Position numbers and translations under genes: made by a program. 60,952 bases of DNA, from the NCBI GenBank assembly GCA_937982115.1, contig CALJNE010000081.1:1-60952 (forward strand). The letters are read 5' to 3'. Positions 1 through 60,952 of the stretch are shown here, piece by piece. The DNA is from an uncultured Bacteroidales bacterium. Its GTDB lineage: Bacteria; Bacteroidota; Bacteroidia; Bacteroidales; ML635J-15. The notes below the pieces were generated by a model. It saw only the letters and a program-made list of their open reading frames with translations, was not told the DNA's origin and made no database searches. Within the stretch, counting starts at the first letter, position 1; the number at the start of each line of letters is the position of its first letter.

Positions 1-2
1 AG

Positions 3-464
3 CAAAATCATTTTGAGAGGATTTTCAAGAAAAGGCTTTGGAAGGTGGAAAAGCTGATATGTTCAGAAAGATCAGTTTTTGCGAATAAAGATGAATTTAA
101 CTTGAAAAAATTAGAAGTGATTACAGGTAAAAAGAAGCAGAAAGAGATAAAACAAAAGCTACGCTATCAGGAGACGATAATGTATATGTTTAAAAGCTGG
201 ATAAATAATAGTATGCGTGGTGTTGCGACGAAGTATGTAGCCTTGTATGCTAATTATTTCATGAATTATGTTGGGAAAATATTTAATCCTGTTGATAGGC
301 AAAGTTTTATACAGAAATATATCTGGTCATTTTATACTTTGCTTGAAGGATTTTACGAGAGTTTCATTACACAGCATACAGCTATGGAATATAGTATGCC
401 TACAAAGCGAAAATGGAAGACATCGGGAAATTATTATTTTGATTTGAGTTTTAAGAGATATTAA
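3..464 (+). CDS. 3' part of a probable transposase (IS1595/ISXO2-like), cut by window edge
   Basis: The reading frame is open from the first bases of the window, so the gene starts upstream; the first in-window start-like codon (GTG at 45) need not be a real start. The readable part is about 153 codons, basic and rich in aromatic residues. Around 187-270 it reads FKSWINNSMRGVATKYVALY, which resembles the C-terminal W-(x)n-RGV-(x)-KYL-(x)-Y signature of ISXO2-like DDE transposases. No DDE residues can be checked because the N-terminal part is missing. No inverted repeat was identified downstream of the stop. It converges on the radical SAM gene with 28 bp between stops. The family call is by resemblance only; an unrelated hypothetical protein is possible. 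Confidence 0.4.
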   Translation, partial: QNHFERIFKKRLWKVEKLICSERSVFANKDEFNLKKLEVITGKKKQKEIKQKLRYQETIMYMFKSWINNSMRGVATKYVALYANYFMNYVGKIFNPVDRQSFIQKYIWSFYTLLEGFYESFITQHTAMEYSMPTKRKWKTSGNYYFDLSFKRY

Positions 465-492
465 ATTAATTGGTTAAACAAAAAGATTCATG

Positions 493-1869
493 TTATTTCA
501 AAAAAATACTCTTTAAAAAAGCTATGCCACTTTTAAAATTTGATAGACTAAATTTTATTAAGCCGATTAATCTGAAATTTTTTAAATAAATCATTACATT
601 TGCTTTTAAAAGCAATATTCTGAGTTCTTTATTTGAAATATTTTTTAGTTTCAGAACAGTGTTTAATTGCTTGCGATATTCACTCCATTTTGTTGAGTTA
701 TAGGTATAATTGTATTTTTGATTTTTATAGTATTCATAGATTTTTGTTCCGGGGAAAGGAACCATTATAGCAAAAATCGGTTCTGTGGGGTTTAATTTAC
801 AAGCAAATTTAATAGTTTCGTTTATACTTTCTTTTGTTTCGTTGGGATGTCCAAAAATTAAAAAGGCTCCGGTTTTTATCTTGTATTTTTTACACAAATT
901 AAAAGCATTAATGATTTTTTCTTTATTAATCCCTTTGCCAATCATTTTAAGGATTTCGTCATTTCCGGATTCAACGCCAAGTTCAATTTTACTAACCTGA
1001 GCTTTTTTAAGTTTTTTAATAAATTCTTCATTAATAAATGACACATGGGTTTGAATATCCCATTTTACCTTTTTGTAAATCTGTTTTTCAATGATTAAGT
1101 CTAAAATTTTTTCAGCATTTGAATTTTTACTTCCAAAAACTTCGTCACCAAAAGAGATTCGTTTTGGTTGCATATTTTCAATCAGCCATTCTATTTCTTT
1201 GATAGCATTTTCGGCAGAACGTTGTCTTACAATATTTCCATTAGGATTAAAACAAAAATTACAATTGAACGGACAGCCTCTTGAAGTTTGGATGAAATAT
1301 TCTTTTGCTTTTGGCAATAAATGCCAGGCAGGTATTGGAAGTTCGTCGAGATTGGAGATTTTTTCTCGTTCGGGATTTACGATAATCTTATCTTTTTCTC
1401 GGTAGCAAATCCCTTTAATATTAACATACTTATCCTTTTCAGCATATTTTTGACAAAATTCTTTAAAAGAAATTTCTGCCTCACCGATAAAACCAATATC
1501 AAAGGCAGTAAATTCTTGCATACATTGTTCCGGAATTGCTGAAATGTGAGGTCCTCCGACGCTAATTATTGTTTGTGGCAAAACAGATTTTATTTTCTCT
1601 GCAAGTTTTCCTGCATCTTCAATTTCATACGTGAATGAACTAATACCAATGATATCGGGATTAAAGTTTAAAATTATCTTCAATAAATCAACTTCATCAA
1701 GCTGAGAGAACTTAGCATCAATGCACTGCAAATCACTCGTAATTTTTTCTTGTAATAAAACTGCTGCGAGAGAGGCTATTGAATATCGTACAAAGGAGGG
1801 TTTGTCGTATAATGGCTCTACGATTTTGTTTAAAGGAGGTGTTGTTAGAAATATTTTAGGTTTATTCAT
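493..1869 (-). CDS. B12-binding domain radical SAM protein
   Basis: About 458 residues. The N-terminal 150 residues look like a cobalamin-binding Rossmann domain (ISVGGPHISAIPEQ, GEAE). The radical SAM core follows, with its cluster motif RGCPFNCNFCF (cysteines near 199, 203 and 206) and a GVESGNDEILKMIGKG segment typical of the BchE/HpnJ-like class. Such enzymes do radical methylations, cyclisations or rearrangements on lipids, pigments or glycans; the substrate cannot be read. I place the start at the ATG at 1869 rather than an in-frame TTG at 1884; it overlaps the upstream glycosyltransferase by 8 bp. It is the last gene of a three-gene minus-strand operon with a sugar dehydrogenase and a glycosyltransferase, so a role in surface-glycan or glycolipid modification is inferred. 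Confidence 0.85.
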   Translation of the reverse strand: MNKPKIFLTTPPLNKIVEPLYDKPSFVRYSIASLAAVLLQEKITSDLQCIDAKFSQLDEVDLLKIILNFNPDIIGISSFTYEIEDAGKLAEKIKSVLPQTIISVGGPHISAIPEQCMQEFTAFDIGFIGEAEISFKEFCQKYAEKDKYVNIKGICYREKDKIIVNPEREKISNLDELPIPAWHLLPKAKEYFIQTSRGCPFNCNFCFNPNGNIVRQRSAENAIKEIEWLIENMQPKRISFGDEVFGSKNSNAEKILDLIIEKQIYKKVKWDIQTHVSFINEEFIKKLKKAQVSKIELGVESGNDEILKMIGKGINKEKIINAFNLCKKYKIKTGAFLIFGHPNETKESINETIKFACKLNPTEPIFAIMVPFPGTKIYEYYKNQKYNYTYNSTKWSEYRKQLNTVLKLKNISNKELRILLLKANVMIYLKNFRLIGLIKFSLSNFKSGIAFLKSIFLK

Positions 1870-2551
1870 TTTTCTGTAAAGCAATGTAAAGTTTAAGAGT
1901 TTCGCGTATTGCCAGGAAAATTGTTTTTAACGATGCTCCTTTTGAAACTCCTCCCTGACGTGGATGATATGTGGATTGAACTTCGATGATTTTGTATCCC
2001 GAACGTATCATTTTTGCACAAATTTCACTTTCTACCAGAGAGCTAGTCAGTACCGGAGTAATATGGTCAAAGAATTGTTTTTTATAAATTTTTACCCAAT
2101 TAACATCTCTAATTTTTATATTAAGAAAATATCTATTTAGAATTTTATTGAAAAAACTTAAAATCTTGCGAAAAGCTGTATAACGAGTCTTTTGTGTTCT
2201 GTAAAATGAAATAAAAGTATTATCGTCAAATTCAGCAAAAGGAATTAGTTCTTCGGGATTAAACTGTCCATCTCCGGGTATGGCACAAATATTCTCATAT
2301 TGAGCAGCTTTATAACCTGAAAGTAATGCTTCACCAATACCTCTGTTTTTTGTGTGATTTATTACTTTAATTCTTTTCTCGTCAAAATCTTGAATAATTT
2401 TTAGCGTATTATCGGTACTGCCGTCATTAACGATTATAAGCTCTGATTTTTCCGGGTTCAGTCTATTGAGGACGCGTAACGAGGATTTAATGACGTTTTC
2501 TATTGCGTCCTGTTCATTATAAGCAAATATAATTAAAGACCAAGATTGCAT
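1862..2551 (-). CDS. Family 2 glycosyltransferase (DPM1/GtrB-like)
   Basis: 229 residues with a GT-A fold signature: SLIIFAYNEQDAIENVI at the N terminus, ELIIVNDGSTDNT and a GDGQFNPEEL metal-binding motif. Length and motifs match short polyprenyl-phosphate-type GT2 enzymes that lack C-terminal membrane helices. It would transfer a sugar from a nucleotide donor to a lipid or glycan acceptor at the cytoplasmic face. The ATG shares one base with the stop of the upstream dehydrogenase (TAATG), so the two are almost certainly translated together. Acceptor and donor are unknown. Confidence 0.85.
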   Translation of the reverse strand: MQSWSLIIFAYNEQDAIENVIKSSLRVLNRLNPEKSELIIVNDGSTDNTLKIIQDFDEKRIKVINHTKNRGIGEALLSGYKAAQYENICAIPGDGQFNPEELIPFAEFDDNTFISFYRTQKTRYTAFRKILSFFNKILNRYFLNIKIRDVNWVKIYKKQFFDHITPVLTSSLVESEICAKMIRSGYKIIEVQSTYHPRQGGVSKGASLKTIFLAIRETLKLYIALQKNE

Positions 2552-3549
2552 TACAATAAAACTGTTTTCCCCTGGTTTTGTAATGATAATTTAGCTTTAT
2601 CCAGGATTTGAGCTATTTTCAGACTTATCTGAAGATTTTGAATGTCTTGTTGATTTCTGATTACGCAGTTAGCAAATGCATCAATCATTATTTTTAAAGG
2701 TTCCATTGTATCATATTTTGGGACAAAAACATCTCCACGACGATAGTCAATAAGAATTCTCTCTTTTTCATCAGAGTTGAAGGTGATACCGGAATCATAA
2801 ATCTTAATTTTTTCGGATGGCTCAATGTCGTTGTATATCAACATTTTTTTGTCGCCTCCGATAATCATTTGCCTAATCTTAACAGGAGCAGACCAACTGC
2901 AATGAATATGAATAATTAAATCAGAATTGTAAAACAATGTGAGATATGCTAAATTTTCAATATCTTTTTTGATGTGACATCTACCAACAGCACTCACTGC
3001 AACCGGATTTTCTTCGATAAAAGATAAAATTACTGATAAATCATGAGTTGCCAAATCCCCAAGAACATTCACATCATTCTGAAATATTCCTAAATTTATT
3101 CTTGTTGAGTCTATGTATAAAATTTTTCCTAAGTCTCCGGATTTAATGATTTCATAAATTTTTTTAATTGCCCCGTTATATAAAAAGGTAAAGTCAGAAA
3201 AAATTATCAATTTATTTGAAACGGCAATGTTTATTAATTCTTCGGTTTCTTTAAAACTGAGTGCCATAGGCTTTTCAACCAAAACATGTTTACCAGCGAG
3301 TAAAGATTGTTTAGTTAAAATATAATGCTGACTTGGATTTGTCGCAACAACAACACAATGGACATTTTCGTCATTAATAATTTCTTGAGGATTATGTGTA
3401 AAACGAGTGTGAGGGTAAAGTTTTTTTGCTTCGTTTAACCTATTTTCATCTTTATCACAGATATAATATAAATCCATTACGGGATGATGGTTTATGTTCC
3501 GAGCAAGATTAGGTCCCCAATATCCGTATCCAATTAATGCTGTATTCAT
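2551..3549 (-). CDS. Gfo/Idh/MocA family NAD(P)-dependent oxidoreductase
   Basis: 332 residues. The N terminus has a dinucleotide-binding loop (ALIGYGYWGPNLARNI), and the family motif HVLVEKPMAL follows with its EKP catalytic lysine region. The C-terminal substrate domain is of normal length. Members oxidise sugar or nucleotide-sugar hydroxyls. A DegT/StrS aminotransferase is transcribed divergently 64 bp away. That pair is the classical route to a 3-amino (or other amino) nucleotide sugar (WbpB/WbpE- or WlbA-like logic), so I infer this enzyme makes the keto-sugar that the aminotransferase uses. First gene of the minus-strand operon. Confidence 0.88.
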   Translation of the reverse strand: MNTALIGYGYWGPNLARNINHHPVMDLYYICDKDENRLNEAKKLYPHTRFTHNPQEIINDENVHCVVVATNPSQHYILTKQSLLAGKHVLVEKPMALSFKETEELINIAVSNKLIIFSDFTFLYNGAIKKIYEIIKSGDLGKILYIDSTRINLGIFQNDVNVLGDLATHDLSVILSFIEENPVAVSAVGRCHIKKDIENLAYLTLFYNSDLIIHIHCSWSAPVKIRQMIIGGDKKMLIYNDIEPSEKIKIYDSGITFNSDEKERILIDYRRGDVFVPKYDTMEPLKIMIDAFANCVIRNQQDIQNLQISLKIAQILDKAKLSLQNQGKTVLL

Positions 3550-3613
3550 GATAAAAACTTTTGTTTTGTAAAAATAAAAAAATTATTATTGTTAAAAAAT
3601 TTTTAATCAATTT

Positions 3614-4720
3614 ATGAATATACCATTTAATAACCTGAAATTAATCCATAGTCCTATAAAAGACGAAATTTTGAGAAATTTTTCGGATATTATTGATGAT
3701 TCTGCTTTTGTAGGGGGCAAATATGTTGAAGAATTTGAAAAAGCATTTGCCGAAAAATTAGGTACAAAACATTGTATTGGTGTCAGTAATGGGACTACAG
3801 CATTATGGGTTGCAATGAAATCATGCGGAATAGGGATTGGAGATGAAGTAATTTTACCTGCAAATACTTTTTTTGCCTGTGCCGAAGCAGTTGAAATGTG
3901 CGGAGCTGTTCCGGTTTTTGTTGATAATGATGAATACTTTAATATTGATATTACAAAAATAGAAAACGCTATCAGCCCAAGAACAAAAATGATTATGGCT
4001 GTGCATCTTTATGGGCAGGCTTGTGAAATAGAAAGAATTTCAGAAATTTGTAAAAAACATAATCTTTTATTGCTTGAAGATTGTTCACAGTCTCACTTTT
4101 CAAAATATAGAGGAAAATATTGCGGTACTTATGGAGATATCGCAACGTTTTCTTTCTATCCGGGAAAAAATCTCGGTGCTTTTGGCGATGCCGGAGGAAT
4201 AGTTACAAACGATGATATTTTGGCAGAACGTTGCAAACTCTTTCGTAATCATGGCGAAGCAGGAAAATCAAACCACGTAATGGTTGGATTCAATTGCAGA
4301 ATAAATCCTTTTCAAGCGGTTGCTCTAAAGGTGAAGTTAAGATTCATTGATGATTGGATTGCAAAACGTAAAATGATTGCCGACTTGTATCAAAAACATT
4401 TGGCTGATTGTGAAAAAATTCACTTACCAAAAACAAAAGAAAACTCAGTTCATACATTCCATTTATTTGTAATTCTTGCAGAAGATAGGGAAAATTTAAG
4501 AAATTTTCTCATCGAAAAAGGTATAGCAACAGGAATTCATTATCCTGTGCCATTACCTTTTCTGCCTGTTTATCAAGAATGTTATTCAAACAAAGAAATC
4601 TTATTTCCAAATGCCAAAAATTTTTCTTCAAAAATTCTGTCATTACCAATTTTTCCCGGCATGACAGAAGAACAAATTAAATATGTATGTGAAAATATTT
4701 TAAGTTTTTATTCAAAATAG
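3614..4720 (+). CDS. DegT/DnrJ/EryC1/StrS sugar aminotransferase
   Basis: 368 residues, full length for the family. PLP features are readable: GVSNGTTALWVA near the N terminus, the aspartate of LLLEDCSQ (D156) that contacts the pyridine nitrogen, and the Schiff-base lysine in FYPGKNLGAFGDAGG (K185). The C-terminal IHYPVPLP segment is typical of nucleotide-sugar aminotransferases. The predicted reaction is PLP-dependent transfer of an amino group to a keto-sugar nucleotide. It is divergent from the Gfo/Idh/MocA gene and ends 6 bp before the convergent T9SS peptidase gene. Confidence 0.9.
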   Translation: MNIPFNNLKLIHSPIKDEILRNFSDIIDDSAFVGGKYVEEFEKAFAEKLGTKHCIGVSNGTTALWVAMKSCGIGIGDEVILPANTFFACAEAVEMCGAVPVFVDNDEYFNIDITKIENAISPRTKMIMAVHLYGQACEIERISEICKKHNLLLLEDCSQSHFSKYRGKYCGTYGDIATFSFYPGKNLGAFGDAGGIVTNDDILAERCKLFRNHGEAGKSNHVMVGFNCRINPFQAVALKVKLRFIDDWIAKRKMIADLYQKHLADCEKIHLPKTKENSVHTFHLFVILAEDRENLRNFLIEKGIATGIHYPVPLPFLPVYQECYSNKEILFPNAKNFSSKILSLPIFPGMTEEQIKYVCENILSFYSK

Positions 4721-4725
4721 TATTT

Positions 4726-7572
4726 CTATTTATCTAATACGAACTTTAATACTTGACTATTTTCTCCTTTTTCAATTATTAGAAAATAAATAGAATTGTC
4801 GAGAAAATTAAGAATAAGTTCATTTTCAGGTTTTACTTTAGAAAATAATACTTTTCCATCAATGGATAAGATAGTTAATTTATCTATTTCAGAGTTGTTG
4901 TCAATTTTTAGTATTCCTCTGCAAGGATTAGGATATATTTTGCAAGTGCTAAAGTATGAATAATCATTTGAAGTTGGAATGTGGACGATAATGCGATTTT
5001 CATCAATATATGTATTAGGAGCACAACCTTGATTGTAGGCAGTTAAACTAACTTGATATTCTCCTGATTCAGTATAAATGCAGTATGGATTTATATCTGT
5101 GGATGTCGAACCGTTACCAAAATCCCAAAGATATGCATCGGCATTTTGCGAAAGATTACTAAAAATAGCAATACTTTCAGGTAAATATAAATCATGATTA
5201 AGGACACTAAAATATGCAAAGGGCGGTTCATGAATTCTCACAAAATTATTTATTACTAAAGTGTCTGTTTCGTATAACCCATGTGCTATTAAAGTTGCAT
5301 TGTAGATTCCCGGAGCATCATATATTACGATTGGTTCAGAAAGAGTTCCTGAAATTTGATATGCTTCGGGAAAAATCCATTCGCAATTTACATAGTTAGT
5401 AGAATTGTTAACAATCTGAATTTCTTGATTAGTGCAAAAATTATAAGCATTTACTGAGAATTGTGCTTTTGGAGGCATTATTCTTTGAAACTTCACAGCA
5501 TCAAAAGCCAAAGGTTCAGAGGCATAGCCAGTTGAATCCCCAAGGTAAACATAAAAATCTTTTCCCTGAATAAACTTGAAATCTCCCAGTTCTACCCATT
5601 CATTTTGATATTCTCCTTGGTTTTTAATAATAATAGTACAAGTATCTTCATGATAAATGCGATAGTGAGCATTTTGGGCAGTAGCATTATCGGATGGTAT
5701 AAAGGCAGAGATTTTGTAATAACCTTCATCTGATAAATTTGGTGTCCATGTAACCCAACAAATATCATTTGATGTTGCCATTGACCCTGTCCACCAGTAA
5801 TGATTATTATATCCGCCGTTTACGTCTCTGTAATATCTCATCGTACTTCCGGCTTCACTATTGTTCATTTCAAATCCATTATGAAAAAATAAATCATCAA
5901 TAATTGTGTCATTATATACTACTTCTTGTGTATGGGCCGTAACAGTCCATGCAATTACACCATAACTTCCATTATAGTCAAGATTTTGAAAGCCATTGTT
6001 ATATCCGGGCCAATCGTAATAAACCTTATGTCCGTCGTAACTTGGCCAACTAGGAGTATTCTTATCGCCGTATGGTTCACTGAAAATTAAAGTTCGTTGT
6101 CCAACAACGTAACCTTTAGTTAATATCAAATGACCTGCACTTGTAAGCATGGCACACATGGGAAGTGGATATTGATTGTCAATTTCATTTGTAACAGAAT
6201 TCCAAGTAACAGAACTATTCCAAGCCTGAGAGGACTCAAAATAATGCAATTCCATATAATTCCTCATTTTTGAATTCGGAGAGCCTAATCCCCACATATA
6301 ACCATAACCTCCATAAGCAACATCGCCACCGGAAGTCGTAGCCGAGTTTTCAAAGTAATACTCGTTAAACCTATATTTGGTACAAACGTAATTCCCATAA
6401 TTACTTACATGAGGATAAAGTTTTGTAACGTTTACAGGCCATTTAGGCAATCTGTTATAATACGAAATAGCCATAATTGCACAAGTGGGAGCACAAGACC
6501 CATTACCGTAATGTGAATTTGGAGTATCATACACTTGATGTGTATATGGCACTTCGCCCGGAATTAAAACTTCTGCTTTTGTATCAAGTGTGCGACTGTA
6601 TATTTCGTTAATCTCAAATTCAGGAACATTTATCTCCTTAATTTCTCCTGAAATAATATTTTGTTTGTATATCTTTTTTGAATTATAAGTGTGATAGATG
6701 ATTTCATTTTCACCGATAAATACAGCTTGCATTTCGGCAATATCAGAAGTATTTGTAATATTTAAAAACTTTCCGGACTTGTAATCTACAATAAAAATAT
6801 CTGAATTTTGAAGATATTCGTCGGTTGTTTTTGTTAAATAAAAAATTATTTTCTCACTGTCTGGTGACCATTGTGGATATAATCCATAAGGTAATTGATA
6901 TGTTTTTTGAGTTTCAATTTCAAAAACATAAATATAATCCGACTGGTAAAGCAATTTTTTCCCGTCAGGAGAGAATCTCGGATATGATGAGTTTTTATTT
7001 ATTTCCGAAATTATTATTGACTTTTGATTATTTAAATCTTTAAGGTAAATAACCCCATCAATATCATAAGCTACAAATCTTTCATCTTTTGAAATCGAAA
7101 TGTAATTAGAATAATCTTCAAGAACATAAACTCGATGACTATTTTTTGATGAAATGTGTAAAGTGTTTTCGACAGTATATACAATTGAATTATCCGAAAA
7201 AACCGGTTGTCCGCAAAATTTTTGTGGTACATCAAGTTTTATTAGTTTGTTTTCTGCAAAACTATATACTGCTGGAGTTTGACCTTCGTTCCCAATTATT
7301 TTAAATCCTATTGCCTTCCTGTCAGGAGAAATACTGTAGTATCTTCCACAACCCGGTGAAGTTTGAATTGTTTTGAATTCACCATCTTTTAGAAAATATA
7401 AATTATTATAGTAATTATCAGTAAATAAAATTCCTCCATCAACAGTATTTACATCACAAAAATATTTGGATGCTTCAACATCATAAGCATTTAAGTCTAA
7501 ACTTTGACTAAATATTGAACATGAAATTAAAATGCTTATGAAAACTATTAAAACATTATTCAATCTTTTCAT
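4726..7572 (-). CDS. T9SS-secreted multidomain protein with C39-like peptidase domain
   Basis: 948 residues. A signal peptide (hydrophobic to about residue 22, ending SIFSQ) is followed by a TolB/WD40-like beta-propeller region to about 330 (repeats such as ISPDRK, FSPDGKKL, WSPDSEKI). A C39_2-like cysteine peptidase domain follows at about 345-555 (SCAPTCAIMAISYYN with the candidate nucleophile near 360; SAGHLILTKGY with the candidate histidine near 480). Then come a golvesin C-terminal-like beta-sandwich (about 565-700, with YYKISAFIPS and YLGDSTGYASEPLAFDAVKF), two PKD-like segments (WDFGNGSTSTDINP) and a type A T9SS sorting domain (IYPNPCRGILKIDN, last 75 residues). It should be exported by T9SS and anchored or released at the cell surface. 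Its last bases are convergent with the aminotransferase gene, and its start overlaps the upstream lipoprotein gene by 17 bp. Confidence 0.85.
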   Translation of the reverse strand: MKRLNNVLIVFISILISCSIFSQSLDLNAYDVEASKYFCDVNTVDGGILFTDNYYNNLYFLKDGEFKTIQTSPGCGRYYSISPDRKAIGFKIIGNEGQTPAVYSFAENKLIKLDVPQKFCGQPVFSDNSIVYTVENTLHISSKNSHRVYVLEDYSNYISISKDERFVAYDIDGVIYLKDLNNQKSIIISEINKNSSYPRFSPDGKKLLYQSDYIYVFEIETQKTYQLPYGLYPQWSPDSEKIIFYLTKTTDEYLQNSDIFIVDYKSGKFLNITNTSDIAEMQAVFIGENEIIYHTYNSKKIYKQNIISGEIKEINVPEFEINEIYSRTLDTKAEVLIPGEVPYTHQVYDTPNSHYGNGSCAPTCAIMAISYYNRLPKWPVNVTKLYPHVSNYGNYVCTKYRFNEYYFENSATTSGGDVAYGGYGYMWGLGSPNSKMRNYMELHYFESSQAWNSSVTWNSVTNEIDNQYPLPMCAMLTSAGHLILTKGYVVGQRTLIFSEPYGDKNTPSWPSYDGHKVYYDWPGYNNGFQNLDYNGSYGVIAWTVTAHTQEVVYNDTIIDDLFFHNGFEMNNSEAGSTMRYYRDVNGGYNNHYWWTGSMATSNDICWVTWTPNLSDEGYYKISAFIPSDNATAQNAHYRIYHEDTCTIIIKNQGEYQNEWVELGDFKFIQGKDFYVYLGDSTGYASEPLAFDAVKFQRIMPPKAQFSVNAYNFCTNQEIQIVNNSTNYVNCEWIFPEAYQISGTLSEPIVIYDAPGIYNATLIAHGLYETDTLVINNFVRIHEPPFAYFSVLNHDLYLPESIAIFSNLSQNADAYLWDFGNGSTSTDINPYCIYTESGEYQVSLTAYNQGCAPNTYIDENRIIVHIPTSNDYSYFSTCKIYPNPCRGILKIDNNSEIDKLTILSIDGKVLFSKVKPENELILNFLDNSIYFLIIEKGENSQVLKFVLDK

Positions 7573-8077
7573 ACTTCGTGATAGTTATTACAGTTTGACC
7601 ATTTGAGGATTCCGTATTTCTTAACCAGAGTTCTTTTTTAGTGAGTTTAATAATCTCTGATTCTAATGTTTCACTATTTACTGTTATAATTATTTTTTCT
7701 TTTTCTTCGTCAAGTTGCCAATTAATTTGTTGGGATTGAGTAAAAGGAAAATTAAAGCCTTCTATATTTATGTTTGCCGATATGGTAATCAATCCGGTGT
7801 TGTTTTTTTCGAGTTTCATGCGAATGTAATTTAATCTTATATCACTGACATCAATATCTATACTGTCAGGAATAAAGTTTGATGCAGAATTTAAAAACTC
7901 GTTAATGTTGATTTCTTCTCCATTAACAATGGTATGTTTTAACTCCCATGTCCCAATTAGCCTTTTGTTTACGGATAACAATGTGAAAGAAGGACCTTCT
8001 TCATATTTTTTGCAAGATGCAACAGCAAAAAATAAAATTAAACTAATAGCAGTTAATTTAAAAAGTTTTTTTCTCAT
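7556..8077 (-). CDS. Lipocalin-like small lipoprotein
   Basis: 173 residues. The N terminus MRKKLFKLTAISLILFFAVA followed by SCKK is a lipoprotein signal with the lipobox cysteine at 22. The mature part opens with LIGTWELKHTIVNGEEI and has alternating beta strands (GLITISANINI, INWQLDEEKEKIIITV), resembling lipocalin-like lipoproteins common in Bacteroidota; ligand unknown. It lies 29 bp downstream of the alpha-2-macroglobulin gene and overlaps the following T9SS gene by 17 bp, so the three probably form one operon. Confidence 0.65.
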   Translation of the reverse strand: MRKKLFKLTAISLILFFAVASCKKYEEGPSFTLLSVNKRLIGTWELKHTIVNGEEININEFLNSASNFIPDSIDIDVSDIRLNYIRMKLEKNNTGLITISANINIEGFNFPFTQSQQINWQLDEEKEKIIITVNSETLESEIIKLTKKELWLRNTESSNGQTVITITKYEKIE

Positions 8078-8106
8078 AGTTTAAAATTTTAAAGTTAAAA
8101 ATATTA

Positions 8107-11100
8107 TTATTTCACTACATTTATCCATTTGCCTTTTGTTGATGCAAAATTATTATTATCGTACATAGTTTCACAATATGTAGCAGGTAAATAAAATCTT
8201 CCTTCATAACTAGCATTTAACATAACTCTAAAAGTATAACTTCTATTTTTATACATGTTGAAGTAGGTTAAAATTCTGTCGTCACGAATATCCCTGTAAT
8301 CATAATAGGAATCCATTCCTAAATTATTCTCAAAGAGTCGGGAATTAATAATTTCCCAACCGGATGGGAATATTTGTGTTAGAGCAACATTTTCAAGTAT
8401 ATTGTACAGCGAAGTGTTTGACATAACTACAGTAGCAATAAAATCTGTACCTTGTTGCAGATTAGTAACATCAATATTTTCGCCGTTAAGGTTAGTGTAA
8501 TATACCTGCATAGCAATATTAGAATTACGAAACGTCTCTTCCCCTGCTGCAGGAATTCCTCGATTTGTAAGTCTTACAAAATATGTGTTTTCAGTTGGCA
8601 AAAACTTAAATTCAGTATTAGCCTCTTCGGAGAGGTTTAGTTTTGTTTTATAAACAGGTTTATTCGAATTAATTGTTTGCTTGTTTCCGTTGATTGTGTA
8701 TTCAAGATTAATTTTTTCGTTTTTACCATATTTCTTCATAAATTTTGCGGCAGCAATTAAACTGTATGCAGTTGTTTGAGTGCTTGCATAAGTTTCAGAA
8801 CCTATTACTGAAGCAACATCAATTAGCATAGTAAATGCTTTTTCTTTTTCTCCAAGTTCTGTAAGCGTTTCGAGTATCATGGACTTATCACGAGTGTCGC
8901 TGCCAAAAGTACCACCTAATTCAAAATATTTTTTTACGTTGGTATCAAGTTTTGAAATAATATCCTTTGCAATATTTGTTTTGCCTGTGATGGTGTACGT
9001 TAGAGCAAGTCTCCATGCAGCTTCGTTTGAGATTTTGCTTTCTTTAAGTCGGTTCATCGCACTTCTGTCGGGATTTCCTGCAAGAGCCAGAGTATAAAGC
9101 CTGTATGCCTGAGTTAACTGTGATGCCGGACTATCATTTGTCCACTTTGAAGATTTTTCGGATTGATATTTTATCCACTGCGATTTTAAATTACCTGGAA
9201 TTTGATATCCGGCTTTTTCTGCTTCAATGATAAAATGACCGGCATAGTTGGTTGCCCATTCCGAAACATTATTACTTCCCGGCCAATAAGCAAAACCTCC
9301 GTTTGGCAATTGAAATCTCTGTAACAGATTTAAAGTACTTATCATGTTATCTTTGATTTTTTCTTTTTGTTCGTTTGTAAGTTCAATAAATTCCGATAAA
9401 TATAATTGTGGAAACGCTCCTGAAATTTTTTGTTCTAAACACCCATGTGGATAAGAAGTTAAATATTGTATCCTCTTTTCGAGATTTAATGGCGGAATAT
9501 TATAAATTTCTAAGTATGTTTCGTTGGTTCCTTTTATAAATTCCGGTTGGTAATTAAATGCCAAATCGTAATTTCCTGTGGTTTTGTCAATTACTTGGGT
9601 TTGATATGTATTCGGATAACTAACATCCATTTCGATATTATATTTAGAAATATTATTTCCGGAGATGGCAGTAATTTCAATTTTGGCAACACCTGTTTTT
9701 TCAGTCGCGGATAATTCAAAGTCAATATATTTTTCTCCTTCTTTGGAGAAAGTCAGAGATTTTGACGAAGCTCCGTTTATTGTTAGTAATCCGTTGGTCC
9801 TTACTGAAACACTAACATTCTTTACTTCGGGTTTCATGGCAAAAACGGTTACAGGCAACTTGAAAGTTTCTCCTGTTTTGATTGTTCGAGGAGCTGTTCC
9901 AAGTATCATTAAAGGTTTTTTTACAGGAGTTGTTTTTTCTACTGAGCCATAAGAATTTTCTCCTGCAGCCACAACCATTGTTCTAACAGAACCAATGTAT
10001 TGAGGTAGCTGAATTGTATGAGTTCTTACACCACCTGCCGAAACTGTATATGGTCCAAGGAAAATAACCAATGGTTTAAATCTCTGAGCCTGGATAAGAT
10101 CTTCAGGAGAAACTCCTTCTGTGTCTCCACCGATATTTAACAATCGGCTGGATTTAAACATTACATATTCCATTATGTAATTATATATATCCCATGTATA
10201 AACTCCCAAATTTTGTTTACTGAAAAAGTAATTCCACGGGTCAGGCGTTTTAAAGTTGGTAATGTTTAATAATCCTTCGTCAACAATAGCCAGTGTATAG
10301 GTCATTGGCTTACCGTTCTTTTCCCGAACATTTATCGAAAATTTAGATTCAGCAAGCAGCTCGTCGGGCATGTTGATTATCGGATGCAACTCTGTTTGAG
10401 GATCTTTGATTTGAACTGGCAAAATTCCATACATTCTTACCGGACGGTCATTAATTTTTTTGCCGAAAGACTGAATATAGCTTACATTTATATAAATATT
10501 CGGAGCCATTTCCGGTTTTGCAATGAAACTAAAATTCATGTTTCCATTCTCTGAATTTATCCAGAAATGATCGAGAACTCTATATCCGTTTTCAATGCTC
10601 ACAAGAGCTTTTCCGCCATAAACGGGAACACTTACTTTTATTTCTTCACCGACATTATAACTGTCTTTATCGCTTGTTAGACTGAGAATGTCGGAGGATT
10701 TTATTTTATTTGTTTCGGTGTAAGTATCTGAATAAGAGCTTACATATAAATTCATTGAGCTCGTATGCCCGTCTTTTAAATCTTTTACTGCCAAAACATA
10801 ACTACCGTAATCATCGAATTTAACAGGGAATTCGGCTTTACCATTTTTTACTGAAATCTTTTGACGAAGAATTGCATTGTTGTAATTGGCTGTAATAAAA
10901 TCTGTGCGGTCATATTGAGAATCATACCACCAGTAATATTCCATTCTGTAAATGGAAATTTCTACTTCATGTTCGGTTTTATCCAGCTTTTTGTTACGGT
11001 CTAAAAGTATAATGCTCAGGTTCAAATCTTTGTTAATAGGTAATGAGTTTGGATATTTATCATTTTCTTTTATTTTGATACCTACGAAGGTATTAAATGG

Positions 11101-13707
11101 ATAATAAACAAATGATTTTTCATTCATACTGAAGTTTCCGCTTTTTTCAAAAACCTTAACATCAAGTTTCGCATTCAAAACTCCCGGAGCATTTTGGGAT
11201 AAACTTAACTTTACAGGAGCTTTAAAGACACCGTTGTTATCTGTTTTGCCAGACAAAAGAGGCTTTGTGGTGTATTCAAAATTACTGTGATTATTAATGA
11301 AATTATAATCTTTGTATCCCGGGAACGGATTATAGTTTGGATTAAGGCTTATATTTGTTTTTGTTTCAAGATCGGCAGCATCTGCTCCGTGCAGCCATTT
11401 TGCTGTTATAATTGCATTTACCGTTCCGTCGCCACTCAGGTAATCTTTATCAAGATTAATTTCTATATTCAAACGATTAGGTCTTATGGTTTCAACCATT
11501 AAACTTTTAGTGAAAACATTGCTGCCTATTTTTATTGTGGCATTATAATAACCTGTTGGATCATTGGGTTTTGTTGGAAACTTAAAAACGTGAAAAGATT
11601 TATCATTTTTATTTTGAACCTCTTTATAGATTAGTTGATTTTTGGGATTTCTAACTTCTAAAACTATTGGATGTCCTGTAGGAATTGGATCTTGTTTGTC
11701 GTTGATGATTAAACCTAAATAAATCGTATCGCAGGGTCTTCTTACTCCTCTTTCTGTGTAAATAAAGGCTTTTATTTTTGCAGGATTGTATTCTCCATAA
11801 ACATTAAACTCAGATGTGGAAAGAGCCTTGTAATTTTGGAGTTTGATGTAATTTTTTTGTTTTCCTGATGTGGCAACCACAAAATAAGCTTTTTCATTTT
11901 TTGGAATATTCAACACTGAATATCCTTCTGAATTTGTTGTGCCTGATGCGATAAGCTGTTGTTGATAATTGAAAACTTCAATCTTTGCGCCACTAATGAA
12001 TTCAGAATTCAAAATATTGGTTAGAAAACAGTGTATTTTGTTGTCTTTCCCCATCTTGGCAATTATGCCTATATCTGTTGCAAGAACATTGTATTTAATT
12101 GCTTTCGAGTAACCGTAATAATATGGCGAGCAAGGATCATCATAAAGGTTGTTATTTCCATAGCCCCGGTAGTAATCATCATAATAATTATCGTAACCAG
12201 AATTTGTTTCAAGTTCAGCGGTGCTAAATTCATCAATATTTTCAGGATAAAAATATTCATTAAACCAGCTCCAATCATCATTTTCACCTAATAGAACCAG
12301 TTTGTTTTCCGACGAAACTCCGGAATTCTGATCGTTAGAACAAGGATATATACAATTTTCTTTGCGAAAAGCTATTTCTACTCTGTAAATAGCTCCCGGA
12401 TCAGGTTCTATTATGTCGCTGAGATTTAAATGAAATAAATTCCACTCTGAAAAATCTTTTACATCGGTTTGTTCAAGACTGACAGTTTTACATTTAATAA
12501 CTTTTGCTACTTTGTTCAAATTATAGGATTCACTTAAATCATTATCCTGCAAAAACTGTAAAATATTATTTTGAAAAATTTTAGTAATTCTAACATCAAC
12601 AGCTCTTATGTTTACTGCCTGAAAACTAATGTATTGCCCATTAGGAGAGGAGGGGAGGATTACTCCGTTATCATTTTTTGCAAGAGCAGGTTTGATATAT
12701 TTAAAATTTATTTGATATGAATAAGGCTTTTCTAATTTTTTACCATGAATATTTTTAATATTTTCATTTATGTACAATGTAACAGCATTATCAATCCTGC
12801 TATCTGGGATTATTTTAATCATGTTGTCAATAATCAAATATTTAAGGTCTTGATTTTCGCCGAGGGTAATAAGACCTTCGAGCAATTGGTCTTCTTTTAT
12901 TGGGTCGGAGAATATAAGATTTATGTATTGTTCGGGATAGGTGTTAACTTTGTATTCAAGCAGTTTAAATTCATCGAGCGGGGGAATTTCTAAATTAAGC
13001 ATGCCTTTACCACCGGCACCGAACTTTTCGCCGTTAAATTCTACTTTGAGTTCGCGGGCAGTATTTTTTCTTTCGATGTTTTTTATGTTTAATTGAAACT
13101 CATCATCTTTAAGTTGTTCTGTTTCAAATTCAATGGATTTATCGTCAATTTTTGTTGTAATTGCTTCTTTTATCTGTGTTAAATCTTCTTTATCATTAAG
13201 TTTTATTTTATATGTAACATCTTGTTTTGTAAATTCCTGTCGGTCGGTGGTTGTAACTTTTTCGAGTGAAAGCGAAATATTCTGATGGCGAGTATGAACA
13301 GCAAATGTAAAATGTTTTAAATCACCTGGAATTTTTTTATCAATTTTCCATAAATTTAAAGTGATAAAATATTTTTTGCCGGATTCAAGAGGTTTATCCG
13401 GTTTAAATTCAATGATATTATTATCTTTTATATTTATTTGGCCTTTCACTTCAGGGAAAATGCTTATTAAATTATTATTAATCTTTTGCGATTTAAGTTT
13501 GTTGAAAAATTCCGGAGTTAATTGAATAAGTATGGGATCGTTTTTAGAAATCACATTCGAGGAATGTGCAGAAATATATGGAATGTATTTTTCCGGGTCT
13601 GAAATTTTTATTTTTTTGTAATTATCCTGTGATCTGATAATCATAAATACTGTAAGTGCAACTGCTGCAATTAATACTAATACTGCCGGGTTTTCTAATT
13701 TTTTCAT
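8107..13707 (-). CDS. Bacterial alpha-2-macroglobulin family protein
   Basis: 1866 residues. An uncleaved-looking N-terminal anchor (residues 6-25) is followed by MG-type beta domains. A carboxypeptidase-regulatory-like segment is readable near 600 (GAKIEVFNYQQQLIASGTTN), and an MG2-type segment near 690-720. The thioester motif PHGCLEQ has its cysteine at residue 1423. The alpha/alpha thioester domain follows (LLQRFQLPNGGFAYWPG). A2M proteins trap proteases through a thioester bait mechanism and protect the envelope. A Tyr/Asp-rich insertion sits near 505-535. Bacterial A2M genes are often beside pbpC (PBP1C), but none is present here; the downstream partner is a lipocalin-like lipoprotein. 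A -33/-7 promoter is visible at 13732-13761. Confidence 0.92.
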   Translation of the reverse strand: MKKLENPAVLVLIAAVALTVFMIIRSQDNYKKIKISDPEKYIPYISAHSSNVISKNDPILIQLTPEFFNKLKSQKINNNLISIFPEVKGQINIKDNNIIEFKPDKPLESGKKYFITLNLWKIDKKIPGDLKHFTFAVHTRHQNISLSLEKVTTTDRQEFTKQDVTYKIKLNDKEDLTQIKEAITTKIDDKSIEFETEQLKDDEFQLNIKNIERKNTARELKVEFNGEKFGAGGKGMLNLEIPPLDEFKLLEYKVNTYPEQYINLIFSDPIKEDQLLEGLITLGENQDLKYLIIDNMIKIIPDSRIDNAVTLYINENIKNIHGKKLEKPYSYQINFKYIKPALAKNDNGVILPSSPNGQYISFQAVNIRAVDVRITKIFQNNILQFLQDNDLSESYNLNKVAKVIKCKTVSLEQTDVKDFSEWNLFHLNLSDIIEPDPGAIYRVEIAFRKENCIYPCSNDQNSGVSSENKLVLLGENDDWSWFNEYFYPENIDEFSTAELETNSGYDNYYDDYYRGYGNNNLYDDPCSPYYYGYSKAIKYNVLATDIGIIAKMGKDNKIHCFLTNILNSEFISGAKIEVFNYQQQLIASGTTNSEGYSVLNIPKNEKAYFVVATSGKQKNYIKLQNYKALSTSEFNVYGEYNPAKIKAFIYTERGVRRPCDTIYLGLIINDKQDPIPTGHPIVLEVRNPKNQLIYKEVQNKNDKSFHVFKFPTKPNDPTGYYNATIKIGSNVFTKSLMVETIRPNRLNIEINLDKDYLSGDGTVNAIITAKWLHGADAADLETKTNISLNPNYNPFPGYKDYNFINNHSNFEYTTKPLLSGKTDNNGVFKAPVKLSLSQNAPGVLNAKLDVKVFEKSGNFSMNEKSFVYYPFNTFVGIKIKENDKYPNSLPINKDLNLSIILLDRNKKLDKTEHEVEISIYRMEYYWWYDSQYDRTDFITANYNNAILRQKISVKNGKAEFPVKFDDYGSYVLAVKDLKDGHTSSMNLYVSSYSDTYTETNKIKSSDILSLTSDKDSYNVGEEIKVSVPVYGGKALVSIENGYRVLDHFWINSENGNMNFSFIAKPEMAPNIYINVSYIQSFGKKINDRPVRMYGILPVQIKDPQTELHPIINMPDELLAESKFSINVREKNGKPMTYTLAIVDEGLLNITNFKTPDPWNYFFSKQNLGVYTWDIYNYIMEYVMFKSSRLLNIGGDTEGVSPEDLIQAQRFKPLVIFLGPYTVSAGGVRTHTIQLPQYIGSVRTMVVAAGENSYGSVEKTTPVKKPLMILGTAPRTIKTGETFKLPVTVFAMKPEVKNVSVSVRTNGLLTINGASSKSLTFSKEGEKYIDFELSATEKTGVAKIEITAISGNNISKYNIEMDVSYPNTYQTQVIDKTTGNYDLAFNYQPEFIKGTNETYLEIYNIPPLNLEKRIQYLTSYPHGCLEQKISGAFPQLYLSEFIELTNEQKEKIKDNMISTLNLLQRFQLPNGGFAYWPGSNNVSEWATNYAGHFIIEAEKAGYQIPGNLKSQWIKYQSEKSSKWTNDSPASQLTQAYRLYTLALAGNPDRSAMNRLKESKISNEAAWRLALTYTITGKTNIAKDIISKLDTNVKKYFELGGTFGSDTRDKSMILETLTELGEKEKAFTMLIDVASVIGSETYASTQTTAYSLIAAAKFMKKYGKNEKINLEYTINGNKQTINSNKPVYKTKLNLSEEANTEFKFLPTENTYFVRLTNRGIPAAGEETFRNSNIAMQVYYTNLNGENIDVTNLQQGTDFIATVVMSNTSLYNILENVALTQIFPSGWEIINSRLFENNLGMDSYYDYRDIRDDRILTYFNMYKNRSYTFRVMLNASYEGRFYLPATYCETMYDNNNFASTKGKWINVVK

Positions 13708-13731
13708 GATTGATATTTTTTATTTCTTAAA

Positions 13732-13761
13732 CAAAAATAAACAAAAAAAACCTATTTCAAA
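13732..13761 (-). promoter_or_regulatory. Bacteroidota-type promoter of the alpha-2-macroglobulin operon
   Basis: On the minus strand a TTTG (13761-13758) is followed after 18 bases by TATTTTTG (13739-13732), fitting the Bacteroidota -33 TTTG / -7 TAnnTTTG pattern. The start codon at 13707 is about 25 bases downstream. The -33 element lies inside the clpC terminator hairpin. Confidence 0.5.
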
Positions 13762-13777
13762 ATAGGTTTTTTTGTTT
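13743..13777 (-). terminator. Rho-independent terminator of clpC, A/T-rich and probably bidirectional
   Basis: Inverted repeat CCTATTT / AAATAGG (13751-13757 and 13760-13766) flanked by an A-run on one side and a T-run on the other. It lies just downstream of the clpC stop at 13807. Read on the minus strand it gives a stem followed by a run of T. Confidence 0.7.
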
Positions 13778-13806
13778 TATATTTATTTTTTTATAGTAAT
13801 TTTATT

Positions 13807-16380
13807 TTAGTTTTCTTCTTTTGAGTCTTCAAAAGTTTCTGAGTCTTTATTGATTTTTATTGTTATGCCTTGTTTTTCGCTAAAGCCAACAACAATTGTA
13901 TCGCCTTGTTTAATCTCAGCTTTGATAATTGCTTCGGCCATTGTGTCTTCTACGTATTTTTGGATTGCTCTTTTAAGAGGTCTTGCTCCGAATTTTGGGT
14001 CGAAACCTTTTTCGGCAAGGAAATTTTTTGCTGCCGGAGTAATTTTTATGTTATATCCAAGGTCTTTAACTCTTTCATAAAGGCCTTTTAACTCAATATC
14101 AATGATTTTGAAGATATGCTCTTTTGAAAGTGAGTTGAACATAATGACATCATCAATACGATTCAAAAACTCCGGTGCAAAAGTCTTTTTTAAGGCATTT
14201 TCAATAATACTTTTTGCCTGAGCATCAACGGAAGCTTTTTTTGCGGAAGTTTCGAAACCAACACCTCTGCCGTATTCTGCAAGTTGTCTTGTTCCGATGT
14301 TGGAGGTCATTATAACTATTGTGTTTCTGAAATCAATTCTTCGTCCGAGGCTATCAGTTAAACGTCCTTCATCCAGCACCTGAAGTAAAATATGGAATAC
14401 ATCAGGATGGGCTTTTTCTATTTCGTCCAATAATACTACCGAATAAGGTTTGCGACGAACTTTCTCGGTTAATTGACCGCCTTCTTCATAACCAACATAA
14501 CCAGGAGGAGCTCCAACAAGCCGCGAAACAGAGAATTTTTCCATGTATTCGCTCATGTCAATACGTATTAGAGCATCTTCGGTGTCGAAAAGATATTTGG
14601 CTAAAATTTTAGCAAGTTGTGTTTTTCCGACACCTGTAGGCCCGAGGAAAATAAATGTTCCAATAGGTTTGTTAGGATCTTTAAGCCCGGCTCTGTTTCT
14701 CTGAATTGCAAGAACAACTTTTTTAATTGCTTCATCCTGACCGATTATACTGCCTGCAAGTTCTTCTTCCATTTTAAGCAATCTATTGCCTTCGGTTTGT
14801 GCAATGCGTTTTACCGGAACACCGGTCATCATTGCAATAACTTCGGCAATATGCTCTTCGTCAACAGTTTCTCGTTTTTCGCTCATTTCTTTTATCCACT
14901 GATCTTTGGCTCGTTCGATTGCGTTTTCAATTTCGCGTTCTTTGTCGCGAAGAGCAGCGGCTTTTTCAAATTGCTGATTGCGAACAGCTTGAAGTTTTAA
15001 TTCTTTTGTTTGAGCCAAATCTTCTTCGAGTTTGTTTATTTTGTGAGGAACGGCTGCTGATTTAATGTGAACTCTTGCTCCGGCTTCATCCATTGCATCA
15101 ATAGCTTTATCGGGCAGAGCTCTGTCGCTTATATATCGCATTGTAAGCTTTACGCATGCTTCTAAAGCTTTGTCTGTATAAATTACATTATGATGATCTT
15201 CGTATCTTGCTTTTATTTTGCGTAAAATATCAAGGGTTTCTTCAGGAGAGGTTGCTTCGACCATTACTTTCTGAAAACGACGTTCTAAAGCTCCGTCTTT
15301 TTCGATATACTGACGATATTCGTCGAGAGTTGTAGCCCCTATACATTGAATATCACCTCGGGATAATGCTGGCTTTAACATATTTGCGGCATCGAGCGAA
15401 CCTGTACTGCTTCCTGCTCCGACAATAGTGTGAATTTCGTCAATAAATAAAATTACATCGTTAGCCTGAACAAGCTCGTCAATGATTGCTTTCATACGTT
15501 CTTCGAATTGTCCGCGGTATTTTGTTCCTGCTACTATGCTTGCCATGTCGAGAGTAATAATTCTTTTATCGAATAAAAGATGAGGAACTTTTTTCTGAAC
15601 AATTCGAGCTGCCAGGCCTTCGACTATTGCGGATTTCCCAACTCCTGGTTCTCCTATTAATACCGGATTGTTTTTCTTTCGACGACACAAAATTTGAGAA
15701 ATTCTCTCTATTTCAACATCACGCCCTACAATTGTATCGAGTTTACCTTCTTCGTAAGATTTTGTAAGATCAACACCAAAAGTGTCCAATACAGGAGTAC
15801 TGCTTTTGCCTTTTGCAGAAGTTTTTCTGCCAAGTCCGGGATCGTTTATGGACGAACTTCCAAATTTTGACGAACCTCCAAAATCATCATTGTCCTCGTC
15901 GTCATCATCCTCGTCGTCATCATCTGATCCGAACGAGCCTGTAAATGATTTCATCTCCATGCTCATGCGAACCATATCATATTCAATATTGAACTCATCA
16001 AGTAATTGAGAAAAACGACTCGGAACTTTGAGAATAGCCAGTAATAAATGCCCTGTATTTATTTCATCACTGTTTAGAGAGATTGCTTCGGTGTACATAA
16101 ATTTTTGGATTCGTTCCGTAGTCTTTGTCGGAACAACTCTATCCATATCATTTATTGTGAGGTTAACGTTAGGATTTTTTAACAAATTTTCAATTTTTGC
16201 TTTTAAATCCAATAAGTTAACATCAAGTTCTCTAAGTATTTCGACAGCTTCACAATTTGATTCTCTTAACATCCCTAAAAAAAGATGCTCCGGACCTAAA
16301 TAATCGTTTCCAAGTCGTATGGCTTCTTCTTTCCCATACTGTATAGCATCTAAAAGGGATTGAGAAAATTTTCTTTTCAT
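13807..16380 (-). CDS. clpC: ATP-dependent Clp protease ATP-binding subunit ClpC
   Basis: 857 residues. A Clp N-terminal double repeat (about 1-145) is followed by an acidic linker (D/E-rich at 153-165). The first AAA+ module has Walker A GEPGVGKS (243-250) and Walker B LFIDEIH. A UVR-type coiled segment follows (about 450-500), then the second AAA+ module with Walker A GPTGVGKT (580-587) and [14 protein letters not shown]. The layout matches ClpC unfoldases that feed ClpP and act in protein quality control in the cytoplasm. The gene is monocistronic, with its own -7 box (16404-16411) and a terminator at 13743-13777. An inverted repeat at 16414-16442 could be an operator. Confidence 0.96.
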
Positions 16381-16403
16381 TTTTTTCTTTTTATTTCAAC
16401 TTA

Positions 16404-16442
16404 CAAAAATAATAAATCTTTCTTTATTAAAACTAAAGATTT
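16404..16442 (-). promoter_or_regulatory. clpC promoter with overlapping inverted repeat
   Basis: On the minus strand TATTTTTG (16411-16404) matches the Bacteroidota -7 element, 24 bases before the clpC ATG. Just upstream lies a perfect 8-bp inverted repeat AAATCTTT ... AAAGATTT (16414-16421 and 16435-16442, 13-base spacer) in the position where a repressor would block RNA polymerase. No convincing -33 TTTG is seen. The operator role is inference. Confidence 0.4.
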
Positions 16443-16516
16443 TCTTAAATGTTTAGGAGTAGTAAGTAATTTTATATTATTTAATGTTTGATATACTTCT
16501 TTAAAGAGACGTTTAT

Positions 16517-18181
16517 TTATTGTATTTCATTTTCTTTTGGTGGCATGTAATAAAACTCAGCATCAATTCCTTTAAAATTAGGAACAGGATACTTTTTGTA
16601 ATCTTCGGTTATGTTTTTATACTTGTAATTTTCTGATATTTTATAATTTTCAGGATTAAAAACAAATCTGTAAAGATTGTACAGAAACATAAAATCCATT
16701 CCTGCATAATCCCAAACTTCATTAGCATTTCTGTTTCCTTTGTTATTTGGCCAATTTAAACGAGATGAAGTTGACCAGAAGGGGCTATAATCCGGACGTG
16801 TAAAATCTGTACTGGGAAATGAATTAGGAGCCGCAGTTAAAAGATCTTCATAATATGCTTTATCGGTTTCGTAAATCCTTGTGCCGGGATGGTAAATAAC
16901 TTCGTATTTTCTCTTATGCAAAATATAAAGCACAAGTGGATTGTGTTCGTAAGTATATTTTTTTCGTTTATCTCCCAAACAATAAAGAAGCTCGTAAGAA
17001 TTTTTATTTATATTTATATCAGCAATACTTGCAAGAGCTCTGAACATATAGTCATCAATTTCTTCTGGCAAAGGTACGGCGGCAGTTTTTACTATGTAAA
17101 GTTTTTTGAAAAGTAGTGATTTGAATAAATATGCAGAAAGTCCTTTATCGGAATTGTCGTAATGATAATTTTTGCCTGTTATTGCTCGGGCAGCTTCGGA
17201 CATTCCGTATGAATTCATCCATACTCCCATATCTTCTCCGTTACCTTCGGCTACAAGATCGTTTGTAACAGGATTCATTATATACCACGAACTACTCATA
17301 ATTCCACCTAAATGATTTTTCGATGGTCTTGCTCTGCCTTTTAAAGGTTTTAATACAATTTTCGGCGATGGATATTCGTGATAGCAATGTTTTATTAATC
17401 TGTCAACAATGTCGTCAATCCACCTTCCAAAATAAATCATATCTCCTGAAATAATATTTTTCGATTTAAGGTATTCAGGAATAAAATTGTTGTAAAAGTT
17501 TATTTCTATTCCGGAGAAATTTTCATTGTCAACAAGTTTTTTTACTAAAGCCAGAGCCTGCATAAGATAAATTATGTTGTCCTGCGACATTCCCTGTCGA
17601 GGAATTGCTCCCTTTTGAAAAACGGATAAAAACGTATTAGTTCCGTCTTTAGTTTTTATGTGCCAACCGTATTGCGATTTAAAATGTTTATGGTATTGTC
17701 TCCAGAAGCCTAAAGTAACATCATCTCTCAGCAGAAATCCGTTTATGTCTTCAGGGTATTTTATGGACTGGTTTAATGGAGTGCTGTCATTAATAAGATT
17801 GTGGTGTTTACGTAAAACATATTCTGAGTATAAATCAAGACGTTCGAGAGCAAGCATAGAATAGATTAGCATTGTTAGAGTTTCCCGGTAATCCTGGTTA
17901 TTGTTTTTTAAAAGACGATATTCAAGAGCCAGTATGCTTAACCAATGATTATAATTACTGTTACCATCGCTCCAACTTAACCATTTTACCGAACCATCGG
18001 GATTTAATTTACGGTCAACGGCAGGAATGTTAGTTCCAAATTGCTCTACATTAGGACTTACTAAAATAAATTCATTTAGTAAACGTGTTCGATAATTAAG
18101 ATATTTTTGATGCAAATCATTGTTTGCATAAAACAGCGTACTCCAAAAAAGAATAAAAACAAATATCAGATTCTTGTTCAT
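16517..18181 (-). CDS. Secreted protein of unknown function (554 residues)
   Basis: A signal peptide is clear (MNKNLIFVFILFWSTLFYA). The mature part is rich in W, Y and N. It contains helical, toroid-like stretches (NYNHWLSILALEYRLLKNNN, LTMLIYSMLALERLDLYSEY) and a conserved-looking block with LGGIMSSSWYIMNP, EGNGEDMGVWMNSYGMSEAA and WDYAGMDFMFLYNL. The helical character and the W/D/N-rich motifs recall alpha/alpha-barrel carbohydrate-active enzymes, but I recognise no family and no catalytic pair can be assigned. It is followed on the chromosome by clpC but separated from it by a promoter, so it is probably transcribed alone. Confidence 0.6.
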   Translation of the reverse strand: MNKNLIFVFILFWSTLFYANNDLHQKYLNYRTRLLNEFILVSPNVEQFGTNIPAVDRKLNPDGSVKWLSWSDGNSNYNHWLSILALEYRLLKNNNQDYRETLTMLIYSMLALERLDLYSEYVLRKHHNLINDSTPLNQSIKYPEDINGFLLRDDVTLGFWRQYHKHFKSQYGWHIKTKDGTNTFLSVFQKGAIPRQGMSQDNIIYLMQALALVKKLVDNENFSGIEINFYNNFIPEYLKSKNIISGDMIYFGRWIDDIVDRLIKHCYHEYPSPKIVLKPLKGRARPSKNHLGGIMSSSWYIMNPVTNDLVAEGNGEDMGVWMNSYGMSEAARAITGKNYHYDNSDKGLSAYLFKSLLFKKLYIVKTAAVPLPEEIDDYMFRALASIADININKNSYELLYCLGDKRKKYTYEHNPLVLYILHKRKYEVIYHPGTRIYETDKAYYEDLLTAAPNSFPSTDFTRPDYSPFWSTSSRLNWPNNKGNRNANEVWDYAGMDFMFLYNLYRFVFNPENYKISENYKYKNITEDYKKYPVPNFKGIDAEFYYMPPKENEIQ

Positions 18182-18320
18182 TTTCTTATTTTTTCCAAAG
18201 TAAATGAAATTTTTTTAAGTTTAATATAGCTTTTATCCAATTTTGCCATAAGATGATATTTTAACTTTATGATGTTAATAATATCTAAATACCAGATTTA
18301 TAAAAATCCATAAGCCTTAG

Positions 18321-18328
18321 TAATTTTG
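18321..18328 (+). promoter_or_regulatory. -7 element of the glucosaminidase gene
   Basis: TAATTTTG matches TAnnTTTG and lies 16 bases before the ATG at 18345, implying a very short leader. No clear -33 TTTG is seen at the expected distance. Confidence 0.4.
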
Positions 18329-18344
18329 TGTAAATGGAATTATT

Positions 18345-19280
18345 ATGAAATATATTAAATATTTTACAAGTATAATATTTTTTCTGTTAGCGTCTGGAAT
18401 AGTCTTTTCTCAAATGACGCAGGAGGAATATATAAAGAAATACAGCGAGCTTGCCGTCAAGGAAATGAAACGAGCAGGAGTTCCTGCAAGCATCACGCTG
18501 GCTCAAGGAATTATAGAATCAGCAAGCGGAAACTCTTATCTTGCCAGAGAAGGGAATAATCATTTCGGAATAAAATGTCATAAATCCTGGCAGGGAGAGA
18601 AAATTTATGCAGATGACGATGCTAAAAACGAGTGTTTTCGTAAATATAAAACTGTAGAAGAATCTTATCGAGATCATTCGGATTTTTTACGTTCAAACAG
18701 CAGATATTATTTTTTATTTGAACTTGAAATTACCGACTATGTCGGTTGGAGTAACGGATTGAAACAAGCCGGTTATGCCACTAATCCGAATTATGCTAAT
18801 ATTTTGATTTCGATGATAGAGAAACACAAACTCAATGAATTTGATACAGGTGAAGCAAAACCTATTACCAGAGATGAAAAACGTGAAATTCGTCGTGAAC
18901 AAAGAACTTTGCAGCGAGAAATTAGTTTTGGCGGAATGGAAATCTTCGAAAACAACGGAGTGCCTTATATAATAGTTCAATCAGATATTAGTTTAAAAGA
19001 TCTTGCTCAAGAACTTGATCTCATGGCCTGGCAACTTGCTCGATATAATGACTTACAAAAAGACGACAGCCTCAAATCAGGAAATATAATTTATATTAAA
19101 CCTAAGAAAAATAAAGCAGCAAAAACTTATGAAATACATCAGGCTTCAGGTAGCGAAAATTTATGGGACATTTCACAAAAATATGCAGTTAAACTAAATA
19201 GACTAAAAAAATATAACAATATTGAAAATGCTTTTGAAACCTTACCAAAAGGTACTAAGGTAAAACTAAGAAGCAAATGA
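18345..19280 (+). CDS. LysM-containing glucosaminidase (GH73-type autolysin)
   Basis: 311 residues. A signal peptide (to about residue 22, ending VFSQ) is followed by a GH73/mannosyl-glycoprotein endo-beta-N-acetylglucosaminidase-like domain (about 28-165). Its motifs include ITLAQGIIESASGNSYLA with the catalytic-type glutamate, NNHFGIKC and FRKYKTVEESYRDHSDFL. Two LysM-like modules follow (about 210-260 and 265-311: ISLKDLAQELDLMAWQLARYN; NLWDISQKYAVKLNRLKKYN). The protein should bind peptidoglycan through LysM and cleave glycan strands in the periplasm during wall remodelling. The stop is 2 bp from the stop of the convergent next gene, so no terminator fits between them. Confidence 0.9.
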   Translation: MKYIKYFTSIIFFLLASGIVFSQMTQEEYIKKYSELAVKEMKRAGVPASITLAQGIIESASGNSYLAREGNNHFGIKCHKSWQGEKIYADDDAKNECFRKYKTVEESYRDHSDFLRSNSRYYFLFELEITDYVGWSNGLKQAGYATNPNYANILISMIEKHKLNEFDTGEAKPITRDEKREIRREQRTLQREISFGGMEIFENNGVPYIIVQSDISLKDLAQELDLMAWQLARYNDLQKDDSLKSGNIIYIKPKKNKAAKTYEIHQASGSENLWDISQKYAVKLNRLKKYNNIENAFETLPKGTKVKLRSK

Positions 19281-19282
19281 TT

Positions 19283-20011
19283 TTAAAAGTCATAATTTTC
19301 TTTTGAACCGAATCCTATTTTTAAACTTATACCAACGGATTCGTGTTCTAATAACAATTCATTAAATGAATATTGATTGAGATAACCGTAATTTAAGGTT
19401 TCGTTAAGTTTTTGCAGGTTTATCTTTAATAGGGGATAGTTGTAAAAAGCAATAATATCTAAATTGAATTTTGGACCGCCACAAGAAATTCCGTAATGCA
19501 GCTGTAAACTTGGCAATGGTTTGCTCACCGGAGATTTAACAAAAAATGCCATAGTCTCACCATCGTAAATTCGAGCTGTATATTGTTCGATTTTTAATCC
19601 AATTCCTGGGCCTGTGCGAAAAAAATTTGTGTTTACAAACAAGAATCTTGTTGAAACTGTAAAACCATTATGAGCAAGCAATAAATTTTTCTTATATTCA
19701 GTATGAGTAGAGTCAATGCCTTGGGAACAGGTTTTATAAGAAATAAAGTGAAATTCAGCTCCTAATTCCATAAATCTGTGGTGAATTTTATAGCCGAAGT
19801 TCACTCCGTAAAGATATTCAGGAGTTGCAAAGATTTTTTCTGTACTAATGTTATATTGACTGTGAAAACTATTGTAATCATCCAGAATTAAATTTAATGC
19901 TTGATAATTTCTTATAATTTCGCTTTCCAGACCAATAAAAACATATTTTCTATCTTGCGAAAAACAGATAAAAGGGAAAAGAAAAACAAAAACAAAAAAT
20001 AAATTTTTCAA
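19283..20011 (-). CDS. Predicted outer-membrane beta-barrel-like protein, unknown function
   Basis: 242 residues. A signal peptide is visible (MKNLFFVFVFLFPFICFSQ). The mature part alternates hydrophobic and polar residues with aromatic girdles (YLYGVNFGYKIHHRFMELGA, FNLDIIAFYNYPLLKINL, VGISLKIGFGSKENYDF), suggesting an outer-membrane or porin-like barrel. No family is recognised. It is convergent with the glucosaminidase gene, and the noncoding palindrome array lies upstream of its start. Confidence 0.5.
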   Translation of the reverse strand: MKNLFFVFVFLFPFICFSQDRKYVFIGLESEIIRNYQALNLILDDYNSFHSQYNISTEKIFATPEYLYGVNFGYKIHHRFMELGAEFHFISYKTCSQGIDSTHTEYKKNLLLAHNGFTVSTRFLFVNTNFFRTGPGIGLKIEQYTARIYDGETMAFFVKSPVSKPLPSLQLHYGISCGGPKFNLDIIAFYNYPLLKINLQKLNETLNYGYLNQYSFNELLLEHESVGISLKIGFGSKENYDF

Positions 20012-20108
20012 TGCCTAAATTTTATTTTTTATTACGATAATAAAGAATTTTTGTTGCAGGATTACGTGAAAAATTATGGGTAAAGCTTAAAAAGAATTTT
20101 TAAAAATC

Positions 20109-20433
20109 AAATTATACAAAATTTTGTGGGTAAAAGTTTCACGAAAAGTCTATATGACAAGGGATAAAGTGGATTTTGATATGGTTCGTTATTTTACAGG
20201 TGAGGTGTTCATATTCAAAATTTTGTTGTTGAATTTAAGTCAAAACTTGAACGGAACCATTGGAATTTTTGGGTTTTAGTTTCGTGATGTTTTTTTTATA
20301 ATTCAATTAAAATTATACAAAATTTTGTGGGTAAAATTTCATTATAATCTTTATAATTCAAGGCTTATGATATTTTTTAAAAAGAAAATGCATACAATAT
20401 TTTACTGAAATTAAATTATACAAAATTTTGTGG
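20109..20433. repeat. Four-copy array of a 12-bp palindrome at about 100-bp spacing
   Basis: A 21-22-base motif AAATTATACAAAATTTTGTGG is present at 20109-20130, 20310-20331 and 20413-20433. A weaker copy (TATTCAAAATTTTGTTG) lies at 20212-20228. The core ACAAAATTTTGT is a perfect palindrome in three copies. Measured from the same C, the copies are 99, 102 and 103 bases apart, while the DNA between them is not obviously conserved apart from TTTCGTGA/TTTCACGA-like words. A fifth copy is at 60820-60840. The 585-base stretch 20012-20596 has no other feature I can support. Confidence 0.7.
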
Positions 20434-20550
20434 TTACTTTTTCGTGAAAACATTGAAATAACCTACAAAAACTACATTATTTTTTGTCAAACACCGGTTG
20501 TAATTTTTAACTTTGAAAACATAAATTAAGTAGTTAAGAATATTTTAATA

Positions 20551-20558
20551 TAATTTTG
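20551..20558 (+). promoter_or_regulatory. Candidate -7 element upstream of the barrel-like gene at 20597
   Basis: TAATTTTG fits the TAnnTTTG consensus 38 bases before the ATG. A weaker alternative TATCTTTA lies at 20582-20589. Confidence 0.3.
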
Positions 20559-20596
20559 CTAAAAGAATTTTTAGTTTTACTTATCTTTACAAAAAA

Positions 20597-21187
20597 ATGA
20601 AGATGAAGAATTTTCTAATGTTATTTTTTGTTTTTCTTACAGGGATTATATCTGCTCAGAATTTTTCGCCAAACAAATTTAACAGCAGTTTTTACGGCAC
20701 TCAGAATCGTGTATTTGCAGGAACGAGTTTTGTTAATTATTATGGCCAAAATATTTTTCTTTCTTATGCAGGAGCAATGAGTTCATTTAATGTTAATCCG
20801 AAACTTCGTTTAAGTGTAGGTTTGTTAAATACTTATGATAATATAAACTATGGTAGGACTGATTTTGTTTTAAACTCCAGCACTCAAATTACAAATAAAT
20901 TTAATTCGGATGTTTATATTATTGCTTCAGGAGAGTATTTTCTTAATGATAAAATGAAAATACGAAGTAATAATTTTATAAATGTAGATGACAAGAAAAA
21001 TTCCTATTATTCTTTTGGAATTGACTATAAAATTGGCGAGAAATCGTTTTTCTCGGCAGATGTTTCATTTTCGGGATACTATAACAAATTTACACGACAT
21101 GGCATGAATTCCGGTTTGTTTTACGACAATCCTTACATTCGTCCTTTCAGTAATGATATTTTTACAGAACCTATAAGAGAGTGGTAA
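20597..21187 (+). CDS. Small secreted, barrel-like hypothetical protein
   Basis: 196 residues with a signal peptide (MKMKNFLMLFFVFLTGIISAQ). Amphipathic beta-strand-like stretches follow (LRLSVGLLNTYDNINYG, YYSFGIDYKIGEKSFFSADV), which suggest an outer-membrane or periplasmic beta protein. No family recognised. Its last 7 bases overlap the GTG start of the YgiQ-like gene, so translational coupling is likely. It follows the palindrome array at 20109-20433. Confidence 0.55.
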   Translation: MKMKNFLMLFFVFLTGIISAQNFSPNKFNSSFYGTQNRVFAGTSFVNYYGQNIFLSYAGAMSSFNVNPKLRLSVGLLNTYDNINYGRTDFVLNSSTQITNKFNSDVYIIASGEYFLNDKMKIRSNNFINVDDKKNSYYSFGIDYKIGEKSFFSADVSFSGYYNKFTRHGMNSGLFYDNPYIRPFSNDIFTEPIREW

Positions 21188-23004
21188 AATTTGATAAAAG
21201 CCTTCATTTGCCAACTTCAGTCAAAGAAGTAAGAGATTTAGGTTGGGATTATATTGACATAATATTGTTTAGTGGGGACGCTTATGTTGACCATCCTTCT
21301 TTTGGGATTGCAGTGATTGCTCGTGTATTGGAAAATGCAGGTTATAGAGTTGCAGTTGTACCTCAGCCAAATTGGCAGGATGATTTGCGGGATTTTAAAA
21401 AACTTGGAACTCCTCGACTTTTCTTCGGGATTAGTGCAGGTAATCTGGATTCTATGCTGAATAATTATACAGGTAATAGGCGAAAACGTTCGGATGATGA
21501 TTATACTCCCGGAGGTCAGGGTGGAAAACGTCCCGATTATCCTACAATAGTTTATACAAAAATTCTGAAAAAATTATTCCCGGAGATTCCTGTAATCATT
21601 GGTGGTATTGAGGCATCAATGCGTCGTTTTGTTCATTATGACTATTGGCAAGACAAAATTCTTACATCCATACTCGAACTTTCCGGAGCTGATTTACTAG
21701 TTTATGGTTTGGGAGAGAAACCAATTCTACAAATAGCCGAGACAATAAATCATACCGGACAAATCTTTGATTGCTATTCACTTAGACAGCTTGCATACCT
21801 TTCCGACTTTGACGATAAAACAGAAAATGACCTGATATTACATTCATACAGTCAGGTTTTGGAAGACAAAATGAACTATGCAAAAAATTTTGTTTTTGTT
21901 GAATCAGAAACAAACTATATATCCAATCGGCGAATTGTACAGGATTTACAGAATGCCCGACTTATAGTAAATCCTCCTCTACCTCCGATGACAACAGACG
22001 AAATAGACGAAATATACAATCTTCCGTTTACTTATCAACCACATCCGCGATATTATAATAAGCCTCCAATTCCTGCTTATGAAATGATAAAACACTCGGT
22101 GAATATTCATCGGGGTTGTTTTGGGGGATGCAGTTTTTGTACAATAGCTGCCCATCAAGGAAAATTCATAGTTTCGCGTTCGGAAAAATCTATAGTTAAT
22201 GAAATAGAGAAAATAAAAAAATTGCCCGACTTTAAAGGACATTTAACTGATTTGGGAGGACCCAGTGCCAATATGTATAAAATGAAAGGCAAAGACCTTG
22301 AAAAATGCTCAGTTTGTAAACGTGCCTCCTGTATATACCCAAAAATCTGTAAAAATTTGGACACTTCTCACGAGCAAATAATAAATTTATATCAAATAGT
22401 TTCCAAAATTGAAGGCATAAAAAAAATAACAATAGGCAGCGGTGTTAGGTATGATATCGCTCTTGCTGAAACCGGCAACAAAAAAACTGATGAAATAAAC
22501 AAAAAATATATTGAATTGCTGATTAAAAATCATGTGTCGGGAAGGTTAAAGGTTGCTCCTGAACATTCTGAAGAAACAACCTTAAAGTTGATGCGTAAAA
22601 CCTCATTCGGCTACTTTAAAAAGTTAAGAAGTATTTTTAATGATATAGAAAAAAAATATAATCTAAGACAACAACTGGTTACATATTTTATTGCTGCTCA
22701 TCCCGGCTGCACCGAAGACGAAATGTGTAAATTAGCTCTGGAATTAAAAGAATTAAATATTTATCCCGAACAGGTGCAAATTTTTACGCCCACACCAATG
22801 ACTCTCTCAACCGTTATGTATTACACTGAAGTAAATCCATATACCGGAGAAAAAATATTTGTAGAAAAATCAAAATCAGGAAGGGATTTGCAACTGAAAT
22901 TTTTATTCTGGTATAAACTTGAAATTAACAGAGAACTTATACATCATCTATTAAAACGTAAAAAGCTGCATTTAGCCGAAAAATTAAGGTTAAAAAGAAA
23001 ATAA
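21181..23004 (+). CDS. YgiQ family radical SAM protein
   Basis: 607 residues. The N-terminal YgiQ signature is nearly complete: DIILFSGDAYVDHPSFG, VPQPNWQDDLRDFKKLG, GGIEASMRRFVHYDYW. The radical SAM cluster motif HRGCFGGCSFC lies near residue 313. YgiQ proteins are conserved radical SAM enzymes of uncertain function, grouped with UPF0313. The length is shorter than the E. coli type (about 740) because the C-terminal extension is reduced. The start is a GTG inside the end of the preceding gene; no ATG fits better, and the conserved sequence begins about 10 codons in. Confidence 0.93.
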   Translation: MVKFDKSLHLPTSVKEVRDLGWDYIDIILFSGDAYVDHPSFGIAVIARVLENAGYRVAVVPQPNWQDDLRDFKKLGTPRLFFGISAGNLDSMLNNYTGNRRKRSDDDYTPGGQGGKRPDYPTIVYTKILKKLFPEIPVIIGGIEASMRRFVHYDYWQDKILTSILELSGADLLVYGLGEKPILQIAETINHTGQIFDCYSLRQLAYLSDFDDKTENDLILHSYSQVLEDKMNYAKNFVFVESETNYISNRRIVQDLQNARLIVNPPLPPMTTDEIDEIYNLPFTYQPHPRYYNKPPIPAYEMIKHSVNIHRGCFGGCSFCTIAAHQGKFIVSRSEKSIVNEIEKIKKLPDFKGHLTDLGGPSANMYKMKGKDLEKCSVCKRASCIYPKICKNLDTSHEQIINLYQIVSKIEGIKKITIGSGVRYDIALAETGNKKTDEINKKYIELLIKNHVSGRLKVAPEHSEETTLKLMRKTSFGYFKKLRSIFNDIEKKYNLRQQLVTYFIAAHPGCTEDEMCKLALELKELNIYPEQVQIFTPTPMTLSTVMYYTEVNPYTGEKIFVEKSKSGRDLQLKFLFWYKLEINRELIHHLLKRKKLHLAEKLRLKRK

Positions 23005-23144
23005 ATTTCATTATCTAATCTTAACCGATTAACATACTTGCTAAATACCTATATTCTAAAAAGTTATTTGTTTAATAAAAAAAATATTTAATATAATTCA
23101 TATAAAAAATAATTTATATGCCGAAATAATATCTATTTTTGAAA

Positions 23145-23152
23145 TAATTTTG
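23145..23152 (+). promoter_or_regulatory. Candidate -7 element for the gene at 23190
   Basis: TAATTTTG matches TAnnTTTG, 37 bases before the ATG. A second match, TATTTTTG, lies at 23134-23141. Confidence 0.35.
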
Positions 23153-23189
23153 GGGTCGAATCGGTTATTAATTAAGCAACCGTTTATTG

Positions 23190-23849
23190 ATGAAGATAAA
23201 AGAAAATATTTTCGAATTAAAAAAAGTATTTTTGTTGATATATCTGATTTTAGGTATAACTTTTTACTCTTTTACGCAATCAACAATACAGTTAAAATTC
23301 ACACCTATCGGAGTGCATCCGTTTAATGAACTTAATTCTCAGTTGCACGAGAATCGTATTGATGCTAACGGAAACTTTGTTGTAGAGCCTTGTTTTATTT
23401 TGTCCTATGAAAGTTTTCTGTATAGTGATACTTTTGCATGGCGGGGTATGTTTGGTTTTTTAAGTGATGCTGCTTCAAAACCTGCAATAATTATGCATCT
23501 GGGCGTAAAACAAAGGCTTGTTCAGATTTGGAGAAACTCTGTAAGTTTAGGTGCGGGATTAAATATTTATGGTCGTCAATTATGGAGAACAATTCCCGGT
23601 TATGTTAACGACGACTCATGGAAAGTAAACGGTACCTGGGAATATAAACCCGGTTTTATGGCTGAGTTAGAGTATGCTCTATTTTTAAATGACAAAAACG
23701 ACCTTACATTATCATTGATTTACGGACATCAACCCAATACATTTACTGCGACAATTGGATATAAATACTGGTTTTCTTCGATAATAAAAAATCCTCCTAA
23801 ATGTGGCACCTGTCCTTTCCAAAAAACTAATAAACACTGGACTCCTTAA
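23190..23849 (+). CDS. Secreted or outer-membrane hypothetical protein
   Basis: 219 residues from the ATG at 23190; an in-frame TTG three bases earlier is less likely to be the start. A hydrophobic export segment (about 12-30) ends in FTQ. The rest is beta-rich with barrel-like strands (SLGAGLNIYGRQLW, FMAELEYALFLN, LTLSLIYGHQPNTFTATIGYKYW) and a short Cys pair near the C terminus (KCGTCPF). No family recognised; an outer-membrane beta-barrel is likely. It ends 22 bases before the acyl-CoA synthetase start and could be cotranscribed with it. Confidence 0.5.
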   Translation: MKIKENIFELKKVFLLIYLILGITFYSFTQSTIQLKFTPIGVHPFNELNSQLHENRIDANGNFVVEPCFILSYESFLYSDTFAWRGMFGFLSDAASKPAIIMHLGVKQRLVQIWRNSVSLGAGLNIYGRQLWRTIPGYVNDDSWKVNGTWEYKPGFMAELEYALFLNDKNDLTLSLIYGHQPNTFTATIGYKYWFSSIIKNPPKCGTCPFQKTNKHWTP

Positions 23850-23871
23850 TTAAGAACCAAATATTTACAAC

Positions 23872-25758
23872 ATGGAATTGAAAAGAATTTTCGACATCTT
23901 AGAATTATACAAAACTGATTATGCTGATTTAAAGGATGCTTTTTCATATAAAGACAAAGGTTCCTGGATAAATTTTACAGCCCAAGATTATGTAAAGTAT
24001 TCCACCTTATTTGCTTGCGGATTAATAAGTAAAGGTTATCAGAAAGGCGATAAAGTAATTACGATGTCGCAAAGTTTACCACACTGGAATATAGCGGATA
24101 TGGGTATTAGCCTTGCAGGTTTAGTGAATGTTCCGATATATACAACCTTAGGTAATGAAGAATTGGAATATATTCTGCATCATTCGGATGCTAAAATTGC
24201 TTTCGTCTCTGATGCTGCTCTTTATAAAAAATTAAAACCAATAGCAGAAAAAATTCCTCAAATAGAAAAAGTCTATACGTTTCATCATATCGAAGGAATT
24301 GAAAACTGGGTTAGCCTAATTCAATCTGCTATGGAAAATGAAGAAGAATTGATGCAACAGCTTGAAGAAAGAAAAAACTCCATAGGAGAAAATGACTTGC
24401 ATACAATAATTTATACCTCAGGAACAACAGGTAATCCTAAAGGTGTAATGATTTCTCATAAAAACATTCTCAGTAATGCTCTCGGAGTTCGACCTATTGT
24501 GCCCATTGATTATGGTCAAAAAGTTTTAAGCTTTTTACCTCTGTGTCATGTTTACGAAAGAATGATGAATTATGCCTTTCAGCTGAAAGGTATTTCAATT
24601 TATTATGCTGAGAATCTGGGAACAATTTCAAATGATTTAAAAGACGTAAAACCTCATCTATTTAATTCCGTTCCACGTGTACTTGAAAAATTTTATGACA
24701 GAATAATTTCCATAGGAAAAGATTTATCAGGAATTAAAAAGTGGATATTTTTCTGGGCAGTAAGATTGGGAACTCAATACAACGACAGAGGAAAAAATTC
24801 AGCATGGTATAATTTTAAATTAAGTATTGCAGATAAATTAGTATTTAAAAAATGGCGTGCCGGAATGGGTGGAAATCTTGTGGCGGTTGTTTCCGGAGGG
24901 GCTTCGTTACAGGTGCGACTTGCCCGTTTATTTACCGCTGCCGGAATCAGGATTTGTGAAGGTTACGGGCTTAGTGAAACTTCTCCGGTTATTGCTGTTA
25001 ACTGGATGGATTGGAATAATGCTTGTCTTGGTACAGTAGGCCCAATTTTGGAAGGAGTAACGGTAAAAATAGCTGACGATGGTGAAATTCTTGTTAAAGG
25101 TCCTAATGTAATGTTAGGTTATTATAAGGATGAAGAGTTAACAAAGCAGGTAATTGATGAGGAAGGATGGTTTCATACAGGCGATATAGGTGAATTTGTT
25201 GAAGGTAGGTTCCTTAAAATAACCGACCGCAAAAAAGAAATTTTTAAAACCTCCGCTGGAAAATATATTGCCCCACAGGTCATTGAAAACAAATTCAAAT
25301 CATCTAATATTATCGAACAAATAATGATAGTAGGAGAGAATGAAAAGTTTGTAAGTGCTTTAATTTCTCCAAACTTTAACTACTTACATTTTTACGCTTC
25401 AAAGCATAAGATTCATTATCGTGATAATATGGAATTAATTAAAAATCCTGAAATAATTAAGAAGGTTCAGAAAGAAATTGATGAAGTAAACAAAACTTTG
25501 GGCGAACATGAAAAAATAAAACGCTTTAGGTTAGTTTGTGAAGAATGGTCTCCTGTAACTGGAGAATTGTCTCCAACATTAAAATTACGCCGTGCTGTTA
25601 TTTATAAAAAATATGAGCATATTCTTGAGGAAATTTACGGACATGGTGCCGATAAAACTGAAAATATGGGTAAAGAAGCAGGAACAGATAGCTTTGAAAG
25701 TACTATTACCAACGGATTAAAGAAACTTATACGAATTAAATCCGATAATAAAGACTAA
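23872..25758 (+). CDS. Long-chain fatty acid--CoA ligase (AMP-forming)
   Basis: 628 residues of the ANL superfamily. The P-loop-like motif IIYTSGTTGNPKGVM lies near 180-195. Further motifs are CEGYGLSETSP (A5), GWFHTGDIG (A7) and DRKKEIFKTSAGKYIAPQ (A8 and the A10-like lysine region). This arrangement fits FadD15-like long-chain acyl-CoA synthetases, which activate fatty acids through an acyl-adenylate, usually at the inner membrane. etfB and etfA follow 67 bases downstream, which fits a fatty-acid oxidation or acyl-CoA dehydrogenase context, although they have their own -7 box. Confidence 0.93.
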   Translation: MELKRIFDILELYKTDYADLKDAFSYKDKGSWINFTAQDYVKYSTLFACGLISKGYQKGDKVITMSQSLPHWNIADMGISLAGLVNVPIYTTLGNEELEYILHHSDAKIAFVSDAALYKKLKPIAEKIPQIEKVYTFHHIEGIENWVSLIQSAMENEEELMQQLEERKNSIGENDLHTIIYTSGTTGNPKGVMISHKNILSNALGVRPIVPIDYGQKVLSFLPLCHVYERMMNYAFQLKGISIYYAENLGTISNDLKDVKPHLFNSVPRVLEKFYDRIISIGKDLSGIKKWIFFWAVRLGTQYNDRGKNSAWYNFKLSIADKLVFKKWRAGMGGNLVAVVSGGASLQVRLARLFTAAGIRICEGYGLSETSPVIAVNWMDWNNACLGTVGPILEGVTVKIADDGEILVKGPNVMLGYYKDEELTKQVIDEEGWFHTGDIGEFVEGRFLKITDRKKEIFKTSAGKYIAPQVIENKFKSSNIIEQIMIVGENEKFVSALISPNFNYLHFYASKHKIHYRDNMELIKNPEIIKKVQKEIDEVNKTLGEHEKIKRFRLVCEEWSPVTGELSPTLKLRRAVIYKKYEHILEEIYGHGADKTENMGKEAGTDSFESTITNGLKKLIRIKSDNKD

Positions 25759-25789
25759 ATATTTGAATAGGTTAATTGAAAATAATTTT

Positions 25790-25797
25790 TATTTTTG
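25790..25797 (+). promoter_or_regulatory. -7 element of etfB-etfA
   Basis: TATTTTTG matches the Bacteroidota TAnnTTTG box, 28 bases before the etfB ATG. A TTTG at 25762-25765 is 24 bases upstream, slightly long for a -33 partner. Confidence 0.45.
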
Positions 25798-25825
25798 TTC
25801 CGTAAAATAACATAAACGATAAATT

Positions 25826-26575
25826 ATGAAAGTATTAGTTTGCATAGGGCATGTTCCTGATACCACTACAAAAATCAGGTTTGATGCCGAAATGAAAAAT
25901 CTTGATAAAACAGGTGTTCAATGGGTTATAAATCCCTGGGATGAATTAGCATTGACAAGAGCTCTGGAATTAAAAGAAAAGTCCGGAGGTTTAATAGAAA
26001 AAGTTTCTGTTGTTACTGTTGGAAAAGCTGATGTAGAGCCAACTATCCGCAAAGCTCTCGCCATCGGAGCCGACGATGCTTTCAGAGTAGATGCAGAACC
26101 ATCTGACTCATATACCATAGCAGCTCAAATAGCAAATGTTGCTAAAACCGAGGCTTTTGATATTGTTTTTGCAGGGATTGAATCAAGTGATTTTAACAGT
26201 GCAGCCGTTGGTTCAATGATTGCTGAATTTATGGATATTCCTTCGGTTTCCGCAATATCATTTTTTGATATAGAAAACGGAAAAATAATAATTAAACGTG
26301 ATATTGACGGAGGTAAGGAAACTATTACAATAAATCCTCCTTTTGTAGCAATTGTTCAGAAAGGAATTTGTATTAATCCGCGTATTGCTGCTATGCGTGG
26401 CATTATGATGGCTCGTACTAAACCTATTAAAGTTTACACTCCTGTAGAAACAGAAGTGCTTACCGAACTCGTAGGTTTTGAAATTCCTGCTCCAAAAGCA
26501 GAATGTAAAATGATTGCACCCGAAGATCCCGACAAATTATTCGAGTTACTTCATGGTGAGGCAAAAGTAATTTAG
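25826..26575 (+). CDS. etfB: Electron transfer flavoprotein subunit beta
   Basis: 249 residues, the normal size for EtfB/FixA. The N-terminal Rossmann-like domain reads MKVLVCIGHVPDTTTKIRFD; NPWDELALTRALELKE and RKALAIGADDAFRV are typical family segments. A partner EtfA lies 25 bases downstream. Together they form the heterodimer that binds FAD and AMP and passes electrons from acyl-CoA or other dehydrogenases to the quinone pool. The acyl-CoA synthetase just upstream supports a lipid-oxidation link. No bifurcating partner dehydrogenase is in the window. Confidence 0.95.
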   Translation: MKVLVCIGHVPDTTTKIRFDAEMKNLDKTGVQWVINPWDELALTRALELKEKSGGLIEKVSVVTVGKADVEPTIRKALAIGADDAFRVDAEPSDSYTIAAQIANVAKTEAFDIVFAGIESSDFNSAAVGSMIAEFMDIPSVSAISFFDIENGKIIIKRDIDGGKETITINPPFVAIVQKGICINPRIAAMRGIMMARTKPIKVYTPVETEVLTELVGFEIPAPKAECKMIAPEDPDKLFELLHGEAKVI

Positions 26576-26600
26576 TAATAACATAAATATTGTAAAATAT

Positions 26601-27569
26601 ATGTCAGTTTTAGTATTTGTCGAAAGTCGTAACGGAAGCATCAAGAAACAAAGTTTCGAGGCCGTTACTTATGCAAAATATATTGCCGATAATACATCTT
26701 CGGATGTGAAAGCCTTAATTATCGGAACTATTAGTGATGAAGAATTATCAAAACTTGCTCTCTATGGTGCTTCTAAAATAATTAATGTATCTTCCGAAGC
26801 ATGGCAAAATCATGATAGCAGAAGATATGCTCAGTTAGTAACAGAAGTTGCCGAAAAGGAAAGTTGCAACGTAGTTTTGTTTGCACATTCTAATTTAGGA
26901 AAAGCTCTGGCTCCCAGAGTAGCTGTTCGAATGAAAGCCGGTTTTGTACCAAATGTTCTTGCTTTACCTGAATCATACAATCCATTAATTCTTAGGAAAA
27001 AATCATATAATGGAGCAGCTTTTCAGAAAGTAAAAGTAAATTCTGCTAATGCTGTTTTAAGCATTAATCCTAATGTTTGCGGATTAAAAGAAGCTCCTGT
27101 TTCTGTAAATGTTGAAAAATATGAACCAACAACTCCTGCTCCTGCCGATACAATAATAGAAAACGTTGATGTTGCTACCGGTAAAGTTATTTTAACTGAA
27201 GCTGCTATAGTAGTATCAGGTGGTAGAGGTATGAAATCAGGTGAAAACTGGAAACCAATCGAAGAACTCGCTGAAATATTGGGTGCCGGATTGGCTTGCT
27301 CACGCCCTGTTTCGGACGAAGGTTGGAGGTCACACGAAGAACATGTTGGACAAACCGGTAAAATTATTGCTCCCGATTTATATATTGCAATTGGAATCAG
27401 TGGTGCAATTCAGCATATTGGCGGAATTTCAGGTTCTAAAGTTATTGTTGCTATTGATAAAGACAAAGATGCTCCTATTTTTAAATATGCCGACTACGGT
27501 ATTGTAGGAGATGCCTTTGAAGTTTTACCTCGTCTAATCGAATCAGCTAAGAAATTTAAAAATTCTTAG
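26601..27569 (+). CDS. etfA: Electron transfer flavoprotein subunit alpha
   Basis: 322 residues. The N-terminal domain I (VLVFVESRNGSIKKQSFEAV) is followed by the highly conserved C-terminal FAD-binding domain: VVSGGRGMKSGENW, EELAEILGAGLACSRPVSDEGW, VGQTGKIIAPDLYIAIGISGAIQH and IVAIDKDKDAPIFKYADYGI. It carries the FAD of the ETF dimer. It is paired with etfB immediately upstream and followed by a strong rho-independent terminator at 27599-27628. Confidence 0.97.
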   Translation: MSVLVFVESRNGSIKKQSFEAVTYAKYIADNTSSDVKALIIGTISDEELSKLALYGASKIINVSSEAWQNHDSRRYAQLVTEVAEKESCNVVLFAHSNLGKALAPRVAVRMKAGFVPNVLALPESYNPLILRKKSYNGAAFQKVKVNSANAVLSINPNVCGLKEAPVSVNVEKYEPTTPAPADTIIENVDVATGKVILTEAAIVVSGGRGMKSGENWKPIEELAEILGAGLACSRPVSDEGWRSHEEHVGQTGKIIAPDLYIAIGISGAIQHIGGISGSKVIVAIDKDKDAPIFKYADYGIVGDAFEVLPRLIESAKKFKNS

Positions 27570-27598
27570 TTGTTGTTTTCATAATTTCCTCCTTTTTT

Positions 27599-27628
27599 AA
27601 GCTGTCCGGGTTACCGGCAGCTTTTTTT
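27599..27628 (+). terminator. Rho-independent terminator after etfA
   Basis: Stem AAGCTG / CAGCTT (27599-27604 and 27618-27623) with an inner CCGG / CCGG pairing (27606-27609 and 27614-27617), ending in a run of T to 27628. It sits 30 bases after the etfA stop and just before the methyltransferase gene. Confidence 0.9.
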
Positions 27629-27645
27629 GATTAAAATTATTCGCT

Positions 27646-28179
27646 ATGTTCAGAAAATTATCAATTCACGAGATGGGACGACTAAGTCCTGAAGAGTTCA
27701 AAAATCAAAAGAAAATTCCTTTAATTTGTGTTCTGGAGGATATTCGTTCTCACCATAATACCGGTTCAGTTTTCAGGACTTGTGATGCTTTTGCTTGCGA
27801 GGCAGTTTATTTATGTGGAATTACCGGAACACCACCGCACAGAGACATACACAAAACCGCTCTCGGAGCAACCGAAACTGTTAACTGGAAGTATTATAAA
27901 AATGCTGTTGATGCAGTTACCGAACTCAAAAATTCTGGATATAAAATTGTACTTCTGGAAATTGCAGAAGGAAGTACTCTTCTTGATGATTTTGTGGTAA
28001 ATCCCGACGATAAAATTGCTTTAGTACTCGGAAATGAAGTTAATGGAATTACTGATATATTATTTGAACTGGCTGATGATTGTATCGAAATTCCGCAGTA
28101 CGGAACAAAACATTCCCTCAATGTTTCTGTTAGTGCCGGTATCGCTGTATGGACATTATCTAAAAAGTTTAGGGGGTAG
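27646..28179 (+). CDS. SpoU/TrmH family RNA 2'-O-methyltransferase
   Basis: 177 residues. The SPOUT family motifs are all readable: ENIR-like motif 1 as VLEDIRSHHNTGSVFRTCDAF, motif 2 LVLGNEVNGI and motif 3 IPQYGTKHSLNVSVSAGIAVW. It should methylate a ribose 2'-OH in tRNA or rRNA using SAM bound in a trefoil knot. The protein is a short form with no N-terminal substrate-binding domain. Its stop codon is the first unit of a tetranucleotide array. Confidence 0.92.
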   Translation: MFRKLSIHEMGRLSPEEFKNQKKIPLICVLEDIRSHHNTGSVFRTCDAFACEAVYLCGITGTPPHRDIHKTALGATETVNWKYYKNAVDAVTELKNSGYKIVLLEIAEGSTLLDDFVVNPDDKIALVLGNEVNGITDILFELADDCIEIPQYGTKHSLNVSVSAGIAVWTLSKKFRG

Positions 28180-28371
28180 TTAGTTGGTTTAGTTAGTCAG
28201 TTAGTTAGTTGGTTGGTTGGTTAGTCAGTTGGTTAGTTAGTCAGTTGGTTAGTTAGTCAGTTGGTTGGTTAGTCAGTTGGTTGGTTAGTCAGTTGGTTAG
28301 TTAGTCAGTTGGTTAGTTAGTTGGTTAGTTAGTCAGTTAGTTGGATAGTTGGTTGGTTAGTTGGATAGTTT
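28177..28371. repeat. Tetranucleotide array of YRGT units
   Basis: About 48 nearly uninterrupted four-base units, almost all TAGT, CAGT or TGGT, start at the stop codon of the methyltransferase gene. Higher-order blocks such as TTAGTTAGTCAGTTGG recur. The array is full of in-frame stops on the plus strand and is not coding. It resembles slippage-prone microsatellites seen between genes. Confidence 0.9.
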
Positions 28372-28553
28372 TTGGGGATAAAAAAAAATGAATTAGTGCT
28401 ATTCGTGAAATTCGTGGCAAAAACCTTAAGCCACTAATGAAACGAATAATCAATAATTACTAATAAACCGTTTCGAATTTTAAGGTGGTTGAGTATGATA
28501 AAGTGCTTATGAATGCTTTTGTTCCTGCACTTTGTTCAAATCTCTTCTAACTT
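28372..28553. other. Noncoding stretch with repeat-like words
   Basis: After the tetranucleotide array comes a short region with ATTCGTGAAATTCGTGGCAA (28399-28418), which looks like a degraded interspersed element from familiarity with other Bacteroidota genomes. It includes a direct repeat of ATTCGTG. No ORF or clear terminator was seen. Confidence 0.35.
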
Positions 28554-29135
28554 CTACCTTGGAATGATACCGTACAAGCAAAGTTTAATTATGCTTTCGA
28601 TAAATTGCTTTTTGTCAAGTTCGCTATCTATTCCGAAAAGAGGAATTTCAAGGCTTTTTAATGTAGTGAAAATTACATAACTTGTTTCATCTATATCTTC
28701 AATTGAAAAATCACCTCTATCAACACCTTGTTTTAATATTCCTCTTAAAGCTTCAATTTCAATATTGTCAAATTCTTTTCTGTTGGCATTTATTACATTC
28801 AATTGTTCAAATAAATCGTTTTTTAGAGCGGAATAAAAATTACTTATTTTTTCGAGATATTGCATTCTTGCATATACATAAGCAAAAAGCCTGTTGATTG
28901 GTGTTGCTTCTTGATTTATTGCTTCCTGAAGATTTTTTTGTAGCTTTTCAGCTTCAACTTTTATAACTTCCTGAAAAACTTCTTCTTTATTTTTAAAATA
29001 ATAATATATACCCGTTTTACTGACTTTTGTGAAAGCCGAAATATCATCCAGAGTGGTTTTCTTGTATCCAAATTTGCTGAAGGCCAATGATGCTGCCTTG
29101 ATTATTTCTTGCTTTGTTAATTCGTGATTATCCAT
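28554..29135 (-). CDS. TetR/AcrR family transcriptional regulator
   Basis: About 193 residues from the ATG at 29135. The longer frame to 29195 adds 20 residues that do not look like TetR sequence. The N-terminal helix-turn-helix is clear: IIKAASLAFSKFGYKKTTLD, ISAFTKVSKTGIYYYFKNKE. The C-terminal ligand domain is unassigned. It is divergent from aroA with about 105 bases between starts. An inverted repeat (29170-29189) in that gap is a plausible own operator, so it may regulate itself. The effector is unknown. Confidence 0.9.
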   Translation of the reverse strand: MDNHELTKQEIIKAASLAFSKFGYKKTTLDDISAFTKVSKTGIYYYFKNKEEVFQEVIKVEAEKLQKNLQEAINQEATPINRLFAYVYARMQYLEKISNFYSALKNDLFEQLNVINANRKEFDNIEIEALRGILKQGVDRGDFSIEDIDETSYVIFTTLKSLEIPLFGIDSELDKKQFIESIIKLCLYGIIPR

Positions 29136-29169
29136 ATTTTTTATTTTATTCGAGCTTGCAAATATACAA

Positions 29170-29189
29170 TTTTTGTTTTTTAACAAAAA
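29170..29189. promoter_or_regulatory. Candidate TetR operator (inverted repeat)
   Basis: TTTTTGTT - TTTT - AACAAAAA: perfect 8-bp arms with a 4-base spacer, between the divergent TetR and aroA genes. TetR proteins usually bind such palindromes in the divergent gap, but this one is very A/T-rich and could be chance. Confidence 0.35.
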
Positions 29190-29224
29190 ATTCAAAATAT
29201 TTTTTCTATATTTTGTGTAATTTT

Positions 29225-29232
29225 TAATTTTG
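29225..29232 (+). promoter_or_regulatory. -7 element of aroA
   Basis: TAATTTTG fits TAnnTTTG and ends 8 bases before the ATG at 29241, which would give an almost leaderless message. Confidence 0.35.
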
Positions 29233-29240
29233 TTGTTGTG

Positions 29241-30476
29241 ATGAAATCAGTTTCAAAAATTATCGCTCCTCCTTCAAAAAGTTTTGAGCAAAGATTGCTA
29301 GCAGCTTCTTTATTGTCTCAAAAAGAATGTATTATCAATAATGCAGGAAACAGCGAGGATGTTGCTGCAACACGAGAAATTGTAAAAACTCTGGGAACAG
29401 AAATTGAATTTTTATCTCCAGAAAAATATAAAATAATACCCCAATATAAGGAAACTGAAAAAATATTACTGGATTGCAGAGAATCGGGATTTTGTGCAAG
29501 ATTTTTTCCTGTTGTTGCAATGCTGTTTACTAAAAATTTTACAATAACAGGACAAGGGAGCTTATTACAAAGACCAATAGTTAAATCTTTTGATGTTTTA
29601 ACCAGAAAATCCGGGATAATCGAAGCAAACGGGAGTTTCTTGCCAGCATTTTTTAAAAACTGTATTTTACTTCCAGATGTATATATAATTGATGGTCGCC
29701 ACACTTCACAATTTACCAGTGGTTTATTAATGGCTCTTCCCGTGTTGAAAGGAAAATCATTAATTGTATCTAAAAATACCGTAAGTGTGGATTATTTACT
29801 TCTTACTATTAATGTGATGAATTTGTTTGAGGTACACGTACATCTTAGTAAGGTAGAAAAAGATTATTATTTCGATATTCCGGGTGGTCAGAAGTATGTG
29901 CCGGGAGAATTTACAGTAGAAGGAGACTGGAGTAGTGTTGCTCCTCTTATTGTTGGTGCTGCTGTTATGTCGGATATTTCTTTTTCGGGATTAAATTTTA
30001 ATTCTTTACAGGCTGACATAAAAATTCTTGATTTGCTGGATTTTGCTAATGTTAATTATGATATTAAAAACGAAAATCTTAGGGTTTCAAAATCTGAAAT
30101 AAAATCATTTGAATTTGATGCAACACATTGTCCCGACCTTATACCTGCAATCAGCATATTAGCTGTTTTCGGGGATTCTGTCTCAAAAATCAAAGGAGCA
30201 AAGAGACTTATCCATAAAGAAAGTAACAGAGCAGAGGCATTGAAAAATGAACTTAAAAAGATTGGTGTTAATATTTCTTTGAAAAATGATTATTTGATTA
30301 TTGAAGCAAATAAGAAAATTCAACCTGCAGTTTTGGATTCCTATAACGACCATAGATTGGCAATGGCATTTTCAATACTTGAAATTTTCACACAAGGAAA
30401 AATTTCGGTTAATGATAAAAATTGTGTCAAAAAATCTTATCCAAATTATTTTGAAGATTTAAAAAAACTGTTATAA
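29241..30476 (+). CDS. aroA: 3-phosphoshikimate 1-carboxyvinyltransferase (EPSP synthase)
   Basis: 411 residues from the ATG at 29241; an adjacent in-frame GTG at 29238 is a less likely start. Features of the family are visible: APPSKSFEQRLLAASLL at the N terminus (phosphoenolpyruvate and shikimate-3-phosphate site), DGRHTSQFTSGLLMALPVL in the middle, and IKGAKRLIHKESNRAEALKNELKKIG and SYNDHRLAMAF in the C-terminal domain. It makes EPSP in the shikimate pathway to aromatic amino acids. It is not beside other aro genes here. Confidence 0.93.
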   Translation: MKSVSKIIAPPSKSFEQRLLAASLLSQKECIINNAGNSEDVAATREIVKTLGTEIEFLSPEKYKIIPQYKETEKILLDCRESGFCARFFPVVAMLFTKNFTITGQGSLLQRPIVKSFDVLTRKSGIIEANGSFLPAFFKNCILLPDVYIIDGRHTSQFTSGLLMALPVLKGKSLIVSKNTVSVDYLLLTINVMNLFEVHVHLSKVEKDYYFDIPGGQKYVPGEFTVEGDWSSVAPLIVGAAVMSDISFSGLNFNSLQADIKILDLLDFANVNYDIKNENLRVSKSEIKSFEFDATHCPDLIPAISILAVFGDSVSKIKGAKRLIHKESNRAEALKNELKKIGVNISLKNDYLIIEANKKIQPAVLDSYNDHRLAMAFSILEIFTQGKISVNDKNCVKKSYPNYFEDLKKLL

Positions 30477-30809
30477 ATTTTATCCTTGTATGTGCAGACA
30501 TTTCATTTATTGTATTAAGAAACTTTCAAAAAAAAACATGATAAAAGTTTCTTTGCGAGAGCACTGCGAAAAAGCTTTGCGTATCTTTGCGGTTAAAGAG
30601 CAGAATTACAGCCATATATAAAAATTTAAACGGATGACAGCTAACTATAAACTATTGTCAATTTAATAAAGCCAAAATCTCAATATATTCATTGATAATT
30701 TCAATCTTGGGAAAAAACGAAAAACAATTTTTTTTAAAATATAATCTTTTTATTATCAATGAATTAAAAAAAATTGTAATTTTATTGTTCAAAAACATTA
30801 ATATTTGCC
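30477..30809. other. Intergenic region with a degraded repeat
   Basis: The 333 bases between aroA and the T9SS giant contain a CTTTGCG-rich block (30550-30600: TTTCTTTGCGAGAGCACTGC followed by GCTTTGCGTATCTTTGCGG). This resembles intergenic repeat remnants I know from many Bacteroidota genomes. The rest is A/T-rich with no convincing ORF or RNA; a short frame from 30692 overlaps the signal peptide region of the next gene and is rejected. Confidence 0.45.
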
Positions 30810-33800
30810 ATGAAAAGTATTTTAAGTTTGTTGCTATTGTTTTTTGTTGTTCAAGCTCTTTATTCTCAGTATGAATTTGTCGAGAATAAGGGACAATGGC
30901 ACGAAAATGTGCTTTATAAAATGAATCTTAACGATGGTGCAATATTTTTCGAAAATAATTGCCTGACTTTTGCCTTTATTTCTCAGGAAGATATGAATTA
31001 TTCTGCTGCTCATCATGGCAGTGAGAGTCATGTTTCCCCACTTATTAAAGCTGCTCATGCTTATAAAATGAATTTTAAAAACTCAAAACCAAATCCAATT
31101 CTTCGCCCTGATTTAATTAAGCCGGATTATCATAATTATTTTATTGGAAACGACCCGTCAAAATGGACATCTTTTGTGAATAAATACGGTTTAATAAGAT
31201 ATTCTGATGTTTATCCCGGAATTGATTTTGTATTTTATGCCATGCCTTATGGTTTGAAATATGACATTGTACTTGCACCAGGAGCTGATTATAAACAAAT
31301 AGAATTAGAGTATCAAGGAGCCGATTATATTTATATCGAAAATGGAAATTTAATAATAAACACCACGGTAAATCAGGTGCTTGAGCAAAAACCTTATGCA
31401 TATCAAATTATTAAGGGCGATACAATTGAAATTCCATGTAGTTATGTTTTGAAGAATAATTTGGTAAGTTTTAAAATTTTAGGAAAATATGATAAAACCA
31501 AAGAACTTATTATTGACCCAACATTAGTATTCTCTACTTATACCGGTTCAACCGGAGATAATTGGGGCTTTACTGCTACCTGGGATTATAATGATAATGT
31601 TTATAGTGGGGGAATTGTTTTTGCTGTTGGTTATCCGACTTCAGTGGGAGCATATCAGGTTAATTTTGCGGGAGGAACTGCTCCATTGCCATGGGCACCA
31701 AATTATTACGGTAATGGGTGTGATATCGGCATTATAAAATACAATCCTACAGGAACTCAACGTCTTTTTGCAACTTATCTAGGTGGAACAACAGGTCAGG
31801 AAATGCCACATAGTCTTGTTGTTAATGAATATAACGAACTTGTTATAATGGGAACAACCGGTTCTTATGATTTTCCAACCACACCTGGAGCATTTCAGCA
31901 GTCATTTGCAGGCGGGGATTCTCTGGTTTACGATAATGTTATAGGATTTGCCGGCGGTGTTGACATTTTCGTGGCAAAACTCAGCGAAAATGGGGCACAG
32001 TTATTAGGAAGTTCCTATGTCGGCGGGTCTAAAAATGACGGATTAAATTTCAAAATTCATTATACACATCCCGACCCTGTTACAGGTATAAATTACGTTA
32101 AAATGCACGGAAATGATTCCTTATATTTTAATTATGGAGATGGTGCAAGAGGTGAGGTAATTGTTGATAAAAAAGGGTTTATTTATGTTGGTACAAATAC
32201 CTTTTCTACAAATTTTCCGCAGGGGATAAATCCCGGTTATCAAACAACAAGTGGAGGAGGTCAGGATGGTATAGTTTTTAAACTTAATCCAAATCTTACT
32301 CAACTTGTATGGAGTTCTTATCTCGGAGGTTCTCAGGATGATGCAATTTTTAGCTTAAGCCTTACCGAAAATGAAGATGTAATTGTTGCCGGTGGTACTG
32401 TTTCACATAATTTCCCAGTTACTGCCGGAGCATATAATACAAGCCATAACGGTGGTAGTACGGATGCTTTTGTTTCAAAACTCAATAAAGACGGAAATTT
32501 ACTTTTGGCCTCAACATATTTTGGTTCAAACGTTTATGACAATGCCTTTTTTGTACGCACCGACAGGTATGATTATATCTATATCTGCGGTCAAACAAAA
32601 GCTCCGGGAAATCAGCTTATTTTTAATGCAGCCTATAACAATCCAAATAGTGGTCAGTTTATTACAAAGTTTACCAATAATCTTGGCTCAGTAATCTGGT
32701 CAACAAGAATTGGTTCGGGAAACGGACGACCGAATATTTCCATTACTGCTTTTGCTGTTGATGTTTGCAATCGTGTTTATCTCTCAGGTTGGGGAAGAGA
32801 ATGGGTACAAACCTATTATAATGCTCAAGGGAATTATTATACCTGGGCAGATCAATTTGGTACAAAAGGAATGCCTGTTACTCCTGACGCAATTCAAACA
32901 ACTACTGATGGACAGGATTTTTATGTTGCCGTTCTTAGCGAAGATGCTTCTGCTCTCGAATATGCCAGTTTCTTCGGAGAATTGAACTATCCTCAATGTG
33001 GATATTCAGGTCGAGACCATGTTGACGGCGGAACAAGCCGTTTTGATAAAAAAGGACATATCATTCAGAGCGTTTGTGCATCTTGCGGAGGATGTCAGCA
33101 TTTTCCTGTAAGTCCTAATCCCGGAGCATGGTCAACTTCAAATAATTCTACAAATTGCAATAATGCAGTTTTTAAAATTCGTATCATCGAAAACCTTGCA
33201 GAAGCTAGTTTCGACCCTGTACCGGCAGGCTGTGCTCCTTACACGGTGAATTTTGTCAATCATTCTCAGGGAACAACATACCAATGGAACTTTGGTGATG
33301 GTTCTCAATTAAGCAATGCATATAATCCTTCGCATACCTATACACAAGGAGGTATCTTTACCGTAACTCTTGTTGTCAGCGACCCGGCAAGTTGTAATCT
33401 TTTCGATACTCTTACACGCGAAATTATTGTTATGGACCCAAATCCTACTTTTCTTCCAGATATAAATATTTGCCCTGGTCAACAGACTATTATTGGACCT
33501 AATTTTACTTATCCTCCCGGAACAACTTTTCAGTGGCAGGGAGGAGGATTAAATAATTATAATATTCAAAATCCAATTGCCTCGCCTGCGCAAACAACAA
33601 ATTACTTATTAGTAGCATCAAGCGTTTGTACTGATACAGTCTGGCAAAGAGTTGTGGTGTATCAACCTGATTTTCAGTTGACTGTCTCAAATGATACCAT
33701 GATTTGCCCGGGTGGAAGTGTTGTTCTTACTGCTAACACAAATGGTGCTGCAAATACATACCAATGGTCTTCCAACCCATCGTTTAATCCCATATTATCA

Positions 33801-35825
33801 ACAAATCAGACTTTTACTGTTTCTCCGTCTGCTAACACAGCATATTATGTGAGGGCTTATGAAAGTACTTGTAATACTTTTTTGCAGGAACAAGTGAATG
33901 TTACAATACATCAGTTCAATTATTCTGTGCCTCCTCAATTTGTGATATGCCCCGGTGAAACGACTACGCTTTCGATAACAAACAATAATCCCTCGGATGT
34001 ATTATCTTATCAATGGGGGCCTGTGTCTCAGATAATAAGTGGTGCAAATACGGCAAATCCAGTGGTAGGTCCGGCAACAAATACAACTTATTACGTTACC
34101 GTAACAAATCAAATGGGATGTACTTCAACTGCCTCAACTGATGTGGTTATTAATAATGTTTCACTATCCACTCCGCAGCTGACGCATAACTTGTGTTATG
34201 GTGATTGTAATGGGACTGCCAGCATTTCCGCAATTCAAGGAATTCAACCTTTTAATTTCACATGGAGTACCGGACAAAATGGAACACAAATTAATGGATT
34301 ATGTGCAGGTAATTATAGCGTAACTTTATCTGATTTTTATGGATGTACCACAGCTGCTAATTTTACAATAAACCAACCTCCACAATTAGTCAGCAGTTTT
34401 ACAAATGTAGTACAGCCTCAATGTGATGGCATTGGCTATGGGGCAGCTACTGTAGTTCCGGGTGGCGGAACACCTCCGTATTCTTATGCATGGTCTTATG
34501 GTGGAAATCAAAGTACAAACAATCAACTTCTTACGGGTACAAATTATGTTACTATAACCGATGCAAACGGATGTTCTCATATTAATAATATTTTTATGGC
34601 ACCTCCATCGGATTTAGTGTCATCGGTGCAAGAAGTTGTCAATATTTCCTGTTACGGAGCATGCGACGGAAGCATAAGGGTTCAGGCTTTTTTAGGAACT
34701 CCACCTTATAATTATGTTTGGTCAAACGGAAGTTTCGGAGATTATATTACGGGTTTGTGTCCTGGAATTTATACTGTAACAATTATTGATGCTGAAAACT
34801 GTGTTACACATCAACAGCAGGTTGTTTCTCAACCATATCCTTTAGTTGCAACTCCTACAATTATTTCGCCGGTAAGATGTCATGGTGAAACAGCTACTAT
34901 TTCGTCCTTTATAACCGGTGGAACGATGCCATATTCTGTTGTCTGGTCTAACTTACACACAGGTATTGGTTATAACACTGTTACAGCAGGCACATATCAA
35001 CTTACGGTAACTGACAATCAAGGTTGTACTGCCACAGCGGAAATAACAGTTACTCAGCCCGAACCTCTAAGCATGCAATCAAGTTTACAAAATCAGATAT
35101 GCGATGGAGTTTGCAACGGTGAGCTTTATGCTGTTGTATCTGGTGGGGTAGAGCCATATAGTTTTTCCTGGTCAAATCAGCATAACGGAAGTTACCTGAT
35201 TGGACTTTGCAGTGGTGATTATACTCTTACAGTAACTGATGCAAATAATTGTACAAAAATACAACAGTATTCTGTTCAGAACTTGAATTATGTACCTGAT
35301 TTGACTGTCTCTGCAACCGATACAGTAATTTTCCGAGGTCAAAATGTGGGATTATATGCAAATTCTACCTCTGTTGGAAGCTACACTTGGAATAATGTTC
35401 AGTTTCTTAACAATAATCAAATTCAAAATCCAATTGCAACCCCTGTTCAGGATGGCTATTTTTCTGTAGTATTCAGAGACTCTCACGGATGTTTGGTTAC
35501 CGATTCAATTTTTATCAGAGTTAAAGAAGTGATATGTGGAGAACCATATATTTTTATTCCCAATGCTTTTACGCCAAATAATGATGGAGTTAATGATTAT
35601 TTTAAAGCATATTTCCCTCCAAACATGGTAACCGAGATTTACCTTGCTGTTTATGACAGATGGGGCAATATTATTTTTGAAACAGATAATATTAATACTC
35701 AAGGTTGGGATGGCACCTACAAAGGCGAAAAACTCGGAACTGATGTTTATGTTTTTATGTTCAAAGCCAGATGTTTGGATAATATGGAGTATGTAAATCA
35801 CGGGAATGTAACCTTGTTAAGGTAG
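30810..35825 (+). CDS. Giant T9SS type B surface protein with SprB-like repeats
   Basis: 1671 residues. A signal peptide (about 1-20, ending LYSQ) is followed by a DUF7948-like N-terminal domain (FVENKGQWHENVLYKMNLND). A propeller region with SBBP-like repeats follows (FSTYTGSTGDNWGF, ATYLGGTTGQEMP, SSYLGGSQDDAIF). Next come a PKD domain near 805-880 (YQWNFGDGSQLSNAYNPSHTY), Ig-like segments, and five SprB-like repeats of about 70 residues with paired cysteines and W-S cores (FTWSTGQNGTQINGLCAGNY; TVTDANNCT). The C terminus is a type B T9SS/CHU_C domain (IPNAFTPNNDGVNDYF, YDRWGNIIFET, GTDVYVFMFKA). It is expected on the cell surface as an adhesin or gliding-type component. No sprF/PorP-type partner is adjacent. 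Confidence 0.93.
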   Translation: MKSILSLLLLFFVVQALYSQYEFVENKGQWHENVLYKMNLNDGAIFFENNCLTFAFISQEDMNYSAAHHGSESHVSPLIKAAHAYKMNFKNSKPNPILRPDLIKPDYHNYFIGNDPSKWTSFVNKYGLIRYSDVYPGIDFVFYAMPYGLKYDIVLAPGADYKQIELEYQGADYIYIENGNLIINTTVNQVLEQKPYAYQIIKGDTIEIPCSYVLKNNLVSFKILGKYDKTKELIIDPTLVFSTYTGSTGDNWGFTATWDYNDNVYSGGIVFAVGYPTSVGAYQVNFAGGTAPLPWAPNYYGNGCDIGIIKYNPTGTQRLFATYLGGTTGQEMPHSLVVNEYNELVIMGTTGSYDFPTTPGAFQQSFAGGDSLVYDNVIGFAGGVDIFVAKLSENGAQLLGSSYVGGSKNDGLNFKIHYTHPDPVTGINYVKMHGNDSLYFNYGDGARGEVIVDKKGFIYVGTNTFSTNFPQGINPGYQTTSGGGQDGIVFKLNPNLTQLVWSSYLGGSQDDAIFSLSLTENEDVIVAGGTVSHNFPVTAGAYNTSHNGGSTDAFVSKLNKDGNLLLASTYFGSNVYDNAFFVRTDRYDYIYICGQTKAPGNQLIFNAAYNNPNSGQFITKFTNNLGSVIWSTRIGSGNGRPNISITAFAVDVCNRVYLSGWGREWVQTYYNAQGNYYTWADQFGTKGMPVTPDAIQTTTDGQDFYVAVLSEDASALEYASFFGELNYPQCGYSGRDHVDGGTSRFDKKGHIIQSVCASCGGCQHFPVSPNPGAWSTSNNSTNCNNAVFKIRIIENLAEASFDPVPAGCAPYTVNFVNHSQGTTYQWNFGDGSQLSNAYNPSHTYTQGGIFTVTLVVSDPASCNLFDTLTREIIVMDPNPTFLPDINICPGQQTIIGPNFTYPPGTTFQWQGGGLNNYNIQNPIASPAQTTNYLLVASSVCTDTVWQRVVVYQPDFQLTVSNDTMICPGGSVVLTANTNGAANTYQWSSNPSFNPILSTNQTFTVSPSANTAYYVRAYESTCNTFLQEQVNVTIHQFNYSVPPQFVICPGETTTLSITNNNPSDVLSYQWGPVSQIISGANTANPVVGPATNTTYYVTVTNQMGCTSTASTDVVINNVSLSTPQLTHNLCYGDCNGTASISAIQGIQPFNFTWSTGQNGTQINGLCAGNYSVTLSDFYGCTTAANFTINQPPQLVSSFTNVVQPQCDGIGYGAATVVPGGGTPPYSYAWSYGGNQSTNNQLLTGTNYVTITDANGCSHINNIFMAPPSDLVSSVQEVVNISCYGACDGSIRVQAFLGTPPYNYVWSNGSFGDYITGLCPGIYTVTIIDAENCVTHQQQVVSQPYPLVATPTIISPVRCHGETATISSFITGGTMPYSVVWSNLHTGIGYNTVTAGTYQLTVTDNQGCTATAEITVTQPEPLSMQSSLQNQICDGVCNGELYAVVSGGVEPYSFSWSNQHNGSYLIGLCSGDYTLTVTDANNCTKIQQYSVQNLNYVPDLTVSATDTVIFRGQNVGLYANSTSVGSYTWNNVQFLNNNQIQNPIATPVQDGYFSVVFRDSHGCLVTDSIFIRVKEVICGEPYIFIPNAFTPNNDGVNDYFKAYFPPNMVTEIYLAVYDRWGNIIFETDNINTQGWDGTYKGEKLGTDVYVFMFKARCLDNMEYVNHGNVTLLR

Positions 35826-35826
35826 A

Positions 35827-35869
35827 AGGAGAAAGGGAAAAAGGAGAAAGGGAAAAGGTACAAGGTACA
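35827..35869. repeat. Purine-rich direct repeats after the T9SS gene
   Basis: AGGAGAAAGGGAAAA occurs twice in tandem (35827-35841 and 35842-35856), followed by GGTACAA and GGTACA. The remaining bases to 36046 hold no ORF I can support and no clear terminator. Confidence 0.75.
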
Positions 35870-36046
35870 TTGAGCAAATAAATAATACAACGGAAACAAC
35901 CTACTCCTGCACAAACATTAAAACGACAAACTGAAAAACTACTAAAAAAATGTACGTGTCAGTACAAAGCGAACTATAATTATCGCGGATAATTTGCAGG
36001 ATGCACAATTAAGCTAATTGTCGCATTTTGAATTTTTTCGTACAAC

Positions 36047-38263
36047 TTAAAAAAATCCAAAGATTTTTTCTGCAATATTCCTTGCCATAAGTTCATAGCC
36101 TTTATTGTTGCAATGCTCCGAACCGGTTTTGTGAGGTTCGAAATATTCACTTTGCTTTTCGCCTAAACTCTTAAAAATACTATCATTATCAACAAAAACA
36201 AGATTTTTCTCCTTTGCTATGCTTTTCCATATCTTACCTACACTATCTGCCCAATAATGAATTTCTTCAGAGTTCGGAGGAGGAATTAATGGATAATTCA
36301 TACAAATAATTTCTAATCCGTTTTTACGACATAAATCTATACTGCTTCTAATATCACTCTCTATCCACGAAAAAATCTCAGCATCGCGATAATTTGCACT
36401 GCGTTTTAAAACATGCGGCAAAAAGTAATGATAATCTCTATAAAAGGTTTGCAATTCATTTTCATAAATCTTATTCAATAGCTCTATATCCAAATTTTCA
36501 GAATTAATTTCAGGCAAACCATTTATTCCGTAATTTTTAAGCTCTTCTTTTATTGCATTTGACTTGTTTTGCAATATAATATCATTTATCAGGCAGGCTG
36601 CTCTAAAAAGATTATTTGTGTCAGATATTTGTTTTGACGATTCTCTTAAAGCATTCAAGTCCTCGAATTTTTTATTTTTCAGCATCAACCAAATTCGGGC
36701 AATGCTAATGTCTGAGTTTTGGTCATTATAATTTTTTAAAAGAAAATTATTAACTTCGGTAAAATCATTGTTGAAATATTCTTCGAGGGCAATTTGATAA
36801 AGAGGAGAGTAGTCGTATAGAAGAATTAAATATGCTGACTGTGCTCTTAGTTTGCGGTATTGTACATCATTTGTTTTCAACAGTAAATAATCATATTTTA
36901 AATAAGAGAAAACAGGATTATTGAATTGTTTTTCAAGTTTTTCAAGCAAATCAAGGGTTTGGTAAACAATAGTATTTTCATAAATCTGATTGTATTCTTT
37001 AAAAAATATTTCCATATCAAGTTCTGTTACAGCAGTTTTGAGTGCATAAAAAACTCTGCCGTCGTAAGGATTTTTGTTAAGTGCAAAACTTAAATAGTTA
37101 ATACTTTTATGCCAATTTCTTAAACTTAAAAAATACCTGCCGATGTAGTAGTAACGCATATAGGAATTTTTACCTAAAAACGGGTAATTACTTGCTTTTT
37201 CGATAAATGAGTTTGCATATTTCAATACATTTTCGTCGGTGTCGGAACTTAGGTTTTTGTATTTTATGTTTTGAACAATTCTCCGGTAGAGTTTTACAAG
37301 TTTAATTTTTTCGATGTGGTCTTGTTGCGGATTGAAACCAAGATAATTCCACGAATTTGCCATTCCAAACAACATTATCATAATATCCGGATTAGTTTGG
37401 TCAATATCTTTTTGTAAATTGCTAAGCACTTGAAACGAGTTTTGAGCACATCTTCCCCGATTATAAACAATAACATTGCTGTTGGTTTGGGTTTGCAGAA
37501 TTCTTTGCAGTTGCGAAGGATAATCATTTCCTTTAGTTGCTCCGATTCCATATGTGAATGAGTCGCCAATACATAAAATTACAATATCATCTCCGGATTT
37601 TTGTCTGCTCTTTGCCTGTGTGTCGCTTGAATAAATTGCCCCGAAAATTCTTAAAATTATCTCTGCTAAAACAAGAATTACTAAAGTCCAGAATAATAAT
37701 CCGACAACAAACACCAATATTTTGTCACGCCATAAATTTTTTCCGCTTATGGAATTTCGTTTTTTAGTCTTTTTAATTATTAAGAATAAAATGAAAATTA
37801 CGGTTAATACAGTAAATGAAAGAAGTACCTCAAAAACAAAATCTTTTTTTAATTCATATTTTATGATGTAAACGGAGTTTTTTAAGAAATTTTTGCTGAG
37901 TTTTGATTTTGAGTTGATAATTATTTTTTCGTTTGGGGATGGTTTAAATACAGTAATTTTATGATTTTCAAAATTTTCAAGATTGAAGTACGTTAAATCT
38001 TTAGAGTAATTTTTTGTTGGGATAATCTCTAAATTTTTGTAATAACCTTCGATGAAAAGTTGTCCTTTATCGCTGCGGAGGATTATTTGTTTTCCAAAAA
38101 CACCTTGAGCTGTAATTTTAAATTCGCACTCAGGATTAGAGGCAGAAATTTGATACAGTCCGGCTACCGAAACCTGCGAGACATAAATCACAAATGCAGT
38201 TAATAGCATAACTGCAAGAGAACTAAAAAAGTAGAGTAATATTTTTTTTGTCTTAATATTCAT
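36047..38263 (-). CDS. SGNH/GDSL hydrolase-type membrane protein with extracytoplasmic N-terminal module
   Basis: 738 residues from the ATG at 38263, which overlaps the upstream gene by 11 bases; the longer frame to 38329 is within the upstream gene. Layout: transmembrane segment 1 (about 8-28), beta-type extracytoplasmic module (about 45-140), segments 2 (143-163) and 3 (183-208), then an SGNH hydrolase domain (CIGDSFTYG, candidate Ser235). A TPR-like helical insertion follows (INYLSFALNKNPYDGRVFYAL), and the C terminus has EPHKTGSEHCNNKGYEL with the catalytic histidine. The usual GxND block III reads FGMANSW. Such proteins often acylate or deacylate cell-surface glycans. It is the last gene of the four-gene overlapping cassette. 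Confidence 0.8.
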   Translation of the reverse strand: MNIKTKKILLYFFSSLAVMLLTAFVIYVSQVSVAGLYQISASNPECEFKITAQGVFGKQIILRSDKGQLFIEGYYKNLEIIPTKNYSKDLTYFNLENFENHKITVFKPSPNEKIIINSKSKLSKNFLKNSVYIIKYELKKDFVFEVLLSFTVLTVIFILFLIIKKTKKRNSISGKNLWRDKILVFVVGLLFWTLVILVLAEIILRIFGAIYSSDTQAKSRQKSGDDIVILCIGDSFTYGIGATKGNDYPSQLQRILQTQTNSNVIVYNRGRCAQNSFQVLSNLQKDIDQTNPDIMIMLFGMANSWNYLGFNPQQDHIEKIKLVKLYRRIVQNIKYKNLSSDTDENVLKYANSFIEKASNYPFLGKNSYMRYYYIGRYFLSLRNWHKSINYLSFALNKNPYDGRVFYALKTAVTELDMEIFFKEYNQIYENTIVYQTLDLLEKLEKQFNNPVFSYLKYDYLLLKTNDVQYRKLRAQSAYLILLYDYSPLYQIALEEYFNNDFTEVNNFLLKNYNDQNSDISIARIWLMLKNKKFEDLNALRESSKQISDTNNLFRAACLINDIILQNKSNAIKEELKNYGINGLPEINSENLDIELLNKIYENELQTFYRDYHYFLPHVLKRSANYRDAEIFSWIESDIRSSIDLCRKNGLEIICMNYPLIPPPNSEEIHYWADSVGKIWKSIAKEKNLVFVDNDSIFKSLGEKQSEYFEPHKTGSEHCNNKGYELMARNIAEKIFGFF

Positions 38264-40661
38264 AAGTTCCAACAAGTCTGATTGTGAAAATTTCGTTTGT
38301 GCTTTGTGATGAAAGCACAAGTTTATCAATTTTTAAAGAAATGGGGAAGTAGAATATTTCAGCCTTAATATTTTGCGTAGCATAATTGTATCTTATTGCT
38401 TTGATTTTTTTATTATTTGTTGAAGTAAGAGCATAAATTGAAATTTTCTGTGGAGCATCGTTAAAAATTAAATACTTGATTTTATAATCGGAAAGTTTTT
38501 GCAGTATATTATTAATTTCGATTGTAGAATTAGCAGCAGTTTTAATATCGGTGATTCTGTCGAGATTGTTTTTTATACATTCGGTTTCTTTTGGGAAGTT
38601 GATGTAAGGAATATAAAAACTTTGAGGATTTTTTTGTATTAAAGGATAAAATTCTCTCCAGTAACTTTTACTGTATCGAGGAGTGTTTAAGATACTGTTG
38701 CTGAAAGCTGCAAAAGAACCAAAAATCAGGCAGAAAAATGAAATTAGAATGTAGTTTATTTGATTTTGTTTTGATTTTAAGGTGTTTTTCTTTCGGAAAT
38801 ATAATTGTAAAAGCATTAATAAAACAAAGAATACTGAAACTTTTGCAGGAACAAGATATCTGTGATTTTCGACGACAATTTTGATAAAAACTGAGGATTG
38901 CGGAAATATTTGTGAGCTTTCTGTGTTGTTGCAATAAATAAAACTTGTGGCGAATATCGTTAATAAAGCTCCCAGAAAAAATATGCCGTAAGAAGCGGTA
39001 ATTGATTTTTTTAAGAGTTTAAAGATGAATTTCATTAAAAAAAATAAAAACACTCCCGACAAAAGATATATAACCGTTGCAGGTAATAATTTTACTATTA
39101 ACGGACTGCCAAAAAAATAGAACACTTCGTAAAAGAAAACAAATAAAGACTCAAACAAACTTATGAAAATATTTTTTTCGTTTGATAAAAAAGCAGAATT
39201 ATATCGCGTCCCGTATTCAAGACTTGTTAAGTTAATTAAATCTTGGTAATTTAGTTTTGTTACCACAAACTGTATTAGAATTGCCGTACTAAGACCTAAA
39301 AAAATGTAAAACAATTTAATATCTTTATTGCGATATTTGAAAATTCCATATAGTGTGAAAGGTAAAAGTATTACGAAAATAGGTTTCGATAATACGGCCG
39401 GCATAAACAGCAATATCGGTAAAAGAATTTTGTATTTATAATTTTCTTTGTCCGTATTAGGAATAAAAATCCAGAGAAACATCAGTGCAAAAACTACAAA
39501 ACTGAGATTGTAAAGCACAAAATCAAAACTGAAAATTGCAGGAAAAAAACTTAAAACAACAGCAAAAAACAGTCTGGTTTTGTCATCTTTAACATAAAAT
39601 CTAAATATTGGCAGACTTAAATTTGCAAAACTCAAAGCATAAAGTATGAGCGTAAATATTTGGAATGCTTCGGGGACATAAAACTCAAATCCTAAAATCT
39701 TTGAAATAATAAAACCGATGTTAGTAGGAATAAAATTCAAATATCCAGAGTCTGTGGTTGTGATTGCTTCTAAATAGTTATAGTTCAAAGTTTTGACATA
39801 AAATTTGGAAATATCGTCTCTAAAAAGTTCACCGAACTGAAAAACACCTGGCTTAAAGATAAAAAGCAATCCCGAGAATATTATTCCGGCTGCCAGAAAA
39901 AATCGGAATGTGTTTGGATTACCGATGTATTTATTGAAATATGCCGCAAATAAAAACACTAAAACCAAACTGCCGTAAACTAATACATATTCAATACGGT
40001 TAAGTGATTGATAAAGAAGTACTTCTGGAAAAATTATGCTAAAAATAAAAGGGATAAGGCAACTTATAAATGAAATCACAAGAAAATTCTTCCATTTGGT
40101 TTTAAAATAAAATTTTAGATGTTTCAGCTTGCGGATTATTAGATGATAAATTTGTTTTCTTCTGAGATAAATTGTGTAGGTTAAAAAAAACATCAATATA
40201 GCAAAAAGCGTAAGAATAATAATTGATGAATACTTGCCGAAAAAAACTTTCAGGTTGTGAAAAAGAAGATTGAAAGTTTGATTTGTTATGAGTTTTGTGA
40301 GTTTGTAAAAAAATCCTGGAGGAGTATAGTTGTTAAGAATTATTTTTTGATTTTCGATGTTGTTACTGTTAACAATGAAAGTTTTTCCGTTTATTTCTGC
40401 TTTAAAATGAAGTATATCATTGCGTTGGTCTTCGAGGAATAAATTTCTGACAAATCTTTTTTGCAGAATAAGTTTGTCGTCGGTTTCAATAAATTCTATG
40501 CGTTTTCCGAGTGGGCTTTCTGCATAGATTTTAAGTCTGGAGTCATGGATAATAATTTCATCGGCAAAGTTTGAGTTTGACAGGTAAAAAATCGTAAAAA
40601 CACAGACTCCGCAAAAGACTGTAATTAAAAAGGTGAGAAATATTTTTGTTTTCTTTTTCAT
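38253..40661 (-). CDS. Polytopic membrane protein, GT-C-like, paralogue of the 41409 gene
   Basis: 802 residues. An N-terminal transmembrane segment (8-28) is followed by an extracytoplasmic module with YAESPLGKRI (46-55), a second segment (144-166), a basic cytoplasmic linker, and then about ten more hydrophobic segments. A loop near 295-315 carries TTTDSGYLNFIP, matching TTPDTGYLAIIPR in the paralogue; D-x-GYL-x(3)-P is the most conserved point. The topology and an aspartate in an outer loop resemble GT-C glycosyltransferases that use polyprenyl-phosphate sugars, but I recognise no named family. The start shares four bases (ATGA) with the stop of the methyltransferase gene. Confidence 0.75.
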   Translation of the reverse strand: MKKKTKIFLTFLITVFCGVCVFTIFYLSNSNFADEIIIHDSRLKIYAESPLGKRIEFIETDDKLILQKRFVRNLFLEDQRNDILHFKAEINGKTFIVNSNNIENQKIILNNYTPPGFFYKLTKLITNQTFNLLFHNLKVFFGKYSSIIILTLFAILMFFLTYTIYLRRKQIYHLIIRKLKHLKFYFKTKWKNFLVISFISCLIPFIFSIIFPEVLLYQSLNRIEYVLVYGSLVLVFLFAAYFNKYIGNPNTFRFFLAAGIIFSGLLFIFKPGVFQFGELFRDDISKFYVKTLNYNYLEAITTTDSGYLNFIPTNIGFIISKILGFEFYVPEAFQIFTLILYALSFANLSLPIFRFYVKDDKTRLFFAVVLSFFPAIFSFDFVLYNLSFVVFALMFLWIFIPNTDKENYKYKILLPILLFMPAVLSKPIFVILLPFTLYGIFKYRNKDIKLFYIFLGLSTAILIQFVVTKLNYQDLINLTSLEYGTRYNSAFLSNEKNIFISLFESLFVFFYEVFYFFGSPLIVKLLPATVIYLLSGVFLFFLMKFIFKLLKKSITASYGIFFLGALLTIFATSFIYCNNTESSQIFPQSSVFIKIVVENHRYLVPAKVSVFFVLLMLLQLYFRKKNTLKSKQNQINYILISFFCLIFGSFAAFSNSILNTPRYSKSYWREFYPLIQKNPQSFYIPYINFPKETECIKNNLDRITDIKTAANSTIEINNILQKLSDYKIKYLIFNDAPQKISIYALTSTNNKKIKAIRYNYATQNIKAEIFYFPISLKIDKLVLSSQSTNEIFTIRLVGTYEY

Positions 40662-41419
40662 TTTTTTCTAACCGTAAAATAAACTCCGAGTGCAAAAATA
40701 TATGGAAAAATTTCGGTAAGGATTCTGTCTTTCAGGTAAACGGACTTAAGCATAAATTTTGGGAGTGGTAAATATGGCGATTTGTGATATTGTCCCCCGG
40801 AATTCATAAAAATAAAAGCTTCGCGATAGTGAATGTTTTCTATGCTTAAATCCGGAAAAATTTGTTCGAAAATATTTTTGTCTTTAATAATAAGTTTAGC
40901 AACCGAATTATTTCCGTCAATGTTGCTTTTCGAAAGTTTAGCAAAAGAATATTCTTGAATTAGAGGAGAGATTTTTTCGTAAAAGCTTTCGTGTTTGCTC
41001 AATTTCAGAAGCAATTTCATCAGCAAAGATGTAAATGGTTCAATAAAAACAATTTTTCCTGCAGGTTTTAAAATTCTTTCTGCTTCGCGAAAAAACTCCA
41101 AAGGTTTATCGAGGTGATGAAGAACATTTATCATCAAAATATAATCGAAAGTTTCGTTCGGAAATTCTGTTTTTTGAGCATCAATATTTTTTAGATCCAG
41201 CCAATAGCTTGTGCATAAATCAGTTATTGTTAAATTGTAATCTTTTAGGAAAATACTGCTTAATCCTGCTCCTGCTCCGAACTCTATTCCTTTTTGTTCT
41301 TTGTTGATATGCTGTTTTATAAACTCATATCTTTTTTCGACCAAAAAGTAAATGTTGGAGTAAGCTCCTTTTAAAAACAAGTTCCTGCAATGTTCAAAAT
41401 TTATTCCGTCAGTTTTCAT
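40658..41419 (-). CDS. Class I SAM-dependent methyltransferase
   Basis: About 253 residues from the ATG at 41419; the frame runs to an in-frame TTG at 41431. Motif I is IEFGAGAGLSSIFL, and motif post-I to IV includes FDYILMINVLHHLDKPLEFF and ERILKPAGKIVFIEPF, as in Methyltransf_11 enzymes. It is sandwiched between two paralogous membrane proteins with overlaps of 11 and 4 bases, so coordinated expression is certain by layout. A glycan or lipid-carrier substrate is inferred from the neighbours. The C-terminal 60 residues (YHKSPYLPLPKFML) resemble lipid or glycan methyltransferases of surface-polysaccharide loci. Confidence 0.88.
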   Translation of the reverse strand: MKTDGINFEHCRNLFLKGAYSNIYFLVEKRYEFIKQHINKEQKGIEFGAGAGLSSIFLKDYNLTITDLCTSYWLDLKNIDAQKTEFPNETFDYILMINVLHHLDKPLEFFREAERILKPAGKIVFIEPFTSLLMKLLLKLSKHESFYEKISPLIQEYSFAKLSKSNIDGNNSVAKLIIKDKNIFEQIFPDLSIENIHYREAFIFMNSGGQYHKSPYLPLPKFMLKSVYLKDRILTEIFPYIFALGVYFTVRKK

Positions 41420-43760
41420 CTCCTCCAACAATTCTTAATGATTTAATATTATTCAAATCTGATTCTCCGTTAACAAAAATAAAACTATTTAGATATGGAT
41501 AATCTCTGAGTGAGAAAAAAATAAATTTATATTTTGGGCTCACAGGATAAAGCGGACTAATAAATACACTGTCGTTGTTATAATATGCCTTTAATTTAAG
41601 CTTGTTGTTTTTATTGGCAAAATCCTTATCGTTTAGCAGGATAACTGCAAGTAATTTTTTGTTTTGGATTAAATTAAAATCAATGTTCTTGTAAGTGCCA
41701 TCATAAATTGTGTAAATATTTGGGCTGCAAATTTCTTGTTTCAATGCCGGATAAAAAATTATTGGAACATAATACGGTTTATGTTTAAGTTCTCTCGAAA
41801 GGTAATACCATTCTTCGCTCCAGTTTTCGTTTCTTATTTTTTTATAAAACTCTATACTGCGAAAATCAGGTTGAATAATTATAAAATTCAGCAAAATATA
41901 AGCACCGGTCAGAGTATTTACTGCAACTTGTTTGTTAAGTATGATTTTTTTGTTTTTGATAAAATAAAAAATTGACGGAATAAGCGTAAGAGCCAAAATG
42001 TTGTGTATGCCTATTGTATAACGCGAGAAAAACGGATTCCCGTAAGCCGCATATTTTAAAAATCCGGAGAAGGAAAAATCAATATCGGCATCGCTCGGAA
42101 AAGTCCTAAACATAAAAGCTATGCAACTCAGTACAAGAACGTTAGCAAGAATAAAAACTCTGCTCAATTCCGAATTTCTGATATTTTTAAGATTACGATA
42201 AAGAATAAGAATTGTAATTGCTGTTCCGATTAAGAAAAATAAATATCCTAAAAATCCGGAACTTATACTGAATAAAGGAAAACTCAATAGCATATATGAT
42301 TTTACAAAATAGATAAAACTTCCTGCAATTATCAGCCAGATAGGTTTTTGTTCTACAGTAAATGACTGTAAATCAGATTGTTGAATGTTTTGCATTTGAA
42401 TTAAAGAATTGCTGATAAAAACAGCCTGAATAATACACGCCAAAAGAAAAACAGAGGCAAGGATTAAAGTTTTACTGCGAAATTGTTTTTTGTAGAATTT
42501 GTAAAAAACAATTATAGTAACTACCGGAGCAAATGCAATTAGATGGGCTTTTGACAGAATAAACAAGGAACCTGTTATTGCATAGAAAATTAGTTTTGTG
42601 CTTGAAATATTTTCCTTTGATTTAATCAAAAAAATACAGATTAAGATAAAACCAAAATAAGCCACATCGGTAATAGAAATTGCATAATTTAAAGGCGATA
42701 AACTAAAAAAACCGAATACCGCCATTATAATTACAAAAGCACATCTTAATTTATCGTTCTGAAACATAAATCTAAAACGTGTTCCGCATAAATACGAAAA
42801 TATTGATGCATAAATTATCAAGGTCGCAAACGAAGTAAAGGCAATTGAGTAAGCTCCGTAATTATCGAAAAAGTAGGCAATTCCGTAAAATATTCGCGGA
42901 ATTATTGCAAGATATCCTGTGTCCGGAGTTGTCAGGCTCGCTAAAAATCCCGATTCTGCAGGTCTAATTAAAAATTCGTGAAAAAAACCATGAAATCCGT
43001 AATTTCCCATATAATCAGCAGGACAAACAACAAAATACATTAGCAAAAAAATTGTCCAGAAACCAAAATTTACTAGCATAAAGTTTTTGCTGAAATTTTT
43101 TCTTAGCATAAAAATCCCTGCCGGAATACTGAAGAAAATTATCCATGCAATATTTATCCACAATCCCGTGAAATAAAGTTTTTCAAATTTAACTCCTACA
43201 AGTCTGAGTGCTGCAACAAATGCGATACTAATGCAAAGAGCTACTATTATCGAAATAATGTTTTTAGGATTAAAAAGTAATTTTTTTATTTTATGGAAAT
43301 ATAATCTCAACAAAATTAACAGTTCTTGCAAAGCCGAACGATAAAATTTCGGAAATAAAAAAACACTTGTAATAAAAGCCAGAAATAAAAGATTAATTAA
43401 AATCAGGGATTGCGAATACTTCGTGAAATTAGAAAGTTTTTGTTTAAAAGACAAATTCTCTTTAATGATGATTAAATGTTCTTGTTTTTTTATGATAAAT
43501 TTTTCCTGGTTTGCGAAATTTTCGGATCGTGTTTTAATAATTATTTTTGACAAATATTCGTTGAAATAAAATTCATCTTGTGTTTGCAAGGGATAAATTT
43601 TTCGTCCAATTGGACTTTCTCCGTAAATTTGTTCAATATTTTGTGAATCAAGCTTAAACCCGGAATTTACGTTAATGCGAAAAATGTAAAGAATATTTAA
43701 AATCAATACAATAAAAATAATTCCGAAGCATATTAAAGAATATTTAGGTTTGTAATACAT
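41409..43760 (-). CDS. Polytopic membrane protein, GT-C-like, first gene of the cassette
   Basis: 783 residues. The N-terminal segment (8-28) is followed by a module with YGESPIGRKI (46-55, the same residue positions as in the 802-residue paralogue), a second segment (117-137), a basic linker and about ten further hydrophobic stretches. The outer loop at 270-290 reads GFLASLTTPDTGYLAIIPRI. The paralogue differs mainly in the periplasmic tail. A glycosyltransferase C-type role or a polymer/lipid-linked sugar function is inferred. A TATATTTG -7 element lies 41-48 bases upstream of the start. Confidence 0.75.
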   Translation of the reverse strand: MYYKPKYSLICFGIIFIVLILNILYIFRINVNSGFKLDSQNIEQIYGESPIGRKIYPLQTQDEFYFNEYLSKIIIKTRSENFANQEKFIIKKQEHLIIIKENLSFKQKLSNFTKYSQSLILINLLFLAFITSVFLFPKFYRSALQELLILLRLYFHKIKKLLFNPKNIISIIVALCISIAFVAALRLVGVKFEKLYFTGLWINIAWIIFFSIPAGIFMLRKNFSKNFMLVNFGFWTIFLLMYFVVCPADYMGNYGFHGFFHEFLIRPAESGFLASLTTPDTGYLAIIPRIFYGIAYFFDNYGAYSIAFTSFATLIIYASIFSYLCGTRFRFMFQNDKLRCAFVIIMAVFGFFSLSPLNYAISITDVAYFGFILICIFLIKSKENISSTKLIFYAITGSLFILSKAHLIAFAPVVTIIVFYKFYKKQFRSKTLILASVFLLACIIQAVFISNSLIQMQNIQQSDLQSFTVEQKPIWLIIAGSFIYFVKSYMLLSFPLFSISSGFLGYLFFLIGTAITILILYRNLKNIRNSELSRVFILANVLVLSCIAFMFRTFPSDADIDFSFSGFLKYAAYGNPFFSRYTIGIHNILALTLIPSIFYFIKNKKIILNKQVAVNTLTGAYILLNFIIIQPDFRSIEFYKKIRNENWSEEWYYLSRELKHKPYYVPIIFYPALKQEICSPNIYTIYDGTYKNIDFNLIQNKKLLAVILLNDKDFANKNNKLKLKAYYNNDSVFISPLYPVSPKYKFIFFSLRDYPYLNSFIFVNGESDLNNIKSLRIVGGDEN

Positions 43761-43800
43761 CTGAGTTTCAAAAGTTTTTTTGTAAAATTAAAAATTATAA

Positions 43801-43808
43801 CAAATATA
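43801..43808 (-). promoter_or_regulatory. -7 element of the 43.8-36.0 kb cassette
   Basis: On the minus strand TATATTTG fits TAnnTTTG, with about 40 bases to the start codon of the first gene. No -33 TTTG at ideal distance. Confidence 0.4.
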
Positions 43809-44085
43809 TTAATAACAAAAGCAGTTTTGTTTAAAAAATGCAAAAATCTTTTGATTGGAGAGTTAACTTATTGACAGTATTCTGTTTTTACCCTAATGAA
43901 TGTTAATGTTCATTTTTAAGGCATAATTTAACTAATTTCTAAACTAAAAGATTTTAAATTTTAATTGTATTGTATCTATACCAAAATTATAAAAAGATTT
44001 TTTTTGGTTAAATCAATCCACTTTATCGTTGAAAATAATATTCACTACTTTTACCAAATTCAATATATATATTCTGAAAATTTAT

Positions 44086-44093
44086 TATTTTTG
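44086..44093 (+). promoter_or_regulatory. -7 element of the 44.1-49.7 kb cassette
   Basis: TATTTTTG fits TAnnTTTG, ending 18 bases before the first ATG of the operon at 44112. Confidence 0.45.
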
Positions 44094-44111
44094 TAAAAAC
44101 TGTTTTCGCAA

Positions 44112-44342
44112 ATGAAAGGAGCTTTGAAACGTATAACATGGATTTATATCAGATTTGTGCAGAAAATTCTGATAAATATATTTTTGACTTTAACATATTT
44201 CCTGGTTATTCCTTTCAATTGGCTGTATTTGATGATTTTTAGAAGAAAACAGATTTTCAGGAAGTTTTCCAATAATCAAACTTATTGGCAAAAGGTTCCT
44301 GAACACAAAAACGAAATAGAAGAGTACTTAACACAATCATAA
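44112..44342 (+). CDS. Small membrane protein resembling the C-terminal half of SxtJ-like proteins
   Basis: 76 residues. There is one hydrophobic stretch (about 18-40) followed by a basic and aromatic tail with RRKQIFRKF and TYWQKV. This order (helical segment, basic loop, YW-K) matches the second half of the SxtJ-like protein encoded at 48086, whose end reads SSYWITK. I infer a short or halved relative. It opens the operon and lies 3 bases before the DUF5989-like gene. The same pair (DUF5989, SxtJ) recurs at the far end of the cassette in reverse order. Function unknown; it may be a subunit of a membrane complex. Confidence 0.5.
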   Translation: MKGALKRITWIYIRFVQKILINIFLTLTYFLVIPFNWLYLMIFRRKQIFRKFSNNQTYWQKVPEHKNEIEEYLTQS

Positions 44343-44345
44343 AAA

Positions 44346-44507
44346 ATGAGAAAAGTAGTATACATACTTAAAGAAATGTTCAGAATGATAAGAAAACACA
44401 AGATGAGTTTTCTTGCACCATTGTTTATAATTTTGGCATTGCTTGCGTTTTTGGTTTATTATATTGGTCCGGCAGTTATTGTTTCATTTATTTATGCAGG
44501 AGTGTAA
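44346..44507 (+). CDS. DUF5989-like small membrane protein (copy 1)
   Basis: 53 residues: MRKVVYILKEMFRMIRKHKM, then one long hydrophobic segment (about 21-50) ending GPAVIVSFIYAGV. It aligns with the 49-residue protein encoded at 47930 (L-[KR]-x(2)-[FW]-x(4)-[KR]-K, a single helix, then G-x-AV-x-[PS]F-[IV]Y). This is the known layout of DUF5989 proteins, which accompany carbamoyltransferase and SxtJ genes. It is tightly packed (3 bases after the preceding gene, 3 before the next). The gene is short and easily missed in automated calls. Confidence 0.65.
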   Translation: MRKVVYILKEMFRMIRKHKMSFLAPLFIILALLAFLVYYIGPAVIVSFIYAGV

Positions 44508-44510
44508 GTT

Positions 44511-44744
44511 ATGAATGTTGTTACTGAGATTCTTGATTTAAGAGGAAGTCCCTGTCCTGGTAACTGGCCAAAAATTTTAATAAGTCTTGAAGCTCTCGAC
44601 CGTGGCGATGTGCTGGAAGTAATTCTGGATGATATTGTTGCTCTGGACAGAATTCCGGAGATGCTAAAGGAAGAAACTGATTATAAGTTAATAGAAACAC
44701 AGGTTGTTAATACTAATATTCATTTATTCATAAAAGTATTTTAG
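44511..44744 (+). CDS. TusA-family sulfur carrier protein
   Basis: 77 residues. The N terminus reads ILDLRGSPCPGNWPKILISL, in which the CP motif carries the active cysteine (Cys15). The GDVLEVILDD strand and the C-terminal beta segment are standard TusA features. TusA proteins carry a persulfide and hand sulfur on to PP-loop or other sulfur-insertion enzymes. The usual CPxP reads CPGN here. Its direct neighbour (the next ATG follows the stop with no gap) is a PP-loop enzyme, so it may be that enzyme's sulfur donor rather than a tRNA-thiolation component. Confidence 0.85.
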   Translation: MNVVTEILDLRGSPCPGNWPKILISLEALDRGDVLEVILDDIVALDRIPEMLKEETDYKLIETQVVNTNIHLFIKVF

Positions 44745-45776
44745 ATGCAGGAGAAACGAATTTGCTCGAGATGTATAATGCCGGAGAGTTTACCTGAGAT
44801 TTTTCTGGACGAAAACGGGGTATGTAATTTATGCCACGCTTATGATGCCATGAAAAAATTTGAAGATACTCGCAAACCTCTCGAAACAGACCTTTTGAAA
44901 ATTCTTGACAAATATCGTGGAAAGAACAAATACGATTGTATGGTGATGTGTTCGGGGGGAAAGGATAGCACTTCTGCATTGTATTTTATGAAAAAAAGAT
45001 ATAAACTCAATGTTTTTGCTTTTATGTTCGACCATGGTTTTGAAACCGAAGAGGCCGTTGAGAACGTAAAAAAAGCAACAGATAAACTTGGCGTAGATTT
45101 ACTTTTTTTCAAGTCAGCATATATGAAGGAGATGTTTCGCAAGCTTGTCGAAACAGATTCCCGTGCTGTAATTTGCCATCCATGTTCGATATGGTATATG
45201 GATTTAGCTTTTGATGTTGCTGCCCGTTACGAAATTCCCATAATAGTTGCAGGTTGGACAAAAGGGCAATCGCAAAAGCAGGAAGTAATGTCAAAGTGTG
45301 GGTGTAATGTGCATGCGGCAGAGTTTAAAAAAATGGCCGACAACACAGTTGAATTTTTAAATAATTCGCTTCAGGATATGCCTCAATATAAAAACTTTCC
45401 GAAAAGTATGGAAGAGGTACTTAAACGAGCGAAGAAAAAACATAAGGCTCTTGTTATTTCTCCACATTGGTTTTTACCTTATGGTCCTGAAGAATACATA
45501 AAAATCATTAAAGATGAACTCGACTGGAAAGCTCCAAAACTAAGTTATCCTCAAGGAAGCACTAATTGCAGAATGAATTTTATGTCGGTGTATTATTCAT
45601 TGAAACATTATGGATATACTCATTATCATGTTGAGGCATCGAAGCTTATCAGAGAAAATGTAATTACAAGAGATGAGGCTCTGGAGCAATTGAAACTGAA
45701 TTTTAACAGCGAAGAGCTAATTAAAATAGCCCGGGAATTAGGGTTGAATGATAAAAATTTTGAAGATTTTAACTAA
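44745..45776 (+). CDS. PP-loop N-acetyl sugar amidotransferase-like enzyme
   Basis: 343 residues. N-terminal zinc-type cysteines (C7, C10, C27, C30: ICSRC and VCNLC) precede a PP-loop ATP-pyrophosphatase motif SGGKDS (70-75). Later come CHPC (144-147), KCGC (185-187) and a C-terminal GSTNC (C275). The family is TIGR03573-like (WbpG/PseB-type N-acetyl sugar amidotransferase), which adenylates a sugar substrate and installs an amidine nitrogen using ammonia from HisH/HisF-type partners. No HisH/HisF-like gene is in the window, while a TusA carrier is immediately upstream. A sulfur-transfer use is therefore possible. Located between TusA and a DciA-like gene. Confidence 0.85.
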   Translation: MQEKRICSRCIMPESLPEIFLDENGVCNLCHAYDAMKKFEDTRKPLETDLLKILDKYRGKNKYDCMVMCSGGKDSTSALYFMKKRYKLNVFAFMFDHGFETEEAVENVKKATDKLGVDLLFFKSAYMKEMFRKLVETDSRAVICHPCSIWYMDLAFDVAARYEIPIIVAGWTKGQSQKQEVMSKCGCNVHAAEFKKMADNTVEFLNNSLQDMPQYKNFPKSMEEVLKRAKKKHKALVISPHWFLPYGPEEYIKIIKDELDWKAPKLSYPQGSTNCRMNFMSVYYSLKHYGYTHYHVEASKLIRENVITRDEALEQLKLNFNSEELIKIARELGLNDKNFEDFN

Positions 45777-45783
45777 ATAAAAT

Positions 45784-46074
45784 ATGAGACGCTCGCAAAC
45801 ATTAAAATTGAGAGAGATTTTAAAAATGACTTTCGCCTCGCCAAAACTTGCCGATGGACTTGATGCTATACGTGCAAAAAATCTTTGGCCAGAAATCTGT
45901 GGACAACATGTGGCTTGTGTTACCGAGGATATTTTAGTTAAAAACAATATCATTTACGTTAAAATAAATTCTTCGATTATTAAAACCGAAATTTTAATGA
46001 TAAAAGCAGAAATTATCAAACGAATAAATCAGGAGTTGGGCAGAGATTTTATTAAAGATATAGTTTTGAGATAA
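45784..46074 (+). CDS. DUF721 (DciA-like) protein
   Basis: 96 residues with the KH-like DUF721 pattern: LREILKMTFASPKLADGLDA, NLWPEICGQHVACVTED and VYVKINSS-like strand IYVKINSSIIKTEILM, followed by INQELGRDFIKDIVLR. DciA/DUF721 proteins interact with the replicative helicase in many bacteria. Its stop shares one base with the carbamoyltransferase ATG (TAATG), so translation is probably coupled. Its presence inside a modification cassette is odd and may be just local gene packing. Confidence 0.75.
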   Translation: MRRSQTLKLREILKMTFASPKLADGLDAIRAKNLWPEICGQHVACVTEDILVKNNIIYVKINSSIIKTEILMIKAEIIKRINQELGRDFIKDIVLR

Positions 46075-47927
46075 TGTTTACAATCGGGATTTCAGCATAT
46101 TATCACGATTCGGCTGCATGTATTCTCTACAACGATGAGATTATTGCGGCTGCACATGAAGAGCGTTTCACACGCAAAAAACATGATTCTTCTTTCCCTA
46201 TTAATGCACTTAAATATTGTCTCGACGAGGCAGGAATTGATATTTCGAATGTTGACAATATAGTATATTATGAAAAACCTTTCCTGAAATTTGAAAGATT
46301 ACTGGAAACATATTATCATTTTGCTCCAGCCGGAATTAAATCTTTTGTTACTGCAATTCCTGTTTGGCTGAGGGAAAAACTTTTTATTAAAGATGAAATT
46401 TACAGTCAATTAAAAAAACTTGGAAAATTCGATAAATCCAAACTAAAAATTTATTTCAGCGAACATCATCTTTCGCATGCTGCTTCTGCATATTATCCCT
46501 CAGGATATGATGAAGCTGCAATACTCACAATTGACGGAATGGGAGAGTGGGCTTCGGCTTCAATTGCTTATGGAAAAGACAATAAAATTCAAATTCTGAA
46601 AGAGCTGCATTTTCCAAATTCTGTGGGTTTATTGTATTCAGCATTTACTTATTTTACCGGCTTTGTGGTAAATAGCGGCGAATATAAACTTATGGGATTA
46701 GCTCCCTATGGTAATCCTTTAGATGAACAGGTAGAGATTTTTAAAAATCATATTAAAACCGAAATTGTTGAGATAAAAGATGATGGTAGCATAAAACTTA
46801 ATATGAAATACTTTGATTTTGCTACCGGTCTAAAAATGATAAAAACAAAAAAATGGGAGCAATTATTTGGGATAAAAATTCGTAAACCTGACGAAAAACT
46901 CACGCAGGAATATTGCAATCTAGCACTCGCCATTCAGGAGGTTACCGAGGAAATTATTTTAAAAATGGCGGCAGAAGCAAAATCTCTGACAGGAAGTGAA
47001 AATCTTTGTATTGCCGGTGGTGTAGCACTGAATTGTGTTGCAAATTCAAAAATTTTAAATGCTGGAATTTTTAAAAACATATTTGTTCAGCCTGCCGCAG
47101 GAGATGCCGGTGGAGCTCTGGGAGCTGCTTTTGCCTTTTTGCATATCCATAAAAATTTTCCGCATAAAGCAGATTATTTTGACAAAATGAAAGGGGCATT
47201 TTTAGGACCTAAATTCAGTGATAATGATGTTTTAAAAGTGGCTCGAAAATATAATGCAACGTTTAGATACTTTTCCGACAAAGAAAAGCTAAATGAATTT
47301 ATTGCAGGATGTATTGCAGACGGTAAAGTTACCGGATGGTTTAGGGGAAGAATGGAGTATGGACCGCGAGCTCTTGGAGCACGTAGCATTTTAGCTGATG
47401 CCCGTAATCCCGAAATGCAAAAAAAACTTAACCTCAAAATAAAATTCCGCGAAGGATTCAGACCTTTTGCTCCTTCGGTTTTAATCGAAGATTGTAAAAC
47501 ATATTTTGATATAGATATTCCTTCTCCTTATATGCTTTTTACTGCTCCGGTTACTCAGAATCGCAGGAAAGAATTACCGGAAAACTACCATAACTTCGAC
47601 TTAACTACAAAACTATATACGCTAAGGTCTGATATTCCGGCAGTTACACATTGTGACTTCTCCGCTCGGCTTCAGACTGTGCATAAAGAAACAAATCCGG
47701 ATTATCATGCTCTTATCAGCGAGTTTAAGCGTCAAACAGGTTATGGAGTGATTGTAAATACCAGCTTTAATGTCAGAGGCGAACCAATAGTATGCACTCC
47801 CGACGATGCTTTCAGATGCTTTATGCGAACAGAAATGGATGTGCTCGCTATGGAAAACTTTGTGTTTTTAAAAGAAGAACAAAATATTGATAAAAAAATA
47901 TTCGACGAAAATTTTAAACCTGATTAA
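46074..47927 (+). CDS. Carbamoyltransferase (NodU/TobZ/CmcH type)
   Basis: 617 residues. The N-terminal Kae1-like domain begins GISAYYHDSAACILYNDEII with EERFTRKKHDSSFP. Metal and substrate residues sit in SEHHLSHAASAYY (HHxxH at 131-135) and LTIDGMGEW. The C-terminal part has GRMEYGPRALGARSILADAR, FRPFAPSVL and VNTSFNVRGEPIVC. The family transfers a carbamoyl group from carbamoyl phosphate to a sugar or natural-product hydroxyl through carbamoyl-AMP. It is followed 2 bases later by a DUF5989 gene, its usual companion. The substrate is likely the glycan or small molecule built by this cassette. Confidence 0.95.
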   Translation: MFTIGISAYYHDSAACILYNDEIIAAAHEERFTRKKHDSSFPINALKYCLDEAGIDISNVDNIVYYEKPFLKFERLLETYYHFAPAGIKSFVTAIPVWLREKLFIKDEIYSQLKKLGKFDKSKLKIYFSEHHLSHAASAYYPSGYDEAAILTIDGMGEWASASIAYGKDNKIQILKELHFPNSVGLLYSAFTYFTGFVVNSGEYKLMGLAPYGNPLDEQVEIFKNHIKTEIVEIKDDGSIKLNMKYFDFATGLKMIKTKKWEQLFGIKIRKPDEKLTQEYCNLALAIQEVTEEIILKMAAEAKSLTGSENLCIAGGVALNCVANSKILNAGIFKNIFVQPAAGDAGGALGAAFAFLHIHKNFPHKADYFDKMKGAFLGPKFSDNDVLKVARKYNATFRYFSDKEKLNEFIAGCIADGKVTGWFRGRMEYGPRALGARSILADARNPEMQKKLNLKIKFREGFRPFAPSVLIEDCKTYFDIDIPSPYMLFTAPVTQNRRKELPENYHNFDLTTKLYTLRSDIPAVTHCDFSARLQTVHKETNPDYHALISEFKRQTGYGVIVNTSFNVRGEPIVCTPDDAFRCFMRTEMDVLAMENFVFLKEEQNIDKKIFDENFKPD

Positions 47928-47929
47928 TT

Positions 47930-48079
47930 ATGGAATTTTTACGCGATTTGTGGTTGTTTCTTAAAGAAAGAAAAAAATACTGGCTCATACCGATAATTAT
48001 AGTTTTGTTCTTGCTCGGATTATTGATAGTTTTTGGAGGCTCTTCTGCAGTTGCTCCTTTTGTTTATACACTTTTCTGA
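47930..48079 (+). CDS. DUF5989 small membrane protein (copy 2)
   Basis: 49 residues. MEFLRDLWLFLKERKKYW is followed by a single hydrophobic helix (about 19-36) and GSSAVAPFVYTLF, which is the DUF5989 signature. It begins 2 bases after the carbamoyltransferase stop and ends 6 bases before the SxtJ-like gene. DUF5989, SxtJ and carbamoyltransferase genes are a recurrent neighbourhood, but the molecular role of the small proteins is unknown. It is below the usual ORF-calling length. Confidence 0.8.
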   Translation: MEFLRDLWLFLKERKKYWLIPIIIVLFLLGLLIVFGGSSAVAPFVYTLF

Positions 48080-48085
48080 AAAGTT

Positions 48086-48442
48086 ATGGAAAAAATTAAG
48101 AGACAGTTTACAGATGTACTTGTTATTGTGGCTGCAATTCTACTTGCCGGAATTATTACCGGTATCGAAACATTTTTTTACATCGCTCTGGGTCTATTGG
48201 TTTTAGTTGCTTTAGTAAATAAAATTGCTGAATATATTTCTTTCTTATGGCAGAGCCTGGCAAAAATTCTGGGCTTTTTTGTTTCAAAAATAATTCTTGG
48301 ACTTGTATTCATAGCTTTTTTAATTCCTGTATCAATTTTTTATAAATTATTTTCGAAAAATCGTCCCATTTCAAATCAACAAAAAAGCAGCTATTGGATT
48401 ACTAAAGGAGACGGAAAAATTGATTTTAACAAAGCCTGGTAA
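48086..48442 (+). CDS. SxtJ-like membrane protein
   Basis: 118 residues with three hydrophobic segments: VLVIVAAILLAGIITGIETF, FFYIALGLLVLVALVN and ILGLVFIAFLIPVSIFYKLF. A C-terminal tail follows with SSYWITKGDGK. This is the topology and terminal motif of SxtJ-like proteins that sit beside carbamoyltransferases in secondary-metabolite and surface-glycan clusters. It follows DUF5989 and precedes an SGNH hydrolase by 2 bases. Confidence 0.7.
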   Translation: MEKIKRQFTDVLVIVAAILLAGIITGIETFFYIALGLLVLVALVNKIAEYISFLWQSLAKILGFFVSKIILGLVFIAFLIPVSIFYKLFSKNRPISNQQKSSYWITKGDGKIDFNKAW

Positions 48443-48444
48443 AA

Positions 48445-49686
48445 TTGACAAAAAATAAAGTTTTAAATATTACTTTTATAATACTTTTTTCTGGCTTATT
48501 TTTATTTCACATTATGTTATTGATACTCGGACGAGCCTGGATTTTTACCACCATTAGTTTTTATGCGGGACTGTTATTATTTTTGTTTTTATTCTATAAA
48601 AAATTCAAAAGAAAAAATCCTCAAAGCAAAGCTCTGAAAATAATTTATGTTTTAACGGTTACAGTTTTTGTTTTTTTTATAGCTGATTTAATTCTACGGT
48701 TTACTGGGAAGTTTTCTTCTTACAGTGAGAGAAATTATTCGTTGTTTTATGTGTCACCGTACAATGATAATTTTAGTTTGCTGCGACGAAAGATATTTTA
48801 TAACGAAAAAAATCCGGTACCTTATACAGCAAGTCCGGAACAAAAAAATAAATACAAAACCACCGATTTTGAATTTATCCACAATTACAATTCATTGGGA
48901 CTAAGAGAAAGAGAAATTACTGACGAACTCTTAGCCGGACGAGAGATAATTGTGTGTATTGGAGATTCATTTACCGAAGGAGTGGGAACAGATTACGAAA
49001 ACTCATGGCCTCAGGTTCTGGAAAGAAAATTATCAAATAGAGGAGATAATGATTTTGTAGTTATAAATGCAGGGATTTCCGGTTCCGACCCTGTTAAATA
49101 TATTTATGTATTTAATTATCTTAACAACTACATTAATTCAGATTACTTAATTATTTCTATTGGCAGTAACGATTTGCTTGATATAATTTTTAAAGGTGGA
49201 AATGAGCGATACAAGAAAGATAGTTTTTATCAATGGGATGCACCTATTTGCTATTATTTTTATTCCTGGAATTTTGTATTCAGAGCAATTTCTAACCTAA
49301 TTTACGATTATCCGGAAATTTATTGTAATGAAAAAGAGTTCCGAGAAAAATTAAGTTTTGCATGTAATGAAATCGTAAAAGCTGTACAAAAAATTTCAAC
49401 AGAATTTTCGGGAAAAAAAATAGTATTGTATTTATATCCCGACCGGCAAGAAGCAAAAACTTTAAAATATCGTTACGAAGAAATGAATTTAATTAAGCAA
49501 GAATTCTTAGATAACGAAACATTCATAGTTGTTGACCAAATAAATTTTTATAAAAAATATCCGGATAAAAAGCGGTTAATTCCAGAAATATATCATAATA
49601 TTGATGGTCATTGCAACTCAGAAGGCTATAAGTTATGGGGCGAATATTTGTTTGAGATTTTTGATGAGGAATTTGGGAAGGAATAA
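48445..49686 (+). CDS. SGNH/GDSL hydrolase with N-terminal membrane anchor
   Basis: 413 residues with three hydrophobic N-terminal segments (to about 85). The SGNH core has block I CIGDSFTEG (candidate Ser175), block III IGSNDLLD and block V NIDGHCNSEGYKLWGEYL (Asp387/His389). The predicted active site faces the periplasm or cytosol depending on topology. The start is a TTG 2 bases after the SxtJ stop; no ATG lies before residue 24, which is inside the first hydrophobic segment. SGNH proteins in such cassettes acetylate or deacylate glycans or lipid-linked products. It closes the operon, convergent with a lipoprotein gene. Confidence 0.85.
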   Translation: MTKNKVLNITFIILFSGLFLFHIMLLILGRAWIFTTISFYAGLLLFLFLFYKKFKRKNPQSKALKIIYVLTVTVFVFFIADLILRFTGKFSSYSERNYSLFYVSPYNDNFSLLRRKIFYNEKNPVPYTASPEQKNKYKTTDFEFIHNYNSLGLREREITDELLAGREIIVCIGDSFTEGVGTDYENSWPQVLERKLSNRGDNDFVVINAGISGSDPVKYIYVFNYLNNYINSDYLIISIGSNDLLDIIFKGGNERYKKDSFYQWDAPICYYFYSWNFVFRAISNLIYDYPEIYCNEKEFREKLSFACNEIVKAVQKISTEFSGKKIVLYLYPDRQEAKTLKYRYEEMNLIKQEFLDNETFIVVDQINFYKKYPDKKRLIPEIYHNIDGHCNSEGYKLWGEYLFEIFDEEFGKE

Positions 49687-49689
49687 AAT

Positions 49690-50199
49690 CTAAATCAATT
49701 GCAAGCCTACTTCATCAGCAAAGGTTTTTTGAGAATCAATAACATTATCCTCAGCTGCAACTATAATATCTACAGCTTTATTTAATTGAGTGTTTATTTG
49801 ATTAGAGTATTGGTCTTCTGTCTCCCATGTTAGAGAATAGAAATACAATACATCGCTTAATTCGTACAATAAAACCTTTTCAACAGTTTCGTAAAATTCA
49901 ACCACTGATTTATAAAACCATTTGTCTTTTTTGATGGGCTTGATTTTTTTTAGTTTGGCTGAGTATTCTTTATGAAATTCTTTAAGTTTATTGTATTCTT
50001 CATTCAATTGTTCAATCGAAACATCATCATCGTAGATGTCTTGAATAAAAGAAGAAACCTGATTGTCCAGCATTGTATAATACATTAAAACTTCGTCGTT
50101 GTATTTGGCAGGGTCTTTACCTAAATCACAACTTACAGAAATAGAGACTAATATAAAAACTAAGAGAAACAATTTTGAAAGATTAGCAAACTTTTTCAT
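49690..50199 (-). CDS. Small lipoprotein of unknown function
   Basis: 169 residues. MKKFANLSKLFLLVFILVSI followed by SVSC gives a lipobox with Cys24. The mature part is helical and charged (LNEEYNKLKEFHKEYSAKLKKIKP, WFYKSVVEFYETVEKVLLYE, INTQLNKAVDIIVAAED), suggesting a helical bundle. No family is recognised. It is convergent with the SGNH gene (3 bases between stops) and divergent from nrnA. Confidence 0.6.
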   Translation of the reverse strand: MKKFANLSKLFLLVFILVSISVSCDLGKDPAKYNDEVLMYYTMLDNQVSSFIQDIYDDDVSIEQLNEEYNKLKEFHKEYSAKLKKIKPIKKDKWFYKSVVEFYETVEKVLLYELSDVLYFYSLTWETEDQYSNQINTQLNKAVDIIVAAEDNVIDSQKTFADEVGLQLI

Positions 50200-50327
50200 A
50201 ACAATTTAGTTTTGGGGTTAGACAATATTAAAGATAAGTAAAAAATAAATATGCAAAGCAAAATTTTAAAAAAATATTAATTTGATATAATTAAAAATGC
50301 AGTATTTTTATCGGTTATTTTAAATTT

Positions 50328-51356
50328 ATGTTTGGTAAAAGATTTTATAATGAATTAAAAGAGTTAGAGGAAAAATTATTAACTAAAAAGAGTTTTATCA
50401 TAGTTCCTCATTATAATCCCGATGGCGATGCTATTGGTTCTGCACTTGCCTTTTATTTGATTTTAAAAAAGTTAAATAAAAAAGTTAAAGTTATCAGTCC
50501 GAGTGAGTTCCCGAATTTTTTAGACTGGCTACCTGAAGCTGATAAAATTAAGGTGATATGGAATAAATCTCAAATCAGACAGGATATTTTTTCATCGTCA
50601 GAAGTTTTGATAGCAGTTGATTTTAATGAAATAAAAAGGTTAGGGGACTTAAGTTCCGAATTTGAAAAATCAGCAGCATTCAAAATTTTGATTGACCATC
50701 ATCCTAATCCTAAGCAATTTACTGATGTGATGATTTCTGCTCCGGAGTATAGTTCTACTGCGGAATTAGTTTATGATGTTTTGAAATACACCGGCTTGCA
50801 TAAATTTATTGATGTTGATATTGCAACATGTATTTATACCGGAATTATGACCGATACAGGTTCGTTTAATTATAATTCATCAACGCCGAATACTTTCAGG
50901 GTAGTTGCAGATTTGCTCGAATATGGAGTTGATAAAGATGATGCCTACGATAAAACATATAACAGCTTCTCGGTTGACAGAATGCGTTTTATGGGTCATG
51001 TAATGCTCAATCGAATGGTTGTTCTTCCGGAATATAAATCTGCGTATATTCACATTAGTGCCAAAGACAGAAAGGATTTTAAAGAAAAATTCGGCGATAC
51101 AGAAAATTTTGTAAATATTCCGCTATTTATAAAAGGAATACGATTTACGGCAATTTTTATTGAGCGAGATAATTTTATAAAAATAAGTTTTAGGTCTAAA
51201 GGTAATTTTGATGTAAATAAATTTGCTGCGAATCATTTTAACGGAGGTGGGCATAAAAATGCTGCCGGTGGAGAAAGTTTTACTTCATTACAAGAAAGCG
51301 TAGAACTTTTCGTTAAATTATTGGAACAATACAAAAACGAATTGCTTTATGATTAG
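50328..51356 (+). CDS. nrnA: DHH/DHHA1 family phosphoesterase (NrnA-like)
   Basis: 342 residues. The DHH domain has VPHYNPDGDAIGSALA, AVDFNEIKRLGDL and ILIDHHPNPK, with STAELVYDVL and TGIMTDTGSFNYN; the DHHA1 domain has FNGGGHKNAAGG. This is the NrnA arrangement: degradation of short RNAs (nanoRNA) and phosphatase activity on 3'-phosphoadenosine 5'-phosphate in the cytoplasm. In Bacteroidota a GldI-type FKBP gene often follows, as it does here, with an 8-base overlap. It opens a nine-gene run. Confidence 0.93.
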   Translation: MFGKRFYNELKELEEKLLTKKSFIIVPHYNPDGDAIGSALAFYLILKKLNKKVKVISPSEFPNFLDWLPEADKIKVIWNKSQIRQDIFSSSEVLIAVDFNEIKRLGDLSSEFEKSAAFKILIDHHPNPKQFTDVMISAPEYSSTAELVYDVLKYTGLHKFIDVDIATCIYTGIMTDTGSFNYNSSTPNTFRVVADLLEYGVDKDDAYDKTYNSFSVDRMRFMGHVMLNRMVVLPEYKSAYIHISAKDRKDFKEKFGDTENFVNIPLFIKGIRFTAIFIERDNFIKISFRSKGNFDVNKFAANHFNGGGHKNAAGGESFTSLQESVELFVKLLEQYKNELLYD

Positions 51357-51960
51357 AATTCACATCAAAAATTTCAGGGAGATTTATTTTGTGGTGATAC
51401 CCTTTGTTTTATCGGCATTACTATTTTCTTGTACTCCTAAAGAAAACAAGACAGAAGAAAAACCTTTACCTTATTCGGTTGTAAAAAAGATGCACCGAAA
51501 CGAACTTTTGGAGTGGAATAAAAATATTGTTGAATTTGATGCCGAGATGATAAGAAAGTTTATTGAACGCCGAAGATGGAATATGGAAATAACTGCTTCG
51601 GGACTGTATTATCAGATTTATCATAAAACCAATGATATTAAGGCAGAAAGCGGATTAATAGCTATTTTTAATTATAAAACATCATTACTCGACGGAACGG
51701 TTTTATACTCTTCGGATATTGATGGTCCGAGAAGTGAGACACTGGGGAAAATGGAAACAGAATTGGGATTGCACGAAGGATTGATGATGTTACGAAAAGG
51801 CGAAAAAGCAAGATTCATTTGTCCACCGCATCTCGCATTTGGTGTGCCGGGAGATGGTTACAAAGTTCCTTATAACAGCATTTTGGTTTATGAAGTTGAA
51901 CTCATTGATCTGGTAAAACCAGAAGTTAAGGAGGAAGAAAACATTCATGGTTGGATTTAA
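51349..51960 (+). CDS. GldI-like FKBP-type peptidyl-prolyl isomerase lipoprotein
   Basis: 203 residues with a lipoprotein signal (lipobox LLFSC, Cys28). A single FKBP domain begins near 90 (TASGLYYQIYHKTNDI) and runs to the end, with ELGLHEGLMMLRKGEKARFI and HLAFGVPGDGYKVPYNSILVY. GldI is an FKBP lipoprotein of the gliding/T9SS machinery in Flavobacterium. The neighbourhood (directly after nrnA) supports that link. A role in folding T9SS or envelope proteins in the periplasm is inferred. Confidence 0.85.
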   Translation: MIRIHIKNFREIYFVVIPFVLSALLFSCTPKENKTEEKPLPYSVVKKMHRNELLEWNKNIVEFDAEMIRKFIERRRWNMEITASGLYYQIYHKTNDIKAESGLIAIFNYKTSLLDGTVLYSSDIDGPRSETLGKMETELGLHEGLMMLRKGEKARFICPPHLAFGVPGDGYKVPYNSILVYEVELIDLVKPEVKEEENIHGWI

Positions 51961-51971
51961 AAATAAGAGGG

Positions 51972-52841
51972 ATGAAAGTAAAGATTGTTGTTTTATATTT
52001 TTTTACAGGATTATTTTTATTGGCATGCAATAACAATCCGGAAGAGAAATTTAAAAAATTGTCATCTGGGTTAGAGTACAGGATTGTTGAGACAAAAGGC
52101 GAAGCTGCCAGAAAAGTTAGTTTAGGCGATATTTTGCAATTGAATTGTTCTTATGAAACCGAAGATGGAAGAGTGTTGTTTGCTTCCTCAAAGTCGAGTA
52201 GAAAATATTTGCGAAAAGTTGAAAAATCAGCAAAAACTCATGGAAGTATAGAGGATGGTTTTTTGATTTTAAGAGAAGGAGATTCTGCCGTTTTTAAATT
52301 GCAGGCTGAAAAGTTTTTGCAATTTTCAGAAGGATTTGAAAAATTGCCAAAAGGAGTTCAAGCTAATGATATGATTATTGTAAAATTAAGAGTTATTGAT
52401 ATAGTTGACCGTGACGAATATGATGATATTTTGCTGGACTCTTATCATAAAGATAAAGAAACCGAAATGGAAATTTTGCAAAAGTTTCTTGTCAACTCAA
52501 ATATAAATGTAAAACCGACAGAAAGTGGATTGTATTATGTAGAGCAAATTAAGGGTAACGGACCTAAAGCAGAAAAAGGAAAGACGGTTACTGTTCATTA
52601 CACAGTAAAATACATTGACGGAGAATTGATAGAAACCTCTATTGGTGGGCAACCGATAAGTTTTGTACTCGGAAGAGGGCAGGTTATTCCGGGTTGGGAA
52701 GAAGGTATATCTTATATGAATCAAGGTGGGAAAGCGATGCTGATAGTTCCTTCGCACCTTGCTTACGGCGATAAAGGTAATGGAAAAATCAGACCTTTTG
52801 CCACTTTAGTTTTTGAAGTTGAACTTATAAATTTAAAATAA
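51972..52841 (+). CDS. Double-domain FKBP-type peptidyl-prolyl isomerase lipoprotein
   Basis: About 289 residues from the ATG at 51972; the longer frame begins at a TTG at 51951. MKVKIVVLYFFTGLFLLACN gives a lipobox at Cys19. The N-terminal half (about 25-140) has a weak FKBP fold (GDILQLNCSYETEDGRVLF, GFLILREGDSAVFKL) that lacks the usual active-site residues. The C-terminal half is a canonical FKBP (GKTVTVHYTVKYIDGELIET, FVLGRGQVIPGWEEGISYMN, HLAYGDKGNGKIRPFATLVFEVEL). Chaperone-like plus catalytic domains are inferred. Confidence 0.88.
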   Translation: MKVKIVVLYFFTGLFLLACNNNPEEKFKKLSSGLEYRIVETKGEAARKVSLGDILQLNCSYETEDGRVLFASSKSSRKYLRKVEKSAKTHGSIEDGFLILREGDSAVFKLQAEKFLQFSEGFEKLPKGVQANDMIIVKLRVIDIVDRDEYDDILLDSYHKDKETEMEILQKFLVNSNINVKPTESGLYYVEQIKGNGPKAEKGKTVTVHYTVKYIDGELIETSIGGQPISFVLGRGQVIPGWEEGISYMNQGGKAMLIVPSHLAYGDKGNGKIRPFATLVFEVELINLK

Positions 52842-52848
52842 TATTTTC

Positions 52849-53898
52849 ATGAAAAAGAAGAATTGGTTATTGTTTGGGGCGATTTTGACAGTTATAGTTA
52901 TTATTGTTCTAATTTTTTTATTTGGACGTAAAAAAGACTTGAAATCAGAAAAAAAACAGGACACTAAAGTTTTAGCGGATACTGAGGTTAAAATTGACAG
53001 TTCAAAATATGTTGATTCAGAAACCGGAGAAGTTGCAGTAATAGTTTTTAATCCTGATGGAAAAACAGAATACAAAAAAGATAAAGCCGAAAATATTTTT
53101 AATAAAACTCCCTCAGGTTTAGAGTTTAAATTTATAAAAAACTCTTCAACCAAAAAAAAGCCTTCGGTAGGCGATGTTGTGTATCTCAATATGACCTATA
53201 AAAAAGAAGGCGATACTCAAAATATGTTTAATACCGCTGAAATTGACGAAAACTTTAAAATGAGAGTATCTCCGCCTTCTCACGAAGGAGGTTGTATTGA
53301 AGATGCTTTTATGTTGATGAACGAAGGTGACTCAGCAATTTTTAGAATTGACGCGTATAACTTTTTTACTAAAACTCAGAAAAAAGTTAAACTTCCAGAA
53401 GCTATTAAAAAAGGCGATAAACTCATTTTTAACATTCGATTGGTAAAGGTTGTGTCAGGAGCTGAGTTTGTTAAACAAAACAAAGAAATATACAATTACT
53501 ATCTCGAACAGGAAAACAGTTTGATCGAAAGATATTTACTTGGTTTCAATAATGCTGTAGAAAAAAGAAACAACGGATTGCGAATATTAACGGTAAAAGC
53601 CGGAACCGGTAAAAAGGTAGCAAAAGGAGACAAGGTAAAGATGCATTTTACTGTAGGCTATATTGATGGAGGAATTTTTTATTCTACACTCGACAAAAAT
53701 GTTCCTTTTGAATTTGTTACCGGTAAAGGTGAAGTTATCGAGGGTCTTGATGATGCTGTAATTGGGATGAATGTTGGAGATGTTAAGTTGGTTATAGTTC
53801 CGTTTAGATTAGCTTACGGTGACCAACGTTATGGAGAAATTCCACCTTTTAGCACCTTAGTTTTTGAAGTCGAAATTATAAGTGCAAATGCAAAATAA
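52849..53898 (+). CDS. Double-domain FKBP-type isomerase with membrane anchor
   Basis: 349 residues. There is an N-terminal transmembrane anchor (6-25: WLLFGAILTVIVIIVLIFLF) with no lipobox. A first FKBP-like domain (about 85-210: PSGLEFKFIKNSS, GGCIEDAFMLMNEGDSAIFRI) lacks clear catalytic residues. A canonical FKBP domain forms the C terminus (GDKVKMHFTVGYIDGGIFYS, FVTGKGEVIEGLDDAVIGM, RLAYGDQRYGEIPPFSTLVFEVE). It is paralogous to the gene before it, but inner-membrane anchored rather than lipidated. The stop overlaps nadD by 11 bases. Confidence 0.88.
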   Translation: MKKKNWLLFGAILTVIVIIVLIFLFGRKKDLKSEKKQDTKVLADTEVKIDSSKYVDSETGEVAVIVFNPDGKTEYKKDKAENIFNKTPSGLEFKFIKNSSTKKKPSVGDVVYLNMTYKKEGDTQNMFNTAEIDENFKMRVSPPSHEGGCIEDAFMLMNEGDSAIFRIDAYNFFTKTQKKVKLPEAIKKGDKLIFNIRLVKVVSGAEFVKQNKEIYNYYLEQENSLIERYLLGFNNAVEKRNNGLRILTVKAGTGKKVAKGDKVKMHFTVGYIDGGIFYSTLDKNVPFEFVTGKGEVIEGLDDAVIGMNVGDVKLVIVPFRLAYGDQRYGEIPPFSTLVFEVEIISANAK

Positions 53899-54469
53899 AA
53901 GAGAAGTATTATTGTTTTTTGGTTCTTTCAATCCGATACATATTGGTCATCTGGTCATCGCCAATTATATGGTAGAGTTTTGTGATATTGATGAATTATG
54001 GTTTGTAATAACTCCGCAAAATCCGCTAAAGAAAGCCAAAGATTTACTTCCCGACCGCGACCGTCAACATCTGGTTAATCTTGCAATTGGTAATTTTCAT
54101 AAATTTAAAGCAAGCGATATTGAATTTTATCTTCCAAAACCAAATTACACGATTAACACTCTAACTTATTTATCGGAAAAATATCCGACCTGTAAATTCA
54201 GTTTGCTTATTGGAGGCGATAATCTTGAAACTTTTCATAAGTGGAAGAACTATAAAATTATTCTTGAGAATTACAGAATCTATGTTTACAAGCGTCCGGG
54301 AGCCAAAATTGTTGAATATGAAAATGCCGACATTGTTGTTCCGGATGTTCCCCAAATGGATATTTCAGCAAGTTTTATTCGCGATGCAATTTCAAAAAAC
54401 AAAGATGTAAGATATTTTCTGCCCGAAAAAGTTTATGAATACATTTTAAAAATGGGATGGTGGAAGTAA
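53888..54469 (+). CDS. nadD: Nicotinate-nucleotide adenylyltransferase
   Basis: 193 residues from the ATG at 53888; an in-frame GTG at 53882 also reads through. The nucleotidyltransferase signature is LLFFGSFNPIHIGHLVIANY with the HxGH motif. FVITPQNPLKK, LIGGDNLETFHKWKNY and the SASFIRDAISKN tail (ISSTxIR-type) follow. It adenylates nicotinate mononucleotide in NAD synthesis. It overlaps the FKBP gene before it by 11 bases and abuts the radical SAM gene that follows. Confidence 0.93.
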   Translation: MQNKREVLLFFGSFNPIHIGHLVIANYMVEFCDIDELWFVITPQNPLKKAKDLLPDRDRQHLVNLAIGNFHKFKASDIEFYLPKPNYTINTLTYLSEKYPTCKFSLLIGGDNLETFHKWKNYKIILENYRIYVYKRPGAKIVEYENADIVVPDVPQMDISASFIRDAISKNKDVRYFLPEKVYEYILKMGWWK

Positions 54470-55420
54470 ATGTCAAAATTAAGTCAAGATATATTGCCTT
54501 ATAATGATTATTCGGGGTACATAAAGAGGAAATTCGGGAAACGAATTCAAAAAATTTCTGTTGATGCAGGATTTACTTGCCCGAACAGAGACGGAACAAA
54601 ATCTACCGGAGCCTGTATTTATTGTGCAAATGAAAGTTTCAGTCCGTTTTATTGTAATCCAGAAATTAGTATTACCGAGCAGTTGCGTAAAGGAATAGAA
54701 TTTTTTAGTCCAAAATACAAAACACAGGAATATCTTGCATATTTCCAATCTTATACAAATACCTACAGCAAAATAGAAATATTAAAGGAAAAATATTCCG
54801 AAGCTCTTGATGTGGAAGGAGTATGTGGATTGGTTATAGCCACTCGTCCGGATTGCATTAACGAGGAAATTTTAGAAATGATTACTAATCTTTGTAATGA
54901 TAAATATGTTGCCATCGAATTTGGAGTGGAATCAACAAAAGACGAAACTTTGAATTTTATTAACCGGGGACACAGCTGGTCGGATACTATTAAAGCAATA
55001 GAACTTACTGCTAAATTTAAAATAAATATTGGAGTGCATTTAATACTTGGACTTCCGGGAGAAACCCATGATGATTTTATGGTTCATGCCGAACGTATTT
55101 CAAAGTTACCTGTAAACTTTTTAAAAATACATCAATTACAAATTTTGAAAAATACGCCGATAGAAAAAATTTTTAAAGAAAATACGGAGTTATTTATAGA
55201 TTTATCCCTGGATAAATATGTTAACATTGTTGTTGATTTTGTTGAAAGATTAAATCCAGACATCATTATCGAAAGATTTACTGGTGAATCACCTATGGAA
55301 ATGATTATTTATCCAAGATGGGAAGGCAAAAAGAACTATGAAATAACTCATTTAGTTGTCAATGAATTAAAAAGAAGAAATTCTAATCAAGGTAAGTTTT
55401 ATAATAATGAGATTTTTTGA
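54470..55420 (+). CDS. TIGR01212 (YhcC-like) radical SAM protein
   Basis: 316 residues. It starts immediately after the nadD stop. The cluster motif is FTCPNRDGTKSTGACIYC with a further ESFSP; LVIATRPDCINEEI and VAIEFGVESTKDETLNFINR are typical of the TIGR01212 family, as is HLILGLPGET. Function in this family is not settled. It overlaps the TatD-type gene by 14 bases. Confidence 0.92.
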   Translation: MSKLSQDILPYNDYSGYIKRKFGKRIQKISVDAGFTCPNRDGTKSTGACIYCANESFSPFYCNPEISITEQLRKGIEFFSPKYKTQEYLAYFQSYTNTYSKIEILKEKYSEALDVEGVCGLVIATRPDCINEEILEMITNLCNDKYVAIEFGVESTKDETLNFINRGHSWSDTIKAIELTAKFKINIGVHLILGLPGETHDDFMVHAERISKLPVNFLKIHQLQILKNTPIEKIFKENTELFIDLSLDKYVNIVVDFVERLNPDIIIERFTGESPMEMIIYPRWEGKKNYEITHLVVNELKRRNSNQGKFYNNEIF

Positions 55421-56039
55421 TTTTCATACTCATAATAAAAATGTCGTAAATGGTATAATAAATCTTATGCCATATGAAAATCCCAAAGATTCAAAACTGT
55501 ATTCAATAGGGATTCATCCTCATTTTATAGGTGAAGATTATAAAAATCAAATTGAGTATATAAACGAAAAAGCTGCAAAAACAGAAATTAAAGCAATAGG
55601 AGAATGTGGTTTTGACCCTAAATCTCCTGTAGATATAAACTTGCAAAAAGAAATTTTTAAATTACAAGTACAAATAAGCGAAGAGTATGCATTGCCATTC
55701 ATTATTCATTGCGTTAAATTTCATAATGAATTAATAAAACTTAGGAAAGAGCTAAAACCTAAACAGATATGGGTTTTGCATGGATTTAACTCTAAAATAG
55801 GATTGTTTAAAGCATTGATTGATGAGGGATTTTGGTTCTCGTTTGGATCTTCTGTTCTGAAAAATCCAGAAAAAATTCGTATTTTTTATAAAAACTACGG
55901 CATGAGATTTTTTTTGGAAACAGATGATAGCAACACAAGCATAGAAGAAATCTATAAACAAACTGCACAATACTTAAATCTTGATGTGGAAATACTTGCA
56001 AATTTAATAGAAGAAAATTTGAAAAAAATCGGAATATGA
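55407..56039 (+). CDS. TatD family metal-dependent hydrolase
   Basis: 210 residues. Metal ligands are readable: HTH in FFDFHTHNKN, E in AIGECGFD, histidines in PFIIHCVKF and WVLHGFNSK, and D in FLETDDSN. The fold is a TIM-barrel amidohydrolase. It is a little shorter than E. coli TatD (260), and the active-site loops are compact. Activity as a DNase or exonuclease is known for the family, but other phosphoesterase roles are possible. It sits between the radical SAM gene and tcdA with overlaps at both ends. Confidence 0.9.
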   Translation: MRFFDFHTHNKNVVNGIINLMPYENPKDSKLYSIGIHPHFIGEDYKNQIEYINEKAAKTEIKAIGECGFDPKSPVDINLQKEIFKLQVQISEEYALPFIIHCVKFHNELIKLRKELKPKQIWVLHGFNSKIGLFKALIDEGFWFSFGSSVLKNPEKIRIFYKNYGMRFFLETDDSNTSIEEIYKQTAQYLNLDVEILANLIEENLKKIGI

Positions 56040-56755
56040 GCTGGTACGAAAGGACAGAACTTTTGTTGGGAAATGAAAACATTAAAAAACTAAAGCAGTC
56101 TAAGGTTTTAGTATGTGGATTGGGCGGGGTAGGCGGAGCCGCAGCAGAACAGCTTGCACGTGCCGGGATAGGAACTTTAGGGATAGTTGATGCTGATGTG
56201 GTGGCAGTTTCGAACATAAACCGACAAATAATAGCAAACCATAATAATATCGGGGAATACAAGGTTGATGAATTTGAAACACGGCTAAAATCCATAAATC
56301 CCGCGATAAATTTAATTCCCAAAAAAATATATTTACGTGATGAGATTCTGCTGAATACTTTACTTGAGGGTTGGGATTATGTGGTTGATGCAATTGATAC
56401 CCTTTCCCCAAAACTAAATTTAATAAGAATTTGTTATCAAAATAATATTCCTGTAGTTAGTAGTATGGGCTCAGGAGGAAAAACCGACCCCATGAAAGTA
56501 AAAATTGCAGACATAAGCGAATCATACAATTGCGGATTGGCACGAATGCTGAGAAAACGATTGCATCGTCTTGGAATTTATTCAGGAATAGCCGTCGTAT
56601 ATTCGGACGAAAAGGTGAGTAAGGAGGCAGTTGTTGAAGAAGAATCTTTGAATAAGAAGAGCAATATTGGAACAATAAGTTATATGCCTGTAATTTTTGG
56701 TTGTTTTTGTGCATCGGTTGTGATTAGAAAACTATGTAAACTTAACGAAGAATGA
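56036..56755 (+). CDS. tcdA: tRNA threonylcarbamoyladenosine dehydratase (CsdL/TcdA)
   Basis: 239 residues of the ThiF/MoeB/E1-like family. It opens with LLGNENIKKLKQSKVLVCGLGGVGG, with a dinucleotide loop and D in GIVDADVVAVSNINRQI. The substrate region is YVVDAIDTLSPKLNLI and SSMGSGGKTDPMKVKIADIS. TcdA dehydrates t6A37 to cyclic ct6A in tRNA with ATP. The start overlaps the TatD stop by 4 bases (ATGA). Confidence 0.9.
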   Translation: MSWYERTELLLGNENIKKLKQSKVLVCGLGGVGGAAAEQLARAGIGTLGIVDADVVAVSNINRQIIANHNNIGEYKVDEFETRLKSINPAINLIPKKIYLRDEILLNTLLEGWDYVVDAIDTLSPKLNLIRICYQNNIPVVSSMGSGGKTDPMKVKIADISESYNCGLARMLRKRLHRLGIYSGIAVVYSDEKVSKEAVVEEESLNKKSNIGTISYMPVIFGCFCASVVIRKLCKLNEE

Positions 56756-57945
56756 AATCGCAAATTACCAGAGCTGTGTGGATTTTGTCGTTAGTGAGTT
56801 TTTTTACCGACCTGGCAAGTGAGATGTTGTATCCAGTTATGCCTATTTATTTAAAAGAAATAGGGTTTTCAATTCTATTGATTGGAATATTAGAAGGAAT
56901 TGCCGAAGGAATTGCGGGATTGAGTAAGGGTTATTTTGGAAAGCTCTCCGATGCAAAAGGGAAACGCGTTCCATATATAAGAGTTGGTTATAGCTTTAGT
57001 GCGATTTCGAAACCAATGATGGCAATTTTTACGTGGCCGTTATGGATATTCTTTGCCAGAACAATTGACAGATTTGGTAAAGGAATCAGAACAGGAGCAA
57101 GAGACGCACTTCTTAGTGATGAAGCCACTCCTGAGACAAAAGGAAAAGTTTTTGGATTTCATAGGTCAATGGATACATTCGGAGCAGTCTTCGGACCTTT
57201 AGTTGCATTGGTATTTTTGCATTTTTTCCCGTACAATTATAAACTTCTATTTTTTGTTGCTTTTGTACCGGGTTTAATAGCAATATTTTTTACATTTTTA
57301 ATTAAAGAACAAAAAAAACAAAATATTGCCAATACAAGCGAAAAGTTTTCGTTTTTTTCTTTTTTAAAATATTGGAAACAAAGTCCGGCATTGTATAGAA
57401 AACTTGTGATAGGATTATTGATATTTACCCTTATAAACAGCTCAGATATGTTTTTGCTTTTACAAATAAAAGAGGGAGTAAATAATGATAAAGCAGTTAT
57501 AGGAGTGTATATTTTTTACAATATGATTTATGCTTTATTTGCTTTTCCACTTGGCATTGCAGCAGATAAAATCGGATTAAAAAGCATGTTAATAATCGGA
57601 GTATTTTTGTTTTCCGTGGTTTACTTTGGTATGACTATAGCGACAGGCTTGTATTCATTTTTGTTTTTATTTTTTGTTTATGGTATTTATGCTGCTGCAA
57701 CCGAAGGAATATCGAAAGCCTGGATAACAAATGTTTGCGACAAAAAAGATACAGCTACTGCAATTGGAACATACACAGCTTTTCAAAGCATATTTGCAAT
57801 GTTGGCAAGTTCTCTTACCGGAGTTTTGTGGTATAAATTTGGTGTTACGGTAGCATTTATAACATCAGCGATTGTTGCTGCTTTGGTTGGAATTTACTTA
57901 ATATTTATTCCTGCATCTGAAAAAATAAAAACAATAGAAGAATAA
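56752..57945 (+). CDS. Major facilitator superfamily transporter
   Basis: 397 residues with about twelve hydrophobic segments. The loop 2-3 motif is KGYFGKLSDAKGKRVPYI, and FGKGIRTGARDALLSDEATP and GKVFGFHRSMDTFGAVFGPL follow. This matches a subfamily of uncharacterised MFS proteins in Bacteroidota. The substrate cannot be read; drug or metabolite efflux is a common guess for this class. It closes the nrnA-to-MFS run with a 4-base overlap. Confidence 0.9.
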   Translation: MKSQITRAVWILSLVSFFTDLASEMLYPVMPIYLKEIGFSILLIGILEGIAEGIAGLSKGYFGKLSDAKGKRVPYIRVGYSFSAISKPMMAIFTWPLWIFFARTIDRFGKGIRTGARDALLSDEATPETKGKVFGFHRSMDTFGAVFGPLVALVFLHFFPYNYKLLFFVAFVPGLIAIFFTFLIKEQKKQNIANTSEKFSFFSFLKYWKQSPALYRKLVIGLLIFTLINSSDMFLLLQIKEGVNNDKAVIGVYIFYNMIYALFAFPLGIAADKIGLKSMLIIGVFLFSVVYFGMTIATGLYSFLFLFFVYGIYAAATEGISKAWITNVCDKKDTATAIGTYTAFQSIFAMLASSLTGVLWYKFGVTVAFITSAIVAALVGIYLIFIPASEKIKTIEE

Positions 57946-57950
57946 AATGC

Positions 57951-58475
57951 TTATTTATCGGGAGCATAACCAAACCAAACTACTGCATAATTTCCATAAA
58001 TACCTATTCCGATAGCTTTCCATTCTTGTTTCCATATATTTTTGTTTAAGATAACATCATTATGTCCGGGACTATACTTCCATAATTCAAGAGCAATCCC
58101 GGCTGAAATGTAGTTTCCGGAATAAGCAGCTATTTCAAAACCAAGACCACTATAGTTTGTAAGTTCACGGGGTTTTTCCCACATACATGTGGCTTTTGCA
58201 TGATCATCTGTATAGCAGCAAGACTCCCATTTACCTTTATTGGACCAACTGTGCAGATTACATTCAGCAGTATCAGGCCTATTTATCATTAAATCTCTGG
58301 CATGTGTTTGAGCAACAAAAGTCAGGGATTTGGAAATCGGAATTTCAGGAAGCCCGTAACTTTTTCTGTATTCGATTATAAGGTTATAAAGTTTTAACTC
58401 TTCTTTACTTAACTCTTGAGTAAATGAAGATATTGATATTAAGACTAAAGTCAGTATTGAAAAAACTGTTTTCAT
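57951..58475 (-). CDS. Secreted CAP-domain (SCP/PR1-type) protein
   Basis: 174 residues. A signal peptide (MKTVFSILTLVLISISSFTQ) is followed by a CAP/SCP domain: LIIEYRKSYGLPEIPISKSL, AQTHARDLM with the conserved histidine, and ELWKYSPGHNDVILNK near the C-terminal strand, where the family has its second histidine. CAP proteins are extracellular and include lipid-binding or protease-like members; no catalytic claim is made. It is convergent with the MFS gene (5 bases between stops). Confidence 0.88.
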   Translation of the reverse strand: MKTVFSILTLVLISISSFTQELSKEELKLYNLIIEYRKSYGLPEIPISKSLTFVAQTHARDLMINRPDTAECNLHSWSNKGKWESCCYTDDHAKATCMWEKPRELTNYSGLGFEIAAYSGNYISAGIALELWKYSPGHNDVILNKNIWKQEWKAIGIGIYGNYAVVWFGYAPDK

Positions 58476-58584
58476 AAAGTTTTTTTTATAACGAAACTAA
58501 TGTTAAAATTGTTTTTTATTAAAACAAGATTTAAAAAATTAAGTTTACAGGAAATTTATTATTGATAAAATAAACAGAAAAAAC

Positions 58585-58592
58585 TATCTTTG
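58585..58592 (+). promoter_or_regulatory. -7 element of the fluoride-riboswitch transcript
   Basis: TATCTTTG fits TAnnTTTG. Transcription would start near 58600, at the first bases of the aptamer. Confidence 0.6.
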
Positions 58593-58601
58593 CAAAGTTT
58601 T

Positions 58602-58652
58602 GGTGATGGAGTTCGCCATTAAGTGCCTATTTTCAGGCTGATGACTCCTGCG
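58602..58652 (+). ncRNA. Fluoride riboswitch (crcB motif)
   Basis: The sequence from 58602 reads GGTGATGGAGTTCGCC, which is the conserved first half. A hairpin GCCT-ATTTTC-AGGC follows, then TGATGACTCCTGCG, where ACTCC can pair back to GGAGT in the pseudoknot. This matches the fluoride aptamer core. It lies 29 bases before the CrcB start. No terminator hairpin with T-run follows, so control at translation initiation or another platform is inferred. Confidence 0.93.
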
Positions 58653-58680
58653 ATTATAAAGTTGAATTAAAATTATTTTT

Positions 58681-59058
58681 ATGATAAAACAAATTATTGC
58701 AATTGGTGCAGGAGGATTTGTTGGCAGTGTGTTAAGATTTTTTTCTTCAAAATTCATACAGGAGCATTATTGGGGGAGTTTTCCAATAGGGACATTTATC
58801 ATTAACATTATTGGTTGTTTTTTTATCGGACTAATTTACGGTATTGCCGAAAAAGGAAATCTTATGAACTACGAATTGAGGTTGTTTTTAACTGTGGGAT
58901 TATTAGGAGGATTTACCACATTTTCTACTTTTGCAAATGAAAGTATGTTGTTATTAAAAGATAACAATTTATATGTTTTTGCAATTTATATAAGTTTGAG
59001 TGTTTTTGTCGGAATCTTAGCAACATTTTTAGGTAATTATATAATTAAAGCATTATAG
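58681..59058 (+). CDS. crcB: Fluoride ion channel CrcB/Fluc
   Basis: 125 residues with four hydrophobic helices. The family motifs are IGAGGFVGSVLRFF, GTFIINIIGCFFIG and VGLLGGFTTFSTFANES. Fluc channels export fluoride as antiparallel dimers in the inner membrane. Directly controlled by the upstream fluoride riboswitch; a DUF190 gene follows 1 base downstream. A single-gene homodimer arrangement is present, as no second crcB is here. Confidence 0.97.
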   Translation: MIKQIIAIGAGGFVGSVLRFFSSKFIQEHYWGSFPIGTFIINIIGCFFIGLIYGIAEKGNLMNYELRLFLTVGLLGGFTTFSTFANESMLLLKDNNLYVFAIYISLSVFVGILATFLGNYIIKAL

Positions 59059-59059
59059 C

Positions 59060-59404
59060 ATGGAAACAAAAGAAAATCTGAAAATTTTAAGGATTTTTAT
59101 AAGCTCTACAGATAAATTTAAATTTCGTCCGCTATATGAAGTAATAGTTTATGCTGCCAAAAGATATAAACTTGCTGGAGCAACGGTATTTCAAGGTATG
59201 ATGGGTTATGGCGGGAATTCTCCCGTTTATATTCGTTCATCCTGGGAAATTATAGAACGAAGACCATTAATAATTGAAATAATTGATGAGGAACCAAAAT
59301 TGAATGAATTTATAGGAATCTTAAAAACATACTTTGAAAAATCTAAAAACGAGTGTATAGTAACAATGGAAGATGTTAAAGTAGTTTATTATAAAATTAG
59401 GTAA
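59060..59404 (+). CDS. DUF190 family protein
   Basis: 114 residues: ILRIFISSTDKFKFRPLYEV, KLAGATVFQGMMGYGG and PLIIEIIDEEPKLNEFIGIL are the DUF190 pattern. DUF190 proteins are PII-like in fold and are frequent neighbours of crcB. It starts 1 base after crcB, so it shares the fluoride-controlled transcript. Its role in fluoride resistance is inferred from this context. Confidence 0.92.
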   Translation: METKENLKILRIFISSTDKFKFRPLYEVIVYAAKRYKLAGATVFQGMMGYGGNSPVYIRSSWEIIERRPLIIEIIDEEPKLNEFIGILKTYFEKSKNECIVTMEDVKVVYYKIR

Positions 59405-59405
59405 A

Positions 59406-59437
59406 TTTGCAATTAATATAAATTTTTGTTAATTTTG
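59406..59437 (+). promoter_or_regulatory. -33/-7 promoter of eno
   Basis: TTTG at 59406-59409 and TAATTTTG at 59430-59437 with a 20-base spacer fit the Bacteroidota consensus well. The eno ATG is 29 bases further. It begins 1 base after the DUF190 stop, so eno has its own promoter but may also receive read-through from the fluoride transcript. Confidence 0.6.
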
Positions 59438-59466
59438 AAAAATAAAGTAAATTAAAATTTAAAAAT

Positions 59467-60747
59467 ATGAAAATAAAAAAGGTTTATGGACTTGAAGTAT
59501 TGGATTCACGCGGAAATCCAACTATAGAAGTAGTATTACAATTAGAAGACGGAACTAAAGCAAGTGCCATGGTTCCAAGTGGTGCATCAACCGGAGAACG
59601 TGAAGCCTGCGAATTACGTGATGGCGATAAAGCTCGCTACTCAGGCAAAGGAGTTTTGAAAGCTGTAAATAATGTTAATATTACTATTGCTCAAGCGATT
59701 GAAGGCAAATGTTTTCATAATCAGAGAGAATTAGATTATTTCTTGATAAATTTAGATGGTTCAACAAATAAAAGTAATCTTGGAGCAAATGCAATTTTAG
59801 GAGTATCAATGGCATTTGCCAGAGCAATGGCTTTAAGCACAAAAACGCCATTATATCAATACCTTGGTGGAAGCAATGCCCATATATTGCCTGTACCCTG
59901 TATGAACGTAATAAATGGTGGTAAACACGCTGATAACACTGTTGATTTTCAGGAATTTATGATTGCTCCGCATAATGCATCGAGCTTTGCAGAGTCAATA
60001 AGAATTGGAGTTGAAGTATTTCATGCTTTAAAATTTGTTCTTAAATCTAAAGGATTAAGTACCGGTGTTGGTGATGAAGGAGGTTTTGCTCCCGACCTGA
60101 AATCAAACGATCAGGCAGTAGAAATGATACTGGAAGGAATTGTTAAAGCAGGCTACAAACCCGGAGACGATGTTAGCATTTGCCTTGACCCTGCAGCCAG
60201 TGAAATGTGGGAAGACGGTAAATATAAGTTTTTCAAGAGTACCCAAAAACTTGCCGACAGCGATGAATTAATTAAGTTGTGGGAAAGTTGGGTTAAGCAA
60301 TACCCAATTATTTCGATAGAAGATGGATTGGCAGAAAATGACTGGGATGGTTGGAAAAATTTAACACAAACTCTTGGCAGTAAAATCGAACTTGTAGGAG
60401 ACGATATTTTCTGTACAAATAAATCAATACTTGCAGAAGGAATTTCAAAAGGTGTTGCAAATTCAATATTAATTAAGTTGAATCAAATAGGTACTGTTAC
60501 AGAAACTTTAGAAACTGTAGAGTTAGCATACCGAAACGGATATAATACTTTTGTTTCGCATCGTAGCGGAGAAACTTCTGATACATTCATTGCCGACTTG
60601 ACCGTAGCCATAAACGGTGGGCATTTAAAAACCGGAAGCGGATGCAGAAGTGAAAGGATTGAAAAATTTAATCAGCTTATAAGAATAGAAAAGGAACTTG
60701 GAGCAGCAGGTAAATTTGCAGGGATAAAAGCATTTAAGAATAGATAA
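59467..60747 (+). CDS. eno: Enolase
   Basis: 426 residues, normal length. Family motifs include [53 protein letters not shown], the metal-binding [10 protein letters not shown] and [14 protein letters not shown], then [15 protein letters not shown] and [15 protein letters not shown]. It converts 2-phosphoglycerate to phosphoenolpyruvate in glycolysis. Enolase is inhibited by fluoride with Mg2+ and phosphate, which makes its position after the fluoride operon notable. A terminator follows at 60776-60808. Confidence 0.98.
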
Positions 60748-60775
60748 AAAATAGATAAAAATTATTAGAAGATGG

Positions 60776-60808
60776 CCGGGTGTTCTTAGAGGACCCGGTT
60801 GTTTTTTT
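60776..60808 (+). terminator. Rho-independent terminator of eno
   Basis: Stem CCGGGT / ACCCGG (60776-60781 and 60793-60798) with an 11-base loop, followed by a TTGTTTTTTT tract. It sits 28 bases after the eno stop. Confidence 0.8.
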
Positions 60809-60819
60809 GTGATTTTTTC

Positions 60820-60843
60820 AAATTATACAAAATTTTGTGGTTA
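60820..60843. repeat. Fifth copy of the ACAAAATTTTGT palindrome motif
   Basis: AAATTATACAAAATTTTGTGG followed by TTA matches the 20413-20433 copy exactly over the core. Downstream, at 60851-60858, a TATCTTTG -7 element lies just before the last ORF, so the motif occupies the upstream promoter region of that gene. Confidence 0.8.
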
Positions 60844-60866
60844 TTTTTTTTATCTTTGCCCTCATT

Positions 60867-60952
60867 ATGAGCAAAAAAATCAAGATGACAAACTCTATAA
60901 AAAATACTTCCAAATCCGCCAAAACATGGAGTGAAAAGCTGGAAAGGCTATA
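60867..60952 (+). CDS. 5' fragment of an unidentified gene, cut by window edge
   Basis: The first 28 codons begin with MSKKIKMTNS and continue with SAKTWSEKLERL. The start ATG follows a TATCTTTG -7 element by 8 bases; an internal ATG at 60885 is an alternative start. The basic, serine/threonine-rich N terminus allows no family assignment. Confidence 0.4.
   Translation, partial: MSKKIKMTNSIKNTSKSAKTWSEKLERL

Follow-up and report, generated by a model that had tools for sequence, protein, structure and literature searches.

In the excerpts available from its description (PMC6772006), CtaC is the iron-sulfur AANH thioamide synthetase of closthioamide; its activity is lost on substitution of the ATP-site residues D77 and S78 and reduced on substitution of C154, C157 and C284. 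The same excerpts report that thiotemplated enzymes lie close to some 75% of 100 CtaC homologues and that sulfur-mobilization enzymes are not encoded in the closthioamide cluster, and they leave the native sulfur donor open. According to excerpts of the respective reports, TtuA holds its cluster through three cysteines and receives sulfur from TtuB (PMC7138817), and Thermotoga LarE possesses a CXXC-C motif with a [4Fe-4S] cluster (PMC9283937). In the open-licence PMC literature, no paper was found that joins TusA with 'N-acetyl sugar amidotransferase', nor one that joins TusA, PP-loop and carbamoyltransferase. Judged by titles and abstracts, papers on TusA, PP-loop and 'sulfur transfer' concern tRNA, molybdenum cofactor and desulfurase topics. 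Excerpts of tRNA reviews mention 'thioamid' and TusA together, and the excerpt of PMC13185837 names neither TusA nor CtaC.

Here, we analyzed a stretch of 60,952 nucleotides (the window) from an uncultured Bacteroidales bacterium, whose genome assembly (2.69 Mb, 91 contigs, 90.65% complete) is referred to as G000. A tight operon on the plus strand, spanning 44112-45776, encodes a small membrane protein, a DUF5989-like protein, a TusA-family sulfur carrier and a PP-loop enzyme; successive genes are separated by 3, 3 and 0 bp (Table 1). As claimed in an earlier note on this DNA, the TusA frame directly abuts that of the PP-loop enzyme; its wording 'fused in position' describes the adjacency correctly but not a true fusion, as the two open reading frames, although in one frame, are divided by a single TAG. 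The same layout is found in L004 (LUZK01000093.1, a Bacteroidales MAG), where the PP-loop protein is 94% identical, and a comparison of the window with L004 indicates purifying selection on all four genes (dN/dS 0.04-0.10). We consider it reasonably probable, judging from sequence, that these genes constitute a sulfur-insertion module fed by a cysteine desulfurase and TusA, which, together with SxtJ/DUF5989-type membrane partners, would make a thioamide or thiocarbonyl on a probably membrane-linked substrate. The short gaps count in favor of such a module.

Table 1. Genes of the operon and its downstream neighbors (positions in the window).
Feature	Position	Strand	Evidence
Small membrane protein, 76 aa, first gene of the module, probably short SxtJ-like	44112..44342	+	home-made SxtJ HMM
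Divergent DUF5989-like membrane protein, 53 aa	44346..44507	+	PF19451, 29.4 bits (cut-off 27)
TusA-family sulfur carrier, 77 aa, Cys15, C-P-G-N motif	44511..44744	+	PF01206, E 1.2e-12
PP-loop (AANH) enzyme, 343 aa, TIGR03573-like, under cut-off	44745..45776	+	CxxC-CxxC N-terminal part, SGGKDS, CXXC-C triad
DciA (DUF721), housekeeping neighbor outside the module	45784..46074	+	PF05258, E 1.8e-11
Carbamoyltransferase (NodU/TobZ type), separate neighboring cassette	46074..47927	+	PF02543, PF16861
Canonical DUF5989, carbamoyltransferase cassette	47930..48079	+	PF19451, 90.2 bits
SxtJ, carbamoyltransferase cassette	48086..48442	+	PF19588, 24.7 bits (cut-off 24.4)
SGNH/GDSL hydrolase, carbamoyltransferase cassette	48445..49686	+	PF13472, E 2.4e-14

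Two further regions of the window were recorded. A minus-strand cluster at 36047-43760 encodes a methyltransferase, an SGNH protein of 760 aa and two large membrane proteins of 802 and 783 aa; neither membrane protein has a Pfam match, and by eye their N-terminal parts resemble that of the SGNH protein. At 51349-53898, three FKBP-like lipoprotein or membrane ORFs, assigned by eye, lie in a row.

In comparison with CtaC, the PP-loop enzyme of the window shares the PP-loop ATP motif and a CXXC followed by a further cysteine 128 residues on (127 in CtaC). The spacings D74-C144-C147-C275 are 70/3/128 against 77/3/127, a comparison of residue numbers only, those of CtaC being taken from excerpts of PMC6772006. 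SGGxDS together with a CXXC-C triad (here C144, C147 and C275) at matching spacing is the combination of CtaC, TtuA, TtcA and Thermotoga LarE, as far as these are covered by the excerpts cited above. The locus also resembles TtuA, as excerpted, in that sulfur would come from a small carrier protein, although the carrier is of the TusA type and not TtuB. However, sequence similarity to TtuA and TtcA is only weak. A profile of the three orthologs (window, L004 and G554, a genome of another family) matched TtuA PH0300 with an E of 0.0036 over residues 34-119 only, short of the CXXC. C144/C147 fell on the CxxC of E. coli TtcA with a probability of 90.7% for the triad-bearing set against 23.3% for the triad-less set, the two sets being unequal in size and depth. 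Both matches and the CtaC-like spacing count for the sulfur-insertion module, and the short reach of the TtuA match counts against it. AlphaFold2 run on the window and L004 sequences gave a pLDDT of 40 and a pTM of 0.33. In contrast to CtaC, no carrier-protein or NRPS match was found among the scanned window neighbors, and, unlike in the closthioamide cluster as excerpted, TusA is encoded alongside the enzyme, with a desulfurase in addition in G554.

TIGR03573 covers the whole length of the PP-loop protein with 174.3 bits, below its cut-off of 203.2, and the G554 ortholog also stays below (180.1 bits). A second TIGR03573-type copy in G000, on contig C10, passes with 224 bits, and this contrast counts for the sulfur-insertion module. 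The window enzyme resembles WbpG/WbuX (TIGR03573) in its whole-length similarity, its N-terminal CxxC-CxxC and its SGGxDS PP-loop, and CXXC-C is present in some WbpG/WbuX proteins as well. It differs from them in the sub-cut-off score, the lack of HisH/HisF, the TusA partner and the C185/C187 pair. SGGKDS at 70-75 and all nine cysteines listed in the earlier note (C7, C10, C27, C30, C144, C147, C185, C187 and C275) are indeed present, but the label 'extra' does not hold for C7, C10, C27 and C30, which are family-wide (48/48 relatives). The protein also contains C65 and C69, which were not on that list; C69 was rejected as a marker of TusA-linked forms, as L060-L062 carry it too. C185 and C187 are both cysteine only in the three TusA-linked rows (n = 76), which counts for the module.

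The gene order recurs in G554, which is an independent ortholog. Here, a 74-aa small protein, a DUF5989-like protein, a cysteine desulfurase, TusA (L058:6989-7237) and the PP-loop enzyme follow one another, with identities to the window proteins of 75% for the DUF5989-like protein, 40% for TusA and 66% for the PP-loop enzyme. Recurrence at such PP-loop and TusA identities shows that the order of the module is more than chance, and the earlier note's own counter-scenario, a TusA adjacency limited to the window's genome, is thereby excluded. The TusA/PP-loop pair is rare: it occurs in 2 of 393 genomes of the order (G000 and G554) and, among 395 genomes of the phylum, only in the window's own, and the order sample includes four genomes of the same genus in which it is missing. 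In 395 genomes of the class, no ortholog-level match besides the window was found (next match 132 bits versus 767). A scan of genome contigs with the window PP-loop protein alone as the query returned solely L004. The best PP-loop match on plasmids had 28% identity, phages gave no PP-loop match, and no viral contig matched either of two queries. Only two independent lineages were found, all in Bacteroidota, the sole group sampled in depth for orthologs, and this counts against the sulfur-insertion module.

The window TusA contains the carrier residue Cys15 and scores 47.9 bits on PF01206 (cut-off 28.6). The usual TusA motif is CPxP; the window protein has CPGN and that of G554 has CPQN, and the C-P-x-N in both copies is perhaps a partner-specific change. 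This TusA is the sole PF01206 match in G000, which counts for the module, and in the survey of the PP-loop family TusA matches were found only beside the three orthologs. The G554 desulfurase belongs to the NifS/IscS subfamily (NF002806, 327.7 bits, above the cut-off of 304; TIGR03402, 442.1 bits, below that model's cut-off), and its position in the order desulfurase-TusA-PP-loop likely reflects a sulfur relay. Against the module counts that no desulfurase lies inside the window operon. G000 has 12 PF00266 matches, none of them in the operon, and a strong one, on contig C8 (498 bits), is SufS-like by eye. It also counts against the module that TusA may serve a different enzyme.

In the proposed mechanism, a cysteine desulfurase would load persulfide on Cys15 of TusA; this would be the in-operon NifS/IscS-type enzyme in G554 and presumably a SufS-like housekeeping enzyme in G000. 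On the PP-loop enzyme, the acceptor of the sulfur from TusA could be either a [4Fe-4S] cluster bound by C144/C147/C275 or the thiols of C185/C187. Using ATP, the PP-loop enzyme would adenylate a substrate carbonyl and replace its oxygen by sulfur, leading to a thioamide or other thiocarbonyl in the manner of CtaC, TtuA and TtcA. The SxtJ-like and DUF5989-like proteins probably position the enzyme at a membrane-bound substrate, and their relatives may likewise position carbamoyltransferases. More tentatively, one may picture a desulfurase-TusA relay feeding a CXXC-C enzyme of the WbpG/CtaC group, which, with the SxtJ/DUF5989-type pair, would turn an amide (e.g. N-acetyl) into a thioamide on a glycan or lipid linked to the membrane; this specific version is possible but doubtful.

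The family survey comprised 60 stretches around all 21 places in the phylum sample outside the window's genome and the best 40 of 65 places in the order sample (own genome and G554 excluded), to which the window, L004, L005 (the second copy of G000), L058 (G554) and four stretches from plasmids were added. Of the 76 family ORFs, fragments included, 31 have cysteine in all of the C144, C147 and C275 columns. In the tree of 74 rows, with neighbors counted within 3 kb, HisH/HisF lies near 26 of the 43 rows that lack the triad and near 3 of the 31 that have it, both of which are lower bounds because contig ends cut some stretches. The tree unites 34 of the non-triad rows in a single clade (100/100); no single clade holds the triad rows. 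The three orthologs join L081, L059 and L122 on a long branch (90/79, not strong), and measured along the path, L080, which has no NRPS link, is about as close to the window protein as L081 (3.81 vs. 3.79). L081, L059 and L122 are NRPS-linked, which counts for the module, with the modest support, the long branch and the nearness of L080 counting against it, and recalls the thiotemplated enzymes near CtaC homologues in the excerpted source. In L059 and L122, the PP-loop lies inside NRPS proteins; around L081 lie NRPS genes, genes for a carrier protein and an asparagine synthase-like protein and, by eye, a PKS-like gene.

The CXXC-C PP-loop domain within the NRPS proteins at L059:5522-9541 and L122:3370-11463 is a candidate built-in thioamidation domain; in L122, it precedes an AMP-binding_C match and a carrier domain and looks as though it had been inserted into an adenylation domain. 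Sixteen standalone CXXC-C PP-loop proteins of about 360-380 aa, all from the window's order (L080, L082, L083, L085, L086, L088, L090, L092-L094, L096, L098, L099, L101, L102 and L106), form a clade, with no HisH/HisF in the surveyed stretches and no neighbor common to more than 3 of the 16. TIGR03573-type proteins without HisH/HisF also occur, in different families, at L005:6017-9707 (the above-cut-off copy of G000) and at L107 (G421). Both are flanked by a nitrilase-family amidohydrolase, assigned by eye, and a NodU-type carbamoyltransferase, and the nitrilase could be their ammonia source.

The main rival to the sulfur-insertion module is an ammonia-using WbpG-like amidotransferase, supplied by free ammonia or an unlinked glutaminase, beside which TusA would be unrelated and act, e.g., in redox sensing or in tRNA thiolation, in which TusA has a role. 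We regard this as unlikely, but as deserving serious consideration. TIGR03573 is the best family of the PP-loop enzyme, and the triad is not absent from nitrogen-transferring relatives: three of the 31 triad proteins (L064, L068 and L087) adjoin HisH/HisF, and L064, with 344.9 bits, is a bona fide amidotransferase by the TIGR03573 model. Therefore, the triad was rejected as a marker of sulfur chemistry; it is compatible with such chemistry but no proof of it, and the sulfur case depends mainly on TusA and the desulfurase. Moreover, the fetched stretch holds neither TusA nor HisH/HisF for 25 of the 31 triad relatives, and the other copy in G000 adjoins a nitrilase and a carbamoyltransferase instead of HisH/HisF. 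As for the ammonia partner itself, the window contains no HisH/HisF, in agreement with the earlier note, and neither does the surveyed DNA around the three orthologs, which counts for the module. A HisH elsewhere in the genome, which that note would have taken as contrary evidence, was not seen over the cut-off of TIGR01855 in G000 (assembly 91% complete), nor in the genome of L004; in G554, by contrast, a single HisH was found on a contig other than that of the module, and inspection by eye of the ORFs up to 1.5 kb from it showed no HisF. The route by sulfur instead of ammonia, as the earlier note had it, is thus supported indirectly by the lack of HisH in G000 and L004 and by TusA and the desulfurase in G554, while the HisH of G554 points the other way. 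It also speaks against an unrelated TusA that two families retain its adjacency and the gene order at a TusA identity of 40%, one of them with a desulfurase in addition, and that the C185/C187 pair is confined to the TusA-linked forms.

In the earlier note, the thiolated sugar or small molecule was proposed to be subsequently carbamoylated by the adjacent carbamoyltransferase, so that all these genes would form a single cassette. The carbamoyltransferase-DUF5989-SxtJ-SGNH cassette does lie on the same strand, beginning about 300 bp downstream, and both units have small membrane partners of one type, since the TusA module has its own DUF5989-like protein, which passes PF19451, and its own probably SxtJ-like one. 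The latter, the 76-aa protein, has no Pfam match, but among 333 ORFs it ranked second with the home-made SxtJ HMM (E 0.0028) and its G554 counterpart third (E 0.03), rank one being the window SxtJ, itself a training row. Nevertheless, carbamoylation within one unit appears improbable and was rejected on the congener DciA loci, the distribution of PF19451 and the G554 contigs. In the window, DciA lies between the module and the carbamoyltransferase. DciA is present in 20 of 21 genomes of the genus, and in 6 of the 10 DciA loci read the carbamoyltransferase is directly adjacent. Only two of these six (the window and L175, probably the L004 assembly) have TusA and the PP-loop enzyme too; in the other four congeners no TusA or PP-loop gene lies beside DciA. 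Of the 393 order genomes, 53 have a PF19451 match, and only G000 and G554 among these possess the PP-loop ortholog. Around the 30 canonical DUF5989 loci listed, the window's included, a carbamoyltransferase (27/30) and SxtJ (26/30) lie within about 1.5 kb, but TusA or the PP-loop enzyme in none, which is a weak test because the module of the window lies more than 2 kb from its canonical DUF5989. The module of G554 lies on an 18.4-kb contig that lacks a carbamoyltransferase; the only match to this enzyme in the genome is on contig C349, and the sole DUF5989 match is that of the module. Hence, the module and the carbamoyltransferase cassette look like separate units meeting in the window. The module resembles SxtI/SxtJ/SxtK-type cassettes, in which SxtK is linked to DUF5989, in its divergent DUF5989-like and probably SxtJ-like proteins, but a TusA-linked PP-loop enzyme stands in the carbamoyltransferase's place. 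It is more improbable still that the sulfur goes to a macromolecule (a tRNA base or a protein) instead of a glycan, lipid or peptide, with the membrane genes being incidental. The TtcA/TtuA-like CXXC, the N-terminal cysteine pairs and the role of TusA in tRNA thiolation would fit such a target, but the rare and patchy occurrence is unlike that of a housekeeping tRNA enzyme, the small membrane partners are conserved, and possible kin are found in NRPS clusters.

If the sulfur-insertion module is what these genes encode, the window enzyme would be a member of the WbpG/CtaC group with a genetically encoded sulfur source. An operon of desulfurase, TusA and PP-loop enzyme with a matching cluster motif offers a testable candidate relay for the sulfur donor that is left open for CtaC in the excerpts of PMC6772006. 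Furthermore, the survey suggests that the annotation 'N-acetyl sugar amidotransferase' is functionally mixed, given that 31 of 76 ORFs carry CXXC-C and 3 of these 31 have HisH/HisF nearby. Finally, DUF5989-like and probably SxtJ-like membrane proteins, a pair otherwise found beside carbamoyltransferases in this survey, accompany a second, chemically different enzyme at this locus.
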